Shown here one piece after another: positions 1 through 64,000 of a DNA stretch of 64,000 nt. The stretch comes from Nitrosomonas sp. Nm34 (lineage in GTDB: Bacteria > Pseudomonadota > Gammaproteobacteria > Burkholderiales > Nitrosomonadaceae): contig NZ_FORD01000002.1 of the NCBI RefSeq assembly GCF_900113925.1, positions 1-64,000 of the forward strand. The letters are read 5' to 3'. Each line of letters starts with the position of its first letter. Position 1 is the stretch's first letter. Below the pieces are notes generated by a model. That model was not told the DNA's origin. It worked only from the letters and a program-made list of their open reading frames with translations, and did not search any database. The translations under genes were made by a program, and so were the position numbers.

Positions 1-220
1 CGTACTGATAAGCATCAGGATAATCGCGAACATCCTGGCGCAATACCTCAAGATCAATCTTGCGTTGGCGAAACCCTTGAGGTTTACGATGGATGTTCTT
101 AACCCAGCGCGTCACGCTGGCCACGCCAATATCAAACCGGGCCGCCACCCCGGCTATCGTAAGTCCTTCTTTCTTTCGGACAGACAGGACTTTACGGCGG
201 AAATCTAATGAATATGCCAT
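1..220 (-). CDS. IS630-family transposase, N-terminal helix-turn-helix part (partial)
   Basis: Seventy-three codons are visible, starting at the ATG at 220-218 and running off the left edge. The protein begins MAYSLDFRRKVL and continues through a helix-turn-helix (roughly residues 15-45, with GLTIAGVAARFDIG and SVTRWVKN). This start is typical of IS630-type transposases, whose DDE catalytic domain follows and would be outside the window. Its role would be cut-and-paste transposition into TA targets. It lies directly downstream of the truncated integrase and is the likely cause of that truncation. Whether the transposase is intact cannot be judged here. Confidence 0.75.
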   Translation of the reverse strand, partial: MAYSLDFRRKVLSVRKKEGLTIAGVAARFDIGVASVTRWVKNIHRKPQGFRQRKIDLEVLRQDVRDYPDAYQY

Positions 221-256
221 CTTTACATTATAATCAAAATTATCTGGTTATGCTAT
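1..256 (-). mobile_element. IS630-family element, 5' end only (runs off the window)
   Basis: This is the transposase-start end of an IS630-like element, read leftwards; the rest lies outside the window. The outer boundary is placed near the TA dinucleotides at 254-257, because the neighbouring integrase frame stops exactly there and IS630-type elements insert at TA. The AT-rich stretch between about 221 and 253 would hold the terminal inverted repeat, but the other end is not visible, so the repeat cannot be confirmed. Confidence 0.65.
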
Positions 257-1137
257 ATTTCAAGCGTTCGGCTTGTTAACGGCACTCGATGCTCTTTCTT
301 CATCTTCATGCGTTCAGCCGGGATAATCCAGATTTTTTGATTATGATCGATTTCATTCCATTTTGAACCGATTACTTCGCTGGTTCGGGCAGCAGTAAGA
401 ATCAAAAATTCGAGTGCCATCGCTGAAACACAGCCATTCGATCTCAAAGCTAAAAGCAATCCATTTATTTCTCGATAGGGCAGGGCCTTAAAGTGTTGTG
501 GGCGCTGTACCTTATTTGGACTGCTCAATAGTTTGTCGAGATGCCCGCGCCAACGTGCGGGGTTATCTCCTTGACGGTATTTGTGAACGCTTGCCCAATC
601 CAGAATATTTTCTATCCGTCCGCGAAGACGTGAAGCCGTTTCGTTTTTCTCTAACCATATCGGTTCAAGTACACGCATTACCAAACTGGTGTCGATCTCT
701 TTAACTTGTCTACTGCCGATGATTGGAAAGGCATATTGATTTAATGTGTTTTCCCATTGCTGTGCGTGTTTCGTATTTTTCCAGCCTGCTCGATGGCTTT
801 CGATGAATTTATTAGCACATTGGACAAACGTTGGGTTATCGACTCTATTGCGTTGTTTCTCGGTTTCCAAGGCACGTTTGATCTCAATTGGATTATCACC
901 TTCGATTAATACCTTTCGCCACCTTGCCGCAGCTTCTCTAGCCAGTACAAGTGGAATATCAGGGTAGCCACCTAAGCCAACTTCATGTTTTTTTCCTTGA
1001 AACTTATAAATGAAAAGCCAGGACTTGCTTAATGTTTTGCTTACCTGTAAGTAAAGATTCTGTCCATCTGCATAATAGCTTGGTTCCTTGATAGTTTCGC
1101 ATTTACGTGCTGTCAAATTTTGTATTTGCCTTGCCAT
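253..1137 (-). pseudogene. P4-type tyrosine recombinase (integrase), 3'-truncated
   Basis: The 294-residue frame has the N-terminal DUF4102 arm-binding domain of P4-like phage and island integrases (residues 1-90, with the YADGQNLYLQV and VGLGGYPDIPL stretches), a SAM-like core-binding region (about 100-190) and the start of the catalytic domain, including the first catalytic Arg in LTAARTSEV. The frame stops after SRTLEI, so the His-x-x-Arg box and the nucleophilic Tyr, about 100 more residues in the family, are missing. The break coincides with the IS630 boundary. As it stands the protein should not recombine DNA. It probably mobilised the adjacent accessory DNA once. The start is the ATG at 1137, after a GGGTGGG ribosome-binding stretch. 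Confidence 0.85.
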
Positions 1138-1856
1138 GACCCACCCTTATTTCTACCGTACCTTCTACCGTACCCATTTGCCAAGATTTGAGCATACGCT
1201 ATGAGACTCTAATAGACAACAAGGTCCGCAACTTTCTATGAAATATAATGATTTTTAGACTTAGAGAGATATTGCAGGACATTAGTACGAGTGACACCGC
1301 TTCCGCCAAAAAATCATTAGTAACTATCTTATACTACGCCGGAAATACTTTTGTCATCAGACTCTCTTTGAAGACTGAATTCCGTTCACTGACGACCATG
1401 ATAATCATGGTTGTTCCAGCGGTAAGGGCTCTTACTAACCATCTAATAATTCAAATACAGCCGTCACATTAGCCACACCACGCTGTTTAAATGGTTCAGT
1501 AATTTGCATGGATACCGGCTTGATCCTCATGCTCCCACGTTTCTGATGCACCCCGCTTTCGATATGGAGAAAGGTATTTTGTCAGTCATAAGCTATGATC
1601 TGTTAATTATGGTTCATTATCGGCTTACGCTTGTGCAATTACTGTGCGGTTTTCCTGATGACGCTCCTGGTCTATTTCCCGGAAGATAAAATACGATGTT
1701 GTACCTTAGTACAATTCCAGAAATCTTAAATAAAGTAGGATACTTTGGCTGTAATGATTAAGTCAGGATTGCAGACTATTTTGGTAATTACGCTGGAGAC
1801 TCAATATTAAAAAGTAAAAATATTAAAAATAACCAATTTTGAAATGAGGTGTTGAT
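1138..1856. other. Gene-poor gap with a short gene-tail-like ORF
   Basis: Apart from the tandem repeat there is no convincing full gene. On the minus strand at 1435-1530 a 31-codon frame (MRIKPVSM...VFELLDG) reads like the C-terminal tail of a larger protein whose upstream part is closed by stops; I do not recognise the family. The last 100 bases before the secreted protein are AT-rich and probably hold its promoter. Confidence 0.4.
1151..1174. repeat. Two tandem 12-bp repeats upstream of the integrase
   Basis: The unit TTCTACCGTACC occurs twice head to tail just upstream of the integrase start. Short direct repeats in this position are often arm-type binding sites for the integrase or its excisionase, but that role is an inference. 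I see no tRNA or tmRNA 3' end nearby that would serve as attachment site. Confidence 0.5.
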
Positions 1857-3788
1857 ATGAATTTATCAGCAAGATTTACGCAATATTTTATGCGTGGATG
1901 CTTGTTCTTTGCTTTGGTGTCATCACTATGGTTAACAAATATAGTGCATGCTCAGAACACTATAGCTCCGAAGAATATTGCCATTTATTACGGCATGCCA
2001 AGTTTGGTCAACGGTGCGAATGGCAATGTTAGTACCGCTGTAGATGTGTTTAACGATTATGATGCGGTCGTTTTTGGGGATTCACTCCAGTTCCCGCAAT
2101 ACACCGGAGCATTTGGCCAAATACCGTATTTTGGATGCGATCAAAATAGTCATTTCGATCACGACTTAACTCAACAAATTATCAAGCAGCTGCAGCCGCC
2201 CTCTGGTAAGACGCAGGTATATGGCTATGTATCTATTGGTGGTGAAAATACTGCACGGCAGTGTAACGGCATTCCTGTGCCACTTACTGTTGATGAAATG
2301 AAAGAACGTATTGATGCATGGGCTAATATGGGTGTCGTCGGTATCTTTTTGGACGAGGCTGAATATGGTTTTGGCAGTACTCGAACAGTGCAGAACGAAA
2401 TTGTAGATTATGTTCATAGTAAATCCCTGAAGGCATTCATTAATGGTTATAACCCAGATGATGTGTTTGGCACAGATATCATCAATGAAATATCTTATAC
2501 GACGGGTTATTACGCAAATACCCTCTCATCAGTTCAAATGAACCCGCAAGGTGTCGCGCCACGTCTGGGTGCTATGGATATCTACTTATTGGAGCATTAC
2601 CAGGTCATAAATGGTAGTTTCGTAGAGCCGCAAATCTGGATAGATAGGTCAGATAAAGCACATACCTATAAGCAGAAATACGGCACCCAGATTGCCACCA
2701 TTACGACTCAGGCAGACGTTTTCCCCAATAAAACAGATTGTACTCTGTTATTTGAAGAAAATAAGTTCGATTATGCATGGTGGTCAACATTGCTATATGG
2801 TTTTGATTTCATGGCATGGGGCGAGCCCAGCGGTTTTTCATCCTGGGGAACATGCTCAAACGCTTTACCTTTTCATGCAAGACCCAATCTGGGAGATATT
2901 GGGGAGTTTATTTCTTCTGTGATGCATCCTTTGCCTAATGCCCAGCCTCCTATTCATTATCGTAACACCACGACAGGTGTTATTGAAGTGGATACCAGCG
3001 CGCATACTGGCAGATTCAGTCCTGCCACGTCGCCGAACCAAGCACCCATAGCTAATGACGATAATGTGACCACCTTTGAAGGCAGGCCCATTATTATTAC
3101 CGCTTTGGAGTTACTAAAGAATGATTCTGATCCAGACAATGATGGGATTAACGTGGCTACGGTCGATACCACAAGCTCTCGAGGCGGTACTATTTTCAAC
3201 AATGGCGACAACACCTATACCTATAAACCGGCTCCTAATATATTAGGCACGGATAGCTTCAACTATACAATTGTTGATGATCGGAATATGGGGGCTAAAG
3301 CTGTTGTTTATGTCAACATTACTCACCCTATGCTGACGCCAGCAACTTATTTCCCGGAAACTGTTACGGTTAGCGCAGGTGAATACCAGTGGGGAACGCT
3401 TAAGAGTTTCAAACAGGCTGATAAAGATACTTATGATATTAAATCTCGCCAAACTGCTGATGGGAGAAGTACTGACTGGTATGCGACCACAACAATACAA
3501 GATTGGCCGGCAAGTATGTCCGAGTTGTCCCTAAGTTATAAGGGGCAATATTCTAGAAAAAACGTTATGCAAAGCTTGTATTTGTATAATTATAAGACCG
3601 CCAATTGGGATCTGCTGGATAAGCGCGCGGTTGGAAATACAGATGATGTAACTGTATCTGCCGTGATTAACCTGAGTCCGGATAAATATGTTTCATCTAA
3701 GGGAGAAATGAAAGTGCGTGTAAGAGGTATCCACACTAACCGTAATTTTGAGTGCTGGGCAAATAGTCTCAGTTGGACCGTTCGTTAA
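1857..3788 (+). CDS. Secreted glycoside hydrolase-like protein with cadherin-like domain
   Basis: The protein is 643 residues long. Residues 1-32 form a Sec signal peptide (hydrophobic core, VHA cleavage motif). Residues about 38-370 look like a TIM barrel of the spherulin-4/GH114-like type: they open with KNIAIYYG and contain GYVSIGGE and GIFLDEAEYG (about 162-171), whose Asp-Glu pair lies where such barrels carry catalytic acids. About 394-490 is a cadherin-like or tandem-95 type beta-sandwich (APIANDDNVTT, LLKNDSDPDNDG, DSFNYTIVDD), probably calcium binding. Residues 494-643 are a further beta-rich module I cannot name. A GAGGTG ribosome-binding site precedes the ATG. It stands alone between integrase and IS remnants and is followed by a terminator, so it is likely acquired accessory cargo. 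The glycosidase role is inferred and the substrate is unknown. Confidence 0.6.
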   Translation: MNLSARFTQYFMRGCLFFALVSSLWLTNIVHAQNTIAPKNIAIYYGMPSLVNGANGNVSTAVDVFNDYDAVVFGDSLQFPQYTGAFGQIPYFGCDQNSHFDHDLTQQIIKQLQPPSGKTQVYGYVSIGGENTARQCNGIPVPLTVDEMKERIDAWANMGVVGIFLDEAEYGFGSTRTVQNEIVDYVHSKSLKAFINGYNPDDVFGTDIINEISYTTGYYANTLSSVQMNPQGVAPRLGAMDIYLLEHYQVINGSFVEPQIWIDRSDKAHTYKQKYGTQIATITTQADVFPNKTDCTLLFEENKFDYAWWSTLLYGFDFMAWGEPSGFSSWGTCSNALPFHARPNLGDIGEFISSVMHPLPNAQPPIHYRNTTTGVIEVDTSAHTGRFSPATSPNQAPIANDDNVTTFEGRPIIITALELLKNDSDPDNDGINVATVDTTSSRGGTIFNNGDNTYTYKPAPNILGTDSFNYTIVDDRNMGAKAVVYVNITHPMLTPATYFPETVTVSAGEYQWGTLKSFKQADKDTYDIKSRQTADGRSTDWYATTTIQDWPASMSELSLSYKGQYSRKNVMQSLYLYNYKTANWDLLDKRAVGNTDDVTVSAVINLSPDKYVSSKGEMKVRVRGIHTNRNFECWANSLSWTVR

Positions 3789-3879
3789 TCAATAATATAG
3801 AGTGACAATATTTACCGATCAAATGAACGATCAAACGGGATAAAGAAGGTCAAATTTTAAACTGAAACACGACAAAACC

Positions 3880-3917
3880 AAAAGCCATGCCTATCAAGAC
3901 ATGGCTTTTGCTTTTTT
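3880..3917 (+). terminator. Rho-independent terminator
   Basis: A perfect 10-bp stem (AAAAGCCATG at 3880-3889 with CATGGCTTTT at 3900-3909) is followed by a T-rich run (GCTTTTTTGG). It ends the transcript of the secreted protein. Confidence 0.85.
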
Positions 3918-3927
3918 GGTATTTAAT

Positions 3928-4652
3928 TAACATGAGTTCGACATAAGAATCATTACATCATGATTGGAAGAGCTTGAGGGAGTCTGATATTAAGCGAGGG
4001 TTTCTTCTCGCGAAAGGTGCAAGCCACCAGTCCAGCTCTCAGATTAACAAAGAAGTTAACTGGGCTGCGATGACAGGAATGCTCGATTTGCGAGATATAG
4101 CCCCGATCACCAGAGAGTTTGCCAAACAAGGAGCGCGTCAACTCTGGTACCGGGTCATGGTCATCCACATTGCCCGCCGTGATTTTGACTCCCAGCACTT
4201 TCCCTTGGTCATTGATCACCAAGGTGCAGCTTGAACCCATCAAACCAACCCACACTAGTCTTTCCCCGGGCAGCAAACTCTGCCATTACTTTATGCGACC
4301 CAATGCGGCGGTTATGGCACACGCTGATTTTGGTCGAATCGATGAAGCTGATGCCACTGCATTGCCCAAAGCGTCTGGTCAGAAAGTAGCACAAAGGCGC
4401 CAGGCTACCTTAAAGCCAACTCCACCAAGCGGTGATAGCTCACCAACCCTGGAAATAACCCCGCTGATACCTCAACACGTCATTTCGGTAATCGTGCTTA
4501 AACTCTTTACAAAATTCGTCACTCGCACAAAAAACCGTTGTCGTATTCATGGGAATCTGGCTCCTCTCATGATGAAATTCTTTTCCAAAACCACTTCATC
4601 ATAAGGAATTCAGGTTCCTTTTCCAGCTTTTTTTATGTCGAATTCACGTTAG
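3928..4652 (-). mobile_element. Decayed IS982-family element
   Basis: Imperfect terminal inverted repeats bound the copy: AACATGAGTTCGACATAAG at the left and TTATGTCGAATTCACGTTA at the right (17 of 19 paired). It is about 725 bp where the family is near 1 kb, so part of the interior is lost. Two related remnants lie at 25989-26220 and 54827-56008. Confidence 0.85.
3953..4550 (-). pseudogene. IS982-family transposase, internally deleted and frameshifted
   Basis: Reading leftwards from the ATG at 4550, the N-terminus (FCASDEFCKEF) is joined directly to a later segment (NDVLRYQRGYF), so about 50 residues are deleted. In-frame stops follow, then a frame with CSGISFIDSTKISVCHNRRIGSHK and GWFDGFKLHL, and a shifted frame with LVINDQGKVLGVKITAGNVDDHDP and LFGKLSGDRGYIS, the DDE transposase core of IS982 elements. 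The pieces are co-linear but need at least two frame changes and stop readthrough, so it cannot make a working transposase. It is useful only as a mark of past insertion-sequence activity. Confidence 0.85.
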
Positions 4653-5274
4653 ATTAAGGATGAGTAACAAGGAGGCTGCCGCGGTACTAAAAAGACGCGA
4701 CAAAAGTTATTTCATCCATTGACAGTGCACTCAAGCAATCTTCTTGATGAGGCAATGGTAGAACACAAATATATTATTTTTTAATTACAACAAAACAGAA
4801 TCAAACCCGACTATTCAGATTGATTAGTCTTCTTTCAGATTTATTTCTGTTTTGAAAGATATGGAAGTCAGCGGAGGCCGCCTCTCTTTGCTTTGTATAT
4901 CAGTGCCAGGTAGCGAATAAAGAAAAAAATAGTGATACGAGAGTGAGAATATAAACTATTTCTTCTGGGCTTAGCCTGGAAGTAGGAAACATTAGCAATA
5001 TCTAGTCACTCCAAGAATAACAATCTCTGCTGAAAAGCTTAATGGCTTGGCAACCGTTCTTGTCAAAATTTATAAATCTATCATGTTCGTGACAATATCG
5101 GAGATCTTCATCTTTATTGATACTGGTAACCGATCTCAAAATTGAGGAGTGATCAAATTTCGCAAATGACCATAAAAAGATTCTGATTTACTCAGAAACT
5201 TACAATTGGTTTACGACAAAATGGCAGGGTTCAGGTAGTATGTTTTTAGCTGAGTTATCAAGGAGGAGGCATAA
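4653..5274. other. Gap with no recognisable gene
   Basis: No open frame here has convincing protein character on either strand. The only structure noted is a short GC-rich palindromic stretch (GGAGGCCGCCTC, near 4873). The last 50 bases hold the leader and ribosome-binding site (AAGGAGGAGGC) of the following permease gene. Confidence 0.4.
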
Positions 5275-7089
5275 ATGAATTCGGATTCTTTCAAAATCAA
5301 AAGTCCAGATGACAGAGTATCGATGCTCATTTCTGCGGTGATAATATTAACCTTGATGTACTGGGCTAAAGTTATCATTATTCCAGTAGCGCTTGCAATA
5401 CTGTTTACTTTTCTTCTGATATCTCCGGTTAATTGGCTGGAAAATCACTTTATTCCGCGCGTTCCTGCCGTAATAATTGCAACCGCGGTTCTGCTGGGAT
5501 TGCTATTAGCGGCTACCTTTGGAGTGACCCAACAAATAAGCAGTCTAATTGATTCATATCCAGAATATGAAGAGAATATTACTGCGAAAATCTCTGAATA
5601 CCAGGAACTCGGCCGCCACGGAACGTTAGAAAAGTTGCAGGCTGTGACCGAGCGTATTGAAAATCAGCTGGAGTTAGCGCAAAAAAAAGACGACTCAGCT
5701 CCTGCGGCCGTAAAAGATAAAGAGATTGTCATTCCACAACCTGTCAAAATTGTAGAGGAAGGCCCGTTTAGCATGTCGAAACTATGGTCTTTTGCCGGAC
5801 CATTGCTCGAGCCGATTGCGAATTTGGGCTTTATATTGGTATTGGTTATTTTCATGCTAATTAACAGAGAAGATATGCGCGATCGATTAATCTCGTTAAT
5901 AGGCACAGGCCAGCTGACTGATACCACACGCGCGTTGGAAGACGCTGGATATAGGGTCAGTCGCTATCTGCTAATACAGCTACTGATTAATTGCTTTTAT
6001 GGTTTAGTTATTAGTATCGGGCTGTGGCTCTTCGAGGTACCCTATCCCTTGTTATGGGGATTCTTTGCGGCACTGTTACGCTATATACCCTATTTAGGAG
6101 CGTGGCTGGCAGCCATACTGCCGATTTCACTCAGTTTGCTGATTTCACCGGAGTGGAGTATTACCATAAAGGTAATATCACTGTTCGTAATTCTGGAACT
6201 TATTACTAACATGATTCTTGAGCCTCTGCTTTATGGGCGCGGCATAGGCGTGTCCCAGACAGTATTACTTATTGCTGTGGCTTTTTGGACTTGGTTATGG
6301 GGTCCGGTTGGTTTAATACTTGCCTCACCACTGACCGTGTGTCTGGTTGTGATGAGCCGGTACATTCCGGATTTAAAATTTATTGATACGTTACTAAGCG
6401 ACCGCCCAGCCTTATCGTCAGTTCATCGATACTACCAAAGGTTATTAGCAAATGACGAAGACGAATCATTTGATGTGCTAGAGTCCGATCTTGGTAATAA
6501 TCAAGGATCGCTAGCATTAACATTTGACGAGATTGTCGCTCCAGCACTCGCCCTGGCGCGTGCTGATTTATACTCTGGCAAGCTAGATAAAAATGCGTAC
6601 AAGGAATTAGTCGATCTGAATAATAAGGTCGTAACCGACCTTAGTGAAGTAACGAAGGATTTGGCCGAGAAAAGTATTTCTACCGTGGTGAAAAGTAAGA
6701 AAAAGGTGCTTTTATTGCCCGCAAAGGACGATATCGATGAAATCGCCGTCCAAACGCTAGCTAAACTGGTCGACCTTGGTTGCCTGGACGTATATGTGAT
6801 TAAGCCCGGAGTCATGGTATCTGAAGTAGTAGAATTAATAGAAGAAAATTCACCTGATGTTCTGGCTATACTATCTATTCCTCCTGGAGGAATAGCGCAT
6901 ATACGCCATGTTTGCAAACGTGTTCAAGCGCGCTTCCCGGATTTGAAAATTATCATCGGACGGCTGGGTTTGCATGATGAATATCATGACATGAACAAAC
7001 AGCAACTTAGCCAAATTAGTTCAGGTAGTGTTGAATTCACCCTTGGAAATATTATTACTAAGCTGAAACAATTGTCTACACTTGATTAA
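5275..7089 (+). CDS. AI-2E family transporter fused to a B12-binding-like domain
   Basis: The protein is 604 residues. Residues 1-390 form the PerM/YhhT (AI-2E exporter-like) permease: paired hydrophobic segments near residues 17-55 and 60-85, a soluble insert (about 90-165), then a cluster of membrane spans with GFFAALLRYIPYLGAWLAAILP and LEPLLYGRGIGVSQTVLLIA, the most conserved family blocks. A linker (about 400-475) leads to residues 476-604, which read like a Rossmann-type cobalamin-binding domain (KKVLLLPAKDDIDEIAVQTL, ENSPDVLAILSIPP, DLKIIIGRLG) but without the DxHxxG ligand motif. Such fusions occur in longer family members. It probably exports a small molecule across the inner membrane, with the tail as a sensor or partner site. 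The substrate is unknown. A strong AAGGAGGAGG ribosome-binding site supports this start. It is monocistronic. Confidence 0.8.
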   Translation: MNSDSFKIKSPDDRVSMLISAVIILTLMYWAKVIIIPVALAILFTFLLISPVNWLENHFIPRVPAVIIATAVLLGLLLAATFGVTQQISSLIDSYPEYEENITAKISEYQELGRHGTLEKLQAVTERIENQLELAQKKDDSAPAAVKDKEIVIPQPVKIVEEGPFSMSKLWSFAGPLLEPIANLGFILVLVIFMLINREDMRDRLISLIGTGQLTDTTRALEDAGYRVSRYLLIQLLINCFYGLVISIGLWLFEVPYPLLWGFFAALLRYIPYLGAWLAAILPISLSLLISPEWSITIKVISLFVILELITNMILEPLLYGRGIGVSQTVLLIAVAFWTWLWGPVGLILASPLTVCLVVMSRYIPDLKFIDTLLSDRPALSSVHRYYQRLLANDEDESFDVLESDLGNNQGSLALTFDEIVAPALALARADLYSGKLDKNAYKELVDLNNKVVTDLSEVTKDLAEKSISTVVKSKKKVLLLPAKDDIDEIAVQTLAKLVDLGCLDVYVIKPGVMVSEVVELIEENSPDVLAILSIPPGGIAHIRHVCKRVQARFPDLKIIIGRLGLHDEYHDMNKQQLSQISSGSVEFTLGNIITKLKQLSTLD

Positions 7090-7506
7090 TGTATGGCAGC
7101 ACCACAGCACTATAGAATCGATCTCTCTCCTGACTGGATTGGCTAACTGAGTCACGTCTGAAGAAGATGATTTTCAAGATATCCATTTATATTTTCTGAG
7201 AGCCTGTTTACCATTATGTGGATATCGTAGATTCTGTGAATGAGGAAGAAATACCTAGGCGAATCAGCCTGGAGGTATGTGAAGATGTCCGGTTTGTATT
7301 GGAAAACATGCGCAAGCAGACGAAGCCAAGGACGATATTTATATGAAGTATTTTGCGACGTGCTATATTTGCTGAAAGGCAGATGCTAGTGGCGGATGTT
7401 GCGGAGTGGTTGATCCGATAAATACGTACTTTAATATTCAGCCTTGCAGAGCTGCTGGCGGTAGGGTAATAGCGTTCCTTTTAATCTTTTCTTACGTCAA
7501 CTCACG
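7090..7506. other. Degenerate gap with possible gene debris
   Basis: The gap between the permease and the PAPS reductase-like gene has several short plus-strand frames with protein-like composition but no complete gene. One open stretch starts at 7216 (VDIVDSVNEEEIPRRISLEV). Another at 7312-7413 resembles an IS5-type transposase and is listed separately. Confidence 0.4.
7312..7413 (+). pseudogene. Possible IS5-family transposase fragment
   Basis: A plus-strand frame reads RRSQGRYLYEVFCDVLYLLKGRC, an in-frame stop, then WRMLRSG. This has the spacing of the N-terminal region of IS5-type transposases, where a Leu-rich helix ending in a Gly-Cys pair is followed by Gln-Trp-Arg-x-Leu-Pro; here the Gln codon has become TAG. 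Only about 35 codons remain and no terminal repeats were found. The call is tentative. Confidence 0.35.
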
Positions 7507-8139
7507 TTATTTAATGTGTAAACCGCATTCACGTTTTTCATCAGCTTTCGTTGGATCGAAGTAATCCCACTCATTTGGTAAATTATGTTGCTTAAGATAG
7601 GCTTCCATGTCGGCGTCTGTCCAGTAGAAAACCGGACTGACTTTGATAGTATGGTAAGTCTCATCCTCGGAGAGAATATCCAGTGTGGCGCGATACGGAT
7701 TTTGTACTTTACGTAATGCGGTAAACCAGACGGTAGGAGTCAGCTCCTTCATGCTCCGTTCAAAGGGTTCTAATTTCATCATTGCACTGAATTTCTCCAG
7801 TTCAGCTTCATTGTCAATACCTGGAATTGGGCCATAAATGGCATCACGATGAGCAGCGGATAGCTTGGGGAGATAAGTCTTAAGATTAAGATTGAGACGA
7901 TTACGGAGCTGCTCAGCAAATCTATAAGTTGCTGGTCGGTTGTAACCATGATCTACCCATATGACTGGAATATCGGGTTGTATTTGAACGCAGAGATGAA
8001 GAATCACTGCTTCATAAGGGCGGAAGTTCGTTGACACAATAGCACGATAGTTTGCCCGAGCAATGCCCCAACGTACAATCTCTAATGCGGGCTTATTTCT
8101 TAATACTGCATTATACTCTGCAATTTGATTATTCATCAT
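7507..8139 (-). CDS. PAPS reductase (CysH)-family protein, variant motifs
   Basis: The 210-residue protein aligns along its length with phosphoadenylyl-sulfate reductases: QPDIPVIWVDHGYNRPATYRFAEQL matches the nucleotide-binding region, VWFTALRKVQ matches the WFxGxRR segment, and it ends KRECGLH, the mobile tail carrying the catalytic Cys. It lacks the CC...CxxC pairs that bind [4Fe-4S] in APS reductases, so it would be thioredoxin or glutaredoxin dependent. Two departures stand out: the P-loop-like SSSFG is replaced by VSTNFRPYEAV, and the GDxHST-type segment before the tail is missing, which makes it shorter than usual (about 240). It may therefore act on a different adenylylated substrate. 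No cys genes adjoin it. Sulfite-forming reduction is the default guess. Confidence 0.65.
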   Translation of the reverse strand: MMNNQIAEYNAVLRNKPALEIVRWGIARANYRAIVSTNFRPYEAVILHLCVQIQPDIPVIWVDHGYNRPATYRFAEQLRNRLNLNLKTYLPKLSAAHRDAIYGPIPGIDNEAELEKFSAMMKLEPFERSMKELTPTVWFTALRKVQNPYRATLDILSEDETYHTIKVSPVFYWTDADMEAYLKQHNLPNEWDYFDPTKADEKRECGLHIK

Positions 8140-8383
8140 TTGTTACTTTGTACTTTGTGGTTGTATTTTCCATGAGTTAAAAGAAGCGTCCGATTGGCGG
8201 CTTGCTGCGCTTGTTGTAGCGTGCATGCTGACGTGTCATTTAGTCAGGTAATGCCTGCTAGAGAGTAACAGGTGTGCCAATCTCTTTTTGTCTAGATGCT
8301 GATTGTCCTCATTTTGAGATGACAGGGAGCTTATAACTTGGTAAAAAGCTATGGATATGGCTGGTTGCTAATCCGGAAGGTCT

Positions 8384-8929
8384 TCATATTTCCTTATCAT
8401 CGTTCTTCTCGATATATCTTCCCAGAAACAATCCCTGCAGAACAATAAAAGCCAGCATCAGACCCATAAAACCGAACATCTTGAAGTTAACCCAGGTTTC
8501 GGTGGAGTAATTATAGGCCACGAACAGATTGACAGCTCCCATTGATGCAAAAAATGCTGCCCAGGTGGTGTTGAGACGAACCCATATTGGCTCGGGCAGT
8601 TTGATCTGTTCCTTCATCATGGTGCGGATCAAATTCTTCTTGAAGACCAAATGCGCCAATAATAACGCGATAGCAAACAACCAATAAAGTACGGACGGTT
8701 TCCATTTTATGAAAGTTTCGTCTTGCAGGATTAATGTTGCGCTGCCGAAGACGACGATAATTACAAGGCTTGCCCATAACATGTTGTCGACTTTATGGTG
8801 ACGCAACCATACCCAGCCGATTTGCACAAAAGTGGCTGCAATGGCGACCGCGGTTGCAGCATAAATCCCATAAATCTTAAAAGTAACGAAAAACAGGATA
8901 ACGGGAAAGAGATCAAAAAGAAATTTCAT
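8384..8929 (-). CDS. yciB: YciB-family inner-membrane protein (septation protein A)
   Basis: This 181-residue, highly hydrophobic protein has about five membrane segments. It begins [18 protein letters not shown], the family signature, and carries [12 protein letters not shown] and [21 protein letters not shown], both conserved in YciB/IspZ (intracellular septation protein A). In enterobacteria it interacts with cell-elongation and division proteins and affects envelope integrity; the exact function is unsettled. It is a single gene here, and its leader lies in the divergent gap before hoxH. Length is normal. Confidence 0.9.
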
Positions 8930-9410
8930 AAAATGAAACCAATAGCTTTGTTGAGGAAATAATTATCGAAGTGAGTTGTATTAATTTATTATATATTGTG
9001 TGATACCTCGTCACTTTTCAAGTCAAACCTTGAGTAATGCGGTATGAATTTATAGCGCACACTGGCTTGGCATAATCATCATCGAGTTCAAGTATATGTT
9101 CCAAATGTGCATATTACCACGAGCATAAGGATAAATTTCTTTTTACCGTGATAGTAATGACGAGATAAACTCTATGCAATTATATATCATTGCTTGTTTG
9201 GTTCGTCCTTACCACTTTTACCGCTAAATTGAATGAGTTTGGTCCATTGCCGTTAGGATAGCGTTACATTTGATATAGTTGGCTAATGTGTCCTGTGTAT
9301 TCATAAGGTTTTCTACGAGCAAGCATCCTTAAGCACTGAGGCTGTAAAAAACTGCAAAATTTTATTTATCTGTGGGATACTGGGGAAGTCAGTATCCCCT
9401 GAAAATAGTC
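8930..9410. other. Divergent gap between yciB and hoxH
   Basis: No gene is apparent. In particular I see no remnant of a hydrogenase small subunit (HoxY) or diaphorase (HoxFU) reading into hoxH. The last part holds an inverted repeat described separately. The gap must hold the promoters for both flanking genes, unless hoxH is not expressed. Confidence 0.4.
9374..9398 (+). promoter_or_regulatory. 9-bp inverted repeat just upstream of the hoxH ATG
   Basis: GGGATACTG (9374-9382) and CAGTATCCC (9390-9398) pair perfectly across a 7-base loop, 12 bases before the ATG at 9411. In mRNA this forms a stable hairpin next to the start; in DNA it could be an operator. No T-run follows, so it is not a standard terminator. 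Its presence argues against the in-frame GTG at 9372 as the true start. Confidence 0.5.
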
Positions 9411-10892
9411 ATGTCAACTAGCGGGCAAGATAAACCATCACTCGGCATAACCAGACGGATTGCTATCGATCCCGTTACCCGCGTGGAGGGGCATGGTCGC
9501 ATTACCTTGCTGCTGGATCAGGATAATCATGTGCAGCAGGCGCGTTTTCATATCGTCGAGTTTCGTGGTTTTGAAAAGTTTATCCAAGGGCGGCCTTACT
9601 GGGAGGTACCCTTTATTGTTCAGCGCCTGTGCGGCATTTGTCCGGTCAGCCATCAGCTGGCAGCAGCCAAGGCAATGGATCAATTAGTTGGAGTCACTCA
9701 ACTGACACCGACAGCAACCAAGCTGCGTCGTTTGTTGCATTTTGGCCAGATCCTGCAATCGCATGCACTGCATTTTTTTCATTTATCTGCTCCGGATTTA
9801 TTATTTGGTTTCGGCAGTGATCCTTTACGGCGCAATATCGTAGGTATCTTGGAGAAATACCCTGGAATCGGCTTGAAAGGTGTCAAGCTACGCAAATATG
9901 GCCAGCAAATTATCGAGGCGGTAACTGGCAAACGTATTCATGGTGCCGCTACCATACCAGGTGGCATGAATAAACCACTCACCTTGATTGAGCGTGATGC
10001 CTTGCTCGCTGAGATTGAAGCTATTGTGAGCTGGAGCCTGGACGGAATAGCACTTAATGAGCACATTCATGTGGCTCATCCCGAACATCGACATTTTGCA
10101 GCCCTGCATACTCCTTTTTTAAGCATGATCGGCTCAAATGGAGAGATCGAGTTTTATCATGGCGGCCTTCGTGCCAGCTTAGCAACAGGAGAAAAGATTT
10201 TCGATCAGTTTGACTACCGTTACTACCATCAGATAATCCATGAAGAAGTACGCTCATGGAGTTATATGAAATTCCCGTTTTTAACGGCACTTGGTCCAAC
10301 TGAAGGCTGGTATCGTGTCGGACCTCTGGCGCGTGTCAATAATTGCGATACGATTTCCACTCCCTTGGCAGAAGCTGCGCGCAAGCGCTTTATGGAATAT
10401 GGGCAGGGCGGTTTTGTGCATGACACGCTGGCGTATCATTGGGCGAGAATGATCGAAATGCTGCATTGTGCTGAATCAATTCATGCCTTATTGCTGGATA
10501 AGGAAATTACCGGCTCTGAATTACTTGTTCCGAAAGGACTTAAGCAAGAAGAAGGAATCGGTGTGATTGAAGCGCCACGCGGCACACTTTTTCATCACTA
10601 CCGGGTCAATGAAGAAGGATTGGTTACACAAGCCAATCTGATTGTTTCAACCACAAGTAATAATCAGGCCATGAATGAATCTGTGCGCGTAGTTGCAAAT
10701 ACTTATCTGGATGGTCAGGAAATCACCGAAGCATTGCTAAATCATCTCGAAGTGGCCGTGCGTGCTTATGATCCCTGTCTCTCCTGTGCCACTCATGCAT
10801 TGGGTAAAATGCCGCTGCAGGTTGAACTGATTGATAGCAATGGCGTACTGCTAGATCGATATATCTCTGGGCAAAATAAGTATAACGACTAA
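9411..10892 (+). CDS. hoxH: [NiFe]-hydrogenase large subunit, HoxH type
   Basis: The 493-residue protein (from the ATG at 9411) is the catalytic subunit of a group 3d-like, NAD-linked bidirectional hydrogenase. The N-terminus has IDPVTRVEGHGR. The first NiFe ligand pair is in RLCGICPVSH (about C74, C77) and the second in DPCLSCATHALG (about C456, C459). FRGFEKFIQGRP, IHGAATIPGG and EAPRGTLFHHYRV are typical HoxH blocks. About 31 residues follow His462, matching the C-terminal peptide that a HoxW-type protease removes after nickel insertion. All ligands are present, so the protein looks functional. However, no hoxY, hoxF, hoxU, hoxW or hyp gene is beside it. An in-frame GTG at 9372 would add 13 residues but lies at a hairpin. 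It needs a small subunit from elsewhere, or it is a relic. Confidence 0.9.
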   Translation: MSTSGQDKPSLGITRRIAIDPVTRVEGHGRITLLLDQDNHVQQARFHIVEFRGFEKFIQGRPYWEVPFIVQRLCGICPVSHQLAAAKAMDQLVGVTQLTPTATKLRRLLHFGQILQSHALHFFHLSAPDLLFGFGSDPLRRNIVGILEKYPGIGLKGVKLRKYGQQIIEAVTGKRIHGAATIPGGMNKPLTLIERDALLAEIEAIVSWSLDGIALNEHIHVAHPEHRHFAALHTPFLSMIGSNGEIEFYHGGLRASLATGEKIFDQFDYRYYHQIIHEEVRSWSYMKFPFLTALGPTEGWYRVGPLARVNNCDTISTPLAEAARKRFMEYGQGGFVHDTLAYHWARMIEMLHCAESIHALLLDKEITGSELLVPKGLKQEEGIGVIEAPRGTLFHHYRVNEEGLVTQANLIVSTTSNNQAMNESVRVVANTYLDGQEITEALLNHLEVAVRAYDPCLSCATHALGKMPLQVELIDSNGVLLDRYISGQNKYND

Positions 10893-10977
10893 AGCAAGGA
10901 TTGCTGAGGAGTTGAAATCTTCTACGCGAAGGCATATTTATCGTGATTGTAACCGTATTGCATTTATTCTTAGATTC

Positions 10978-11829
10978 TTAACGCTGCAAAATAATTTCCA
11001 GTACAAATTTACTACCGATATAGGCAAGTAGAAGAATAGTAAAACCGGTTAAAGTCCACCGGATAGCAGTACGTCCCCGCCATCCATAAAAATGTCTGCC
11101 TATAAGCAGGGCTGCAAATACTCCCCAAGAGATAAAACTGAAAAGCGTTTTATGAGAAAATGTTACAGATTGACCAAAAACTTCTTGGGAGAATATTATT
11201 CCACTGAAAAGTGTCAAAGTGAGAAGGATAAAACCTGCCCAGATAATGCGAAACAGCATTTTTTCCATCACAAGAAGGGGAGGTAAATTCATCAGCATTC
11301 GTGACAGGGCAGGATGATGCAGGCGATACTCCAGGATCGTCATGAGAATGGCATGGAGTGCTGCAATAGTAAACAGACTATAGGCAAGCAGAGCAATCAG
11401 CAGATGTGCTTTAAACGCAGGTAATTCAGTGTTGGCAAGGGGGCGCAGAGAAGGTAGCACTAACGGCAGCCATACTGCTATTGCTGCCACCATTGCGATG
11501 GGTGCGATCAAGTTCTGTAGTTCCTGCAGCCGTGAAAAGAAACCTGAGAACCAGTAAATTAAAGCCGTCAGCCATACAATCGATGAGATTGCATTGCCCA
11601 CGCCAAAACTGAGCCCATCATTTACAAAAATAGATTGATAAAGTATGAAGCCATGCAGTGTGAGTGGAATAAGGATGAGGAAATGCTCCCATGTGGCAAT
11701 TGATGGGGCATTTATGTCAGCCTTAGCCTTGGGTGAGATGGATTGATTTTTCCAGCGACTACGCCAGAAATACCATCCAACCAATGCATAAAACAAAAAA
11801 GCTGAAATATAAACTAGAATGCTAGGCAT
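10978..11829 (-). CDS. Cytochrome c assembly-type membrane protein (YpjD/CcsA-like)
   Basis: The 283-residue protein has about eight membrane segments and belongs to the CcsA/CcmC/HemX superfamily, in the branch called YpjD. Evidence is the multi-span pattern with FKAHLLIALLAYSLFTIAALHAI, which has the conserved His-containing helix, and the W-rich GRTAIRWTLTGFTILLLAYIGSKFVLE end. In enterobacteria and many betaproteobacteria the ypjD gene lies divergently next to ffh, exactly as here. Superfamily members handle haem or quinones at the membrane; the role of YpjD itself is not firmly established. Confidence 0.8.
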   Translation of the reverse strand: MPSILVYISAFLFYALVGWYFWRSRWKNQSISPKAKADINAPSIATWEHFLILIPLTLHGFILYQSIFVNDGLSFGVGNAISSIVWLTALIYWFSGFFSRLQELQNLIAPIAMVAAIAVWLPLVLPSLRPLANTELPAFKAHLLIALLAYSLFTIAALHAILMTILEYRLHHPALSRMLMNLPPLLVMEKMLFRIIWAGFILLTLTLFSGIIFSQEVFGQSVTFSHKTLFSFISWGVFAALLIGRHFYGWRGRTAIRWTLTGFTILLLAYIGSKFVLEIILQR

Positions 11830-11975
11830 TAATATACAAATATATACAGATCAAAAAGCTGATTTGTTCAGTCTACCTTGCACTTGTATAAATTCAAAGC
11901 GCTATTATTAGAATTTAGCAAATTATTATTTTATGGTGTTATGCGATTAGCGCCAATTTTTTTTGAGGAATAACT

Positions 11976-13325
11976 ATGTTTGACAATCTGACGAGTCGAC
12001 TTTCCGGTGTAATCAAATCGTTGCGTGGAGAAGCAAGATTAACCGAGAGTAACATTCAAGCTGCTATGCGTGAGGTGCGCATGGCGCTGCTCGAAGCTGA
12101 TGTGGCCTTACCTGTTATCAAGGATTTTATCGAGCGGGTAAAACAAAAGGCTATCGGTCGTGAGGTCATGGAAAGCCTTTCTCCTGGACAGGCATTAGTA
12201 GGCGTGGTGCATCAAGAACTCATGGCCATCATGGGAGGAGAAAAAGCGGATCTCAACCTAAACACCGTACCGCCTGCCGTTATTCTCATGGCAGGGTTGC
12301 AAGGTGCAGGGAAGACCACCAGTAGTGGTAAATTGGCCAAATGGCTGATCGATAATAAAAAGAAAAAAGTAATGCTGGTTTCTTGCGATATTTATCGACC
12401 CGCCGCAATTGATCAATTAGAGCTGTTATCGAGCCAGGTTGGCGCTGATTTTTTTCCGGTAAAAGCAGGGCAGCAGCCCGCAGCGATTTGCGCTGCTGCC
12501 CTGGATTATGCGCGCAAACATCATCATGATGTCGTGATCGTCGATACCGCAGGCCGCCTTGGTATTGATCAAGCGATGATGGACGAGATTACTGAACTTG
12601 AGGCGCTGCTAAAACCGATCGAGACACTTTTTGTGGTGGATGCAATGCAGGGGCAAGATGCTGTCAATACGGCCAAGGCATTTGCTGATGCGCTTCCTTT
12701 GACAGGCGTGATCTTGACTAAACTGGATGGAGATGCACGCGGCGGGGCGGCTTTATCGGTGCGGCATGTGACGGGTAAACCCATCAAGTTTACTGGTGTG
12801 GCCGAGAAATTGACTGGCCTCGAACCCTTTTATCCCGATCGGATGGCTTCTCGTATCCTTGGCATGGGCGATGTGCTGGGGCTGATTGAAGAAGCGCAGC
12901 GCAGCGCAGATCAGAAAGAAGCTGAGAAGCTCATGAAAAAAATGAAATCAGGCAAAGGGTTCGACCTGGATGATTTCAAAATGCAATTCCAGCAGATGAA
13001 AAAAATGGGTGGAATGAGTGCCATGCTGGATAAACTGCCGCATCAATTAACACAAGCAGCCCAGAATATGAAAGTAGACGATAAAATAATTAATCGCACG
13101 GAAGGGATTATTAATGCCATGACACGAGAAGAGCGTGCCAAGCCAGAACTCATTAAGGCGTCCCGTAAGCGTCGTATTGCAATCGGCTCGGGCGTCTCTG
13201 TGCAGGAGGTGAATCGCCTGCTTTCGCAATTTGAGCAGGCGCGCAAAATGATGAAAATGGTCAATAAAGGGGGGATGGCCAAGATGATGCGCGCAGTAAA
13301 AGGAATGTTACCCCAAATGCGCTAG
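11976..13325 (+). CDS. ffh: Signal recognition particle protein Ffh
   Basis: The 449-residue GTPase delivers nascent inner-membrane proteins, together with 4.5S RNA, to the receptor FtsY. An N domain (1-85) precedes the G domain with G1 GLQGAGKTTSSGK (about 108), DIYRPAAIDQL, DTAGR and TKLDGDARGGAAL. The Met-rich M domain (about 300-449: FKMQFQQMKKMGGMSAML, RKRRIAIGSGVSVQEVN, MMKMVNKGGMAKMMR) binds signal peptides and the RNA. The start ATG follows TGAGGAAT. Length is normal. It is divergent from the ypjD-like gene. Confidence 0.97.
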   Translation: MFDNLTSRLSGVIKSLRGEARLTESNIQAAMREVRMALLEADVALPVIKDFIERVKQKAIGREVMESLSPGQALVGVVHQELMAIMGGEKADLNLNTVPPAVILMAGLQGAGKTTSSGKLAKWLIDNKKKKVMLVSCDIYRPAAIDQLELLSSQVGADFFPVKAGQQPAAICAAALDYARKHHHDVVIVDTAGRLGIDQAMMDEITELEALLKPIETLFVVDAMQGQDAVNTAKAFADALPLTGVILTKLDGDARGGAALSVRHVTGKPIKFTGVAEKLTGLEPFYPDRMASRILGMGDVLGLIEEAQRSADQKEAEKLMKKMKSGKGFDLDDFKMQFQQMKKMGGMSAMLDKLPHQLTQAAQNMKVDDKIINRTEGIINAMTREERAKPELIKASRKRRIAIGSGVSVQEVNRLLSQFEQARKMMKMVNKGGMAKMMRAVKGMLPQMR

Positions 13326-13342
13326 AATTAAGCAGGCTCTAT

Positions 13343-13385
13343 GGGAGAAGGAAAAAACTTTCTCAGAATAAATTTATTCTAGCTT
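13343..13385. terminator. Possible bidirectional terminator between ffh and the DUF192 gene
   Basis: Two palindromic stretches lie between convergent genes: GAGAAGGAAAAAACTTTCTC and the perfect palindrome AGAATAAATTTATTCT (13365-13380). They are AT-rich and lack a clear T-run, so this is a weak call. Confidence 0.3.
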
Positions 13386-13834
13386 TATTCTGCTTGGGGT
13401 GCTTGCTCGAGTCCTTCTACCTGAACACCAGTTGTTATATTTTTTTCAGTAAACCAGCCAAGATTCATTTCAAGCGCATATTTGGCTGGTTGTGCTGAAG
13501 AATGCGAAGCGAGTGAGTGCGGAGACATATCGGCAATATTGAGAATGACCCCTTTCTCGTCAAGAAATGCCACACTGAGCGGAATAAAAGTATTGAGCAT
13601 CCACATGCTATAAATATTTGTTTTGGGAAAAATGAACAGCATGCCACTATTTTTATCTAATTGCGTACGATGCATTAATCCTTTGGAGCGCGCAGTTGGA
13701 GTATGCGCTATTTCTGCCGAGAGCCTGTGATTTAAAATCTTAAGAGGAATTGCTGGCGGTACGGTTTGAGTCGCTGAGCTTTCCACCGCGAGCAGCAGCA
13801 AAATAATGAGCGTGAAGAACCGATACCTTAACAT
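13385..13834 (-). CDS. Exported DUF192-family protein
   Basis: The 149-residue protein has an N-terminal signal peptide ([15 protein letters not shown]) and a single DUF192 domain (about 33-140) with the family landmarks [18 protein letters not shown] and [26 protein letters not shown]192 proteins are small beta-barrels of unproven function, common in proteobacteria. The gene overlaps the end of dut by seven bases and is transcribed with it, downstream of coaBC. Confidence 0.85.
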
Positions 13835-14277
13835 TTGCCTGTACTTCCAAAACCCCCTTCACCACGGGTAGTCGGTTCAAAATTTTCAACTATATTGAAT
13901 TGCGCTTGCAACACAGGAACAATCACGAGTTGGGCAATACGCTCCAAGGGGTTGAGTAGGAACGCTGACTGTCCACGATTCCAGCAAGAGACAAAAATTT
14001 GTCCCTGATAATCCGAATCGATCAATCCGACTAAATTTCCCATGACGATACCGTGCTTGTGACCAAGGCCAGAGCGAGGTAACACCATTGCCGCTAAACC
14101 TGGATCATTCAAATGAATTGCGATACCGGTGGGAATTAATTGGGCCTCACCAGGTTGTAGTTGAATGGGAGACTCAGTACATGCGCGCAGATCGAGCCCT
14201 GCCGACCCGGGCGTGGCATAAGCTGGCAGTTGATCTTTTAGCCGCAAATCCAGAATTTTGATGTCAATTTTTTTCAT
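13828..14277 (-). CDS. dut: dUTP diphosphatase
   Basis: The 149-residue trimeric dUTPase hydrolyses dUTP to dUMP and diphosphate, keeping uracil out of DNA and feeding dTMP synthesis. The five motifs are present in order: [10 protein letters not shown] (motif 1), [11 protein letters not shown] (2), [11 protein letters not shown] (3), [11 protein letters not shown] (4) and the C-terminal [12 protein letters not shown] (5), whose Phe closes over the base. Length is typical. It lies in the common coaBC-dut order, ten bases after coaBC, so they are probably one operon. Confidence 0.97.
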
Positions 14278-14287
14278 ACCAAAAGAA

Positions 14288-15487
14288 TTAGTTAGGATGT
14301 TGTTGATATAAGGTGGCGATGTGCTCGATTAAGTGGCGCGCCTGATCAATTTTGGCTGCTTTGGGTAGCATATGTTTTCCCTTCTCATCAAACAGTATTA
14401 AGGTGCTGTCATCTGCCCCCATGGCTTCCTGGGCCAAATTTGCCACAAGCAACGGCAGCTTTTTTTTGCGACGTTTGCCTTCTGCGTTTTGATCAATATC
14501 TTCTGTTTCAGCCGCAAAACCAACACAGAAAGGGGGGGTGGGCAGATTAGCAACGTATTGCAAGATATCGGGATTGGGAACAAGTTCCAGCACCATAGTA
14601 TTATCGGACTTTTTTATCTTCTGGGTGTGAGCGGTGGCAGGACGATAGTCTGCGACTGCAGCAACGCTGATAAAAATATCGTTAAAAGTTACCTCATTCT
14701 TGACCGCAGTGAACATATCGTTAGCATTGGTGATCGGGATGAATTTTTTAACAACAGGACTGGTTAAGCAGACTGGACCCGAAATGAGCGTCACTTCTGC
14801 GCCTGCCTCAAGGGCAGCCTGCGTGAGGGCGTAGCCCATCTTGCCAGAGCTTAAATTAATAATGCCGCGTACTGCATCAATCGCTTCAAAGGTGGGCCCG
14901 GCCGTAATGAGCACACGCTTCCCTTGTAATAGCCCTGGTTGAAAGAAATTGCGCACAGCTTCCAAAAGTGCTTGTGGCTCCAGCATACGTCCCATACCGG
15001 TTTCACCACAAGCTTGTATGCCATAAGCAGGGCCAAGCACAGTGATATGATCTTTTTGCAAGATAGTAAGGTTGCGCTGTGTTGCAGGATTTTTCAGCAT
15101 CTGGCGGTTCATGGCGGGTGCAACCATCAATGGGCAATCACGCGCAAGGCATAACGTTGACAGTAGATCATCCGCCAGACCGTGAGCAATTTTGGCGATG
15201 AAATCAGCGCTGGCAGGTGCCACTAAAATAACATCAGTAGCACGCGATAATTCGATATGTGCCATGCTGTTATTAACAGTCTCATCCCAAAGCTGCGTGT
15301 AGACCGGTTTACCGGTCAATGCTTGTAAGGTGGCCGGTCCTAAAAAATGACAAGCTGCCTCAGTCATAACGGTTTGTACTTCAAACCCATCTTGTATCAG
15401 TAGGCGTGCAAATTCGGCAGCCTTATACGCTGCAATCCCTCCCGTGATACCCAGTAACACACTTTTTTTATTTCGGGAATTTGCCAC
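14288..15487 (-). CDS. coaBC: Bifunctional phosphopantothenoylcysteine decarboxylase / phosphopantothenate-cysteine ligase
   Basis: The 399-residue protein makes 4'-phosphopantetheine for coenzyme A. The N-terminal CoaC flavoprotein domain (1-180) has [14 protein letters not shown], the catalytic His in [22 protein letters not shown], and the Cys in [13 protein letters not shown]. The C-terminal CoaB synthetase domain (about 186-395) has [33 protein letters not shown] and the cytidylate-binding KIKKSD segment. Length and order are standard. It is the first gene of a leftward coaBC-dut-DUF192 group. Confidence 0.97.
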
Positions 15488-15617
15488 AATTATTTATGTA
15501 CACGAATTAATGGAAAATAGAAGAATATAAATAAGCTAGGCTAAGTAATTTACTACATTCCTGGAAAAATTAGCCGTTAATTTAGTCACGACGATTTTTT
15601 ACCTGATTTATAAAATA

Positions 15618-16292
15618 ATGGCAATTACAGACTGGCCTGAATCCGAACGCCCGCGTGAGAAGCTCCTGAACAAAGGAGCAAAACATCTTTCAGATGCTGA
15701 GCTATTGGCTATCTTCTTACGCACAGGTATTGCAGGAAAAAGTGCAGTGGATTTGGCCAGAGAGTTATTAAAACATTTTGGAAGTCTGACCGAATTATTT
15801 CTGGCTGATCAAGAGGCACTCTGTCAATTGCCTGGGATGGGGGTGGCCAAGTATGCACAGTTACAGGCTGTTCTGGAAATGGCCCAACGTGCGCTCAGAG
15901 AAGAACTAAAAAGTGGCGATATCATGGATTCGCCTCAATCAGTGCGTGATTACTTGCGCCTTAGCCTGGGTGGCAGGGAGCACGAGGTGTTTGTGGGTAT
16001 TTTCCTGGATGCCAGAAATCGCACTATTGCTACTGAGGAATTATTTACGGGTACACTGACTCAAGCCAGTGTCTATCCGCGTGAAGTCGTTAAACGTGGC
16101 TTATATCATAATGCGGCAGCGATAATTTTTGCGCATAATCATCCGTCTGGCGTTGCAGAGCCCAGTAAGGCTGATGAAATACTGACTCAATCGCTGAAAC
16201 AGGCGCTTGCACTGGTCGACATCAAGGTATTGGATCATTTCATTATCGGTGGTCGAGACACGCTTTCGTTTGCTGAACAGGGTCTGATATGA
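15618..16292 (+). CDS. radC: RadC/JAB-domain DNA repair-associated protein
   Basis: The 224-residue protein begins with the UPF0758 helix-hairpin-helix region ([32 protein letters not shown]; the HhH in [13 protein letters not shown]) and continues with the MPN/JAB metalloprotease-like domain (about 100-224) carrying the metal-binding [14 protein letters not shown] motif (about 173). Despite its name, a direct role in repair is doubtful; it may act in recombination at stalled forks. It is followed by rpmB-rpmG, an order seen in many proteobacteria, and is divergent from coaBC. Confidence 0.93.
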
Positions 16293-16354
16293 ATTGAAGA
16301 ATTCATCTGAATCAGGATATAATTATTTGTTTTTATAATGAGGAGTACGTAACC

Positions 16355-16591
16355 ATGGCGCGAGTATGCGAAGTGACTGGTAAAAGGCCTATGACTGGTC
16401 ATCATGTTTCCCATGCGAATAACAAAACAAAACGTCGTTTTCTGCCAAATTTGCAACACCGCCGATTCTGGGTGGAAAGTGAGAAACGTTGGATTACCTT
16501 ACGCTTGACCAATGCAGCACTGCGTACTATTGATAAAAATGGGATTGATGCTGTACTTGCCAAAATGCGTGCGCGTGGCGGGAACGTTTAG
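16355..16591 (+). CDS. rpmB: 50S ribosomal protein L28
   Basis: The 78-residue protein starts [27 protein letters not shown], the unmistakable L28 N-terminus, and ends with the conserved [19 protein letters not shown] region. It is a late-assembling large-subunit protein. A GAGGAG ribosome-binding site lies ahead of the ATG. It is paired with rpmG 55 bases downstream. The N-terminal Cys pairs of zinc-binding L28 forms are absent. Confidence 0.98.
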
Positions 16592-16646
16592 TGTGTTTAG
16601 TGTATAAGGTAACAGCCTTTACTTTAATTAAGATGGGAATGTAATT

Positions 16647-16802
16647 ATGCGTGAAAAAATCAAACTGGAATCTTCAGCTGGAACAGGTCATTTTTATACT
16701 ACAACCAAAAACAAGCGCACTAAACCTGAAAAACTAGAGCTTACCAAATATGATCCAGTGGTAAGAAAACATGTCAAATACAAAGAAACAAAATTAAAAT
16801 AA
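16647..16802 (+). CDS. rpmG: 50S ribosomal protein L33
   Basis: A 51-codon gene that reads [20 protein letters not shown] and ends [10 protein letters not shown], the normal L33 sequence and length. It sits near the large-subunit E site. It has the cysteine-free (zinc-independent) form. It is co-transcribed with rpmB. The gene is followed by an A-run. Confidence 0.97.
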
Positions 16803-17148
16803 AAAAAAATATTAAGTAATCCAATCGCTATTCTTATTTTTTGCTGCATTGTTAAGTTAAAGGTTTTTTTGCTCTGGCAAAAGCGTCATAACGGCTATAA
16901 GTCAGGCTTGTTCAATCAATCCTCTCTGAGTATTGCCAGAGGGAAGCACCGGCATAAGTGATCTTCTGGTAGCGCTCCTAGAGCTTCCTGGAACAAATCG
17001 ACTTTTTGTTGAGAACTTGGTTCATCTGTAAAGATATCAGCCTTGGTTTTTTGATTGGCACAAGTATTTGTCCCATTCTGGGATTGCTACTTTCTATTTA
17101 TAGCAGTGATTGACAGAATGTGGAAATAAATACAGCATGTGACAATCG
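16803..17148. other. Gap between rpmG and the amidase gene
   Basis: No annotated gene is supported. A 9-bp inverted repeat (CTCTGGCAA at 16872, TTGCCAGAG at 16933) lies in it. On the minus strand, one frame (about 16919-17085) reads like protein (TKADIFTDEPSSQQKVDLFQ) but has no start codon; it may be debris. Confidence 0.35.
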
Positions 17149-18483
17149 TTACTCAGACTGAGCGACTTCAGTACGTGCGAATCCTGAGCTGCCTGAAAAA
17201 TAGCGCTTAATTCCGGCAGTGATCGCATTCGCCATTTTGTCTTGGTATGCTTCACTTCTTAGCTTTTCTTCCTCTCTTGGATTGCTGATAAATGCGGTTT
17301 CTACCAGGATGGAAGGAATATCCGGTGATTTGAGTACGGCAAAGCCTGCTTGTTCTACATTTCTCTTGTTGAGAGGATTGATATTACCAATTGCGGATAG
17401 CACATTTCCGGCAAGCTTGATACTATCATTGATAGTCGCATTGAGAGACAAATCTATTAATGTTTTTTTAAGATAGTGATCCTTATTATCAAGCTTAACC
17501 CCGCCGATTAAATCGGATTCATTTTCTTTTTTTGCTAACCAGTTTGCTGTCGTGGAAGTGGCTCCATTTTCAGATAATGCATAGACAGAAGAGCCGCGTA
17601 CTTGAAGCCTCGGGACAGCATCCGCATGAATAGAGATAAACAAATCAGCATTTGCACGGCGTGCTTTGGTGCGTCGTTCTTCCAGGGGGAGAAAATAATC
17701 ATTATCGCGAATTAATACAGCATGCAAGTTGGCTTCCTTATCAATTCTGGCCTTAAGCTTTTTTGCAATAGCGAGAGTGACATCTTTTTCTCGGGTACCA
17801 CTCGGTCCAATTGCACCGGGATCCTTACCGCCATGTCCCGCATCAATCGCCACGATATAATTTTTTGATGGCTTGCGGGCATTACGATCAAGATTTGTTG
17901 ATAATCCTTCTGGCGGCTTGTGACTATTATTTTTCGTCGGCATCCTGGATTCAAATTCTTGTACCAGTGCCATTAAGGGGTCTTCTTTTTTATTTGATAT
18001 GGCAGCCTGTTCGGGTGGATAAATATCCAAGACAAGACGGTGACCAAATCCGTCCATAGGATCAAGGGTAAATGTCTTAGGCGCAGCGCTCATTTTTAGT
18101 CCGATAATCAGGCGGAGCATCTGAGATCTTGAGCGTTCTATGCGCGCAGCACGAATAAAAGGATCTTTTGCATCAACTTTTCCTGACAGGTCTTCCAGTG
18201 CTGGGGTAAGCGTCACCCCTTCCAAAGTCATAATAATTTTTCTGGAATTATTCAATGTATCGAGGGTGTAGTTGATCGGCAAATCGGATTCAAGCGTCAG
18301 TCGAGTATACTCTGGACCTGCCCAAAGACGTGTAGAAATAATCTTTGTGCTGGCGAAGGCGCTATGGCTAAATAAAGCAATGAACGTGCATATTAATGAG
18401 AGACAAGCTAGCAATAAAACCTGAGGCAGTCTAGCTGCAATGATATGAAAAGTAGTTGCAGAGGTTACCAATGTTTTAAGCAT
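17149..18483 (-). CDS. amiC: N-acetylmuramoyl-L-alanine amidase, AmiC type
   Basis: The 444-residue periplasmic enzyme cleaves the amide bond between MurNAc and the stem peptide at the septum during daughter-cell separation. Residues 1-45 form a long signal region. An AMIN domain (about 48-150, RLWAGPEYTRLTLESDLP) targets the division site. The zinc-dependent Amidase_3 domain (about 205-430) has VAIDAGHGGKDPGAIG, the LISIHADA motif and the catalytic Glu in ILVETAFISNPREE. Its start overlaps the end of tsaE, as in the common tsaE-ami pair. Regulation is likely by EnvC/NlpD-type activators elsewhere. Confidence 0.93.
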   Translation of the reverse strand: MLKTLVTSATTFHIIAARLPQVLLLACLSLICTFIALFSHSAFASTKIISTRLWAGPEYTRLTLESDLPINYTLDTLNNSRKIIMTLEGVTLTPALEDLSGKVDAKDPFIRAARIERSRSQMLRLIIGLKMSAAPKTFTLDPMDGFGHRLVLDIYPPEQAAISNKKEDPLMALVQEFESRMPTKNNSHKPPEGLSTNLDRNARKPSKNYIVAIDAGHGGKDPGAIGPSGTREKDVTLAIAKKLKARIDKEANLHAVLIRDNDYFLPLEERRTKARRANADLFISIHADAVPRLQVRGSSVYALSENGATSTTANWLAKKENESDLIGGVKLDNKDHYLKKTLIDLSLNATINDSIKLAGNVLSAIGNINPLNKRNVEQAGFAVLKSPDIPSILVETAFISNPREEEKLRSEAYQDKMANAITAGIKRYFSGSSGFARTEVAQSE

Positions 18484-18953
18484 AGTTTTCCTTTTTCAGT
18501 TCCAGCCTGAATCTTAATTTCCCGACCCGATTGATGAAATCGGAAAAAAACCTTTATATCTGCATCTGGTAATAATTTATCAGCTTTCTCTGGCCACTCT
18601 AGTAGACAAATTGTGTTCTCATTAAAGTAATCACGGAAACCTGCTTCTTCCCACTCAATGGGATCGTTGAAACGATAAAAATCAAAGTGATACAAGTATA
18701 GCCTAGAGAATTTATAGATCTCAACCAGATTATAGGTTGGACTTTTTACTTTCCCCTGATAACCCATCGCGTGCAAGATACCGCGTGTTAGCGTGGTTTT
18801 CCCGGCTCCGAGGTCGCCACAAAGGAAAACGATTAAGCCGGGATGCAATATATTAGTAAACTTCTCACCCAGCGCTAACGTTGCTGTTTCATCGGCAAGC
18901 TGTAAAATAAAAGATTGCTCTGCACTGAAATCAGAAAGAAAAGGATTATGCAA
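18465..18953 (-). CDS. tsaE: tRNA t6A biosynthesis ATPase TsaE
   Basis: The 162-residue P-loop protein works with TsaB, TsaC and TsaD to make N6-threonylcarbamoyladenosine at position 37 of ANN-decoding tRNAs. The Walker A motif is GDLGAGKTTLTRG (about 46), followed by SPTYNLVEIY and the conserved LYHFDFYRFNDPIEWEEAGF, with a Trp-containing LLEWPEKAD. The only usable start is a TTG at 18953 (the next Met is far inside), so it overlaps the divergently read queG start by six bases. It overlaps the amidase gene downstream by 19 bases. Confidence 0.92.
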   Translation of the reverse strand: MHNPFLSDFSAEQSFILQLADETATLALGEKFTNILHPGLIVFLCGDLGAGKTTLTRGILHAMGYQGKVKSPTYNLVEIYKFSRLYLYHFDFYRFNDPIEWEEAGFRDYFNENTICLLEWPEKADKLLPDADIKVFFRFHQSGREIKIQAGTEKGKLCLKHW

Positions 18954-20030
18954 GAAGAGACCTCCACAAATTCATCACTAGATGTTATTTTGTTAAAAGA
19001 ATCTATCAAAAAATGGGGTAGACAGCTTGGTTTTCAAGATGTGCGTGTTGCTGATGCTAATGCTAACATGTCTTCAGTTGAAGCAGAACTATCTGCATGG
19101 TTGGATAAAGGTTTCCATGGTGATATGGATTATATGGCAAAACATGGCACTAAGCGAACTCGCCCAGCAGAGCTGGTACCTGGCACGCTGCGCGTGATTT
19201 CTGTACGAATGAATTATACTCCGCCAGCAGTGAAGGAGGGTGGGAGTATTCTCGAGGATGGCAACAAAGCATTTATTTCACGCTATGCTGTTGGGCGTGA
19301 TTATCATAAAGTGCTGCGTACACGGCTGCAGAAACTGGCTGATAACATTTCGGGCAAAATAGGTGCATTTAATTATCGAGTTTTCACCGATAGTGCGCCA
19401 GTAATGGAAGTAGAGTGGGCAAAGAAATCAGGCCTTGGCTGGCGTGGCAAGCATACTTTGCTGTTATCCAGAGAAGGGGGATCGTACTTTTTTCTCGGAG
19501 AAATGTATACTGATTTGCCGCTACCTGTAGACGATCCTGTTGAGAGCTATTGCGGTAGCTGTACCCGCTGCATCGATATTTGTCCTACCCAGGCCATTAT
19601 TGGGCCTTACCAGTTAGATGCAAGACGATGTATTTCTTATCTGACTATTGAGCTTAAGGGTAGTATTCCTGAAGCTTTGCGTATGCTAATCGGCAATCGG
19701 ATTTATGGTTGCGATGACTGTCAATTGGTTTGTCCTTGGAATAAATTTGCCAAAATTACACAAGAAGCCGATTTCGCCGTGCGTAATGGTTTGGATGATG
19801 TCTCACTGGTGGAATTGTTTCAATGGAGCAAGGAAGAGTTCGAATCAAAACTTGCGGGTAGCCCTATCCGTCGCATCGGCTATGAGCAATGGTTGCGCAA
19901 TATTGCAGTTGGGTTGGGCAATGCACCCTCATCTCCGGCGGTCATTGAGGCGCTGCAAGCGCGCAGTCATGATCCTTCGCCATTAGTACGTGAGCATGTC
20001 CGATGGGCACTGCGGCAGCATGAGAAATAG
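18948..20030 (+). CDS. queG: Epoxyqueuosine reductase
   Basis: The enzyme performs the last step of queuosine synthesis, reducing epoxyqueuosine in tRNA with cobalamin and two [4Fe-4S] clusters. The first cluster motif is CGSCTRCIDICPTQAI and the second CDDCQLVCPWN. The N-terminal DUF1730 region binds the corrinoid (FTDSAPVMEVEWAKKSGLGWRGKHTLLL). A HEAT-like tail (about 310-360) binds tRNA. The ATG at 18948 with AAGGATT ahead gives 360 residues; a longer frame from 18915 would run deeper into tsaE. It is next to tsaE, another tRNA-modification gene, a common neighbour in proteobacteria. Confidence 0.95.
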   Translation: MQEETSTNSSLDVILLKESIKKWGRQLGFQDVRVADANANMSSVEAELSAWLDKGFHGDMDYMAKHGTKRTRPAELVPGTLRVISVRMNYTPPAVKEGGSILEDGNKAFISRYAVGRDYHKVLRTRLQKLADNISGKIGAFNYRVFTDSAPVMEVEWAKKSGLGWRGKHTLLLSREGGSYFFLGEMYTDLPLPVDDPVESYCGSCTRCIDICPTQAIIGPYQLDARRCISYLTIELKGSIPEALRMLIGNRIYGCDDCQLVCPWNKFAKITQEADFAVRNGLDDVSLVELFQWSKEEFESKLAGSPIRRIGYEQWLRNIAVGLGNAPSSPAVIEALQARSHDPSPLVREHVRWALRQHEK

Positions 20031-20081
20031 TTGATTTACTGCTGCTGTCTGATGTGGGTATAACATTTGGCAAGGATAGCA

Positions 20082-20120
20082 TTTTCTCCAGAATCAGCTG
20101 TAGAGTGGATTCTGGAGAAA
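20082..20120. terminator. Strong inverted repeat between queG and the TIGR04073 gene
   Basis: A 13-bp perfect stem (TTTCTCCAGAATC with GATTCTGGAGAAA, loop 12) sits between convergent genes. No long T-run follows, but the position suits a two-way terminator. Confidence 0.55.
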
Positions 20121-20143
20121 TGATATAAAAATTACGTTATATC

Positions 20144-20506
20144 CTAGCGCATGCGCCAAGCGGAATAGGTCGTTTCTCTGTTGAAATCATCCCATATATA
20201 GGCAGGATTCGGTATGGGTGTGGTTGGGATCAGAAAAGTGGCAATATCGAGTGCTCCACACAAAGAACGTCCGACTGCATGAACAAGCCCAGTAAAGAAA
20301 CCAGCCGTCATGCCATAGGCAGCGCCTTGACTACGACCCTTAATCATCATGGTTTTAGGAATTTCTACTACACCAGTGACTGCATTGGCGACACCAGTAG
20401 CCAGTTTTTCTCCAATTTGAATAGGGTAATCAGCTGCCATTGTTGTGGTTGGAAAAAAGAATGCCAGTGTGAACAATAACAGCAGCGATGCGATAGATTG
20501 TTTCAT
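20144..20506 (-). CDS. Exosortase system-associated protein, TIGR04073 family
   Basis: The 120-residue protein has a signal peptide (LLLLFTLAFFFPTTTMAA) and the family pattern of KLATGVANAVTGVVEIPKTMM, a Gly-rich AAYGMTAGFFTGLVHAVGR helix, and LCGALDIATFLIPTTPIPNPAY near the end. TIGR04073 proteins are small exported proteins found mostly in genomes that carry a PEP-CTERM/exosortase system; function unknown. No exosortase or PEP-CTERM protein is beside it, so the link is by family only. It stands alone, with ribosome-binding site AGGAGAA. Confidence 0.85.
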   Translation of the reverse strand: MKQSIASLLLLFTLAFFFPTTTMAADYPIQIGEKLATGVANAVTGVVEIPKTMMIKGRSQGAAYGMTAGFFTGLVHAVGRSLCGALDIATFLIPTTPIPNPAYIWDDFNRETTYSAWRMR

Positions 20507-20721
20507 TGAGTTCTCCTAAATCAAAATAATACAGTAACTGCATCCGCTTAATGCAGCTACCCTGTTAAAGTAATCACATACAACATGACAATAGCACAAT
20601 TTATTGCATTTCTTAAATGAGAATGGTTAATATCTTAAGGGTGGCTTCAGTGATTGACCCATTGATAATAGTGGATGAGGAGCCGCGAGCGATGCCAGTT
20701 AATCAATAGCCTGCTTCAGAT

Positions 20722-22437
20722 TTATTTAGAACGCCCTTTAGCTGTGATAGGCGCTTGCTCCTGGGCCATTTTTCCCCATGTGTCACGTAAAGTAACCGCG
20801 CGATTAAATACCGGTTTTCCAGGTTGGGTCTCTATGCGATCCGCCACAAAATAGCCATGACGTTCAAACTGGAAACATTGTTCAGTTTGTGCGTCAAGTA
20901 GCGAAGATTCAACCAAGGCGGTTATGGTTTGTTTTGAATGAGGATTCAAGTAGGATTTAAAGTCTTTGTCGCCAGTATCAGGGTAGGGATGATTGAATAG
21001 CCGATCGTACACTCTTGTTTCTACTGGTTGTGCATGCCTGGCAGATAACCAGTGAATATTTCCCTTGACCTTGCGGATATCGGCGCCGGCCGTGCCGCTT
21101 TTGGTAGCTGGATCATAAACGCAATGTATTTCTTCTATCATGCCTTGGTCATTTTTGACCACAGAGACACATTTTATCAGGTAGGCATAGCGTAACCGAA
21201 CTTCTGCCCCAGGTGAGAGGCGGAAATAGCCTTTGCTCGGAATTTCCATGAAATCATCCTGCTCAATATAAACGGTTTTGGTCAGGGGCAACATGCGTTT
21301 ACCCCATTCTGGCTTTTGCGGATGATTCGGTGCATAACATGCTTCTTCCTGATCATCCGGGAAATTATCAATGATGAGTTTCAATGGTTTTAATATGCCA
21401 ATTCGACGTAAAGCATGCTCATTGAGATCTTCTCTCAGGCAATCTTCTAGAACGGTCATATCTATCCAGGAATCCGCTTTACTGATGCCGATACGTTCAG
21501 TAAACAGGCGAATTGATGCCGGGGTATAGCCACGGCGACGCAGACCCGCCAAGGTATTCATACGGGGATCATCCCATCCCTCCACGAAATGACCTTCTAC
21601 CAGCTCAATCAGCTTGCGTTTACTCATCACACAATAAGTGAGATTGAGCCGGGCAAACTCGATTTGCTGAGGATGGCAGGGGACTTGCTCAACTAGCTGG
21701 TCTAACACCCAATCATACAGTGGGCGATGGTCTTCAAATTCCAACGTGCAAAGAGAATGGGTGATATGTTCAAGTGCATCTGAGATGCAATGGGTAAAAT
21801 CATACATGGGATAAATGCACCATTTATCACCAGTCCGCTGATGATGAATATGGCGAATACGATAAATGACCGGATCGCGCATATTAATGTTGGGAGAAGT
21901 CATGTCAATTTTAGCGCGTAACACATGTGCGCCATCTGGGAATTCACCTGCACGCATGCGTCGGAACAAATCCAGGCTTTCTGCTGCGGGGCGATCGCGA
22001 TAAGGGCTATTTTGCCCTGGCTGAATCAAGCTGCCGCGCAATTGCCGGATTTCCTCTGCGGATTGGCTATCGACATACGCCTGACCTTTTGTTATCAGAT
22101 ATTCAGCGAATTCATATAGTTTCTCAAAGTAATCAGATGCATAATAGATATGCTCTCCCCAATCAAAACCCAACCATCTGACAGAATCACAGATGGCATC
22201 TACGTATTCTTGGGCTTCTTTTTCTGGATTAGTATCATCAAAGCGCAGATGACAGACACCACCATAATCGCGAGCAAGGCCAAAATTGAGACAGATGCTC
22301 TTGGCGTGGCCAATATGGAGATAACCATTGGGTTCTGGTGGAAAACGTGTTTCGACTCGTCCATTCCATTTACCGCTACGGTTATCCTCATCAATAATAT
22401 TACGAATGAAATTTGAAGAAATAGTTAAGGTGTTCAC
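20722..22437 (-). CDS. glnS: Glutaminyl-tRNA synthetase
   Basis: The 571-residue class I synthetase charges tRNA-Gln. It has FPPEPNGYLHIGHAKS (the HIGH box, about 33-48), a Rossmann catalytic core with LRFDDTNPEKE and YDFTHCISDALEHITHSLCTLEF, the KMSKS-like VMSKRKL, and the C-terminal anticodon-binding beta-barrels with PVFNRAVTLRDTWGK. Length is close to the family's usual 550-570. The presence of GlnRS is typical of beta- and gammaproteobacteria. It is divergent from lysS. Confidence 0.97.
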   Translation of the reverse strand: MNTLTISSNFIRNIIDEDNRSGKWNGRVETRFPPEPNGYLHIGHAKSICLNFGLARDYGGVCHLRFDDTNPEKEAQEYVDAICDSVRWLGFDWGEHIYYASDYFEKLYEFAEYLITKGQAYVDSQSAEEIRQLRGSLIQPGQNSPYRDRPAAESLDLFRRMRAGEFPDGAHVLRAKIDMTSPNINMRDPVIYRIRHIHHQRTGDKWCIYPMYDFTHCISDALEHITHSLCTLEFEDHRPLYDWVLDQLVEQVPCHPQQIEFARLNLTYCVMSKRKLIELVEGHFVEGWDDPRMNTLAGLRRRGYTPASIRLFTERIGISKADSWIDMTVLEDCLREDLNEHALRRIGILKPLKLIIDNFPDDQEEACYAPNHPQKPEWGKRMLPLTKTVYIEQDDFMEIPSKGYFRLSPGAEVRLRYAYLIKCVSVVKNDQGMIEEIHCVYDPATKSGTAGADIRKVKGNIHWLSARHAQPVETRVYDRLFNHPYPDTGDKDFKSYLNPHSKQTITALVESSLLDAQTEQCFQFERHGYFVADRIETQPGKPVFNRAVTLRDTWGKMAQEQAPITAKGRSK

Positions 22438-22611
22438 AAATTTATCTTTCTAATTGGGTTGCGAATGCGATCATTAAAAGAACTATAATACAGGCCATCT
22501 TATTATAGAGTGTGTTTGACCTGCAAAAACCAGAATAAATGTGTTAAATGAACGCAGCGCAAGCTGCTTAAACAAATCAGAACCGAATTTTATCAAGTAT
22601 TTTAAATTGTT

Positions 22612-24120
22612 ATGACTCAAGAAACTCAATCTGCCATTTCCCAGGACGAAAACCATATTATTGCAGAACGACGTGCTAAACTGGCCGAGCTGCGCAAAAG
22701 CCGTAATGCTTTTCCCAATGATTTTCAACGCGATAGCCTAGCCTCAGAATTACATCATCACTACCACGCGCATAGCAAGGAGGCATTGGAGACAGAGCAA
22801 ATTGTAGTGAAGGTTGCGGGGCGTATGATGTTCAAGCGCGTCATGGGTAAAGCAAGTTTTGCCATCATTCAAGACATGAGTGGACGCATCCAGCTTTATG
22901 TTTCCAATGATCATACCGGCCAGACTGAGCATGAAGCGTTCAAGCATTACGATTTAGGTGATATTTTGGGGGCTGAGGGGGTTTTGTTCAAAACCAAAAC
23001 GGGCGAATTATCTGTACGCGTCACTCATTTGCAGTTGCTGACTAAATCCTTGCGTCCACTGCCGGAGAAATTTCATGGTCTGGCTGATCAGGAGCAGAAA
23101 TACCGCCAACGTTATCTTGATTTAATGACCAATGAAGAGACACGTCAGGTTTTCACAATACGCTCTAAAGTGATCCAGGCTACTCGGGAGTTTCTGGTAG
23201 CGAGGCACTATCTTGAAGTAGAAACACCCATGATGCATGCTATTCCAGGTGGCGCGTCTGCGCGACCTTTCATCACTCATCATAATGCACTCGATATGGC
23301 GCTCTATCTGCGCATTGCGCCTGAGCTCTACCTGAAGCGCCTGGTAGTCGGCGGGATGGAGAAAGTTTTTGAGATTAATAGAAATTTCAGGAATGAAGGC
23401 ATTTCTACCCGGCACAATCCTGAATTCACCATGCTGGAATTTTATGAAGCCTACCAGGACTATGTTTATTTGATGGATTTAACTGAGTCCATGTTAAGGG
23501 AAGTCGCGATGAAAGTACTCGGAACAGTCCGGTTCACCTACCAGGAGCGTGAAATCGATTTCTCACGACCCTTTGCCAGGATGACCATCACTGAGGCGAT
23601 ACTAAAGCATTACCCGGAATATACCACTGCTCAGCTGAATGATCGCAATTTTCTGATTGGTCGAATGGAGGAATTGAACATTGCGTATAATCCTAAGGAT
23701 GGGCTAGGCGGATTGCAGCTTTCCCTCTTTGATGAAACCACAGAACATCTATTATTCGAACCTACTTTTATTATCGATTATCCCGCAGAGGTCTCTCCTC
23801 TGGCGCGACGCAATGATCATAACCCAGAAATTACCGATCGTTTCGAGCTTTATATCGCAGGGCGTGAAATTGCCAATGGTTTTTCAGAATTGAATGATCC
23901 GGAGGATCAAGCCGCACGTTTCTTAGAGCAGGCCAAAGCTAAAGAAGCAGGCGATGCAGAAGCTATGCATTATGATGCGGATTACATTCGGGCACTGGAA
24001 TATGGGCTGCCGCCAACGGCAGGAGAGGGGATTGGTATCGATCGGTTGATCATGTTGCTAACCGATAGCCCCAGTATTCGGGATGTTATTTTGTTTCCCC
24101 AATTGCGACGGGAAGATTAA
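22612..24120 (+). CDS. lysS: Lysyl-tRNA synthetase (class II)
   Basis: The 502-residue class IIb synthetase begins with an OB-fold anticodon-binding domain (about 65-165, [27 protein letters not shown]). The catalytic domain carries motif 1 ([27 protein letters not shown]), motif 2 ([29 protein letters not shown]) and motif 3 ([18 protein letters not shown]). All are intact. It forms homodimers in the cytosol. It is divergent from glnS, with about 170 bases between starts. Confidence 0.98.
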
Positions 24121-24757
24121 GGGGTGAATTCGTATCATAAATACATAACTCGTTGATCACACCGAACTCCCCGCCAGCCGAAGCAAACAATGGTGAGGTA
24201 AGTAAAAGCATTCTCATACACAGTTGACGGGATACCTTATGGCTTACGTACAACTTATTCTTGAGGAGAATAATTATACCGAAATGCGTCTGAAACAAGG
24301 GCAGCCCGGTTATCACTATACGCAGGCGAACAGGAAGGCTAAGGGCCAAGCAACACCATAAAAGCTAAATCCGAAGCCATCAAAATCACCATGGAGCTCA
24401 CGAGTCGGATCAACGTGATGCTTCTCAGTGGCACAAGTAACACTGTGGAGCGGTGAAGGATTTTGTATATAAGTAGCAATAAAGAAACTGATGATGAGTC
24501 AATAATTTCTTTAGAAATAGATGCTCGCAAACTTATCGCGAGAAGGGAAGGCCAGAGACAAGGGTAGGTCATAGGTTGTAGTGTCGGAACAGAAAAGAAT
24601 ACAAATTTTTTCTTGGTCATCCTGAATTCTTCGTTAAGAACAATAAACTACGCTTCCTGCTTGTTTGTAAATTAGGAGGAGAAAGATCACCTGCCTACAA
24701 CTTTCCCCTCGAGTTAAACGCTTGTTAGTATTAAACTATCATAAATTCATCGGGCGG
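24121..24757. other. Gap with small, unconvincing ORFs
   Basis: A 40-codon plus-strand ORF at 24239-24361 (MAYVQLILEENNYTEMRLKQ, ending GQATP) has protein-like composition but no ribosome-binding site. A second frame near 24475-24569 (SNKETDDESIISLEIDARKL) lacks a start. Both could be debris of one gene. I recognise neither. Confidence 0.35.
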
Positions 24758-25939
24758 TTATGCTTGAGGAGCACGAACCAGACCTATTCCGATATCAAAA
24801 GGATCCAGGCCGGTTTGTAAACCTTGAAGGGTCGCGCTACCGACAAGCCGACTGGTTAATGACAGGGGAGTAAGAATACCGACGCTCTTAATTTGCTCAG
24901 CCCAAAGGGCTGCAACGCCGGCGACGTGAGGTGTAGCCATACTCGTTCCACTCATGGCCTGGAAGCCTCCGCCTGGCTTAGCAGAAGTGATATTCATACC
25001 TGGCCCGGAAATATTAGCACCGGTATTTGAGAAATAGGCTACTGTTAAACCTTGCTCTCCCTGCCCTAAGGCAGCAACAGAAATGATACCTTCGGAGATT
25101 GCGGGAGGAGAGACAGTGATCTCAAAATCAGGATTAACATCCCTTCGACTCTCGTTGCCGGCTGCGGCTATGATTACAGATGCCTGTCCAAAAGCGTTTT
25201 GGGCTCTGAGCAGGGATGCCACTCTATCAAATAGCTGCACATTGGCTCGGTAGCCTTCCAATGCTCGAGAAGTGGCTAATTCAGACGGATACCCTTGCGT
25301 TACCAAATCATTAACCAGTCCGGGGAAATCAATGCCCAGTGACATGGAAATCACATTGGCACCATTATCTACCGCCCATTGGATAGCCTTGACGATGGAT
25401 TCGCTAGAACCTCCATTCTGCCCTAATACTTTACCAATCAAGGCTTTACTAACACCCGTTGCCACACCGATCCGCTGGCTTCCAGTAGTTCGTCCAAAGA
25501 TAGTGCCAGCACAATGGGTGCCATGGCCATGCTGATCACCGTTACCCTCGCCAGTGAAATCTTTTTCGATAATTTCCACTCCGGCAAACGCAGGATGATT
25601 TGCATCAATGCCTGTGTCGAGGACAGCCACGATAATGCCTTTGCCACTGAATGGAGAAGTGTCCGCTCCCACAGCTTTTACTCCCCAGGTGACATCTCCG
25701 ACAGCAGGAGTCGCAGTAGCTTCAAGTGGGGCAATTAGCTTCATGGGAATGGAGGGAGCAACGGCCAGCACGTCCCGTTTCTCGGTCAATGTATGAATCC
25801 GTTGGCGTTCGATATGTTCAATTTCTACTAACAACGGCGCACCCATGGATGCTTCGGCGGTAGGGAGATTAGAAGGTCCGAGGAGCGTATTGCGTGAGAT
25901 TGTTGATGGAGAACGTAATACAATGTGATTCTGTTTCAT
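24758..25939 (-). CDS. Subtilisin-like serine protease (S8), no signal peptide
   Basis: The 393-residue subtilase has the whole catalytic triad: Asp in VAVLDTGIDANHPAF, His in GDQHGHGTHCAGTIFG, Ser in MSGTSMATPHVAGVAALW, with the oxyanion Asn in IIAAAGNES. An N-terminal segment (1-90) could be a propeptide. The ATG at 25939 is preceded by AAGGAGAAG at good spacing; a longer frame to 26005 runs into the terminal repeat of an IS982 fragment and is rejected. There is no signal peptide or membrane anchor, so it is intracellular or exported by another route. Insert-like stretches (GYPSELATSRALEGYRANVQ) resemble stand-alone subtilases of accessory regions. The substrate is unknown. Confidence 0.88.
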   Translation of the reverse strand: MKQNHIVLRSPSTISRNTLLGPSNLPTAEASMGAPLLVEIEHIERQRIHTLTEKRDVLAVAPSIPMKLIAPLEATATPAVGDVTWGVKAVGADTSPFSGKGIIVAVLDTGIDANHPAFAGVEIIEKDFTGEGNGDQHGHGTHCAGTIFGRTTGSQRIGVATGVSKALIGKVLGQNGGSSESIVKAIQWAVDNGANVISMSLGIDFPGLVNDLVTQGYPSELATSRALEGYRANVQLFDRVASLLRAQNAFGQASVIIAAAGNESRRDVNPDFEITVSPPAISEGIISVAALGQGEQGLTVAYFSNTGANISGPGMNITSAKPGGGFQAMSGTSMATPHVAGVAALWAEQIKSVGILTPLSLTSRLVGSATLQGLQTGLDPFDIGIGLVRAPQA

Positions 25940-25988
25940 AAACTTCTCCTTATTTAAAGATAGATTCAAGATTGAAGTATCATTCTTG

Positions 25989-26220
25989 TAGCGTGAGTTC
26001 ACCATAAGGAAAGCTGTAAAAAGAACCTGAATTCCCTATGAAGAAACAATTTGGGAAAAGGGTTTCCTCACGGGAGGAGGTAGGTTCCGATGGATACTAT
26101 AGCGATTTTTTGTGCGATTGACGATTTTTGTAAAAGATTGGGGCCGCGTTGGGAGCGGCGCCTATCAGAGTTATTACTGGGACAACGTCGGCGTTTTAAA
26201 TATAATTCCAGTGTTTTTTC
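25989..26220 (+). mobile_element. IS982-family fragment (transposase start end)
   Basis: GCGTGAGTTCACCATAAG (from about 25991) matches the terminal repeat of the other two IS982 copies. The following leader (GGAAAGCTGTAAAAAGAACC) and the frame from the ATG at 26090, reading MDTIAIFCAIDDFCKRLGPRWERR, correspond to the transposase N-terminus. Homology ends within about 40 codons, just before the PhoX-family gene. The rest of the element is gone, so the small ORF here is not a live gene. Confidence 0.8.
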
Positions 26221-26227
26221 AGGAAAC

Positions 26228-27403
26228 CTAGCATGGGGCCGTTATTTCAAAGGTCACTCCATTTTCATGACGGCCGGTTTTTCCTCTTTGCGAGCTGAAA
26301 TACAAGCGTGATCCATCGGGACTAAAAGCAGGTCCTGTTATTTCTGAGTGGTCATGGCCGACCAGTTGTAGCAAGGGTTTGATTATTTTATCGGATAAAA
26401 TCACGATTTGCATATTTCCGCCATCCTCTGCGACCAATAGTTCACCGGCAGCATTGGTGATAATATTGTCCACACCGCTCAAAGCGGGTGCAGCATAGCG
26501 GGCGGCATCATAAATGATATCAAGATGGTGAGTATGGGTGTCATAAGCCCATACTCGATTATCACCTTTGGTCGTGAAATAAACCATGCCGTGGTGATAC
26601 CAGATTCCTTCACCGCCATTAAAACGGCTGCATTGTTTGATTTGTTTGCGTGTGGCAATTCTAATCGCCTCAGGATCAGGTAGACGATGCCAACATACTG
26701 TTTTCTGACGATCACCCAGTATTTCAGCTACTTCCAGAAAACCATCTTCCAGATCAGGGTAGCCAGCAGCATTGAGTGAATAGGAGGTATAACGATAGAA
26801 ACAACCATCAGGCTCGTCTTCGGTAAGATAAAGCTGTTTATTTCGTGTATCGACAGCTATGGCTTCATGTCTGAAGCGTCCGAGCGCTTTTCTGGCTTGT
26901 GCTGGTTTTTTTCCATAGGGATCACATTCCCAAACTAAACCGTGCTTAATTTCTTCACAAGAGAGCCATGTCTGCCACGGTGTGGCTCCACCAGCGCAAT
27001 TAAAGTGGGTATGTTTCAGGATGGGATAGGCATTGATCAACTTTCCATTTTGATCAAAGTGAAGTGCGCCTGCTCCGCCAGCCCTATTTTTCATTTCACT
27101 ATTGGAAACATAAATCCAGCCACCCTCATCGGTAGCAAAGGTGTTGCCCCCATCAGGTGCAGCGTGCCATCGATAACCAAACAGATTTTGCCCGGAATAG
27201 GCAACAATGCGAGAGGAATAGCCTTTGGGTAGGCGAACCCCATTTTGGTCAGGGGCTTGCAGAGGCCCAATTGATGCTAGACTTGATGTGGCTGCTTTGC
27301 TGGTGCTGACAGCCAGTAAATGGTGAGCCATCAGGCTAGCTAATCCGATGCAACCATATCGGAGCAGTTTTCGGCGCTGAAAATCGACATGACTACTTTT
27401 CAT
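26228..27403 (-). CDS. Tat-exported PhoX-family (DUF839) protein
   Basis: From the Met at 27403 the protein is 391 residues. It has a twin-arginine signal (QRRKLLRYGCIGLASLMAHHLL) and a beta-propeller-like PhoX/DUF839 domain: LPKGYSSRIVAYSG, WHAAPDGGNTF, GWIYVSNSE, the Cys/Glu-containing WQTWLSCEE, GRFRHEAIAVD and YLTEDEPDGCFYRY are family landmarks. True PhoX enzymes are calcium- and iron-dependent alkaline phosphatases; several landmark residues are present, but enzyme activity is not assured. Folding in the cytoplasm before export fits a metal cofactor. Its start lies within the last bases before pgl's end and it may be the last gene of the leftward operon. Confidence 0.8.
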   Translation of the reverse strand: MKSSHVDFQRRKLLRYGCIGLASLMAHHLLAVSTSKAATSSLASIGPLQAPDQNGVRLPKGYSSRIVAYSGQNLFGYRWHAAPDGGNTFATDEGGWIYVSNSEMKNRAGGAGALHFDQNGKLINAYPILKHTHFNCAGGATPWQTWLSCEEIKHGLVWECDPYGKKPAQARKALGRFRHEAIAVDTRNKQLYLTEDEPDGCFYRYTSYSLNAAGYPDLEDGFLEVAEILGDRQKTVCWHRLPDPEAIRIATRKQIKQCSRFNGGEGIWYHHGMVYFTTKGDNRVWAYDTHTHHLDIIYDAARYAAPALSGVDNIITNAAGELLVAEDGGNMQIVILSDKIIKPLLQLVGHDHSEITGPAFSPDGSRLYFSSQRGKTGRHENGVTFEITAPC

Positions 27404-27416
27404 AAAAGAGCAGCGG

Positions 27417-28094
27417 CTAATTGGTTTCAAAAATAGTGATCGGCGATTGACACTGCTGTACCAGTTGTACAAACGGAATAAAGGGATCAGGATGATTGAT
27501 TAATCGATCGAGTAATTGCCGTTTGGCAAGACTGGTCACGACAAGCGCAATATGACAGCTGCTGGCCAGTACCGGCAGGGCCAGACTGATGCGCGAACTC
27601 GGTGCGAACGGTGGTTCAGCTGCCTGGCACAAATAGGGCGTATCCTGATCGGGAGGCATGCCAGGAAACAGGGAGGCAATATGCCCATCTTCTCCCAATC
27701 CCAAGACTATCAGATTAAACGGTCGCGGGAGCTGGCAGAGTCGTTCATGCACCGTAGCCAGTGCTTCGGATGGGTGAGCATGCGGTGTTTTCAATCCGAT
27801 GAAATGAGCTTTCTCCGCCTTATCCTTTAGCAAATAGCTGCGTACCAGCCGTTCATTGGAGGCGTCTGCTTGGGTTTCCACCCAACGCTCATCGCTTAAC
27901 GTAATATAGATACGTTCCCATGGCAAGGCCTGACGGGCGAGTGCAGGCAGGTAATCACGTGGTGTTTGCCCACCGGGTACTACCAAGCTTACGTTATTGT
28001 TTTGCATGAGTGCATCGCGCAGAATCGAGGCAGCAAAATCAGCGAAAGCAGCACTTAGCTCATGCATGCTGTTATAGAAACGACGTTCAATCAT
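27417..28094 (-). CDS. pgl: 6-phosphogluconolactonase (DevB/SOL family)
   Basis: The 225-residue protein (ATG at 28094) belongs to the Pgl/NagB-like family: SLVVPGGQTPRDYLPAL, ITLSDERWVETQADASNERLV and LIVLGLGEDGHIASLFPG are signature blocks. The usual reaction is hydrolysis of 6-phosphogluconolactone in the oxidative pentose phosphate pathway. The start codon overlaps the stop of the upstream HAD gene in ATGA, so translation is coupled, yet no zwf or gnd gene is near. It could thus act on a sugar lactone in the neighbouring ulosonate pathway, which is inference. A longer frame to 28109 would run into the HAD gene. Confidence 0.88.
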   Translation of the reverse strand: MIERRFYNSMHELSAAFADFAASILRDALMQNNNVSLVVPGGQTPRDYLPALARQALPWERIYITLSDERWVETQADASNERLVRSYLLKDKAEKAHFIGLKTPHAHPSEALATVHERLCQLPRPFNLIVLGLGEDGHIASLFPGMPPDQDTPYLCQAAEPPFAPSSRISLALPVLASSCHIALVVTSLAKRQLLDRLINHPDPFIPFVQLVQQCQSPITIFETN

Positions 28095-28732
28095 AGTGTG
28101 AGTGCACACAAATCAGGAACAATCTTGACCTGCCTGGGAAAAGGATTCTCGTCACCTGGGCGGACACGGCCCAAGAATGCTGTTCCGTTCATAGTAGCAC
28201 CGTGATAGTCGGCCATGGCATCACCAATCATCAGGACCTGTTCGGGAATGAGTGCATAGCTAGTCAATATTTCTGCAATTAAGGTCTGTTTAGAGAGTGG
28301 AGAGCCCCGTACTTCGGTAAAGTGAGGTGATAGACCACGTCGCTCAACAATCGTTTTAAGTTCATTCTCCGGTGTACCAGAAGCGACAAACAAAGGAATC
28401 GTTGTAGCTGCCTTCTGAATCAATGCCTCAGCACCTGGCACAGCTTGGCTAGCGATAACAGCTTCAATCACAAGTTCTGAAAAACGTTGATCAAGCGATT
28501 GTTCTTCATCCATTGTCAAGGAGGGCTGACCTAGCAAATGCTGCTGAAAATAACGGAATTTGTGGTAACGGGACATGCCGCCGTTTTGCCGATGGTAGCG
28601 TACTACCTCAGTGACAACTTGCTCACCGTAAGAATGATACAGCTCAGCAAAAGCCTGAGTTTTGATATCACCAGATTCAACGATAACCCCATCAAAATCA
28701 AAGATAATGGCTTGCCAGTCTTTTATATTCAT
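28091..28732 (-). CDS. HAD-superfamily hydrolase (phosphatase)
   Basis: The 213-residue protein has the HAD nucleophile motif IIFDFDGVIVES (Asp11, Asp13), motif II in FVASGTPENEL, the Lys in SPLSKQTLI and the acidic motif IV in VLMIGDAMADYHGA. The alpha-helical cap between (about 16-85) places it in the HAD-IA/beta-phosphoglucomutase-like group. In the cluster it would occupy the place of KdsC, removing a phosphate from the ulosonate before CMP activation; the substrate itself is not known. It begins two bases after the SDR gene ends and shares an ATGA with pgl. Confidence 0.85.
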   Translation of the reverse strand: MNIKDWQAIIFDFDGVIVESGDIKTQAFAELYHSYGEQVVTEVVRYHRQNGGMSRYHKFRYFQQHLLGQPSLTMDEEQSLDQRFSELVIEAVIASQAVPGAEALIQKAATTIPLFVASGTPENELKTIVERRGLSPHFTEVRGSPLSKQTLIAEILTSYALIPEQVLMIGDAMADYHGATMNGTAFLGRVRPGDENPFPRQVKIVPDLCALTL

Positions 28733-28734
28733 AT

Positions 28735-29679
28735 TCAGGCTTTATTGTCAGAGGTGGAGGGAGTAGCGTCATCATCTTCATTCGCATGATGGATGTGCTG
28801 GTGAATTTCCCTGAGGCAGTCCAGCAACCCTTGGCCTAAATCGACGTGTTCATTGAGTACCAGTTTACGTCCGATGCGCGGCTGAAAGGCATAAGGCGTG
28901 ATCTCGTAATGATGGACAACGTTAGCTTCCTCAAAATGCAATTGAACTGACCATGGCATGATTTCGGAGATCATAGTCATTACGTCGCGGATACGCAGTT
29001 TTTCCTGACCTGTCAGGATCAAGTGGCGATTGGCAAACTCTGGAGCGAGCACTTGCACACTCATGCGCGCAGCATCTTCGACATGGATGTATTCGCGCAT
29101 GGCATTGCCACTGCCGTGATAGGTGATCGTATGTTTTTGCACCGCTTCATGCAGCATGCGATAAATGCCATTACGCAGATCGGCGCGCCGACCATATAAT
29201 GAGCCATAGCGCAAAATGGTATATTCCAATCCATAACGTTCATGATAAGTTTCAGTGAAGCGTTCAGCTGCTTGTTTACTGGCGCGATAAAATGAGCCCG
29301 ATTCAGAATACACATACACGCTGCTGGCAAAGATAAAACGGCGCGCGCCCACTAATCGTGCTGCTTCCAGCACATGCATGTTCCCCAGCACATTGATAGT
29401 GGCGGTGGCGAGGGGTTTATCATGTGCTTCGTCGATATCAGCGATAGCGGCAAAGTTGTAAACAGCAGCTGCGCCTTTTGCTGCTTCGATTACTTGTTCA
29501 ATATCCATGAGGTCCCCAACGATCATTTCCTGATCAGGTCTTTGGTAAGGGGAGGGGGAACGATCAAACAGGCGAACCTGATAGCCTGCTTCCGACAGCG
29601 CATCTGCGACATGGCTACCTAAAAAGCCACTGGCACCAAATACGACAGCAATTTCATCAGATGCTAACTTATTTTCCAT
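28735..29679 (-). CDS. NAD-dependent epimerase/dehydratase (extended SDR)
   Basis: The 314-residue protein (ATG at 29679; the frame can be opened at a TTG one codon earlier) is an extended short-chain dehydrogenase acting on nucleotide sugars or related sugars. It has VVFGASGFLGSHVADAL (NAD-binding GxxGxxG), the FASSVYVYSES region with the catalytic Ser, and a YxxxK-type site in FYRASKQAAERF. The last part (230-314) is the substrate domain. It overlaps the dehydrogenase gene upstream. It may set a stereocentre or oxidation state of the proposed ulosonic acid or its precursor. Confidence 0.85.
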   Translation of the reverse strand: MENKLASDEIAVVFGASGFLGSHVADALSEAGYQVRLFDRSPSPYQRPDQEMIVGDLMDIEQVIEAAKGAAAVYNFAAIADIDEAHDKPLATATINVLGNMHVLEAARLVGARRFIFASSVYVYSESGSFYRASKQAAERFTETYHERYGLEYTILRYGSLYGRRADLRNGIYRMLHEAVQKHTITYHGSGNAMREYIHVEDAARMSVQVLAPEFANRHLILTGQEKLRIRDVMTMISEIMPWSVQLHFEEANVVHHYEITPYAFQPRIGRKLVLNEHVDLGQGLLDCLREIHQHIHHANEDDDATPSTSDNKA

Positions 29680-30610
29680 CAATTAACCCTATGTTGACTA
29701 AGCCATGCAATAAATTGTCCGCTGCTTCCATTTCCATGCGATAGCGTGATTCTTTGGCAAGCGATCCAATATGCGACGTTAACGTAATATTGTCGCATTG
29801 GAGTAGAGGACCTTGATATGGTTCCTGTTCGAATACATCGAGTGCAGCGCCCCCTAAATATCCTGAGACCAATGCATCATGAAGCGCCATTTCATCAACT
29901 AGTCCGCCCCGTGCTGCATTGATCACGATAGCGCCTTGTTTCATCCGTTTGAATGCAGCATCATCTATGAGATGATGGGTAGCCCTGCTATAGGGGAGAT
30001 GGAGGCTAATGATATCTGCTTCTGCCAAAAGTTGCTCCAACGGCATGAGCGTGACACCGGCAGGCGTTTGCGGTAAAAGATAAGGGTCGTGCGCGATTAC
30101 GGCTGCTTCAAAAGCTTGACATAGCCGCGCAACACGTCGGCCAATATACCCCAGGCCGACAATACCCACTGTTTGCGCAGCCAGTAAATGCCCTTGCGTG
30201 CGTGGCCATGCACCAGTGCGCAACATCCGGTCAGTCTGGCTGATTTGTCGGAGTGTGGCGAGCATCAACCCGAGTGTCAGTTCGGCAACTGCCTGGGCTG
30301 GCGCTTGGGGAGTATTAGAAACAGCGATATTGCGCTGTTTGGCGGCAGCTAAATCAACGCTATCCAGACCGGTTCCGCAGCGCGAAATCACCTTGAGGCG
30401 GTTAGCAGCAGCAAAGACACGTTCAGTGAGGGGTTCAATTCCTGCTAACAAGCCCACCGTGTCTTTATCCAATAATGCGATAATTTCTTCTTCAGTTAAC
30501 TTGCGCCGATGAGGATTAGTAATAACCGTCCATCCCGCTTTGAGCAAATGCTGGATGGACGGGTTGTTGTCAATGTCAAATGAAGAAGTGGAAATGACGA
30601 CTTTACTCAT
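29669..30610 (-). CDS. D-2-hydroxyacid dehydrogenase, phosphoglycerate dehydrogenase-like
   Basis: The 313-residue protein has the SerA-type fold without an ACT domain. The NAD-binding region carries VGIVGLGYIGRRVARLC (GxGxxG) and VIAHDPYL; the catalytic residues are Arg in VINAARGGLVDE, Glu in LDVFEQEPYQG and His in TSHIGSLAKESR. It oxidises a D-2-hydroxy acid or reduces a 2-oxo acid with NAD(H). Standard serine synthesis is unlikely given the location. Its ATG overlaps the aldolase stop in ATGA. In the cluster it could make the 2-oxo acid or aldehyde precursor, but direction and substrate are unknown. Confidence 0.87.
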   Translation of the reverse strand: MSKVVISTSSFDIDNNPSIQHLLKAGWTVITNPHRRKLTEEEIIALLDKDTVGLLAGIEPLTERVFAAANRLKVISRCGTGLDSVDLAAAKQRNIAVSNTPQAPAQAVAELTLGLMLATLRQISQTDRMLRTGAWPRTQGHLLAAQTVGIVGLGYIGRRVARLCQAFEAAVIAHDPYLLPQTPAGVTLMPLEQLLAEADIISLHLPYSRATHHLIDDAAFKRMKQGAIVINAARGGLVDEMALHDALVSGYLGGAALDVFEQEPYQGPLLQCDNITLTSHIGSLAKESRYRMEMEAADNLLHGLVNIGLIDGK

Positions 30611-31368
30611 AGCTGGGATCTTATGGTTTGCATGTGATTGCGGCAGAGTGTATCAAGAATACGGATATCGAGGCTGTAGCCAAGAAAGTTAAAACCGGCG
30701 TTAATACGTTGCTGTAATGCATTTGGCTCAGGCTCAATGACATGAATGCCTCCTGGTTTGCTCAGGCGATGTCCGGCATCCAATATCTGCTTGATGGCAT
30801 CGTGTACTTGTGGATGATCAAGTTCACCTGGCCGCCCCATTGAGCCAGATAAATCATAAGGGCCGATGATATAAGCATCTATCCCTGGCACCGAAAGAAT
30901 CGAATCAATGTGATAGACAGCGTCTACATGTTCAATCATGGCAATGATTACTGCATTATTTTTCAACCACTGCCGATATTCATGAAAACGAGCACCATAA
31001 CCTTGCGCACGTGCCAATCCAACTCCTCGTTTTCCTTCCGGAGGATAATATACGGCTTCTACTGCTGCTTGAGCATCTGCGGCAGATTTGATCATGGGCA
31101 CCATAATGCCCGTTGCGCCGGCATCCATCACGCGCTTAATCTGATCCGGATGATTGGAAGTAAGTCTGACAATTGCCGGACAGTGTTTACCATCGAGTAC
31201 CTGGATAATTGTCTGTACTTCGCTTAATTCCAGCACGCTATGCTCCATATCCAGTACTAACCAGTCAAAGCCGGCTGAAGCCATGATTTCGGCAATGGCG
31301 GGATGCCCAAGCGTAATCCATGAACCAATCGTTAACTCGGAGCGTGCAAGTTTTGCTTTTAATTGCAT
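30607..31368 (-). CDS. HpcH/HpaI-family class II aldolase
   Basis: The 253-residue TIM-barrel aldolase carries the family residues: LVLDMEHSV (catalytic His about 43), IVRL (Arg about 68), MIEHVDAVYHID (metal-binding Glu) and IIGPYDLSGSMG (metal-binding Asp). These enzymes use a divalent metal and join pyruvate or an alpha-keto acid to an aldehyde, giving 4-hydroxy-2-oxo acids. In this operon, placed between a KdsB-like cytidylyltransferase and a dehydrogenase, it would make a 3-deoxy-2-ulosonic acid from pyruvate instead of the PEP-dependent KdsA route. That role is inferred from context. Confidence 0.85.
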   Translation of the reverse strand: MQLKAKLARSELTIGSWITLGHPAIAEIMASAGFDWLVLDMEHSVLELSEVQTIIQVLDGKHCPAIVRLTSNHPDQIKRVMDAGATGIMVPMIKSAADAQAAVEAVYYPPEGKRGVGLARAQGYGARFHEYRQWLKNNAVIIAMIEHVDAVYHIDSILSVPGIDAYIIGPYDLSGSMGRPGELDHPQVHDAIKQILDAGHRLSKPGGIHVIEPEPNALQQRINAGFNFLGYSLDIRILDTLCRNHMQTIRSQL

Positions 31369-31390
31369 GAAAAGTCCTTAAAGAAAATCG

Positions 31391-32140
31391 TTAATAGCTG
31401 CTCAGCAATGGATCTGATTCCATCAGCTTGGAAACACGTGTCAAATCGGCTTCAGTGTCGACCGCTTGACTGTTGAACTCGGTTTCTACCATTTTGACTC
31501 GAATGTTGTGTTCCAGTAAACGCAACATATCAATTGATTCAAGTTGCTCCAATGGCGTGGCTGGTAATTGGGTATAATGAAGTAGCATGGCGCGTGTAAA
31601 AGGAATAATGCAAACCTGCTTATAGGCAGAAGTTGAGACAAAGCCTGATTTTGCCAATGTAGGAATGGGCTGGCGCGACATATACAGGGCATCCCCTCGT
31701 TGATTCATGATGACTTTAATAGTATTGACATCATAGAAATCAGCTTCGTTTTCGATGCGCCGAACAAGATTGACGCAACCTAATTGTGGATCAGTACGAA
31801 ACGGGGCGACCGCAGTATCAATCATGCGCGGGTGTGTCATGGGTTCATCGCCCTGGACCATTACAATGAGTTCTGCATCCAGGCCAGTAATCGCTTCTGC
31901 AACGCGATCACTTGCACGCTCATGCTTGTCTGAAGTCATGAGGACAGATGCACCAAAAGCTTCTGCAGTTTGTTGAATTTCTTCATCACAGGTCGCAATA
32001 TAAGTTGCATCGAGTGCATCACTTAAAGCAACGCGTTTATAAACATGCTCTAACATGGTGCGTCCGAGCAATTTAGCAAGTGGCTTGCCTGGGAAGCGAG
32101 ATGAGCCCATACGTGCTGGAATGATAGCGATTGTTTTCAT
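31391..32140 (-). CDS. CMP-ulosonate cytidylyltransferase, KdsB-like paralogue
   Basis: The 249-residue protein has the KdsB fold: IAIIPARMGSSRFPGKPLAKLLG (CTP-binding loop), YIATCDEEI, VMVQGDEPM, and LEQLESIDMLRLLEHN with VDTEADLTRV at the end. It would couple a 3-deoxy-2-ulosonic acid to CMP. It departs from housekeeping KdsB: the SG(T/S)(D/E)R sugar-binding segment reads ERASDRV, and the HIGIYAYR block is replaced by KQVCIIPF. I therefore read it as a paralogue for a different sugar acid, not the enzyme for lipid A-core Kdo. It is the first gene of the leftward operon. Confidence 0.83.
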   Translation of the reverse strand: MKTIAIIPARMGSSRFPGKPLAKLLGRTMLEHVYKRVALSDALDATYIATCDEEIQQTAEAFGASVLMTSDKHERASDRVAEAITGLDAELIVMVQGDEPMTHPRMIDTAVAPFRTDPQLGCVNLVRRIENEADFYDVNTIKVIMNQRGDALYMSRQPIPTLAKSGFVSTSAYKQVCIIPFTRAMLLHYTQLPATPLEQLESIDMLRLLEHNIRVKMVETEFNSQAVDTEADLTRVSKLMESDPLLSSY

Positions 32141-32445
32141 GATAAGTTAATGCTTGGTAATGATTTATTTATCGGGATTAAGAGGCGAGGAAGTCAAGTT
32201 TAAGCCATGAAAAGACGATCTCATTTGTCCTGAAGATTGATTAGGAGGAAATCGAATCTCTTGCAAAAATAAAGTAACCTGGCTGCTTTTTTGGTAAATA
32301 AGGAGCTGGACGTGTAAAATTGTTCACCTGGATTTTCGCATACCTTCTACTGCCTGATACTCAGAATATTGATTATTTCTGATCTGACTCATAAAAAATT
32401 GCAGATAGATTATTCATCTTAAACGCTTGTAATCATAACACAGGT
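32141..32445. other. Divergent promoter region of the polysaccharide cluster
   Basis: No gene is visible. This gap separates the leftward sugar-acid operon from the rightward transferase genes and should hold promoters for both. I found no clear operator. Confidence 0.4.
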
Positions 32446-33714
32446 ATGAAAGCTCTCTTTTTTCTTCGTCATTATAACGATATCGATCATATTACCCCCG
32501 TTATCTCCAAGTGGATCGATGCGGGCCATACCTGTGATGTCATTTTGATTGGGGCTAAGCGATTTCGCTATGATTTTCGTATTTCCTTTTTAAGTCAACT
32601 GTCAGGCGTTAGGGTTGCGCATATCCGCGAAGTATTTTCAACTGTTCAATTTCTCAAATGGCGCTTGCAGATGTTATTGTTGACGGATAATTTACGTCGC
32701 TTATTTATCGGGCCTTTTATCCGTTGGTTAGCAGATAGTTACGATGATAAGCGGCGTGCGCCATTATGGCGAGCTACTGCAGAGCATTTACTAACGCGCA
32801 GCTTTGAGCATTCCGACAAGGGTGTGATTGCTTTTGACTGGATTGAACGAAACTCCGTGATTGCTGTGGAGTGGGTTGAGACTGTTGTTGCCATGGCGCG
32901 AGAAAGAGGACTAGGTACGGTTTCATTGCCACACGGTGATAGTCCGCATGCCAATCAACTTATCCGACGAGGAGAGTGGCATGTTGGCCCTGATTCTTTA
33001 TTCTCAACAGCGCAGATCTTCGATAAACTCGTGGTTCCAAATGAACTTTGCGCAAAACGTTTCCGACCTTTTCTGGCAGAGCGCTCGATCGCCATATTAG
33101 GATCACCGCGCTACAGTGAAGAGTGGTTAGCCAAATTGGCAAAACTGATGCCCCTTTCGCCTTTAACTCGCTCCGATAGTCGTCTCAAAATAGTCATGTT
33201 TCTGAGAAAGGCGAACTTTACGACATTCTGGGAAGAGGTGAATGAGGTCGTACACATGATTGCTGCCTTTCCCGGGGTGGAGCTTGCGATCAAACCTCAC
33301 ACACGCAGTGGATGGAAACAGTCCTTGACCAAGGACAAAGCTCTGAAGCAATTACCGAATGTCACCATCGCAGGCGATGAGGTGCATTCCATTCATTTGA
33401 TGAACTGGGCGGATATTTGTATTGATTTGGCTACTTCCGTGGTCTTTGAGGCTGTCAGAGTCAAGAAGCCAGTATTGGCTGCCGATTATCTTCATGCCGG
33501 TCGTTCAGCCATTGCCGTTTACATGCCCGAGACTGAGTTACGTTGCCGGGATGATGTATATGAAAAAGTAAATAATTTTCTTTCTCAGGGTTGTCATGAT
33601 TTTTACATTGAAGAACATCGTCGATATTTTCTGCGAGAAATGCTCGATGTATCAGGACCAGAGGTATTGTCTCGCTATGTCTCATTACTTGAGACAGCCG
33701 CGGGGCGTCACTGA
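32446..33714 (+). CDS. GT-B-like glycosyl/glycerophosphotransferase, copy A
   Basis: The 422-residue soluble protein is unrecognised at family level beyond a GT-B-like layout. The N-terminal half begins MKALFFLRHYNDIDHITPVISKW and carries GTVSLPHGDSPHANQLIRRGEW. The C-terminal half has VELAIKPHTRSGWKQSL and DICIDLATSVVFEAVRVKKPVL, followed by ADYLHAGRSAIAVYMPETEL. That last Ser-x-x-x-Glu pattern is what CDP-glycerol glycerophosphotransferase-like and KpsC/KpsS-type Kdo transferases show at the donor site. A close paralogue is at 34598-35866, with an FkbM methyltransferase between. It plausibly uses the CMP-sugar made by the divergent operon. The family assignment is an inference. Confidence 0.6.
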   Translation: MKALFFLRHYNDIDHITPVISKWIDAGHTCDVILIGAKRFRYDFRISFLSQLSGVRVAHIREVFSTVQFLKWRLQMLLLTDNLRRLFIGPFIRWLADSYDDKRRAPLWRATAEHLLTRSFEHSDKGVIAFDWIERNSVIAVEWVETVVAMARERGLGTVSLPHGDSPHANQLIRRGEWHVGPDSLFSTAQIFDKLVVPNELCAKRFRPFLAERSIAILGSPRYSEEWLAKLAKLMPLSPLTRSDSRLKIVMFLRKANFTTFWEEVNEVVHMIAAFPGVELAIKPHTRSGWKQSLTKDKALKQLPNVTIAGDEVHSIHLMNWADICIDLATSVVFEAVRVKKPVLAADYLHAGRSAIAVYMPETELRCRDDVYEKVNNFLSQGCHDFYIEEHRRYFLREMLDVSGPEVLSRYVSLLETAAGRH

Positions 33715-33755
33715 GATTATTAGCAAGATTTTATTTTGATGAGGTCAACGAGTTT

Positions 33756-34559
33756 ATGCGATCCTTATGGACTGCAATAAAATATGTCTTTTCGACTAAT
33801 TTTCTAAAAGACTTGGCAGTAGGGGCGTATTGGGTTAAAGGCGGCTATACCACTATCAATGTCAGAGGGTTATCTATTCTGATCACAATAGATCACTGGC
33901 GCATTCTCAAACGGGCAAAGACTTATACGGTTAAAGAGCCGGATACCTTGGATTGGATTGATCATTTTGATCCAGGGTCATGCTATTTCGACATTGGTGC
34001 CAATATAGGTCAGTATTCGCTTTACCCGGCCAAAAAATACGGTCGTGAAGTTGAGATCTATGCGTTCGAACCGCAGAGCAATAATTACTACGCACTCAAC
34101 AAAAATATTTTTTATAACAATCTTAAAGATCGCATCAGTGCTTATTGCGTGGCAGTATCAGGCAAAAGTGAATTCTCTAAATTGTATATACCTAAATTTA
34201 TTCCGGGTGGGAATCGTTCCCAATTTGGAGAAGAATCGCTGGATACGATGAAAATACCTACTTCACATATTCAAGGTATGTTTGGAGTAACTTTGGATGA
34301 TTTATGTGGCAAGTGGGGTTTTCCTTACCCAAACTATATTAAGATTGACGTCGATGGGATAGAAATTCCTATTCTTAAGGCAGCAGAAAAAGTATTAAGT
34401 CACCCCAATCTTAAGTCAGTGATCGTTGAACTTGGTACGCCTGCAGAACAACAAGAGGCCATTACCATCATGAAGCAGGCTGGGCTCGAGTTGAAACAAA
34501 AATCGAATAAAAATTGGGGTGAGACCTATTTTATATTTGAGAAAAATAAAATTTCTTAA
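33756..34559 (+). CDS. FkbM-family SAM methyltransferase
   Basis: The 267-residue protein carries the class I methyltransferase motif I in CYFDIGANIGQYSLYPAK, motif II in EVEIYAFEPQSNNYYAL and the FkbM-type NYIKIDVDGIEIPILKAAEKVL block. FkbM enzymes usually O-methylate sugars or polyketides. Here it lies between two paralogous transferases, so it probably methylates a residue of the same glycan. The ATG has a short RBS-like GATGAGG ahead. It is more AT-rich than its flanking genes at the 3' end. Confidence 0.85.
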   Translation: MRSLWTAIKYVFSTNFLKDLAVGAYWVKGGYTTINVRGLSILITIDHWRILKRAKTYTVKEPDTLDWIDHFDPGSCYFDIGANIGQYSLYPAKKYGREVEIYAFEPQSNNYYALNKNIFYNNLKDRISAYCVAVSGKSEFSKLYIPKFIPGGNRSQFGEESLDTMKIPTSHIQGMFGVTLDDLCGKWGFPYPNYIKIDVDGIEIPILKAAEKVLSHPNLKSVIVELGTPAEQQEAITIMKQAGLELKQKSNKNWGETYFIFEKNKIS

Positions 34560-34597
34560 ATCTCTTCTTGAAAATTTTGTTAACTTGATTTCCGTTC

Positions 34598-35866
34598 ATG
34601 AAAGCTCTTTTTTTCCTTCGCCATTATAACGATATCGATCACATCACGCCGGTTATTGTGAAATGGGTGGAACGAGGTCATGTCTGCGATATTGTGATGA
34701 TTGGTAAGAAGCGATTTGATGGGGATTATCGTATCGAATTTCTAAAAAAATTAGAGGGAGTACGGATTGCTCATCTGCGTGATTTATTGTCATTCGTAGA
34801 ATTCACAAAATGGCGTCTGCAAACGTTATTACTCGTTAGAAGTTCGTATCGATCTTTTTTTGGCCCGCTGGTTAAGGGATTGGCCAGGTTTTATCATGCT
34901 AAGCGGCGCAAGGCGACCTGGTTGCATACGACTCGATATCTACTGGGAAGAAGCTTTCCGGATGGTGGAAAAGGGGTGGTGGTATTTGACTGGATCGAGA
35001 GAAATTCAGAAATTTGTGTCGAATGGGTAGAGACTCTGGTGGGTATCGCTCGCAACCAAGGGCTTGGAACGGTTTCGCTCCCGCATGGCGATAGTCCTCA
35101 TGCAAGTCAATTGATACGACATGGTGAATGGCAACTCAAGCCAGATACATCATTTTCAGCAGCAGGTATGTTTGATAAAGTTGTGGTGCCGAATGAGTTA
35201 TGTGCCAAGCGTTTTCGTCCTTTTCTTGATAATCAGAAGCTCATTGTGTTAGGTTCACCGCGCTACTGTGAAGAGTGGTTAGCCAAGCTGGCAACGCTTA
35301 TACCTTCATCCCCGTTAAAGCGCTCTGATAGCCGACTCAAAGTTGTCATTTTTCTTAGAAAAGCCAATTTTACAACTTTCTGGGAAGAAGTGGGTGAGGT
35401 CGTGCAATTGATCGCAGCATTTCCTGACGTGGAATTGGCGATTAAGCCTCATACGCGTGGTGGCTGGAAACAATCTTTGACTAAGGATGTTGCGCTGCGG
35501 CGTCTGACAAATGTAACCATGATAGGAGATGACATTCATTCCGTCCATTTGTTACAGTGGGCTGATGTCATCATCGATCTGGCAACTTCAGTTGCCTATG
35601 AAGCAATTAGAACAGGTAAGCCTGTCTTGGCTGCTGATTATTTACATGCAGGGCGTTCTGCTGCAGCGGTCTATATGCCGGAGACTGAATTGCGTTGCCG
35701 TGATGATGTGTATAAAAAAATTGATGAATTTCTTACAAATGGCTATCAGTCTCATTATATTGAATCGCATCGGCAACAATTTATAAAGGAGATGCTAGAT
35801 GTGCCAGGTACTGATGTTTTGCCTCACTATGTAACATTGCTGGAATCACAGGCTGAAGGAAAATAG
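34598..35866 (+). CDS. GT-B-like glycosyl/glycerophosphotransferase, copy B
   Basis: It is also 422 residues and collinear with copy A over its entire length: both start MKALFFLRHYNDIDHITPVI, share GTVSLPHGDSPHA, VVPNELCAKRFRPF, LGSPRY and ELAIKPHTR, and end in the same YLHAGRS block. Divergence is scattered, greatest in residues 90-125. So this is an old tandem duplication, not a recent copy. It may add a second, linked or identical residue. The genes read in the same direction with about 40 bases to the FkbM gene and about 130 to the next. Confidence 0.6.
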   Translation: MKALFFLRHYNDIDHITPVIVKWVERGHVCDIVMIGKKRFDGDYRIEFLKKLEGVRIAHLRDLLSFVEFTKWRLQTLLLVRSSYRSFFGPLVKGLARFYHAKRRKATWLHTTRYLLGRSFPDGGKGVVVFDWIERNSEICVEWVETLVGIARNQGLGTVSLPHGDSPHASQLIRHGEWQLKPDTSFSAAGMFDKVVVPNELCAKRFRPFLDNQKLIVLGSPRYCEEWLAKLATLIPSSPLKRSDSRLKVVIFLRKANFTTFWEEVGEVVQLIAAFPDVELAIKPHTRGGWKQSLTKDVALRRLTNVTMIGDDIHSVHLLQWADVIIDLATSVAYEAIRTGKPVLAADYLHAGRSAAAVYMPETELRCRDDVYKKIDEFLTNGYQSHYIESHRQQFIKEMLDVPGTDVLPHYVTLLESQAEGK

Positions 35867-35993
35867 CTCATTCAGGTGGTATTGGTAAAATCAATCTCGA
35901 TTCGAGCCTTGAATTTTTATAAGAAAACAGATTTTCAAAGTATGAGGGTATTTCCTCTTTAACAAAGTTATTTATTAACCTCTGACATTTCAA

Positions 35994-37241
35994 ATGCGTG
36001 AACATCTCATCAGTTCATTTAGCCCGGGAGAGGACATACATGCGAGCAATTGGCGTGACATTTTTGCAAGATGCGCGCTAGCTTTCTTTTGTATCGCTTT
36101 ATGGCAGAAATGGTCACTTTTTTATGCTTTTTTCTTTCTCACATCTGCATGGATCATTGATGGCGGACTCCAGAAGTTCGGCAGGCTGATTGAGGAACCT
36201 TTAGTCTTGGGTATTCTGGTATTTTGTGGTGTATTAGTCTTGGGATTGCTTTGGAGTGATTATTCCGATATGGGTCAGAATAAGTGGAAGAAATATTTCA
36301 TTCTTTTGACATTTATTCCTTTTCTTTCTTTGTTGAATAAAGAGCGATTACCCTGGGTGATGGCTGCTTTTTTAATCGGCTATTTAGGTGTGTTATTGAC
36401 GGGCTGCTATCAGTGGATGGTTTCAGGAGAAAAAGGGGCGCCTTTTTTCGAGATCTCATACCTTGCTTTTTCAGCCATGTTAGGAATTGGAATTATTTTG
36501 ATGGCATTCTTAGGGAGTATCTGCCAGGCTAGGAAAATAACCTTCTTATGTTGGGCTATTGCAATTTTTCTGCTTTTTTTACAATTTCACCAGAGCGCAA
36601 GAGGATTATTGTTAGCTACAATATTGACGCTATTACTTTTGATTTTTCTACGCTATAGATCTCAGGGCAAGAAGTTTCTCGGTATTTTAGCTTTGTTTAT
36701 GACTGTGATTCTCTTATTTGCGGTGAGCAGTAATGACTTCCAGGAAAGATTAGAACTTGTAAAAAATGATCTTAACTTGGTTTTGCAAGGCGACTATACG
36801 ACTAGCTTAGGTTATCGTCTCGCAATATGGGATGTCGGAGTGCATGGCATTGCGAAGCGGCCTTTGTTAGGGTATGGGACGGGTATGCCGGAAATATATT
36901 TTGAAGAGACCATACAAACTTACAAAAATGGGATATATAAAGATTTACCAGAATTCCAGAAAACTTCGCATTACCATAATGACTGGATAGAGATCGGTAT
37001 GCATTTGGGAGGGCTTGGTATTTTTGCGCTTGTTTTTCTCCTCTGGAGCTGGTTTCAGACATTGAAGAATCACCAATTGAGTTTGCTTGGAATGGTATTG
37101 ATTTATTATGTATTCCTGGCAGGATTGACAGATACATTTTTACTTTACAACAGGATACCGATCATCTTGCTAGTCGTCACGGCAATAATGGTTTGCTGGC
37201 AGAGACCAATCATCGGAGCATACAATCTGCTAAAAATATAA
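35994..37241 (+). CDS. O-antigen ligase/polymerase-like membrane protein (Wzy_C)
   Basis: The 415-residue protein has about 10-12 hydrophobic segments, with a large periplasmic loop (about 255-330) containing YRLAIWDVGVHGIAKRPLLGYG and KTSHYHNDWIEIGMHLGGLG. The Arg in the first stretch and the His/Asp in YHNDW are typical of the Wzy_C/WaaL family, which transfers or polymerises lipid-linked glycans at the outer face of the inner membrane. Ligase and polymerase cannot be told apart from sequence. Its location makes it the likely assembly enzyme of the cluster's glycan. Confidence 0.82.
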   Translation: MREHLISSFSPGEDIHASNWRDIFARCALAFFCIALWQKWSLFYAFFFLTSAWIIDGGLQKFGRLIEEPLVLGILVFCGVLVLGLLWSDYSDMGQNKWKKYFILLTFIPFLSLLNKERLPWVMAAFLIGYLGVLLTGCYQWMVSGEKGAPFFEISYLAFSAMLGIGIILMAFLGSICQARKITFLCWAIAIFLLFLQFHQSARGLLLATILTLLLLIFLRYRSQGKKFLGILALFMTVILLFAVSSNDFQERLELVKNDLNLVLQGDYTTSLGYRLAIWDVGVHGIAKRPLLGYGTGMPEIYFEETIQTYKNGIYKDLPEFQKTSHYHNDWIEIGMHLGGLGIFALVFLLWSWFQTLKNHQLSLLGMVLIYYVFLAGLTDTFLLYNRIPIILLVVTAIMVCWQRPIIGAYNLLKI

Positions 37242-37299
37242 AAATTTATAGCGATCTGATTTTAGTTTGGATTTAAATGCTTACGCTTAGGGAGGATAG

Positions 37300-37992
37300 A
37301 TGATGGCAAAAATGCAGTCTCCAACAATAGAAAACCCGAATGTTTTGCTCCCCGTAAATCCTGCGATTGAGCAATATATGCGTAGCCTGGTAAAAAAAAC
37401 GGATCATCCGGTATTGGTTGAAATGGAAGCCTTGGCAAAGCAGAAAAATTTTCCGATTGTTGATCGATTAGTAGGGACTTCCTTGGAAGTGCTGGCAAAA
37501 ATGATTAATGCTAAGCGTGTGTTTGAGTTTGGCAGTGGTTATGGTTATTCTGCTTATTGGTTTGCAAGAGCAGTCGGTGCTGAAGGAAGGGTGGTATGTG
37601 CTGATGGGAATGCTGCTAATAAGGTAAAAGCTGAGCAATATCTATCCTCAGCCGGTTTATGGGATAGGATAGATTTCCATGTTGGCTATGCTCAGGAAAT
37701 ATTCTCGCAAACAGAAGGTGTGTTCGATATCTGCTACAACGATGTGGATAAAGGTGAGTATCCTAACGTGTGGCAAATGGCAAAAAACCGAATTCGCCCA
37801 GGTGGCTTATACATTGCCGATAATGTACTTTGGCATGGACGAGTTGCAATAGAAAATTTTACTGACATTGTTTCCGGGTGGACAGAAGCCATCCTCACGC
37901 ATAATGAGCTGATTTTCAATGATCCCGAGTTTGATGCTTTTATCAATCCAACGCGTGATGGGGTTATTGTGGCACGCAGAAAGATGGCATAA
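37300..37992 (+). CDS. Class I O-methyltransferase (catechol/caffeoyl-CoA type)
   Basis: The 230-residue protein resembles Methyltransf_3 O-methyltransferases: the SAM site is KRVFEFGSGYGYSAYWFARA (about 66-85), followed by GRVVCADGN, and the metal-binding and substrate side is FDICYNDVDKGEYPNVW and PGGLYIADNVLWHGRV. The usual YIDADK is YNDVDK here. A GGAGG site sits seven bases ahead of tandem ATGs at 37300 and 37303. It may methylate the glycan or be unrelated; the spacing of about 60 bases to the Wzy-like gene allows an operon. Confidence 0.85.
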   Translation: MMAKMQSPTIENPNVLLPVNPAIEQYMRSLVKKTDHPVLVEMEALAKQKNFPIVDRLVGTSLEVLAKMINAKRVFEFGSGYGYSAYWFARAVGAEGRVVCADGNAANKVKAEQYLSSAGLWDRIDFHVGYAQEIFSQTEGVFDICYNDVDKGEYPNVWQMAKNRIRPGGLYIADNVLWHGRVAIENFTDIVSGWTEAILTHNELIFNDPEFDAFINPTRDGVIVARRKMA

Positions 37993-38091
37993 TAAAAAAT
38001 GTGCATAAAAGATCAAAGTGAAGAAATTTGAGTGCTTTTTATGTTAATTAATTTTAATCAATTTATTTAAGTTATTCAGAAAGGAGTAGTT

Positions 38092-38349
38092 ATGGAAATT
38101 CATGTTTACGATACTTATGTCAGAGCTAAAGATGGGCATATCATGCATTTTGATGTATTTACCTCTGTCAAGGATGAGGAAAAGGCGGTTGAATATGCTA
38201 AACAATGGTTAGCTTCGATTGGAGAAGAAGATGCAGTGGTGACTAACAAGGAGTGCAGATTTTGTCATAGTCAGAGCGCACCTGATGATGTGGTTGAAGC
38301 CATCAATAAAGACGGTTATTTCATATATAAAATGGAAGGCTGTAAATAG
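38092..38349 (+). CDS. DUF2024-family protein
   Basis: The 85-residue protein starts MEIHVYDTYVRAKDGHIMHFDVFT and carries EECRFCHS-like NKECRFCHSQSAP and YFIYKMEGC, the DUF2024 pattern. Function is unknown; the Cys/His set suggests metal or redox binding. A strong AAAGGAG site precedes the ATG. It is followed closely by the IalB-like gene. Confidence 0.85.
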   Translation: MEIHVYDTYVRAKDGHIMHFDVFTSVKDEEKAVEYAKQWLASIGEEDAVVTNKECRFCHSQSAPDDVVEAINKDGYFIYKMEGCK

Positions 38350-38401
38350 CACAATGGCTGGACGAAAGGCAGCAGCTGATAACTTTTAGGATTTTTATAT
38401 A

Positions 38402-38917
38402 ATGAGACTGACTTTTATAAAACAATTTACCGTGCTTGTTACGCTCATGATGAGCGGATTGGTCTATGCAGCTGATCCCAAACTAATTGGTGAATTCAAT
38501 GATTGGGCGGCTTATGTTTATCTGGAAGGTAATAACAAGGTTTGTTATATGGTGAGTAAACCTAAAAAACAAGAAGGAAATTATAATAAACGAGGTGATG
38601 TTTTTGCGCTTATTACACACCGGCCTGCAGAAAAAAGTAAAAATGTCTTCAGTTTTGTTGCCGGCTATCCATTCAAAAAGGATAGCGAAGTAACAGTAAG
38701 TGTGGGTAACCAGAATATTAAGCTATTCACCCAGAATGAAACAGCCTGGGCGCCTGATGAGGAAACGGATAATAGGCTAACCAATGCAGTTCGTAATGGT
38801 AACTCATTAGTTATTAAAGGTATATCTGCACGTGATAAAACTACCACGGATACGTTTGGATTAAAAGGTTCATCTGCTGCTTATAGTGCTATTTCCAAAG
38901 AATGTGGTGTTAAATAG
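38402..38917 (+). CDS. IalB-like exported protein (invasion-associated locus B family)
   Basis: The 171-residue protein has a signal peptide (MRLTFIKQFTVLVTLMMSGLVYA) and the IalB fold: FNDWAAYVYLEGNNKVCYMVSKP, FALITHRPAEKSKNVFSFVAGYPF and VNLTN-like strands, ending in the SAISKECGV tail with a second Cys that may pair with the first. In Bartonella IalB aids red-cell invasion, but the family is widespread in free-living proteobacteria where its role is unknown. No invasion role is implied here. Confidence 0.82.
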   Translation: MRLTFIKQFTVLVTLMMSGLVYAADPKLIGEFNDWAAYVYLEGNNKVCYMVSKPKKQEGNYNKRGDVFALITHRPAEKSKNVFSFVAGYPFKKDSEVTVSVGNQNIKLFTQNETAWAPDEETDNRLTNAVRNGNSLVIKGISARDKTTTDTFGLKGSSAAYSAISKECGVK

Positions 38918-38997
38918 CTAGCTCTGTGGCTAATAAATCTAATCTAGCATCATCATATTGCATTAGTAGCCTACAACTTATAAAGATAGAAGGTAAT

Positions 38998-39342
38998 ATG
39001 ACTGACAAAATAACTATTTATCAGAAGCCTACTTGTAGTAAGTGCAGAGCCACTATGACATTGCTGAAAGAGAATGGTGAAGAATTTGATAGTATCAATT
39101 ATTACGAAAAGCCTATGACAATAGAATTATTGCGCGAGCTTCTGCATAAACTGAACATGTCAGCACGAGATATTCTGCGTACAGACGAACCTATGGCTCG
39201 TGGTACGGAATCTGCAACTGATGAGGAATTGTTGCAGCTGATGGTGAAAAATCCGGATCTGATCCAGCGCCCTATTGTAGTGCGAGGTGATAGGGCAATA
39301 TTAGGCAGACCACCAGAAAATGTGAAGAAATTACTAGAGTAA
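38998..39342 (+). CDS. Arsenate reductase-like (ArsC/Spx family) protein
   Basis: From the ATG at 38998 (AGAAGGT ahead) the protein is 114 residues: the N-terminal KPTCSKCRATMTLLKENG carries a CxxC, with GEEFDSINYYEKPMT and the conserved basic RPIVVRGDRAILGRPPENV near the end. Classic ArsC uses the first Cys with glutaredoxin. Without arsR, arsB or acr3 genes nearby, arsenate may not be the substrate, and a YffB-like or general thiol role is equally likely. An upstream extension to 38926 has no support. Confidence 0.82.
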   Translation: MTDKITIYQKPTCSKCRATMTLLKENGEEFDSINYYEKPMTIELLRELLHKLNMSARDILRTDEPMARGTESATDEELLQLMVKNPDLIQRPIVVRGDRAILGRPPENVKKLLE

Positions 39343-39372
39343 TAAAAAAAATTTATTTTCTGCTAAAGAGAA

Positions 39373-39402
39373 AAGGCGGTCAAAGCTTTGCCTTACCGCC
39401 TT
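39373..39402. terminator. Bidirectional terminator between arsC-like and rplS
   Basis: AAGGCGGT (39373-39380) pairs with ACCGCCTT (39395-39402) across a loop that itself holds the palindrome CAAAGCTTTG. It lies between convergent genes, with A- and T-rich flanks. Confidence 0.75.
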
Positions 39403-39431
39403 ATTAATCACCAATCATTTCGAAGTATGAT

Positions 39432-39818
39432 TTATTCTTCTGTCACGTTGTTGGCTGTAATACGAGTAGGAAGTTTTTCGCGAATTCTTGCAGATTTGCC
39501 AGAACGGCTTCTTAAATAATAAAGCTTTGCCCGACGCACATCCCCGCGACGTTTAACTTCAATATTGGAAATAATAGGAGAATAGGTCTGAAAAGTGCGC
39601 TCGACACCCTCACCACTGGAGATTTTACGTACAATGAAAGATGAATTAAGACCACGATTACGTTTGGCGATGACAACGCCCTCATATGCCTGAACACGTT
39701 TGCGGTCACCTTCCACCACATTGACATTGACTATAACTGTATCACCAGGAGAAAAATCCGGGATAATCTTGCCAAGACGTGCTATTTCTTCTCGCTCTAA
39801 TTGTTCAATCAAATTCAT
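39432..39818 (-). CDS. rplS: 50S ribosomal protein L19
   Basis: The 128-residue protein shows the L19 pattern [35 protein letters not shown] and [14 protein letters not shown]-like [13 protein letters not shown], ending with the basic [23 protein letters not shown]19 lies at the subunit interface. It is the last gene of the rpsP-rimM-trmD-rplS operon, here on the minus strand with 25 bases to trmD. Length is normal. Confidence 0.98.
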
Positions 39819-39843
39819 TCTTATCTCCTAGTATTTTTTGGGA

Positions 39844-40620
39844 TTAGTTTATTCTAAAATTTTTAGTTCGTTTAAATTCTTCCAATAATTTTTCTTCTTC
39901 CTTGGAAATGCCCTGTTTGTATTTGAGATTCAATAAATCGGGTCGCTTTAACCATGTTTTACCAAGGGACTGCTGCAATCGCCAGCGATTTATTTTGGCA
40001 TGATCTCCTGAAAGCAAAATAGGGGGGACCGCATCTCCTCGATATATTTCCGGTCGTGTATATTGCGGATATTCCAGTAAATTGTTGGCAAATGAGTCTT
40101 CGCTGGCTGAATCAGCGCTACCCAATGCGCCAGGAAGTTGTCGCACTATGCTATCAATCAAAACCATTGCCGCCAGTTCACCCCCAGAAATAACATAATT
40201 TCCAATAGAAATTTCTTCGTCTACCTGGCGCATGATTATTCGCTCATCAATCCCTTCATATCGGCCACAAAGTAATATCATTCCCCGTAATTTAGATAAT
40301 TGTAAAATTTTCTCATGATTAAGAAGTTCACCTTGAGGAGAAAGATAAATTACTTTTGTTTCGTTTATTCCTTCTGCTAGCTGCCTTGTTCTGGCATGAG
40401 TTATAGCCTCATCCAGAGGTTGTGCCAGCATCACCATGCCTGGCCCTCCACCGTACGGGCTATCATCTACTGTGCGATAATTATCTTTTGCAAAGTGACG
40501 TGGATTCCAGGTATGCAATCGAAAAATTTCATTCTTGCTTGCTCTACTTGTGATGCCATATTTTGTAATAGCATCCAGCATGTCAGGAAATAGCGTAATG
40601 ACGTCAATTTCAAACGACAA
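39844..40620 (-). CDS. trmD: tRNA (guanine37-N1)-methyltransferase
   Basis: TrmD methylates G37 of tRNAs reading CNN codons, preventing frameshifting. The SPOUT knot shows [30 protein letters not shown] and [21 protein letters not shown], and the C-terminal domain has [22 protein letters not shown]. Family proteins begin with a [12 protein letters not shown] strand; the start giving that directly is a TTG at 40620, preceded by GAGGGC. A frame open to 40653 would overlap rimM with no benefit. That gives 258 residues, normal for the family. Confidence 0.95.
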
Positions 40621-40634
40621 GATTTTGCCCTCTG

Positions 40635-41147
40635 TCAGTAATCCAATCCCCAATCAATGGTTATTCTGCGATCTTTTAAATTTACATCGACAATAACCTG
40701 ATCAATGAAAGGGATCAATCTTTCTTTTTGATCTCCGCTCGCAGATTGAACCTGTAGTACATCGTTGGCTCCCGTTCTTAATAAGCCAATTACGTTCCCA
40801 AATGCTTCATTCTGTAAATTAAACACACGTGTTCCAACCAGATCTGACCAGTAGTAACCTTCTTTCCCATCTTCAGCGAGATGGGGTAATTGGTCACGAG
40901 GTACTGCTATCTGCATGCCTTTTAATTGTGCTGCTTGTGTTCGATCAAGGCATCCTTCAAATGCAACGATTAATTTGTCATCATGGATATTGTATGATGC
41001 CACATTCATGGCTGACCAAGTATCGTCACCTTTGCTTAACCACCATACCGGATAGGCAAGCAAATTCTCGATATTTTCAGTATAGTGAACGATCTTAACC
41101 CAGCCTAGAATACCAAAAGGGCCTGTGATATGGCCCATGGTTACCAT
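40635..41147 (-). CDS. rimM: 16S rRNA processing/ribosome maturation factor RimM
   Basis: RimM helps mature the 30S head, binding S19. The N-terminal RimM barrel has [21 protein letters not shown]; the C-terminal PRC-barrel has [20 protein letters not shown] and [24 protein letters not shown]. The ATG at 41147 makes a 170-residue protein, close to the family length. A longer frame beginning at a TTG (41207) would overlap rpsP by 35 bases and adds a polar tail; neither start has a clear ribosome-binding site, so the start is uncertain. Confidence 0.93.
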
Positions 41148-41172
41148 GGATTCAGTTGAACATTGATGGAGA

Positions 41173-41439
41173 TTAGCTTTCTTGTGTGACTTTTTGTTGG
41201 GCGCCAAATTGTTTTACCAGTCTGGTAACTGTGCTGGATAATTGAGCTCCTTGAGATTGCCAATGCGTGAGTCGATCCATTTGGATCCGTAACATTTCCT
41301 CGCTTCCGGTTGCTCGGGGATTATAAAAACCAACACGTTCAATGAATCTGCCATCGCGTCTGCAACGAGAATCCGTAACTATCATATTGAAAAAAGGCCT
41401 TTTTTTGGCGCCGCCGCGCGCCAGTCGAATAATAACCAT
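41173..41439 (-). CDS. rpsP: 30S ribosomal protein S16
   Basis: Starting at the ATG at 41439, the 88-residue protein reads [25 protein letters not shown] and continues with [14 protein letters not shown], the S16 signature. A frame open to 41481 is rejected because S16 always begins at this Met. It heads the rpsP-rimM-trmD-rplS operon and so is the site of the operon promoter, upstream at about 41450-41550. Confidence 0.97.
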
Positions 41440-41635
41440 ATATTGATCGTATATTAACAAATCGTACTTAAAAACAAGCAATTTTATGGTAATTTTCTGT
41501 AACTTAGCAAGCTATAAAAATAAAAAATGAAGAACTTATTGGATTAACATGATTTTTTAACAGATGTATTGTTGTTTATTTTCATTTTTTCTTTGCAGGA
41601 AAAAGTCATAACACAATTATTTAGAGGAATTAAGC

Positions 41636-42928
41636 GTGCATACTAAGAATGATTCTCTAATTAAATCTCCTCGCTCCAGCTTACTGGCGGAAGCAAATCG
41701 GTGTGTTTCTTGTGGACTTTGTTTGCCACATTGCCCAACCTACCGCTTAACGTTGTCGGAAGCGGATTCTCCGCGAGGACGTATTGCGATGATAAGTGGA
41801 GTGGCGAGTCAGCGTATTCCGATGAATGCGCGTTTTGCTGAGCACATAGACCGATGTTTGACTTGTCGTGCTTGTGAGGCGGCTTGTCCCAGTCAGGTCG
41901 CTTATGGACAGTTGATCGATGAGGCGCGCGACATGCTGACAGCTTCCCTATCGGATTTGCCAGAAGAAAGGGTAATAAGAAAAAAGAACGGGTTCAAAAG
42001 CTGGCTAGAAAAAATATTTATTGATAAGACAAAGCGTTTTGATCTATTACGTCCACTGATCCATTTTTTTCAGACAATGGGCTTGCAGGAGAGGTTGCAG
42101 CAATCAAGCAAGGTAAAAGGGACAAAACTCGGTCTGCTATTAGCAAAATTGCCCTTGGTTCGCTTTCCGTTCCATAAGTGGCAGGAAGTTTATCCAGCAA
42201 TGGGAAGGAAGCGTGGTGAAGTGGCTTTGTTTCTAGGTTGTGTAGCACGATTAGTTGATGTCGAAACGAATATTTCAGCAATTTTTGTGCTTAACCACCT
42301 AGGCTACACAGTATATGTTCCGCGTGCGCAAACTTGCTGTGGAGCGTTGTACCAGCACAGCGGTCGCCTCACCAAGGCAGCGTATTTAATTGAGCAGAAC
42401 AGAAAAGCATTTGCTGGGTTAAACATACACGCAATTATCAGTACAGCATCTGGGTGTGGTTCGCATCTGGTAGAATCATGCTCTCAGCATCAGGAGAAAA
42501 ATTTTTCAGCTCCGATAATGGATATCAATCAATTTCTAGCTGAGCAGGATTGGAGCGAAGTAAAACTCAGAGCTTTGCCAAAAAAAGTCGTAGTGCATGA
42601 TCCATGCAGTATGCGGAATGGGTTACGTGCCTCTATTTACCCTTATCAGCTGCTAGCGCGTATTCCTGATATTGAAATCCTGGAGCTTGATGGCAATAAC
42701 TTCTGTTGTGGCGCGGCGGGTACCTATTTTATTGATCAGCCAGAAATCGCAGAAGTATTATTGAACGATAAAATGAGGGCATTAGCTCAATCAGTAGAAA
42801 CCAGCTATCTGGTGACCTCAAATATCGGTTGTTTGTTACATCTTGCGAGTGGATTAGGCAATCAAGAGGAAAAAGTAGAAGTATTGCACCCGGTTACGTT
42901 GCTAGCCCGGCAAATAGGTATACAATAA
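41636..42928 (+). CDS. glcF: Glycolate oxidase iron-sulfur subunit-like protein
   Basis: The 430-residue protein has two 4Fe-4S ferredoxin motifs in the first 90 residues (CVSCGLCLPHCPTY and CLTCRACEAACPSQVAYG), and two CCG domains (TCCGALYQHSGR, FCCGAAGTYF) with CGSHL between. This is the layout of GlcF, which passes electrons from the GlcD/GlcE flavoproteins to quinones. glcD and glcE, normally adjacent, are absent here; the downstream gene is coq7. It could be part of another D-2-hydroxyacid oxidase. The start GTG/ATG boundary at 41636 follows GAGGAATT. Confidence 0.85.
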   Translation: MHTKNDSLIKSPRSSLLAEANRCVSCGLCLPHCPTYRLTLSEADSPRGRIAMISGVASQRIPMNARFAEHIDRCLTCRACEAACPSQVAYGQLIDEARDMLTASLSDLPEERVIRKKNGFKSWLEKIFIDKTKRFDLLRPLIHFFQTMGLQERLQQSSKVKGTKLGLLLAKLPLVRFPFHKWQEVYPAMGRKRGEVALFLGCVARLVDVETNISAIFVLNHLGYTVYVPRAQTCCGALYQHSGRLTKAAYLIEQNRKAFAGLNIHAIISTASGCGSHLVESCSQHQEKNFSAPIMDINQFLAEQDWSEVKLRALPKKVVVHDPCSMRNGLRASIYPYQLLARIPDIEILELDGNNFCCGAAGTYFIDQPEIAEVLLNDKMRALAQSVETSYLVTSNIGCLLHLASGLGNQEEKVEVLHPVTLLARQIGIQ

Positions 42929-42975
42929 TAAAATAAATCATTTGTTCTGCTTATAAGATAATTGGAGTTGATGCC

Positions 42976-43602
42976 ATGCTGAATATAGACAAATTCATTA
43001 TTGGTTTTGATAATGCATTGCGTACACTCACAGTGCCAGCTCAAACATTACGTACTGTGCCGGGAAAAAATCTGTCAGAAAACGAATTAACTGACGACGA
43101 GAAAAATGAATCATGTGCCTTGATGCGCGTTAACCATGTAGGGGAAATATGTGCTCAGGCCCTTTATCAAGGGCAAGCGTTGACTGCAAGAAATCAAAAA
43201 GTACAAAACGCATTGACGCAGGCTGCACGCGAGGAAACTGAACATTTGGCATGGACAGAACGTCGTATTGCTGAATTAGGCGGTCGTAAAAGTTTGCTCA
43301 ATCCAATATGGTATGGCGGCTCTTTTACTATTGGTTTAGCTGCGGGACTGCTTGGTGATAAATGGAATCTCGGTTTTCTAGCTGAAACAGAGCATCAGGT
43401 GGAAACCCATCTTGCAGAGCATTTGCAGCGATTACCTCGACAGGATTTGAAAAGTCGCGCTATTGTTGCACAAATGAAAATTGATGAAGCCAATCATGCA
43501 ACGATGGCATTATCTCACGGTGGCAAGGAATTGCCATTGCCAGTAAAACTACTCATGAAAATGAGCTCGAAGGTAATGACACAAACAGCATACTGGGTTT
43601 GA
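42976..43602 (+). CDS. coq7: Demethoxyubiquinone hydroxylase Coq7
   Basis: The 208-residue di-iron protein hydroxylates 2-polyprenyl-3-methyl-6-methoxybenzoquinol in ubiquinone synthesis. Two four-helix repeats carry the metal ligands: [43 protein letters not shown] (ExxH), [18 protein letters not shown] and [16 protein letters not shown]. It lies at the inner membrane. All ligands are present. It overlaps the beginning of a longer frame read with yqgE, but the true yqgE start is 105 bases downstream. Confidence 0.95.
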
Positions 43603-43706
43603 AGAGCAGAATTGGGAAGGAGCAGGAGTTAACAGCCATTTTATGTTTCAGATTGATCATCTCGTGTGAATTGCGAATTTGCATAGGTAGTAAAGAGGTC
43701 TTTATT

Positions 43707-44267
43707 ATGAAGAATATCAACCTGACAGATCATTTTCTGATTGCTATGCCTAATTTGAACGATCCATTTTTTGCAAAAACCCTTACTTATATTTGTGAAC
43801 ACAATGAAAACGGCGCACTTGGGCTCGTAATTAATCGTCCGACAGAGCTTACTGTGGAGAAACTATTTGAGCAACTTGGCATTCCTTTTACAGACTCGTT
43901 CCCAACAGAGCGATTTGTATTGTTTGGTGGGCCCGTCCAGATCGACAGCGGATTTGTGTTACACCAGCCTATAGGAAAGTGGAAATCTACGTTAGCTGTC
44001 AACCAGACCGTTGGATTGACCTCTTCTGTTGATATTTTAGAAGCGATAGCAAATTGCGAAGGTCCTGAACAAATGCTGGTTTCGTTAGGTTATTCCGGAT
44101 GGGCGCCTGGGCAGATTGAACAAGAGTTGGCGCAAAATGCCTGGCTGACTGTTCCCGCTTCTTCTAATATAATTTTTGAGATGTCTTTTGAAGAAAGATT
44201 GCCGGCAGCAGCGCAGTCGCTGGGGATTAATTTTTCTAATTTATCAAATGAAGTAGGGCATGCCTAA
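43707..44267 (+). CDS. yqgE: YqgE/AlgH family protein (UPF0301)
   Basis: The ATG at 43707 follows AAAGAGGT and gives 186 residues. The protein shows [40 protein letters not shown], then [16 protein letters not shown] and a [21 protein letters not shown] block, all diagnostic. Its function is unknown (AlgH in Pseudomonas was tied to alginate control). It is followed, with an eight-base overlap, by ruvX, the usual proteobacterial order. Confidence 0.95.
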
Positions 44268-44778
44268 CTCGGATAACTGCATTCAAGCGACTTTAACGAT
44301 TAATAGCTCAGTACATGGTGGGGTTGAAAATGTATCAGAGATGGGAAGATTATCAAAGGGTACCGTACTGGCTTTTGATTTTGGAAAGAAACGCATTGGA
44401 GTCGCTGTCGGAGAAAAGGAGATGCGGTTAGCACATCCACTTATGACCATTCATGGAGAAATGACCAGGCAACGTTTTGAGGCTATTGCCAAGTTGATTG
44501 AAACATGGCAACCCGTGTTACTGGTAGTTGGATTGCCAGTACATGCTGATGGAACAGAGCATGAACTTACTCAACTAAGTCGACGGTTTGCACGTCGTTT
44601 GGAAGGACGTTACAGAATTAAATCGGTCTTGGTCGATGAGCGCTATACAACGATTACTGCCAAATCTGCATTAGGTGAGTTGGGTATTAAAGGAAAAAAA
44701 CAAAGACCCATGCTGGATCAGATTGCAGCGCAGCATATTCTACAATCATTTTTTGATGGTAACTATGCAACTACCTGA
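44260..44778 (+). CDS. ruvX: RuvX/YqgF Holliday junction resolvase-like protein
   Basis: The RNase H-like fold starts [17 protein letters not shown] (first catalytic Asp), with [16 protein letters not shown], the VDERYTT (Glu) and [10 protein letters not shown] (Asp) of the active site. YqgF/RuvX processes 16S rRNA 5' ends and may resolve junctions. The first 27 residues (to MGRLSKGT) are unusual for the family; an in-frame ATG at 44341 would give about 145 residues, nearer the norm. It overlaps both yqgE and pyrR, so the genes are translated as one operon. Confidence 0.93.
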
Positions 44779-45274
44779 TGCAGAGCAATTACTGGCTGAT
44801 TTGACGGAGCAGCTACGTCCTGTTGTCGATGAGCGTATTGCCATGATCGGTATTCATACAGGGGGGGCATGGGTAGCAAAACGGTTGCATCAGGCATTAG
44901 GGTTCAGTTTACCACTCGGTGTTCTCGACATACCTTTCTATCGTGATGATTACAGCAAGATCGGTTTGCATCCCCAAGTTAAACCATCGGATTTACCTTT
45001 CGAAATTGAAGGCAGTCACATTATTTTGGTCGATGATGTGCTTTATACGGGAAGGACAATCCGGGCTGCTGTGAATGAAATTTTTGATTATGGGCGACCC
45101 GCAAGCATACACTTGGCGACACTTATTGACCGAGGAGGCAGAGAACTTCCTATTGCCGCTCAATATGCTGGAGCGGTATTATCCTTGCCAGCAGACAAAA
45201 TGCTTGAATTAAAGCAGGATACTGATGGGAAACTGAGCCTCAGCTTACGCGATATCCGTTTCCCAGAGAAATGA
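44765..45274 (+). CDS. pyrR: PyrR bifunctional protein (uracil phosphoribosyltransferase / regulator)
   Basis: The 169-residue protein, from the ATG at 44765, carries the PRPP-binding [19 protein letters not shown] (about 86-104), YRDDY near the dimer interface, and [10 protein letters not shown]. In Gram-positives PyrR regulates pyr mRNA by attenuation; in betaproteobacteria it is less studied, and no attenuator hairpin stood out in the leader. It overlaps the end of ruvX by 14 bases and pyrB by 4 (ATGA). So yqgE-ruvX-pyrR-pyrB-pyrC' is a tight operon. Confidence 0.93.
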
Positions 45275-46221
45275 ACAGAAATCCTCAGTTAAACAAGCAC
45301 GGTGAATTACAGCATCTGCTTTCTACCGAAGGATTGCCTGTGTCTATTTTGCTGCATATTTTGGACACAGCAGAATCTTTTGCGGGTGTCACTGAGCGGG
45401 AAGTCAAGAAAATTCCCCTGTTGCGTGGGAAATCCGTATTCAATCTTTTTTTTGAATCCAGTACGCGTACTCGGACGACTTTTGAGATTGCTGCCAAACG
45501 TCTGTCAGCAGATGTAATCAATCTTAATATCGCGGTTTCTGCGCAATCTAAAGGGGAGACGTTACTGGATACCGTTAATAATCTTTCTGCCATGCATGCG
45601 GACATGTTTGTCGTGCGCCATTCACAAAGTGGTGCGGCGCATATGATAGCAAGTCATGTCCAATCGGAGATACATGTCATCAATGCCGGTGATGGACGTC
45701 ATGCCCACCCTACGCAAGCATTGCTGGATATGTTTACTATTCGCCGTTACAAAAAAGATTTTCATAACCTTCGGGTAGCGATTGTTGGAGATATCTTGCA
45801 CTCGAGGGTGGCACGCTCACAAATTCATGCGCTAACTACATTAGGTGTCCCTGAGGTGCGCGTCATTGCACCCAAGACTTTGTTACCTAGCAAGGTTGAG
45901 CGCCTGGGTGTGCATATTTACCATGATATAACTCAGGGCTTGAAAGAGATCGATGTAATCATTATGTTACGCCTGCAAAATGAGCGTATGTTAGGAGCAA
46001 GCTTGCCCAGCACTGAAGAATATTTTAAATATTATGGGCTTACTCAGGAGAAATTATCACTGGCTAAACAGGATGCAATAGTCATGCATCCTGGACCAAT
46101 GAATCGTGGAGTCGAGATTGATTCGGCAGTAGCTGATGGGAAACAGTCGGTGATTCTGCCTCAAGTGACATTCGGCATTGCGGTACGAATGGCAGTGATG
46201 TCGATTCTTGCTGGAAATTGA
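45271..46221 (+). CDS. pyrB: Aspartate carbamoyltransferase catalytic subunit
   Basis: PyrB condenses carbamoyl phosphate and aspartate, the committed step of pyrimidine synthesis. The 316-residue protein has [14 protein letters not shown] (STRT carbamoyl-phosphate site), the VVRHSQSG loop, [17 protein letters not shown], and MLRLQNERM and [12 protein letters not shown] of the aspartate domain. No pyrI regulatory subunit follows. Instead an inactive dihydroorotase homologue does, the arrangement of class A (Pseudomonas-type) ATCase holoenzymes. Confidence 0.97.
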
Positions 46222-46281
46222 TGAGTTCTTGAGATTAAATCTCGAGTTTGGGCTGTTTGCGTATAACCTTTTGTTATTAAC

Positions 46282-47556
46282 ATGAAAATCCATATCAAGA
46301 ATGGACGCTTGGTTGATCCGAAGAATGGTGTTGATACGATCGGCGATCTTTGCATTGCTGCAGGCAAAATTGCTTCAATAAACAGCATTCCTGCAGGTTT
46401 TCAAGCTTGTCGAGTGATTGATGCGACTGGATTGATTGTGTGTCCGGGTTTAGTCGACTTGTCGGCGCGTCTACGTAAGCCTGGGCTTGAGTACAAAGCT
46501 ACTTTGGAATCAGAATTGGAAGCGGCTGCAGCTGGAGGAGTTACCAGCCTGGCATGTCCACCCGATACTGATCCACCACTAGATGAACCGGGGCTGGTTG
46601 AAATGCTGAAACATCGAACTAAAAGTCTGGATCAGGTTCATGTTTATCCAGTGGGAGCGCTTACTCAAAAACTTAAAGGTGAGCGTTTAACGGAGATGGC
46701 TGAATTGCGAGATGCAGGTTGTATTGCCTTCAGTCATGCCGATGCTCCTCTGGTCAATCTGCATGTGTTGATGCAGGCCATGCAATATGCATCGACTTTC
46801 GGTTTTAGTGTCTGGCTGCGTCCGCAGGAAGCCAGTCTGGCAAACAATGGTGTGGCACATGATGGTGAAATCGCTACACGCCTCGGTTTGCCTCCCATTC
46901 CGGTTTGTGCAGAAACGATTGCTTTGTCGAATATCATTTATCTGGCACGTGAAGCTGCTGTGAAAGTCCATCTCTGCCGAATTTCCAGTGCAGAAGGGGT
47001 GTCCCTGGTGCGGACTGCCAAGCAGCAAGGATTGCCTGTTACTTGTGATGTCTCAATCAATCATGTTCATCTTTCGGAAATGGATATTGACTTCTTTAAC
47101 ACTAATTGCCATCTTGTTCCCCCCTTGCGAAGCTTGCATGATCGACACGCGCTCTCTAGAGGGCTAATTGATGGTACTATTGATGCTATTTGCTCGGATC
47201 ATGCACCGGTGGATGAAGATGCCAAGTTATTACCATTTGGGCAAGCTGAAGTTGGCGCAATGGGTCTGGAATTGTTACTGTCGCTGACATTCAAGTGGGC
47301 AACAAGTATGAATATCCCGCTGATTGAAGCATTAAATACGGTTACATTGGCACCTGCCAGAATATTGGGTATTGATGCGGGACATTTGACGCTTGATGCA
47401 CCAGCAGATATATGTATTTTCGATCCGGAAGAATATTGGCATGTATCAGCTGCCACGATTAAAAGTCAGGGTAAGAACACTCCATTCTTGGGTAGAGAAT
47501 TGCCTGGACGGGTAAAGTTTACGCTAACCGATGGCAATATTGTGTATGAAAGTTAA
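46282..47556 (+). CDS. pyrC': Dihydroorotase-like protein lacking metal ligands (PyrC'/PyrX type)
   Basis: The 424-residue protein folds like class I dihydroorotase, with GLIVCPGLVDLSARLRKPGLEYKAT, VTSLACPPDTDP, VKVHLCRISSAEGV and ICSDHAPVDEDAK. However, the HxH that binds zinc in active enzymes (DxHxHxRxPG) is replaced by DLSARLRKPG, and the carbamate or His contexts downstream (SINHVHLSE, NTNCHLVPPLR) are altered. As in Pseudomonas it should form a non-catalytic scaffold for PyrB. A true dihydroorotase must be elsewhere. It is 60 bases after pyrB. Confidence 0.88.
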   Translation: MKIHIKNGRLVDPKNGVDTIGDLCIAAGKIASINSIPAGFQACRVIDATGLIVCPGLVDLSARLRKPGLEYKATLESELEAAAAGGVTSLACPPDTDPPLDEPGLVEMLKHRTKSLDQVHVYPVGALTQKLKGERLTEMAELRDAGCIAFSHADAPLVNLHVLMQAMQYASTFGFSVWLRPQEASLANNGVAHDGEIATRLGLPPIPVCAETIALSNIIYLAREAAVKVHLCRISSAEGVSLVRTAKQQGLPVTCDVSINHVHLSEMDIDFFNTNCHLVPPLRSLHDRHALSRGLIDGTIDAICSDHAPVDEDAKLLPFGQAEVGAMGLELLLSLTFKWATSMNIPLIEALNTVTLAPARILGIDAGHLTLDAPADICIFDPEEYWHVSAATIKSQGKNTPFLGRELPGRVKFTLTDGNIVYES

Positions 47557-47966
47557 TTTTCAGAGAATAGGGTGAAAATCAGCAAATGAAACACCAAGTG
47601 CAGCATCTGGCAGTCTCTTATGGAGAGCCTTAATAGGCGATTATTGTGGCACATGTTTCGTTGCACAGTCCCCGCTTTTTTGCCTATCTATTTAAATTGG
47701 GGTTGTGCAGAAACGATGTTTTGCTAAAACTTATACTATGTTCGGTTTAGCGAAATACACAGGCTCGTTTACTCGTTTCTGTGCTTGATAGTGTCTTGTA
47801 TCTATTCGCCTCGCTCGCTTATTCGGGTCTTCTTAGGAGGTAGGATAATCGGGAGTAACTACAATGCTTTCTACCTTATCTCTTAGTGTTTTTTAACCAA
47901 ACAGAAGATGTCATGAAACATATTTTTATGTACATCCAAAAATAATAATTTTAGACAACTATTATC
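47557..47966. other. Gap between pyrC' and prlC
   Basis: No gene is supported. AT-rich sequence in the last 100 bases is likely the prlC promoter. I saw no clear terminator of the pyr operon. Confidence 0.35.
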
Positions 47967-50069
47967 ATGAATTCTTTACTTGATTTTTCTGGATTACCTC
48001 GTTTTGCAGACATTAAAGTGGCGCATATTACCCCTGCAGTGGAAGAATTGCTGCATGATTGCCGAGAAGTCGTCGCCAAAGCGCGTGCTACGACTACTTT
48101 ACCTACTTGGCAAGATTTTGTGCAACCCGTGGTTGATGCAAATGAACGGTTGTCACGTGCATGGGGGCAAGTTTCGCACTTGAACGCTGTGATGAATAGT
48201 ACAGAATTACGTGAAGTATATAATGCTAATTTGCCGCGTATTACTCAATATTATGCTGAGTTATCGCAAGATCAGGCATTGTTTGAGAAATTTAAGCAGT
48301 TACGGAGCAGTGAGGAGTTTGATAGTCTCAGCCACGCCCGTAAAAAGATCGTTGAGAATGAATTACGTGATTTTCGACTCGGTGGGGCTGAGTTGCCTCG
48401 GGAGAAGAAAGTACGCTTTATGCAAATTCAGGAAGAATTATCAGCACTTTCTGCAAAATTTAGTGATAACTTGCTCGATGCGACCAATGACTTTTTTCTA
48501 TTCATAGAAAATGAAAGTGAGCTCTCTGGTCTTCCTGATGATGTGCTGCATGCTGCCAGAGAGGCTGCGGAGAAAGATTCGAGTATTGCCAAACCTGGCT
48601 GGAAATTCACTTTGCACGCTCCTTCCTATTTAGCTGTTATGCAATATGCGGATAACCGGGTGCTGCGTGAAAAGATGTACCGTGCCTATGCGACCCGAGC
48701 GAGTGAGATTGACAGTCTTGCGCATGGAGCATCCAATTGGGACAATATGCCGCTGATCAATAAGATTCTTCAACTTCGGCAGGAAAAAGCCAAAATGCTG
48801 GGGTTTGAGTGCTACGCAGAAGTTTCTCTGGTCTCTAAAATGGCTGAATCGCCCAGGCAAGTACTGGATTTCCTAATTGAACTGGCAGCTAAAGCTCGAC
48901 CCTATGCTGAACGTGATCTGGCTGAGTTGAAGCAATTTGCTGCAGATAAACTGGGGCTGGAAAAACTCGAATCATGGGATCTGGCTTATGCCAGTGAAAA
49001 ATTACGTATGGAGCGCTATGCCTTTTCTGATCAGGAAGTCAAACAATATTTTCCTGAAAATAAGGTATTACCCGGTATGTTTAAATTAGTGGAGGCGCTT
49101 TACGGTATCAGCATTACTCAGGTACCGCCTTCCTCCCATGTTCAATTGTGGCATCCCGATGTTAAATTTTTCAATATCCATGATGCCAAGGGAGAGCTGA
49201 TTGGCCAATTTTATATTGATCTTTATGCGCGCGCGAGTAAGCGAGGCGGTGCGTGGATGGATGATGCCATTACTCGGCGGCGTATGAAATTGCCAGGAGC
49301 CGGAAGATCAGCCATCCAGATCCCTGTGGCTTATCTGACCTGCAATTTCTCCCCTCCAGTGACAGTCAATGGGCAAGTCCGTCCTGCTTTATTTACGCAT
49401 GATGAGGTCATCGTGTTATTCCATGAGTTTGGCCATGGTCTGCATCATTTATTGACCCAGGTTGAGGATCTCAGTGTCTCTGGAATTAATGGCGTGGAAT
49501 GGGACGCGGTTGAGCTACCGAGTCAATTTATGGAAAATTTCTGCTGGGAATGGGAGGTGCTAACCCATATGACAGCTCATATCGACAGTGGCGAGCCTCT
49601 GCCAAGAGCGCTATTCGACAAGATGCTGGCGGCCAAGAACTTCCAGAGTGGTATGCAGACACTGCGGCAAATTGAATTTGCCTTGTTTGATATGCATCTG
49701 CATTACGATTTTGACTCCCAAGGGGATAAAACCGTGTTGCAATTACTTGATGACATCCGTAATCTGGTTGCCGTGGTGATTCCTCCTGCGTTTAATCGTT
49801 TCCCGAACAGTTTTTCACATATTTTTGCGGGCGGCTATGCAGCGGGCTACTATAGTTATAAGTGGGCAGAAGTTTTGTCGGCCGATGCTTACAGTTTGTT
49901 TGAAGAGAATGGTACGGGCCAGGTAGTTAACGCCAAGACTGGCGAGCGTTTCAGGAATGAAGTTTTGGCAGTAGGGGGGAGTCGTCCAGCGCTGGAATCC
50001 TTTATTGCTTTTCGGGGTCGGGAGCCCAGCATAGAGGCATTGTTACGGCATAACGGTATGGCGGCCTGA
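47967..50069 (+). CDS. prlC: Oligopeptidase A (M3 metallopeptidase)
   Basis: The 700-residue zinc protease has the M3 active-site motif FHEFGHGLHH (about 488-497) with a downstream Glu (INGVEWDAVELPSQFMENF), and the N-terminal helical lid with LLDATNDFFLF. The family, OpdA/PrlC, degrades cytosolic oligopeptides, including signal peptides. Length and motifs are complete. It stands alone. It is followed by a small startless frame (50068-50219). Confidence 0.95.
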   Translation: MNSLLDFSGLPRFADIKVAHITPAVEELLHDCREVVAKARATTTLPTWQDFVQPVVDANERLSRAWGQVSHLNAVMNSTELREVYNANLPRITQYYAELSQDQALFEKFKQLRSSEEFDSLSHARKKIVENELRDFRLGGAELPREKKVRFMQIQEELSALSAKFSDNLLDATNDFFLFIENESELSGLPDDVLHAAREAAEKDSSIAKPGWKFTLHAPSYLAVMQYADNRVLREKMYRAYATRASEIDSLAHGASNWDNMPLINKILQLRQEKAKMLGFECYAEVSLVSKMAESPRQVLDFLIELAAKARPYAERDLAELKQFAADKLGLEKLESWDLAYASEKLRMERYAFSDQEVKQYFPENKVLPGMFKLVEALYGISITQVPPSSHVQLWHPDVKFFNIHDAKGELIGQFYIDLYARASKRGGAWMDDAITRRRMKLPGAGRSAIQIPVAYLTCNFSPPVTVNGQVRPALFTHDEVIVLFHEFGHGLHHLLTQVEDLSVSGINGVEWDAVELPSQFMENFCWEWEVLTHMTAHIDSGEPLPRALFDKMLAAKNFQSGMQTLRQIEFALFDMHLHYDFDSQGDKTVLQLLDDIRNLVAVVIPPAFNRFPNSFSHIFAGGYAAGYYSYKWAEVLSADAYSLFEENGTGQVVNAKTGERFRNEVLAVGGSRPALESFIAFRGREPSIEALLRHNGMAA

Positions 50070-50219
50070 TTGAAGGGGTAACAGAAAGGATCAACTATCT
50101 GCTACTCCCCACCAGCACAAAGGTCACACTGTAGCCTTTGACGATAGCAAGGAATTTGCTGAACATAGAACAATCGCCTCAGCGCTGGAAGCAGCTATCT
50201 CCCTTACAAAGCGATGATA
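50068..50219 (+). other. Startless coding-like fragment after prlC
   Basis: An open frame of about 50 codons (KGHTVAFDDSKEFAEHRTIA, ending SLTKR) has protein-like composition but no usable start codon after the in-frame TGA. It may be a remnant of a gene that once followed prlC, or chance. I do not recognise it. Confidence 0.3.
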
Positions 50220-50229
50220 ATTTTTGGAC

Positions 50230-51384
50230 TCACGCTAGTATAGGCGGTAGCTGAGGAGTAATTGCGTTTTTTTCCTTTGAAGCCGCACCTAATAAAGCAA
50301 AGCCATGAAGACTGCCCGCCATGTCCTGAAATAGGGCTTTAACACCGTCCTCATTGGCATCAATCTGCCATTCACCTATTACAATTGGATCGGGTGGAGA
50401 AACCACGATAGGACAGGCCGGCGTTTTAACGAATACGGGCATTGGCGGATAGTGAGCAGGGGTGGGCGTACCGGTCACTGTTGCTGCCAGGGCACGAGCT
50501 GCATGGCTGATAGGCATTACGAATGGTAATACCTTACCTTCTACCTCAGCACAATCACCCAATGCAAAAATATTGGTATTCTCTGTTTGTAAATATCGAT
50601 TGGTTACTACACCATGATTGACATAAATGCCTGCTGTTTGAGCGAGTTGAGTCCGTGGGCGCAGACCTACTGCTGATAAAACAAGATCTGCTTCGATTAT
50701 CTGCCCTTCCTCGAAGATCAAACGATAGCGGCTTCCCATTCGTTCAATATACTGTACCTTGGATTTTAAATGAAATCTAATCCCTGCTGCTGCCAGTTTA
50801 TCCTGTAGATATTTACCTGCTTCCTCGGGAAGTAGTCTACCCAAAGGATGTGCGCTAATATCAATAACATGCACCTGATAACCTGCGATCGCTAGATCAT
50901 TAGCAAATTCACAGCCAATCAACCCAGCACCCAAAATAGCGATTTCTTTTTTATCTTTCAGCGCTTCACGGAAACGACGATAATCATCGAGATCATTTAC
51001 GGATAGCACTTCTTCCACTGCATCCCCTGACAAAGGTAAGCGGATTGGATCCGCTCCTACAGCCAGCACCAGGTGACTATAAGATAAACTTTCTCCATTC
51101 TCAAGGAGCACGCTACTACCGGATTGATCAATGGTTTTGACGCGAGTAAACGGCCGTATCGTTATTTTTAACTGACTGGACATGAGTGCCGCATCCGAAG
51201 TCAAGATCGATGCTGGTGTTTTGCCTGTCGCCAATGCATTGGATAACATCGGTTTGGAATAAAATCCCCCATGATCAGCGGATAACATAATTATCGGAAT
51301 TTCCGTATTCAGTTTGCGTAGCTCTCTAGCTACAGCATAACCTGCCAGACCACTGCCAACGATCACAACTGGTTGAGGACTCAT
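50230..51384 (-). CDS. NAD(P)H-rubredoxin reductase-type FAD oxidoreductase
   Basis: The 384-residue flavoprotein has two Rossmann folds: PVVIVGSGLAGYAVARELRK for FAD at the N-terminus, EIAILGAGLIGCEFANDLAIAGYQVHVID for NAD(P)H (about 146-175), and TNIFALGDCAEVEGKVLPFVMP closing the FAD site. It belongs with AlkT/RubB rubredoxin reductases. The upstream gene encodes rubredoxin and its stop overlaps this start in ATGA, which makes the pairing near certain. The pair probably feeds electrons to oxidative-stress or alkane-type acceptors; the final acceptor is not visible. Confidence 0.9.
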   Translation of the reverse strand: MSPQPVVIVGSGLAGYAVARELRKLNTEIPIIMLSADHGGFYSKPMLSNALATGKTPASILTSDAALMSSQLKITIRPFTRVKTIDQSGSSVLLENGESLSYSHLVLAVGADPIRLPLSGDAVEEVLSVNDLDDYRRFREALKDKKEIAILGAGLIGCEFANDLAIAGYQVHVIDISAHPLGRLLPEEAGKYLQDKLAAAGIRFHLKSKVQYIERMGSRYRLIFEEGQIIEADLVLSAVGLRPRTQLAQTAGIYVNHGVVTNRYLQTENTNIFALGDCAEVEGKVLPFVMPISHAARALAATVTGTPTPAHYPPMPVFVKTPACPIVVSPPDPIVIGEWQIDANEDGVKALFQDMAGSLHGFALLGAASKEKNAITPQLPPILA

Positions 51385-51548
51385 ATCATTTCTACCATTT
51401 CAAAATCAGCCTTAACCACGCCACATTCGGGGCAAGCCCAGCTTTCAGGAATATCTTCCCAGCAGGTTCCCGCTGGAATACCATGATCTGGATCGCCTAT
51501 CGACTCGTCATAAATAAAACCACACACTTTGCACTGAAATTTCCTCAT
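51381..51548 (-). CDS. Rubredoxin
   Basis: A 55-codon gene that reads MRKFQCKVCGFIYDESIGDP and later ESWACPECGVVKADFEMV: the two CxxCG iron-binding knuckles of rubredoxin, with the aromatic core (Phe, Tyr, Trp) intact. It carries one electron to or from a partner. It overlaps the reductase start in ATGA. The start is the ATG at 51548. Confidence 0.95.
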   Translation of the reverse strand: MRKFQCKVCGFIYDESIGDPDHGIPAGTCWEDIPESWACPECGVVKADFEMVEMI

Positions 51549-51761
51549 TATTTTTCAAGTTCCTCTTATTGGATGACCAGATATTCTTTTAATTGTACCT
51601 CAACCTTAACTGGAGCCTGTTTTTGATTTTGCTGCTTTCTTTCCATTTCTTTTTCATGCTTATAAAATATAATTTCAATTTAATCTACACAGGCAGGCAT
51701 TGAACCATTGCCTTGTAGGCTATTCAAATATTTATTAACAAACCCTGACAGGTCGTTATTT

Positions 51762-52646
51762 ATGAAACGTATTCTTTTATTCATTGCAACCAACCTAGCC
51801 ATTTTATTAGTGCTAAGTATTACGCTAAGGATATTGGGCGTTGATCGCATATTAGAAGCTCAAGGTGGTGGATTAAATTATAGTTCATTACTTACGTTTG
51901 CTGCCGTTATAGGCTTTGGAGGCTCGCTTATTTCGCTTGCCATGTCTAAATGGAGTGCAAAAAATATGACAGGTGCTGTTGTCATAGATATACCTTCCAA
52001 TGCTACAGAGCATTGGTTAGTTGAAACTGTACGTCGACAAGCAAAAGCCTCTGATATCGGCATGCCAGAAGTCGCTATCTATGATTCACCCGATGTCAAT
52101 GCTTTTGCTACTGGCATGAATCGAAATAATGCCCTGGTAGCAGTCAGCACAGGGCTACTGCAAAAAATGCAACAAGACGAAGTCGAAGCTGTCCTTGCAC
52201 ATGAGGTAAGCCACGTAGCCAATGGCGATATGGTGACGCTTACGCTAATACAGGGGGTAGTCAACACGTTTGTAATTTTTTTCGCCCGAATTATCGGTCA
52301 TGCAGTAGATCGCGTTGTCTTCAGAACTGAAGAGGAACACGGACCTGCTTATATGATCACAAGCATCATTGCAGAAATTTTGTTAGGTATCCTTGCGAGT
52401 ATTATTGTGATGTGGTTTAGCAGGCAGCGTGAATTTCGGGCAGATGCAGGCAGCGCAAGGTTAGTGGGACGCAATAAAATGATCGCTGCACTGGAACGTC
52501 TGAAACAACAGTATGAACCTTCCCATTTACCAGACAGAATGGAAGCACTTGGTATCTCAGGTCAAGGAAGTCGATTTGGCCATTTATTTATGTCACATCC
52601 TCCACTGGACGAACGGATTGCAGCATTACGTGAAGCGACAAGCTGA
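51762..52646 (+). CDS. htpX: Membrane metalloprotease HtpX
   Basis: The 294-residue M48 protease (ATG at 51762) starts [20 protein letters not shown] and has four membrane segments. The active site [10 protein letters not shown] (about 139) lies on the cytoplasmic side, with a distal Glu in [18 protein letters not shown]. It takes part in quality control of membrane proteins with FtsH. A longer frame from 51708 has no support. It is divergent from the rubredoxin pair. Confidence 0.95.
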
Positions 52647-52659
52647 GGTTGTAAGTGAA

Positions 52660-52699
52660 CGGAGAGGATAACCATTATTGGATCCTCCCGTTTTTCACT
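52660..52699 (+). terminator. Terminator after htpX
   Basis: A stem of AACGGAGAGGAT against ATCCTCCCGTTT, with one bulge, is followed by TTTTTC. It ends the htpX transcript. Confidence 0.7.
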
Positions 52700-52829
52700 C
52701 TAATAGTAATATAGAAGAAAAGTTACTCTAAAAGGGAGGGGCTTAGGATTAACGGCACTTTAACATAAATAACTTTCCGTTATTAACACCACTTCGTCTT
52801 TCTCAGTTGCGGGCTATTTGATCACTACG

Positions 52830-53651
52830 TTATTTTTTCTTTTCCTTATCCCCATCCGTAATCACATCCTCATCTTCAATTTCATCATCTATGCTTTCAT
52901 TATTTCTGTTAATTTCAAGTCCTTCTTCTTCAGGAGGGTTACCATCGTAAACCAGATTTCTCCGTCGTTGCAGATAGGCATCACGTACAAATTCATATTT
53001 ATCCAGTGCAGCTTCTTCAAGCGTTTTATCCGTATCTAGCATCTGGGCACGCGTATCAACAGACCATCCCACCGAAGCGGGTAAGCGAACAGTGAGAAAA
53101 TCAAAATCAGGATATACCGACCAAATAGGATGGAAAACCGAACTATCCACTGCAATTCCTACCGCATCGCGTATTGTGCTGGGACCTAAGAAGGGTATGA
53201 CAAGATAAGGCCCGGGCCCAACACCGTAACGACCGAGCGTCTGACCAAAATCCTCATTACGCTTGCTGAGATTAATATCACTGACTGCGCTGATGTCGCT
53301 TGCGATATCGATGATGCCAAACATACCAAATGTTGTATTAATAACAACTCGAGTTGCGCTAGCTGCTGCGACATCGAATTTCAATTGCAATAACGCATTG
53401 GCAGTAATTACCACATCACTGAAATTAGATAAAACATTGCCGATGACCATCTCAAGAGGATCTGGAGTAATTGCCCGATAGCCCTTTGCTACAGGCTCCA
53501 TTACATAATCATCAAACTTTTCATTAAATGCAAATACTGCCCGGTTCATCGACTCTAGCGGGTCTCGTTTATTATTCTCGACCGAAGCACAACCAATTAA
53601 TATATTCCCTAAAAATATTAAAACCAGCAATTTATAGCGATATAAGGTCAT
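52830..53651 (-). CDS. mlaA: MlaA (VacJ) outer-membrane lipoprotein
   Basis: The 273-residue lipoprotein has a lipobox (NILIGCASVE, Cys about 21) and the MlaA domain: DPLESMNRAVFAFNEKFDDYVMEPVAKGYRAITPD, NVLSNFSDVVITANALLQ, NEDFGQTLGRYGVGPGPYLVIPFLGPSTIRDAVG. It extracts misplaced phospholipids from the outer membrane for the MlaFEDB transporter, keeping lipid asymmetry. The last 40 residues are a highly charged Glu/Asp/Lys tail. No other mla genes are adjacent. Confidence 0.95.
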   Translation of the reverse strand: MTLYRYKLLVLIFLGNILIGCASVENNKRDPLESMNRAVFAFNEKFDDYVMEPVAKGYRAITPDPLEMVIGNVLSNFSDVVITANALLQLKFDVAAASATRVVINTTFGMFGIIDIASDISAVSDINLSKRNEDFGQTLGRYGVGPGPYLVIPFLGPSTIRDAVGIAVDSSVFHPIWSVYPDFDFLTVRLPASVGWSVDTRAQMLDTDKTLEEAALDKYEFVRDAYLQRRRNLVYDGNPPEEEGLEINRNNESIDDEIEDEDVITDGDKEKKK

Positions 53652-53851
53652 TTTTATTTGCCATTATTATATGCGAACGGGCATCTTGCCATATTTATGC
53701 GCTTGCTACAACTTCCTATCTTTTTCCCAGCCGTGGCTAGCCGATTATTGTATTGGCAATTGGATCATATACGGAATTAGGAATTGGAGGAACTAACAAA
53801 CGGCTCTCCTAAGTCTGGCTTTTGCAATACTTTGCTTGCTTTGGCCTATAA

Positions 53852-54463
53852 CTAATAAAAAGAGGGTACTGACACGCCCATCCATATAAGCGCAAGAATG
53901 ATAAGTGCTATTCCTATACCGATCGTGCCAACTGTCATACCTACAATGATAGTTAATCCATCTTTATTAAGTAAGCCTAGCGACATGATGAGAATTCCCC
54001 AGCTAGGGAGAACGTTGATTAAAGGAATAGGTAAGGCAATAGGAATAGTAAATATAAAGGCAAAAATACCAATAATTCGTTCCCAGGCGTGTACGCTGAT
54101 ATAAGTAATTCTTGCGTGCAGATAGCTTTCAATTTTACGTAACCATGGGGTGACTTTTTCAATTAATCTTTCCAGACTTCTTTTGCTAATTTCTTTTTTA
54201 TTGATCCATCCAGGCAACCAAGGAGATTTTACTCCCCACATCATTTGTACTGAGAAAATAAAAAGTGGTATAGAAAAGAAAGTGGTATAGCCAGGGGGAA
54301 CAGGAACAGGAAGGCAAATGGGTAAAACAGCAAGAGCAAGTAAGATACCAAACCCTCTCTCACGAAGAGAATTTTTGATGTCACCGACACTCATCTTCTC
54401 GCTTCTATTTTGTATTACTATTAATTGGAGCAATTCAGAAGTAGTGCGTTCTTTGTTCTCCAT
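53852..54463 (-). CDS. exoD: ExoD-family membrane protein
   Basis: The 203-residue protein has about four membrane segments. SVGDIKNSLRERGFGILLALAVLPICLPVPVPPGYTTFFSIPLFIFSVQMMWG and the downstream FTIPIALPIPLINVLPSWGILIMSLGLLNKDGL repeat the same Pro-rich helix, the pattern of ExoD (DUF ExoD, exopolysaccharide synthesis). In rhizobia it affects exopolysaccharide synthesis; its biochemistry is unknown. It stands alone next to IS remnants. Confidence 0.85.
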   Translation of the reverse strand: MENKERTTSELLQLIVIQNRSEKMSVGDIKNSLRERGFGILLALAVLPICLPVPVPPGYTTFFSIPLFIFSVQMMWGVKSPWLPGWINKKEISKRSLERLIEKVTPWLRKIESYLHARITYISVHAWERIIGIFAFIFTIPIALPIPLINVLPSWGILIMSLGLLNKDGLTIIVGMTVGTIGIGIALIILALIWMGVSVPSFY

Positions 54464-54826
54464 TAATATTTCCTTATGATGAAGCTGGGATAATTTTATA
54501 TAGATAAGGGCTATTCCAGAAGGAATTTTATTGTATAAGCGAATAATAGGTCAAAGAACAGTAATGCCATTTCCAGGCCTGAAATGAGGCGAAGGTGGGG
54601 GCGTAGACAATATAAGGGACCTCTAAACATTCATATTTGCGAGCATCCGCTTCGCGAATTGCCTGCTTACCCCCGTCTCGTCACAATACTTTGTTGTTCA
54701 CAAACAATGTTCGCTTGCCTATCAGTGATAGGTTATATCAACATTTTTGTTCTCGCCTTGTCTTGTTTAGAACTCTGAACTTTTAGAGGCACCCTAAATA
54801 ATACGATAGTGAGAAGCGGGTAAAGT
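54464..54826. other. Gap before the IS982 remnant
   Basis: No gene is supported. It contains the exoD leader and then low-information sequence up to the IS982 terminal repeat. Confidence 0.35.
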
Positions 54827-54949
54827 TAACATGAGTTCGACATAAGGATTACGCTACCACATACCTCAACACGTCATTCAGGTAATAGTGCTTAAACGTC
54901 CGATAACCGGATAGAGGAAACCCCACCATGATGGTCATGACTTCGCTTA

Positions 54950-55785
54950 GGTCCTGTTGACATTTTAGCGGAGCCAAATCAATGCTGAGACAAATCGTAT
55001 AAAGCCCATGTAATTTCTGGCCAATTTTTCATAACGTGAGGATATTCTTCTGTAATGTTTAATTTTGTTGAAGAAACACTCAATTAAGTCACGCTCTTTA
55101 TAGGTGAACCAATCACAATCTCTTGGGTTAATTCGATTACTGCGCGGCGCAATGACAGGCTCAATGGCTTTTTCAGTGAGCGTTTGAATAAAAGCATCAC
55201 TATCATAACCTTTATCACCCACCAGGGCAGCTACACCTTCCGTTGTCAGGGCCAACAAATTCTCGGCCTGCCCGATATCGCTGGCTTGACCACCAGTCAG
55301 GATAAAATCCAGCGGGTTGCCTGGCGCATCTGTAATAGCGTGAATTTTAGTGGTAAAACTGCCTTTCGAGCGTCCCAGAGCTTCTGTCTTTGCCGAACTA
55401 CCTGCTGCGCCAGCAGCACAAGCATGCGCGCGAGTGATCGTACTATCAATCAGAATTTGTTGCATGTCCGGCTATTGACTGCAACCTGCGTGCAGAAACT
55501 TCCAGACTTCATATTTGCACCAACGCGAAAAACGTTTAAAAACAGAGTTCCATTTGTCTAATGACTGCGGTAATAAACGCCATTGGGCGCGACTACGTAA
55601 AATCCATAGTACTGCATTCAGAAAACGACGGCATCTTCCGATGTTTCCCACATAAACTCACCCTTGAAACAGCAATAGTTGGTATAAAATTTCCCATTGT
55701 TCATCAGTCAGTTCCGTTCTGCTACTCATTCCCACACAAAATGGATCAGGATTCTCACTGATTATTACGAAATGTCAACAGAACC
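54950..55785 (-). mobile_element. IS5-family (IS427-group-like) element, 836 bp, nested
   Basis: Terminal repeats GGTCCTGTTGACATTT and, inverted at the right end, GGTTCTGTTGACATTT bound an 836-bp element. It is flanked by TA on both sides (54948-54949 and 55786-55787), a TA target duplication. Removing the element and one TA restores the IS982 reading GKLCLSEVMTIMVGF without a gap, which proves the nesting. Confidence 0.92.
54965..55729 (-). pseudogene. IS5-family transposase, broken by a frameshift and an amber stop
   Basis: The start at 55729 reads MSSRTELTDEQWEILYQLL and reaches a stop (TGA, 55658-55660) after LLFQG. The +1 frame then continues [20 protein letters not shown] and [17 protein letters not shown] to an in-frame TAG at 55472-55474, after which the same frame goes on through DSTITRAHACAAGAAGSS, FILTGGQASDIGQAE, VGDKGYDSDAF and CFFNKIKHYRRI with the DDE residues. 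Programmed frameshifting occurs in this group, but the amber stop in the second frame makes it inactive. Confidence 0.88.
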
Positions 55786-56008
55786 TAGACACAGCTTCCC
55801 TTGTCGATGACGCCGTTTTAGCGCTGATTCCGACAAGGGCTGCTCCACCGCGGCTCAAACTCTTTACAAAATTCGTCACTCGCACAAAAAACCGTTGTAG
55901 TATCCATGGGAATCTGACTGCTCTCGTGATGAAACTCTTTTCCAAAACCACTTCATCATAAAGAATTCAGGTTCCTTTTACAGCTTTTCTTATGCCGAGC
56001 TCACGTTA

Positions 56009-56395
56009 AAGTTATGTTTAATTTAGCAGCTTTAAGCCTTGATTCTCCAGTTAATTGTTATATATGAATATTCTAGAGTTTACGTAAAATTGACTCGCAA
56101 TTTTCAGGGGTTTACGCTCTGGTTGGATTGTACGATTCTACAAGCACATGACTCCGTTGCTACTCCTTGAAATGGAACAATCATTTCGCCTCTTTGCGCC
56201 TTGCGCCACACCCGTAAAACTCCACAACCGTAAAACTCCACAACCGTCATCCAACTGAGCAATCCAAGTGGAAATAGAGAGGCTCGCAATGATAATTAAA
56301 AAAACAGAATTGTATGGAACAGGATAGGATAATGATATTGTTGAGCCTCTTGTCAGCGCTTTGACCGATAAACAAGATGCACAAATTGTCTTGTT
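56009..56395. other. Gap between the IS remnants and the RlpA-like gene
   Basis: Apart from the 16-bp tandem repeat no gene or RNA is apparent. Open frames on the minus strand across the repeat have no ribosome-binding site and no family resemblance. Confidence 0.35.
56213..56244. repeat. Two tandem 16-bp repeats
   Basis: CGTAAAACTCCACAAC occurs twice without a spacer, followed by a partial third (CGT). No function is apparent. Confidence 0.8.
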
Positions 56396-56758
56396 TTATT
56401 TGACTTTTTCAAGGTTAACATGAGCTCGTCCTTTTTTTATAAAACCTAACTCCGCAGCTGCACGCGTGGTGACATCGATAACATTGCTGTTGTGAGGAGC
56501 TAAACGATCATTTATTTTGACGACTATACTGCGATTGTTTTCCAGATTAGTAACTTTTACGAGTGTGCCATAGGGAAAATCGTTGTGCGCTGCAGTAAGA
56601 TTACTTTGATCGAAAATTTCACCATTAGCTGTTTTCTTGCCTTGATATTTATCATTGTAATGTACAGCATAACCTGTTTTGGCTAACGTGATGTTTGAGC
56701 CAAGGATTAGATAAGTGATTAGGCTGGTAAGAAGCATCGAAGTAAGGCGTTTAGTCAT
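56396..56758 (-). CDS. RlpA-like double-psi beta-barrel protein
   Basis: The 120-residue exported protein has a signal peptide (LLTSLITYLILGSNITLA) and a single RlpA-like barrel: TGYAVHYNDKYQGKKTANGEIFDQSNLTAAHNDFPYGTLVKVTNLENNRSIVVKINDRLAPHNSNVIDVT. RlpA cuts naked glycan strands at the septum. The catalytic Asp of ANGEIFD-like and the His of TAAHNDFP are both present. It has no lipobox and no SPOR domain, so it is a short form. Confidence 0.88.
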   Translation of the reverse strand: MTKRLTSMLLTSLITYLILGSNITLAKTGYAVHYNDKYQGKKTANGEIFDQSNLTAAHNDFPYGTLVKVTNLENNRSIVVKINDRLAPHNSNVIDVTTRAAAELGFIKKGRAHVNLEKVK

Positions 56759-56927
56759 ATTTGATGTTCTCCAATATATGATTTATAGAATATTTTTCCA
56801 TCTACTTGTGGATTGAGTTTTCTGGCTAAATCGTGCTAAGTATTAGCCGGGTTATAGTTGAGCTTTTAAAAACTCATTGATGTTTTATCCATTCAGTAGG
56901 ATAAGATTTGAATATAGCCTGATGAGA

Positions 56928-57990
56928 TCAATGGAATTTACTGATTAATTCATTCATGTTCGTATACAGCTTCTTTTTGCATTCTTCTTCCTTACCGAGC
57001 AAATCAACCTACGCTAAACTTGTGAGACATTCGCTAAATTCGAGGTGTACCTTATTTTGTTTTTGAAGCAAATCAATGGAAATTAACAGTGGTTTGAGGT
57101 GGGTAACCAAGTTGTCCTGATTGATATTTTCAACCATATTTCCCAGTTGATCGATGCTTTTTTAAGTAGCATCGAGTTTCTGTAATGATTCATTGTTCGC
57201 ATGTTTCATGTGATTGGCCATTTCTTGTTTCGCTTCGTTAGCGTAATTTTTAGTTCACTTCCTGCTTCACTCATGCCCTTTTGAGTAAGAGTAATCAAGG
57301 TTTCCTCGTAGGTTTTAAGTTCATTCTCAACAAAAGAATTGATTCTTTGCTGGAAAGACTTGAGTGAAGGATCAATTGCTTGATTGAAAGAGGGCATTTT
57401 ATTTTCAATAAGAAGGCTGATATCCCTATCAGCCCGCTTCAGAATGTCACTCGATATTTTACCAACTGGCTCTCTCGTATTCACAATCTCTTTTTTTGCT
57501 TCGCTGATGCTTGACTTGATTTCATCAGAAAAGTATTTATATTTATCTTTAAGAAAGCGTAATGACTGCTTTTCATGTTCAGCAGTCAATAATGAAATAA
57601 GTAATACTTCTTTTTTTCTTTCTGATCCAACAAACATGCTGGCACCTACCTTTTTATCGGCTAAATTTCCATATACTTTAGATCTGAATCATTCAGGAAT
57701 GCTTTTAGACTGGCTTGAATCTCACTGATATTTGCCCGGGTTTTGGATATAGCAGCAGATTGGCGGAATAATTCGTAAGGTAAAAAAGCAAAAAAATAAA
57801 AGGCAGGTCATCTAGGTAACGATTTTCCAGTTCCTTTTTTGTAGAATGAAGCTGAAACCGAATAAGGTGAGGGGATAAAAATAACCGAGGGTGCCAGAAT
57901 TGAAGCAATTTCGAACCAGCTTCTATCTGTAACGGTACTTAAAGAAAAATGATTTACTAGGTCAGCTATAAACTCATTTATTTCACTCAT
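56928..57990 (-). pseudogene. Eroded gene for a coiled-coil protein of unknown family
   Basis: The pieces lie collinear on the minus strand. The start at 57990 reads MSEINEFIADLVNHFSLSTV to a stop; a second frame gives LPYELFRQSAAISKTRANIS up to 57670; a third gives KKVGASMFVGSERKKEVLL through Lys/Glu-rich helices (ISEAKKEIVNTREPVGK, RINSFVENELKTYEETLI); after another frame change near 57240 it reads EAKQEMANHMKHANNESLQK, a stop, NMVENINQDNLVTHLKPLL, another stop and LGKEEECKKKLYTNMNELIS. At least three frame changes and two stops are needed, so no intact protein is made. It was perhaps 340 residues, helical, with a hydrophobic patch early. I do not recognise the family. Confidence 0.65.
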
Positions 57991-58162
57991 CCATTACTCC
58001 CCAATCAGAACCTGGAATATTAACAACAGGAAAAACCTGCTCTATTTTTTGCTATAAATAAGCTTGATAGTATAGGCTATCAAATTTCAGGTCTGACAAT
58101 AAACAGATCAACGTGGGATCTCCACAGAATCATATTAAAAACCTATCATTATATTGGAATAT

Positions 58163-59128
58163 TTATAGTTTATTTGATTTCTCAGATTGATCTAGCCATG
58201 TTTCCAGCCCCATGGCATTTAGTTCGATATCGACACGTAATAATTCATAAATCTCAGTAGGCGACCAAGTGCAGCCATGCATGGCAAGTCGTTGGCATAA
58301 TAAATCTTTCAATGCTTGCACAATAAACTCATGCCGTTCCGCTGTTGTGTTAGCTGCTTGATGGGCGATATTGACAAACGCATCAATCAGATCATGCATT
58401 TGCATTGCATGATGTGGCAAATGACCGATACGACTGTAGTGTGTGAGAAAAGCATATTGTGGCTGATAGCTCATGATTCGCTCCAATGAGGCATGGGCGG
58501 CATCCGGATCGAACTGTACTGGAGTCGTAGTTGGAAAAACGAATTCCAGCCCATCTACATCAAGTTCCCGATAAGAGACGCCAAAAGTATCCCCCGTGAA
58601 AAAGGACTGGCTTCTTTTGTCAAAAATACAATAGTGATGGCGGGCATGACCAGGTGTGTCAAGCAGCAACAGAGGACGGCCATGTAACTCGATACACGTT
58701 TCATCGGGGGCTTCGAGAACACGATTTTCGTCGATAGGAAAAATTTCGCCATATAAACGTCTAAATTCCGCTTTCCCGTAAACTGCCATTACCCCTGCAA
58801 TTAATTTGGCAGGGTTGATCATGTATTTTGCACCACGTGGGTGGACAACCAGTTTGGCATTGGGCAGCAATCGCATGAATTCACTTGCGCCACCAGCATG
58901 ATCAAGATGGATATGTGTAAGAAACACATAAGCGATATTCTCAGGAGCAAGCTGCTTGTTTTGTAGCACCTGCATCACACCTGGTACAGAAAATTGAGTC
59001 CCCGTGTCAATCAAGGCAGCAACCCCCTTTTCGACAATCAGGTGAATAGCTGCTCGGCCGGGTCGATGGTATTGGGCATCGATGGCAGTAATTCCAAAGT
59101 CGTAGTCGATGGTATTGGGTAAATTCAT
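58163..59128 (-). CDS. MBL-fold metallohydrolase
   Basis: The 321-residue protein has the metallo-beta-lactamase pattern: FLTHIHLDHAGGASE (HxHxDH), the KLVVHPRGAKY region, LLLDTPGHARHHYCIFDK and FFTGDTFGVSYRELDVDG, which is the metal-bridging Asp. It likely binds two metals and hydrolyses a thioester, lactone or phosphodiester; the substrate is unknown. The C-terminal 90 residues are helical. It lies 55 bases downstream of acsA in the same direction, so they may be co-transcribed. Confidence 0.87.
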   Translation of the reverse strand: MNLPNTIDYDFGITAIDAQYHRPGRAAIHLIVEKGVAALIDTGTQFSVPGVMQVLQNKQLAPENIAYVFLTHIHLDHAGGASEFMRLLPNAKLVVHPRGAKYMINPAKLIAGVMAVYGKAEFRRLYGEIFPIDENRVLEAPDETCIELHGRPLLLLDTPGHARHHYCIFDKRSQSFFTGDTFGVSYRELDVDGLEFVFPTTTPVQFDPDAAHASLERIMSYQPQYAFLTHYSRIGHLPHHAMQMHDLIDAFVNIAHQAANTTAERHEFIVQALKDLLCQRLAMHGCTWSPTEIYELLRVDIELNAMGLETWLDQSEKSNKL

Positions 59129-59183
59129 ATTGTTTGCAGGAATATGTCTAGAGCTGGATTAAACAATAAAATACTTATTTAAC

Positions 59184-61154
59184 TTATTGGATAGGTTGTT
59201 TAAGTTGATCAAGAATGGCAGGATTCTCGAGTGTAGAGGTATCTTGAGTAATTTCTTCTCCTCTGGCAAGCGTGCGGAGTAATCGGCGCATGATTTTGCC
59301 TGAGCGTGTTTTGGGCAGATTGTCGCCAAAACGAATTTCTTCGGGCTTGGCGATCGGCCCGATTTCGTGTACAACCCATTCTCTGAGTGAGTTAGCTATT
59401 TCAGAAGCTTGCTCGCCATGAGGGCATTTTTCTTTTAGAACAATAAATGCAACTATGACTTCTCCTTTAATTTCATGTGGTTTTCCTACGACCGCAGCTT
59501 CAGCAACCAGCGGATTAGCCACAAGCGCTGACTCAATTTCCATAGTTCCCAAACGATGGCCCGATACATTCAATACATCGTCGATACGTCCCATGATCCA
59601 GAAATAGCCATCGTTATCACGATGTGCTGAGTCACCTGCCAGATAAAAATGACCCTCACCGATATCTTGAGGAAAGTATGTTTTTTTGAAACGTTCAGGA
59701 TCTCGCCATAATGTTCGGATCTGCGAAGGAAATGGTTGTTTGATAACGAGGAATCCCCCTTTTCCCTGTTCAACCTCATGGCCTGCTTCATCGATTACCG
59801 CAGCACTGATTCCAGGTAAAGGGAATGTGCATGATCCAGGTTTGAGGGGAACCGCACCAGGGGCCGGTGCGATCATGTGGCAGCCAGTCTCAGTCTGCCA
59901 CCAGGTATCGACGATGGGACAGCGAGATTGCCCGACCATACTGTAATACCACATCCACGCTTCGGGATTAATGGGTTCACCCACAGAACCGAGCAGGCGC
60001 AGTGAGGATAAATTATATTGACCCGGTAAATCTGCTCCCAGCTTAATCAAAGAGCGAATAGCAGTGGGCGCGGTGTAGAAGGTGGTTACTTTATGATCTT
60101 GTATAATTTTCCAAAAGCGTCCAGCATCGGGATAAGTAGGTACACCCTCGAAGACAACTTGAGTTGCTCCCATGGCCAATGGTCCATACGTTACATAGCT
60201 ATGACCGGTAATCCAACCAACATCGGCGGTGCACCAAAAAATATCGGTCGGTTTATAATCAAAGACCCATTGCATGCTTGCCATTACACCCAGTAGATAA
60301 CCTGCTGACGAGTGCTGTACGCCTTTGGGTTTGCCCGTGGAGCCAGAGGTATAGAGGGTAAATAAAGGGTGCTCGGCATTGATCCATTCAGGCTCGCAGT
60401 CAGTTTGCTTGTTCTGGGTAAGTTCATGCCACCCTATATCGCGACCGGCCTGCCATGGCGTATCCATCCCGGTATGCTGATAAACGATCACTGATTTAAC
60501 CGAGTCTGTTCCGTTCATACTCAGGGCCTCATCGACAGTGGCTTTTAGCGGGTAATGTTTACCACCACGCGTTTGCTCATCTGCAGTTATGACAGCGACT
60601 GCACCTGCATCAACGATGCGTTCATGTAGACTTTTAGCAGAAAATCCAGCGAAAACAACCGAGTGAATGACACCAATACGCGCACAAGCTTGCATAGCGA
60701 CAATTGCTTCAATGCGCATTGGCAGGTAAATGATAATGCGATCACCTTTTTTGATATTAAGCGCTTTCAAACCGTTGGCAAACTGACAAACGCGCTGGTA
60801 GAGCTCACGGTAGGTGCAACGGCTTACCTTGCCATCATCAGCCTCAAAAATAATGGCTAATTTGTCCGGTTGGCTGGTTAAGTGCCGATCGAGACAATTA
60901 TATGAAATATTTAGTTCACCATCCTCAAACCATTTATAAAACGGAGGGTCTGAGTCATTTAGGACACTTGTAAAAGGTTTATGCCACAGAATATGTTTTT
61001 GCGCCAGCTTACTCCAGAAACCGGGGTAATCCTTTTCAGCTTCAGTACACAACGCTTGATACGCTTCCATACTAGCCAGATTAGCCTGTTCAACAAATTC
61101 CGGTAAAGGAGGGAAGACACGTGCTTCATGCAGCATGGATTTGATGGTAGACAT
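59184..61154 (-). CDS. acsA: Acetyl-CoA synthetase
   Basis: The 656-residue AMP-forming ligase activates acetate to acetyl-CoA. Motifs in order are [19 protein letters not shown] (P-loop A3), [10 protein letters not shown] (A5), [33 protein letters not shown] (A7-A8) and [15 protein letters not shown], with the Lys that Pat-type enzymes acetylate and CobB deacetylates. Length agrees with the family (about 650). Substrate Trp in WWQTE favours acetate over longer acids. It is divergent from leuC. Confidence 0.95.
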
Positions 61155-61332
61155 AGGTCAATCCTTTATTTCATTATTTTAAGCGAATGATGAACAGGAA
61201 AATTGTACCATTCATGCGGTCGGAAGAAAGTTCTCTTCATCAGATAGCTAAATTTATGGATGCTTGAATGACAACCTACTGCTTAATACTGCTTTATGTG
61301 ATAATGAACTTATTATTTTGGAATATTGTAAG

Positions 61333-62745
61333 ATGAAGACGTTATACGACAAACTTTGGGACAGCCATATAGTGCACGCCGAATCAGACGGGCCCGGCAG
61401 CATGGTCATTCTTTACATTGATCGCCACCTGGTACACGAAGTAACCAGTCCTCAGGCATTTGAGGGATTGAAATTGGCTAGACGCAAACCCTGGCGAGTG
61501 AATTCGATTCTGGCGGTAGCAGATCATAATGTTCCTACCACTGATCGGAGCGGTGGTATCAGTGATCCCACCTCGCGCTTGCAAGTCGATACTTTGGATC
61601 AGAATTGCGAGGAGCTAGGTATAACTGAGTTCCGAATGAATGACCAGCGACAAGGGATCGTGCATGTCATTGGGCCGGAGCAGGGTGCGACGTTACCTGG
61701 TATGACAGTAGTCTGTGGGGACTCGCATACCAGTACGCACGGTGCCTTTGGCTGCCTTGCCTTTGGTATCGGCACATCCGAGGTAGAACATGTGCTGGCC
61801 ACTCAGTGTTTGTTGACCAAAAAATCCAAGTCAATGCAAATATTGGTCGAAGGCAAACTAGGGCATGGGGTGACGGCCAAAGATATTGCACTGGCGATTG
61901 TGGGTGAGATCGGTACAGCAGGTGGTACAGGATATGCGATTGAATTTGCAGGCAGTGCTATACGATCACTTTCTATGGAAGGTCGTATGACGCTTTGCAA
62001 TATGTCAATTGAGGCAGGTGCACGTGCAGGAATGATCGCGGTGGATGAAACCACGATTGAATACATTAAAGGACGGCCTTTTGCACCGAAAGGGGCGGTA
62101 TGGGAGCAAGCGGTCACCTATTGGCGTACCTTAAAAAGCGATGGAGGAGCAGTATTTGATCGGGTAATAGAACTTAAGGCAGAACAGATCAAGCCTCAGG
62201 TAACTTGGGGTACCTCTCCGGAGATGGTGACTTCAATTGATGGCATAGTACCGGACCCTACTATGATAATTGACCCAGTCAAGCGCCACGATATGGAAAA
62301 TGCTCTGAGATACATGGGGCTTTCACCTAATACTTCAATCAGCGAGATTTTCCTTGACAAGATTTTTATTGGTTCATGCACCAATGCACGAATAGAAGAT
62401 CTGCGAGAAGCTGCTTCCGTATTGAAAGGCAGGCACATTGCTCCTAATATCAAGCAAGCTCTCGTGGTTCCAGGCTCGGGTTTGGTAAAATCTCAAGCTG
62501 AACAGGAAGGGATCGATAAAATTTTTCGGGAAGCAGGGTTTGAGTGGCGAGAACCTGGTTGTTCCATGTGCCTTGCGATGAATGAAGACAGGCTTATGCC
62601 GGGCGAGCGTTGTGCTTCGACATCGAACCGTAATTTTGAAGGACGACAGGGACCGGGAGGCAGAACACATTTGGTCAGCCCTGCCATGGCAGCAGCCGCA
62701 GCAGTAGCAGGTCATTTTGTTGATGTTCGTATGATGAATAAATAA
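61333..62745 (+). CDS. leuC: 3-isopropylmalate dehydratase large subunit
   Basis: The ATG at 61333 gives 470 residues, close to the norm; a longer frame from 61264 adds an unsupported 23 residues. LeuC, with LeuD, isomerises 2- to 3-isopropylmalate in leucine synthesis. Cluster ligands are Cys in [15 protein letters not shown] and [42 protein letters not shown] is the aconitase signature. The usual leuC-leuD-leuB order follows, but separated by a duplicated entericidin gene. The last 18 codons were copied in that duplication. Confidence 0.96.
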
Positions 62746-62779
62746 CTTAAGACTTTATTTTTATTAAGGAAAGATACAA

Positions 62780-62908
62780 ATGAAAATGATATCCGTATCG
62801 ATTGTATTATTGTTGATTGCTCTGCAGTTGGCTGGCTGTCATACCATACGGGGGGTGGGCAAGGATATTCAGAGTGGAGGAGAAGCAATCGAGAGATCTA
62901 CTCAATAA
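62780..62908 (+). CDS. Entericidin A/B-family lipoprotein, copy 1
   Basis: A 42-residue lipoprotein that reads MKMISVSIVLLLIALQLAGC, the Cys being the lipid-attachment site (LAGC), followed by [20 protein letters not shown]. These are the hallmarks of the EcnA/EcnB family: tiny cell-envelope lipoproteins, one of a toxin-antidote pair in Enterobacter relatives, of unclear role in betaproteobacteria. Between leuC and leuD is a family-typical place. AAGGAAAG precedes the start. A paralogue is 250 bp on. Confidence 0.9.
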   Translation: MKMISVSIVLLLIALQLAGCHTIRGVGKDIQSGGEAIERSTQ

Positions 62909-62916
62909 GCAAAGAT

Positions 62917-62994
62917 ATGAAAAAATTTGAATACTGTATTGTCATAGCAGCAGTAGCAGATTATTTTGCTGATGTTGGTGCAATGAATGAATAG
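62917..62994 (+). other. 25-codon LeuD/LeuC chimeric ORF at the duplication junction
   Basis: The ORF starts MKKFEYC, the start of leuD (copied from the duplicated 5' end), and continues VIAAVADYFADVGAMNE, a copy of LeuC's C-terminal [16 protein letters not shown]. So the tandem duplication fused the two ends in frame. Whether it is translated is unknown; it is most likely a scar. Confidence 0.85.
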
Positions 62995-63027
62995 CCTGTC
63001 ACTCTATTTTTGTTTATGGAAATACAA

Positions 63028-63156
63028 ATGAAAGTGATATCTGTATCGATTGGATTATGGTTGATGGCTCTGCAGTTGACTGGCTGTCATACCATGCAGG
63101 GTCTTGGCAAGGATATCCAGAGTGGGGGAGAAGCAATCGAGAAAGCTGCTCAGTAA
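63028..63156 (+). CDS. Entericidin A/B-family lipoprotein, copy 2
   Basis: Also 42 residues: [20 protein letters not shown] (lipobox LTGC), then [20 protein letters not shown]. It differs from copy 1 at about ten positions, so both are under some constraint in the mature part (the [12 protein letters not shown] block is unchanged). An ATG at 63016 would add four residues; the ATG at 63028 matches the paralogue. It lies ten bases upstream of leuD. Confidence 0.9.
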
Positions 63157-63166
63157 ATATATAAAT

Positions 63167-63805
63167 ATGAAAAAATTTGAATATTGTAGAGGGTTGGTGG
63201 TCCCGCTGGATCGGGCAAACGTAGATACGGATGCTATTATCCCAAAACAATTCCTGAAGTCGATCAAGCGTTCTGGCTTTGGCCAGTATTTATTTGATGA
63301 ATGGCGTTATCTTGATCACGGTGAACCAGGAATGGATGTGTCGCAGCGTAAAATAAACCCTGATTTTGTGCTTAATCAAGCTCGTTATCAGGGAGCGGAA
63401 ATATTGATTACACATGATAACTTTGGTTGTGGCTCAAGTCGCGAGCATGCACCTTGGGCACTGCAGGATTATGGTTTTCAGGTAATTATTGCGCCGAGTT
63501 TCGCTGATATTTTTTATAATAACTGTTTCAAGATAGGATTATTACCGATTGTGCTCGATTCAAATGTGGTGAATAGGCTTATCAATGAAGTAATAGCGAT
63601 CAGTGGTTATTGTCTAGCTGTCAATCTTTCTGCCCAGACAGTCATAACGCCGACTAATGAAACCTATGGTTTTGATATCGATCCATTTAGAAAACATTGT
63701 TTAATCAACGGACTGGATGAGATAGGTTTGACCCTGCAGCATGCTGATAAAATTAAACAGTTTGAGGAAAAGCGACGAAAGGAGCAGCCTTGGTTGTTCG
63801 CTTGA
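63167..63805 (+). CDS. leuD: 3-isopropylmalate dehydratase small subunit
   Basis: From the ATG at 63167 the protein is 212 residues, the standard length. It starts [31 protein letters not shown] and carries [21 protein letters not shown] and [18 protein letters not shown], the swivelling-domain substrate site. A longer frame from 63104 is excluded because it would include the entericidin. It acts with LeuC. Confidence 0.97.
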
Positions 63806-63835
63806 AATGAATTTTCCGTGTTAGGAAAGAATAAT

Positions 63836-64000
63836 ATGAAAATTGCAGTATTAGCAGGGGATGGGATTGGTCCAGAAATTACTGGGCAGGCTGAAAGAAT
63901 TTTATTGGCGCTGAGAAGTGATGGATTAAAACTTGAGCTGGAGCCTGGTTTACTGGGTGGGTGCGCAGTAGATGCTGCTGATGAGCCTTTCCCGGAGATA
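63836..64000 (+). CDS. leuB: 3-isopropylmalate dehydrogenase, N-terminal part (partial)
   Basis: Fifty-five codons are visible before the window ends: [21 protein letters not shown] with a downstream [16 protein letters not shown]. LeuB oxidatively decarboxylates 3-isopropylmalate with NAD. The start follows AGGAAAGA. It is the third gene of the leuCDB run. Confidence 0.95.

Follow-up and report, generated by a model that had tools for sequence, protein, structure and literature searches.

Gene content of the locus

Within the window—the whole stretch of 64,000 nucleotides of Nitrosomonas sp. Nm34, a close relative of N. communis, that was analysed—the interval from 27417 to 37992 holds two divergent groups of genes, whose positions and families, as assigned in a preliminary description of this DNA, coincide with open reading frames at those coordinates and agree with both the Pfam and the NCBIfam matches, the start codons of the listed reading frames having been chosen mechanically. 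On the minus strand, in the order of transcription, lie a KdsB-like cytidylyltransferase (31391–32140; Pfam CTP_transf_3, NF009905), an HpcH/HpaI aldolase (30607–31368; Pfam PF03328 and NCBIfam, with the catalytic His, Arg, Glu, and Asp kept), a D-2-hydroxyacid dehydrogenase nearest to phosphoglycerate dehydrogenase (29669–30610; Pfam, NCBIfam), an SDR of the NAD-dependent epimerase/dehydratase family (28735–29682; Pfam, NCBIfam), a HAD-superfamily hydrolase that is probably a phosphatase (28091–28732; Pfam, NCBIfam), for which a comparison by sequence with solved structures found no relative, and a 6-phosphogluconolactonase-family protein (27417–28109), which scored 147 bits against the curated cut-off of 124.45 for TIGR01198. 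This last gene had been left unnamed in the preliminary description even though the interval there considered begins with it, and that gene list was to this extent incomplete. The overlapping start-stop pairs reported for the leftward operon were found again between the aldolase and the dehydrogenase (4 bases) and between the dehydrogenase and the SDR (14 bases); the SDR and HAD genes are spaced by 2 bases, and the HAD and lactonase genes overlap by 19.

The plus strand carries GT1 (32446–33714), a candidate transferase of 422 residues with no Pfam match, whose structure model predicts a GT-B-like fold; an FkbM-type methyltransferase (33756–34559; Pfam); a paralogue of GT1 that is also of 422 residues, 68% identical to the former, and without a Pfam match (34598–35866); a Wzy_C membrane protein of the O-antigen ligase/polymerase family (35994–37241; Pfam); and an O-methyltransferase (37300–37992). 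The GT1 model, with a pLDDT of 68, resembles many GT-B enzymes and does not distinguish the donor, and a sequence comparison of GT1 with solved structures found nothing. Matches to GT1 occurred in 121 of the 125 genomes of the family Nitrosomonadaceae, four of these being weak or partial; of the 38 neighbourhoods that extend far enough to show it, 5 have no GT1 beside the operon. In the sister genera, the divergent side holds glycosyltransferase genes—including ones of the GT2 family and, at L079, a GT1-GT2 fusion—so that the operon adjoins glycosyltransferases in several genera, which bears out that part of the preliminary description.

Conservation of the gene set

The five-gene core, consisting of the KdsB-like, aldolase, dehydrogenase, SDR, and HAD genes, keeps one order and one strand throughout 39 of the 40 neighbourhoods compared, which come from four genera; the one exception (L081) is a contig that stops after the dehydrogenase. 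Because that order is so kept, the genes are more than chance neighbours: the minus-strand genes are one conserved unit that includes a KdsB-type cytidylyltransferase. An orthologue of the aldolase, with at least 73% identity, is present in 121/125 family genomes, while one genome of 90% completeness (G048) gave no match for the KdsB-like protein, the aldolase, or GT1. The operon is accordingly near-universal in the Nitrosomonadaceae, where the flanks vary. The lactonase stands at the end of the operon in all 20 neighbourhoods of the genus Nitrosomonas and in 0 of 20 from the sister genera, the latter count including two loci (L077 and L081) that end too early to tell; it also adjoins the pathway genes at L144, L190, and L192.

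Outside the family, among 30 loci that were picked by the aldolase alone, a KdsB-like gene was present in 26, both that gene and the dehydrogenase in 21, and the aldolase without a KdsB-like gene in 4. An SDR occurred in 12 of these loci and a Gfo/Idh gene in another 12, the two never together. The aldolase and the dehydrogenase are thus conserved with the cytidylyltransferase both in the family neighbourhoods and in the outside loci, an association on which the preliminary pathway had been made to depend. In those outside genomes the module resembles an accessory glycan cluster, and at L192 the cluster adjoins PseF/NeuA-, NeuC-, and NeuB-type genes. Among the matches listed from open-licence PMC papers, we found no description of the gene set or of its product.

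The cytidylyltransferase, the aldolase, and the Kdo-lipid A genes

The KdsB-like protein of the window scored 301.5 bits with NF009905, over the cut-off, and also passed NF003952, both models being named for the Kdo enzyme; since they pass models of that name, genome annotation is likely to give the linked cytidylyltransferases the same label. The same protein remained under the equivalog cut-offs of TIGR00466 kdsB (140.6 versus 155.2 bits) and NF003948 (161 versus 281), and scored only 37.2 bits with the PseF model. In a tree of 73 rows—the Nitrosomonadaceae having been cut to 9, the window included, and L115 (a copy of L095) and L127 (a frame of <200 residues) having been left out—the aldolase-linked proteins formed a 40-row clade separate from ordinary KdsB with a support of 100/100, in support of the preliminary reading. 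Two proteins that the script had scored as unlinked, L094 (at a contig end) and L100 (whose aldolase has only 34% identity), were regrouped with the linked ones, and one unlinked protein, L112, falls inside the linked clade and has a variant-like motif.

Where canonical KdsB has HxSGTxR, RHxGxYAY, and LEQLR, at positions that we take to be the Kdo-binding places, the window protein has HERASDR, KQVCIIPF, and ESIDMLR, and the linked relatives exhibit the same kind of change at these three motifs. HxSGTxR was found in 0 of the 121 aldolase-linked KdsB-like proteins, which rows are not independent because some genomes are repeated and 91 of the 121 come from one family. Gln175 and Asp204, for their part, are invariant (91/91 family rows and 30/30 outside rows, L115 being left out of all column counts); and the CTP and metal residues Arg10, Arg15, Lys19, Asp98, and Asp228, whose positions were taken by comparison with PMC3149649, are kept in 91/91 family rows and in 29 or 30 of the 30 outside rows, one of which is partial. 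To judge from these sequences, the substrate of the KdsB-like enzyme is probably not Kdo.

The aldolase scored 120.9 bits with Pfam PF03328 against a cut-off of 25, and its His43, Arg68, Glu146, and Asp172 are kept in 33/33 outside rows; L097 was left out of the aldolase alignment.

With respect to the Kdo pathway itself, KdsA (TIGR01362) was over the cut-off in 0 of the 125 family genomes, the window genome reaching 39.6 bits against a cut-off of 314; and for the two weak hits that were examined (L003 and L034), the best-scoring identity is DAHP synthase. LpxC (PF03331) was likewise found in 0/125, as against 238 of the 242 sampled genomes of the order outside the family. WaaA (PF04413) appeared in one of the 125 (G123), which genome is 6% contaminated and carries the gene adjoining a second LpxK on one contig, so that we consider this WaaA a probable contaminant rather than a survivor in the family. 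LptD is present in 124/125, the window genome included, and because it is kept some Lpt cargo is likely.

The preliminary description had also raised the prospect of the KdsB-like protein being the only KdsB in the genome and making CMP-Kdo. The first half proved correct, for no other KdsB-type protein was found in the window genome; the second half is unlikely, since no family genome has a KdsA over the cut-off, the single WaaA is probably a contaminant, and the subfamily coexists with canonical KdsB in three genomes (G288, G296, and G233). An ordinary KdsB identity is likewise unlikely in view of these same three circumstances together with the separate clade and the motifs.

Proposed pathway and comparison with known systems

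The genes on the minus strand, in our view, probably serve a pathway of their own that leads to a 2-ulosonic acid activated with CMP. This acid, itself probably not Kdo, would be destined for a surface glycan, and possibly for that of a lipid A-free glycolipid. The HpcH/HpaI aldolase would join a short 2-keto acid, either pyruvate or hydroxypyruvate, to a sugar aldehyde, the hydroxypyruvate being supplied through the phosphoglycerate dehydrogenase-like enzyme; one of the aldolase partners may be prepared by the SDR, joined in Nitrosomonas by the lactonase; the HAD protein would remove a phosphate; and the KdsB-like enzyme would couple the ulosonic acid to CMP. GT1, divergent and of predicted GT-B-like fold, could then transfer the sugar to a surface glycan, a GT2-family enzyme also taking part in the sister genera. 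The product, its acceptor and transfer, every substrate, and the order of the steps we infer from the gene content, as we do the 3-deoxy character, which depends on pyruvate being the donor of the aldolase. From the pathway and transfer proposed in the preliminary description there stands a conserved unit with a distinct KdsB-type enzyme beside glycosyltransferases; the genome-wide context, with LpxC missing and LptD kept, had lain beyond its view.

Kdo-lipid A is the basis of most Gram-negative envelopes, and here are ecologically central ammonia oxidisers in whose searched genomes neither KdsA nor LpxC turned up, yet which keep LptD. Because key LPS genes are missing while the export gate is kept, the sugar of the operon may help to build a replacement for LPS. 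We advance only tentatively, and as rather unlikely in its entirety, the broader idea that the Nitrosomonadaceae swapped the Kdo-lipid A LPS for an Lpt-exported lipid A-free glycolipid, perhaps ceramide-based, in which the operon sugar would be the substitute for Kdo. Were that idea true, this lipopolysaccharide of the outer membrane would belong to a new class, and its CMP-ulosonate would be the work of a keto-acid aldolase. The operon in any event points to a sugar worth looking for, and the question is testable in an organism that can be cultured and is not pathogenic. Beyond the family, the genes suggest an unassigned CMP-sugar pathway that occurs in many phyla and has, in the loci seen, two mutually exclusive front ends.

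The CMP-ulosonate might be real and yet serve a capsule, an exopolysaccharide, or a glycoprotein, unrelated to any lipid replacing LPS, which destination we hold to be quite possible, though somewhat short of an even chance. The Wzy_C, methyltransferase, and GT2-family genes flanking the operon are consistent with such a use, as are the accessory, glycan-like character of the cluster outside the family and its position beside other CMP-sugar genes at L192; but the near-universality of the operon in a family with otherwise variable flanks weighs against it, though not decisively, as does the retention of LptD with its likely Lpt cargo.

Our preferred reading, a CMP-activated acid other than Kdo, has a less probable competitor in a non-orthologous route to Kdo, wherein the aldolase would join pyruvate to D-arabinose or its 5-phosphate, the HAD protein would replace KdsC, and the KdsB-like enzyme would make CMP-Kdo for an unrecognised transferase. 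That a KdsB-type protein should be the only one of its genome, should pass NF009905 and NF003952, both of them subfamily models that bear the name of the Kdo enzyme, and should occur where KdsA is missing would all fit that route; but the clade and the motif changes are common to linked proteins of other phyla, three genomes hold the linked kind beside canonical KdsB, WaaA (1/125, that probable contaminant) and LpxC (0/125) are missing too, and the scheme has no part for the SDR and the dehydrogenase, so that we consider it improbable. Finally, that these are unrelated metabolic genes, neighbours by accident, is hardly credible: a role in the oxidative pentose phosphate pathway is conceivable for the lactonase taken by itself, but the order is kept across four genera and the gene set recurs across phyla.

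The dedicated route to a CMP-ulosonate resembles the Kdo pathway in that its last enzyme is a KdsB-type CTP_transf_3 protein which retains the residues for CTP and metal, and in that it has a HAD phosphatase, which in the Kdo pathway is KdsC. It differs in that an HpcH/HpaI aldolase and two dehydrogenase-type enzymes stand in place of KdsA and in the other motifs of the cytidylyltransferase, while the family is without a KdsA over the cut-off and without a credible WaaA. With the catabolic aldolases HpcH/HpaI, GarL, and RhmA the operon aldolase has in common the fold family and the catalytic residues, its nearest solved relative being a 2-dehydro-3-deoxygalactarate aldolase; it nevertheless falls under the NCBIfam cut-offs for all three of HpaI, GarL, and RhmA, and its subfamily has GPYD at the metal site and is tied to cytidylyltransferase genes, not to catabolic operons. 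The nonulosonic acid pathways (NeuB/NeuA, PseI/PseF), like the route proposed here, provide a CMP-activated 2-keto sugar acid for surface glycans, but the operon cytidylyltransferase is of the KdsB kind, and none of the six minus-strand proteins matched a NeuB-type synthase in Pfam or NCBIfam; a NeuB/NeuA-type pair is present elsewhere in the window genome. With regard, lastly, to sphingolipid outer membranes, such as those of the LPS-free Sphingomonas and those with the phosphosphingolipids of Caulobacter, Nitrosomonas eutropha is reported in PMC11324152 to lack orthologues of LptC2 and the flippase and to have good orthologues for no fewer than 13 of the 17 genes of the Caulobacter ceramide/phosphosphingolipid cluster, which genes make ceramide a candidate anchor.

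Gene content and conservation of the operon

The minus-strand operon (27417-32140) encodes, in order of transcription, a KdsB-like cytidylyltransferase, an HpcH/HpaI aldolase, a 2-hydroxyacid dehydrogenase, an SDR, an HAD and a 6-phosphogluconolactonase, the first five of which genes are as the preliminary description had named them, the sixth having been missed there. The intergenic distances, computed from ORFs with mechanically picked start codons, are, in that same order, 22, -4, -14, 2 and -19 bases. The plus strand of the window carries two paralogues, each of 422 residues and matching no Pfam family, of which the candidate transferase GT1 is encoded at 32446..33714, together with an FkbM methyltransferase, an O-methyltransferase and a Wzy_C protein.

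In 40 neighbourhoods from the family Nitrosomonadaceae, 20 from the genus of the window and 20 from three sister genera, the order and strand of the five core genes, from KdsB to HAD, were kept in 39, the exception (L081) being a contig that stops past the dehydrogenase. The lactonase was found in 20/20 neighbourhoods of the window's genus and in 0/20 of the sister genera, where the stretches L077 and L081 are not long enough for a judgement. In the window the operon adjoins genes for a protease of the subtilase family and for a PhoX-family protein (24758-27472); a PhoX-like gene lay beside the operon in 6/40 neighbourhoods, and the protease in 1/40.

The aldolase had a match in 122 of the 125 family genomes, in 121 of them at 73% identity or more, some in pieces, the match in G115 being a distant one (31%); the identity to the window's aldolase reached 99% in G109 and 96% in G110, and among the matches listed the loci with the same aldolase were titled Nitrosomonas, Nitrosospira and Nitrosovibrio, which places the window in the Nitrosomonadaceae. 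The KdsB-like protein had a match in 59/60 congeners (73-90% identity), in none of which 60 did the search return a second full-length KdsB-like protein. One Nitrosomonas genome of 90% completeness (G048) gave no match for the KdsB-like protein, the aldolase or GT1, and contained LptD and LpxK. In a further genome (G143:C14:121979-122690, in L083) two overlapping pieces, one with an internal stop, make up the aldolase gene, and the remaining operon is apparently intact.

The KdsB-like proteins and canonical KdsB

To judge by their sequences, the aldolase-linked KdsB-like proteins would form a separate CYTIDYLYLTRANSFERASE from canonical KdsB, linkage being defined as an aldolase of >40% identity on the same stretch at a distance of at most 6.9 kb. 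In a tree of 73 rows, 39 linked proteins and the unlinked, long-branched L112 made up a clade of 40, with a support of 100/100 versus the other 33 rows, all unlinked; the group table gives two changes because of L112. The canonical motif HxSGTxR occurred in 0/121 linked proteins, 114 having a variant pattern and 7 near variants or partial ones, and in 25/34 unlinked proteins, the other 9 fitting neither pattern and most of these retaining other canonical motifs; Gln175 and Asp204 were invariant (91/91 family rows, 30/30 outside rows), at which columns canonical KdsB has mostly His and Glu, and, as the family rows contain some genomes twice, neither the motif nor the column counts are independent. 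In E. coli KdsB, Kdo is presumably held by His181, Gln211 and their neighbours. The residues for CTP and metal are conserved in the KdsB-like proteins upon comparison with the portions of PMC3149649 considered.

Two loci (L094, L100) had the variant motif but were scored as unlinked, the contig of the former stopping beside the gene and the aldolase adjoining the latter being only 34% identical. The long-branched KdsB-like protein of L112 itself (9649-10407) has a variant-like motif; near its gene there is no aldolase, and some 4 kb away lies a 2-hydroxyacid dehydrogenase.

Against a separate standing, the window's protein passed the cut-offs of two subfamily models that bear the name of the Kdo enzyme, NF009905 and NF003952; it stayed below those of the equivalog models TIGR00466 and NF003948. 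Canonical KdsB and the linked KdsB-like protein occurred together in G288, G296 and G233, and the second KdsB of G182 (L098) was of a third type. Of 40 genomes searched from the order's other families, 38 had a KdsB-like match, which in 37 covered most of the protein with 32-38% identity. The genome of the window has two CTP_transf_3 proteins: that of the operon, and a NeuA-HAD fusion adjoining a NeuB-type gene, the names NeuA and NeuB being assigned by inspection.

The proposed aldol step and the module outside the family

The catalytic His, Arg, Glu and Asp of the aldolase are all conserved, and its closest solved structure is a 2-dehydro-3-deoxygalactarate aldolase. The closest relative of the operon's dehydrogenase is phosphoglycerate dehydrogenase (PGDH), whose substrate Arg we take to be at the position of Arg77, which residue was kept in 91/91 family rows and 22/27 outside rows. 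HpaI enzymes accept a broad range of aldehydes according to sections of PMC8560999, in whose reference list hydroxypyruvate figures as a nucleophile in titles. In view of those titles and of the PGDH-like dehydrogenase with its Arg77, a supply of hydroxypyruvate or of a phosphorylated 2-keto acid by that enzyme is plausible, in which circumstance C3 of the product would bear a hydroxyl group, so that the product would not be a 3-deoxy sugar. The plain pyruvate aldolase of the preliminary description is as well supported as the hydroxypyruvate reading.

An aldolase-only alignment scan returned 252 loci encoding a relative, of which the best 80 were divided by identity into 50 of Nitrosomonadaceae type and 30 from outside that family. 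The five core genes were complete in 46 of those 50, the other four (L129, L137, L147, L151) being stretches that end early, at 4,004 to 12,710 bases. The 30 outside loci within the best 80 included MAGs titled Thermodesulfovibrionia, Magnetococcales, Acidobacteria, Gemmatimonadetes, Elusimicrobia, Omnitrophota, Micavibrio and Brocadiaceae, as well as Candidatus Achromatium; at >33% identity, a KdsB-like gene was present in 26, the dehydrogenase in 24 and both in 21, the four loci without a KdsB-like gene being L117, L164, L169 and L189. Among the same 30 of the best 80, an SDR was found in 12 loci, accompanied by an HAD in 9, and a Gfo/Idh protein in another 12, with a GmhA-like SIS isomerase in 8 and an IMPase-like phosphatase in 4; no locus had both SDR and Gfo/Idh, and L164 is one of the 8 with the isomerase, yet lacks the KdsB-like gene. 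The two sets resemble alternative front ends that lead to a single product or to similar ones.

The order HAD-lactonase-aldolase-KdsB-dehydrogenase-SDR was present in two loci, L190, with the title Micavibrio, and L192, from an alphaproteobacterial MAG, with tight spacing throughout in L192 and only as far as KdsB in L190; in L144 a reading frame of the opposite strand lies between the HAD and the lactonase. Because of this placement with pathway genes in L190, L192 and L144, the lactonase is probably a genuine member of the pathway, if a dispensable one, its family assignment having been tested on the window protein and the piece from L144, and being based in L190 and L192 on 26-28% identity. 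PseF/NeuA-, NeuC- and NeuB-type genes come after the pathway cluster in L192. The aldolase also occurs, together with a KdsB-like gene linked to it (L146:3733-5270), on a 5.5-kb contig from a MAG of the archaeon Candidatus Hadarchaeum; the KdsB-like protein grouped among bacterial relatives in the tree, and that archaeal occurrence is likely contamination.

Proposed transfer of the sugar, and the missing LPS genes

GT1, which is predicted to have a GT-B-like fold, had a match in 121/125 family genomes, four (G115, G146, G148, G149) giving weak or partial ones. GT1 or its paralogue lay beside the operon in 33/40 neighbourhoods, two of the other seven (L071, L078) ending too early to judge; in the sister genera a GT2-family gene comes next after GT1, and in L079 the two proteins are fused. 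A second CMP-sugar locus of the window's genome (C89:51304-59920, end in L002) contains the NeuB-type gene and the NeuA-HAD fusion, and the NeuA-type gene and the third GT1 copy of that genome are some 7 kb apart.

With models of KdsA, WaaA and LpxC that score in E. coli as a positive control, neither KdsA nor LpxC was over the cut-off in any of the 125 family genomes, and WaaA was so in only G123, where it is probably a contaminant; the two KdsA hits examined were DAHP synthases. LpxC was present in 238 of 250 sampled genomes of the order, the 12 without it being all 8 family members in the sample, two genomes of another family (f40) and two MAGs that are 84-86% complete. The two f40 genomes are G099 and G591, of which G099 is also without any KdsB match, and they perhaps represent a further LPS-free lineage within the order. 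The gate for LPS export, LptD (C122:8504-9691 in the window's genome), was over the cut-off in 124 of the 125 family genomes, all 125 without LpxC; LpxK, of the lipid A 4'-kinase family (C51:6947-7906), was so in 82/125, corresponding to 82/85 of the genus Nitrosomonas and to none in the three sister genera.

The loss of LPS genes was already known for N. europaea and Nitrosospira multiformis from the report PMC3087551, in the examined portions of which, out of nine genes, only lpxK is reported in the former and only lpxA in the latter; the term 'kdsB' is absent from its text, and the operon from those portions. Co-occurrence inside one family is the basis on which the predicted pathway sugar may be tied to the missing LPS. 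For N. eutropha, parts of PMC11324152 describe good orthologues of at least 13 of the 17 Caulobacter ceramide/phosphosphingolipid cluster genes, without LptC2 and flippase genes, the first sphingolipid genes of that species being listed in a portion of PMC9386255, and on account of these orthologues a ceramide anchor is thinkable. Outside Nitrosomonadaceae the module resembles an accessory cluster for glycans, and a canonical KdsB is retained in three or more of the genomes concerned.
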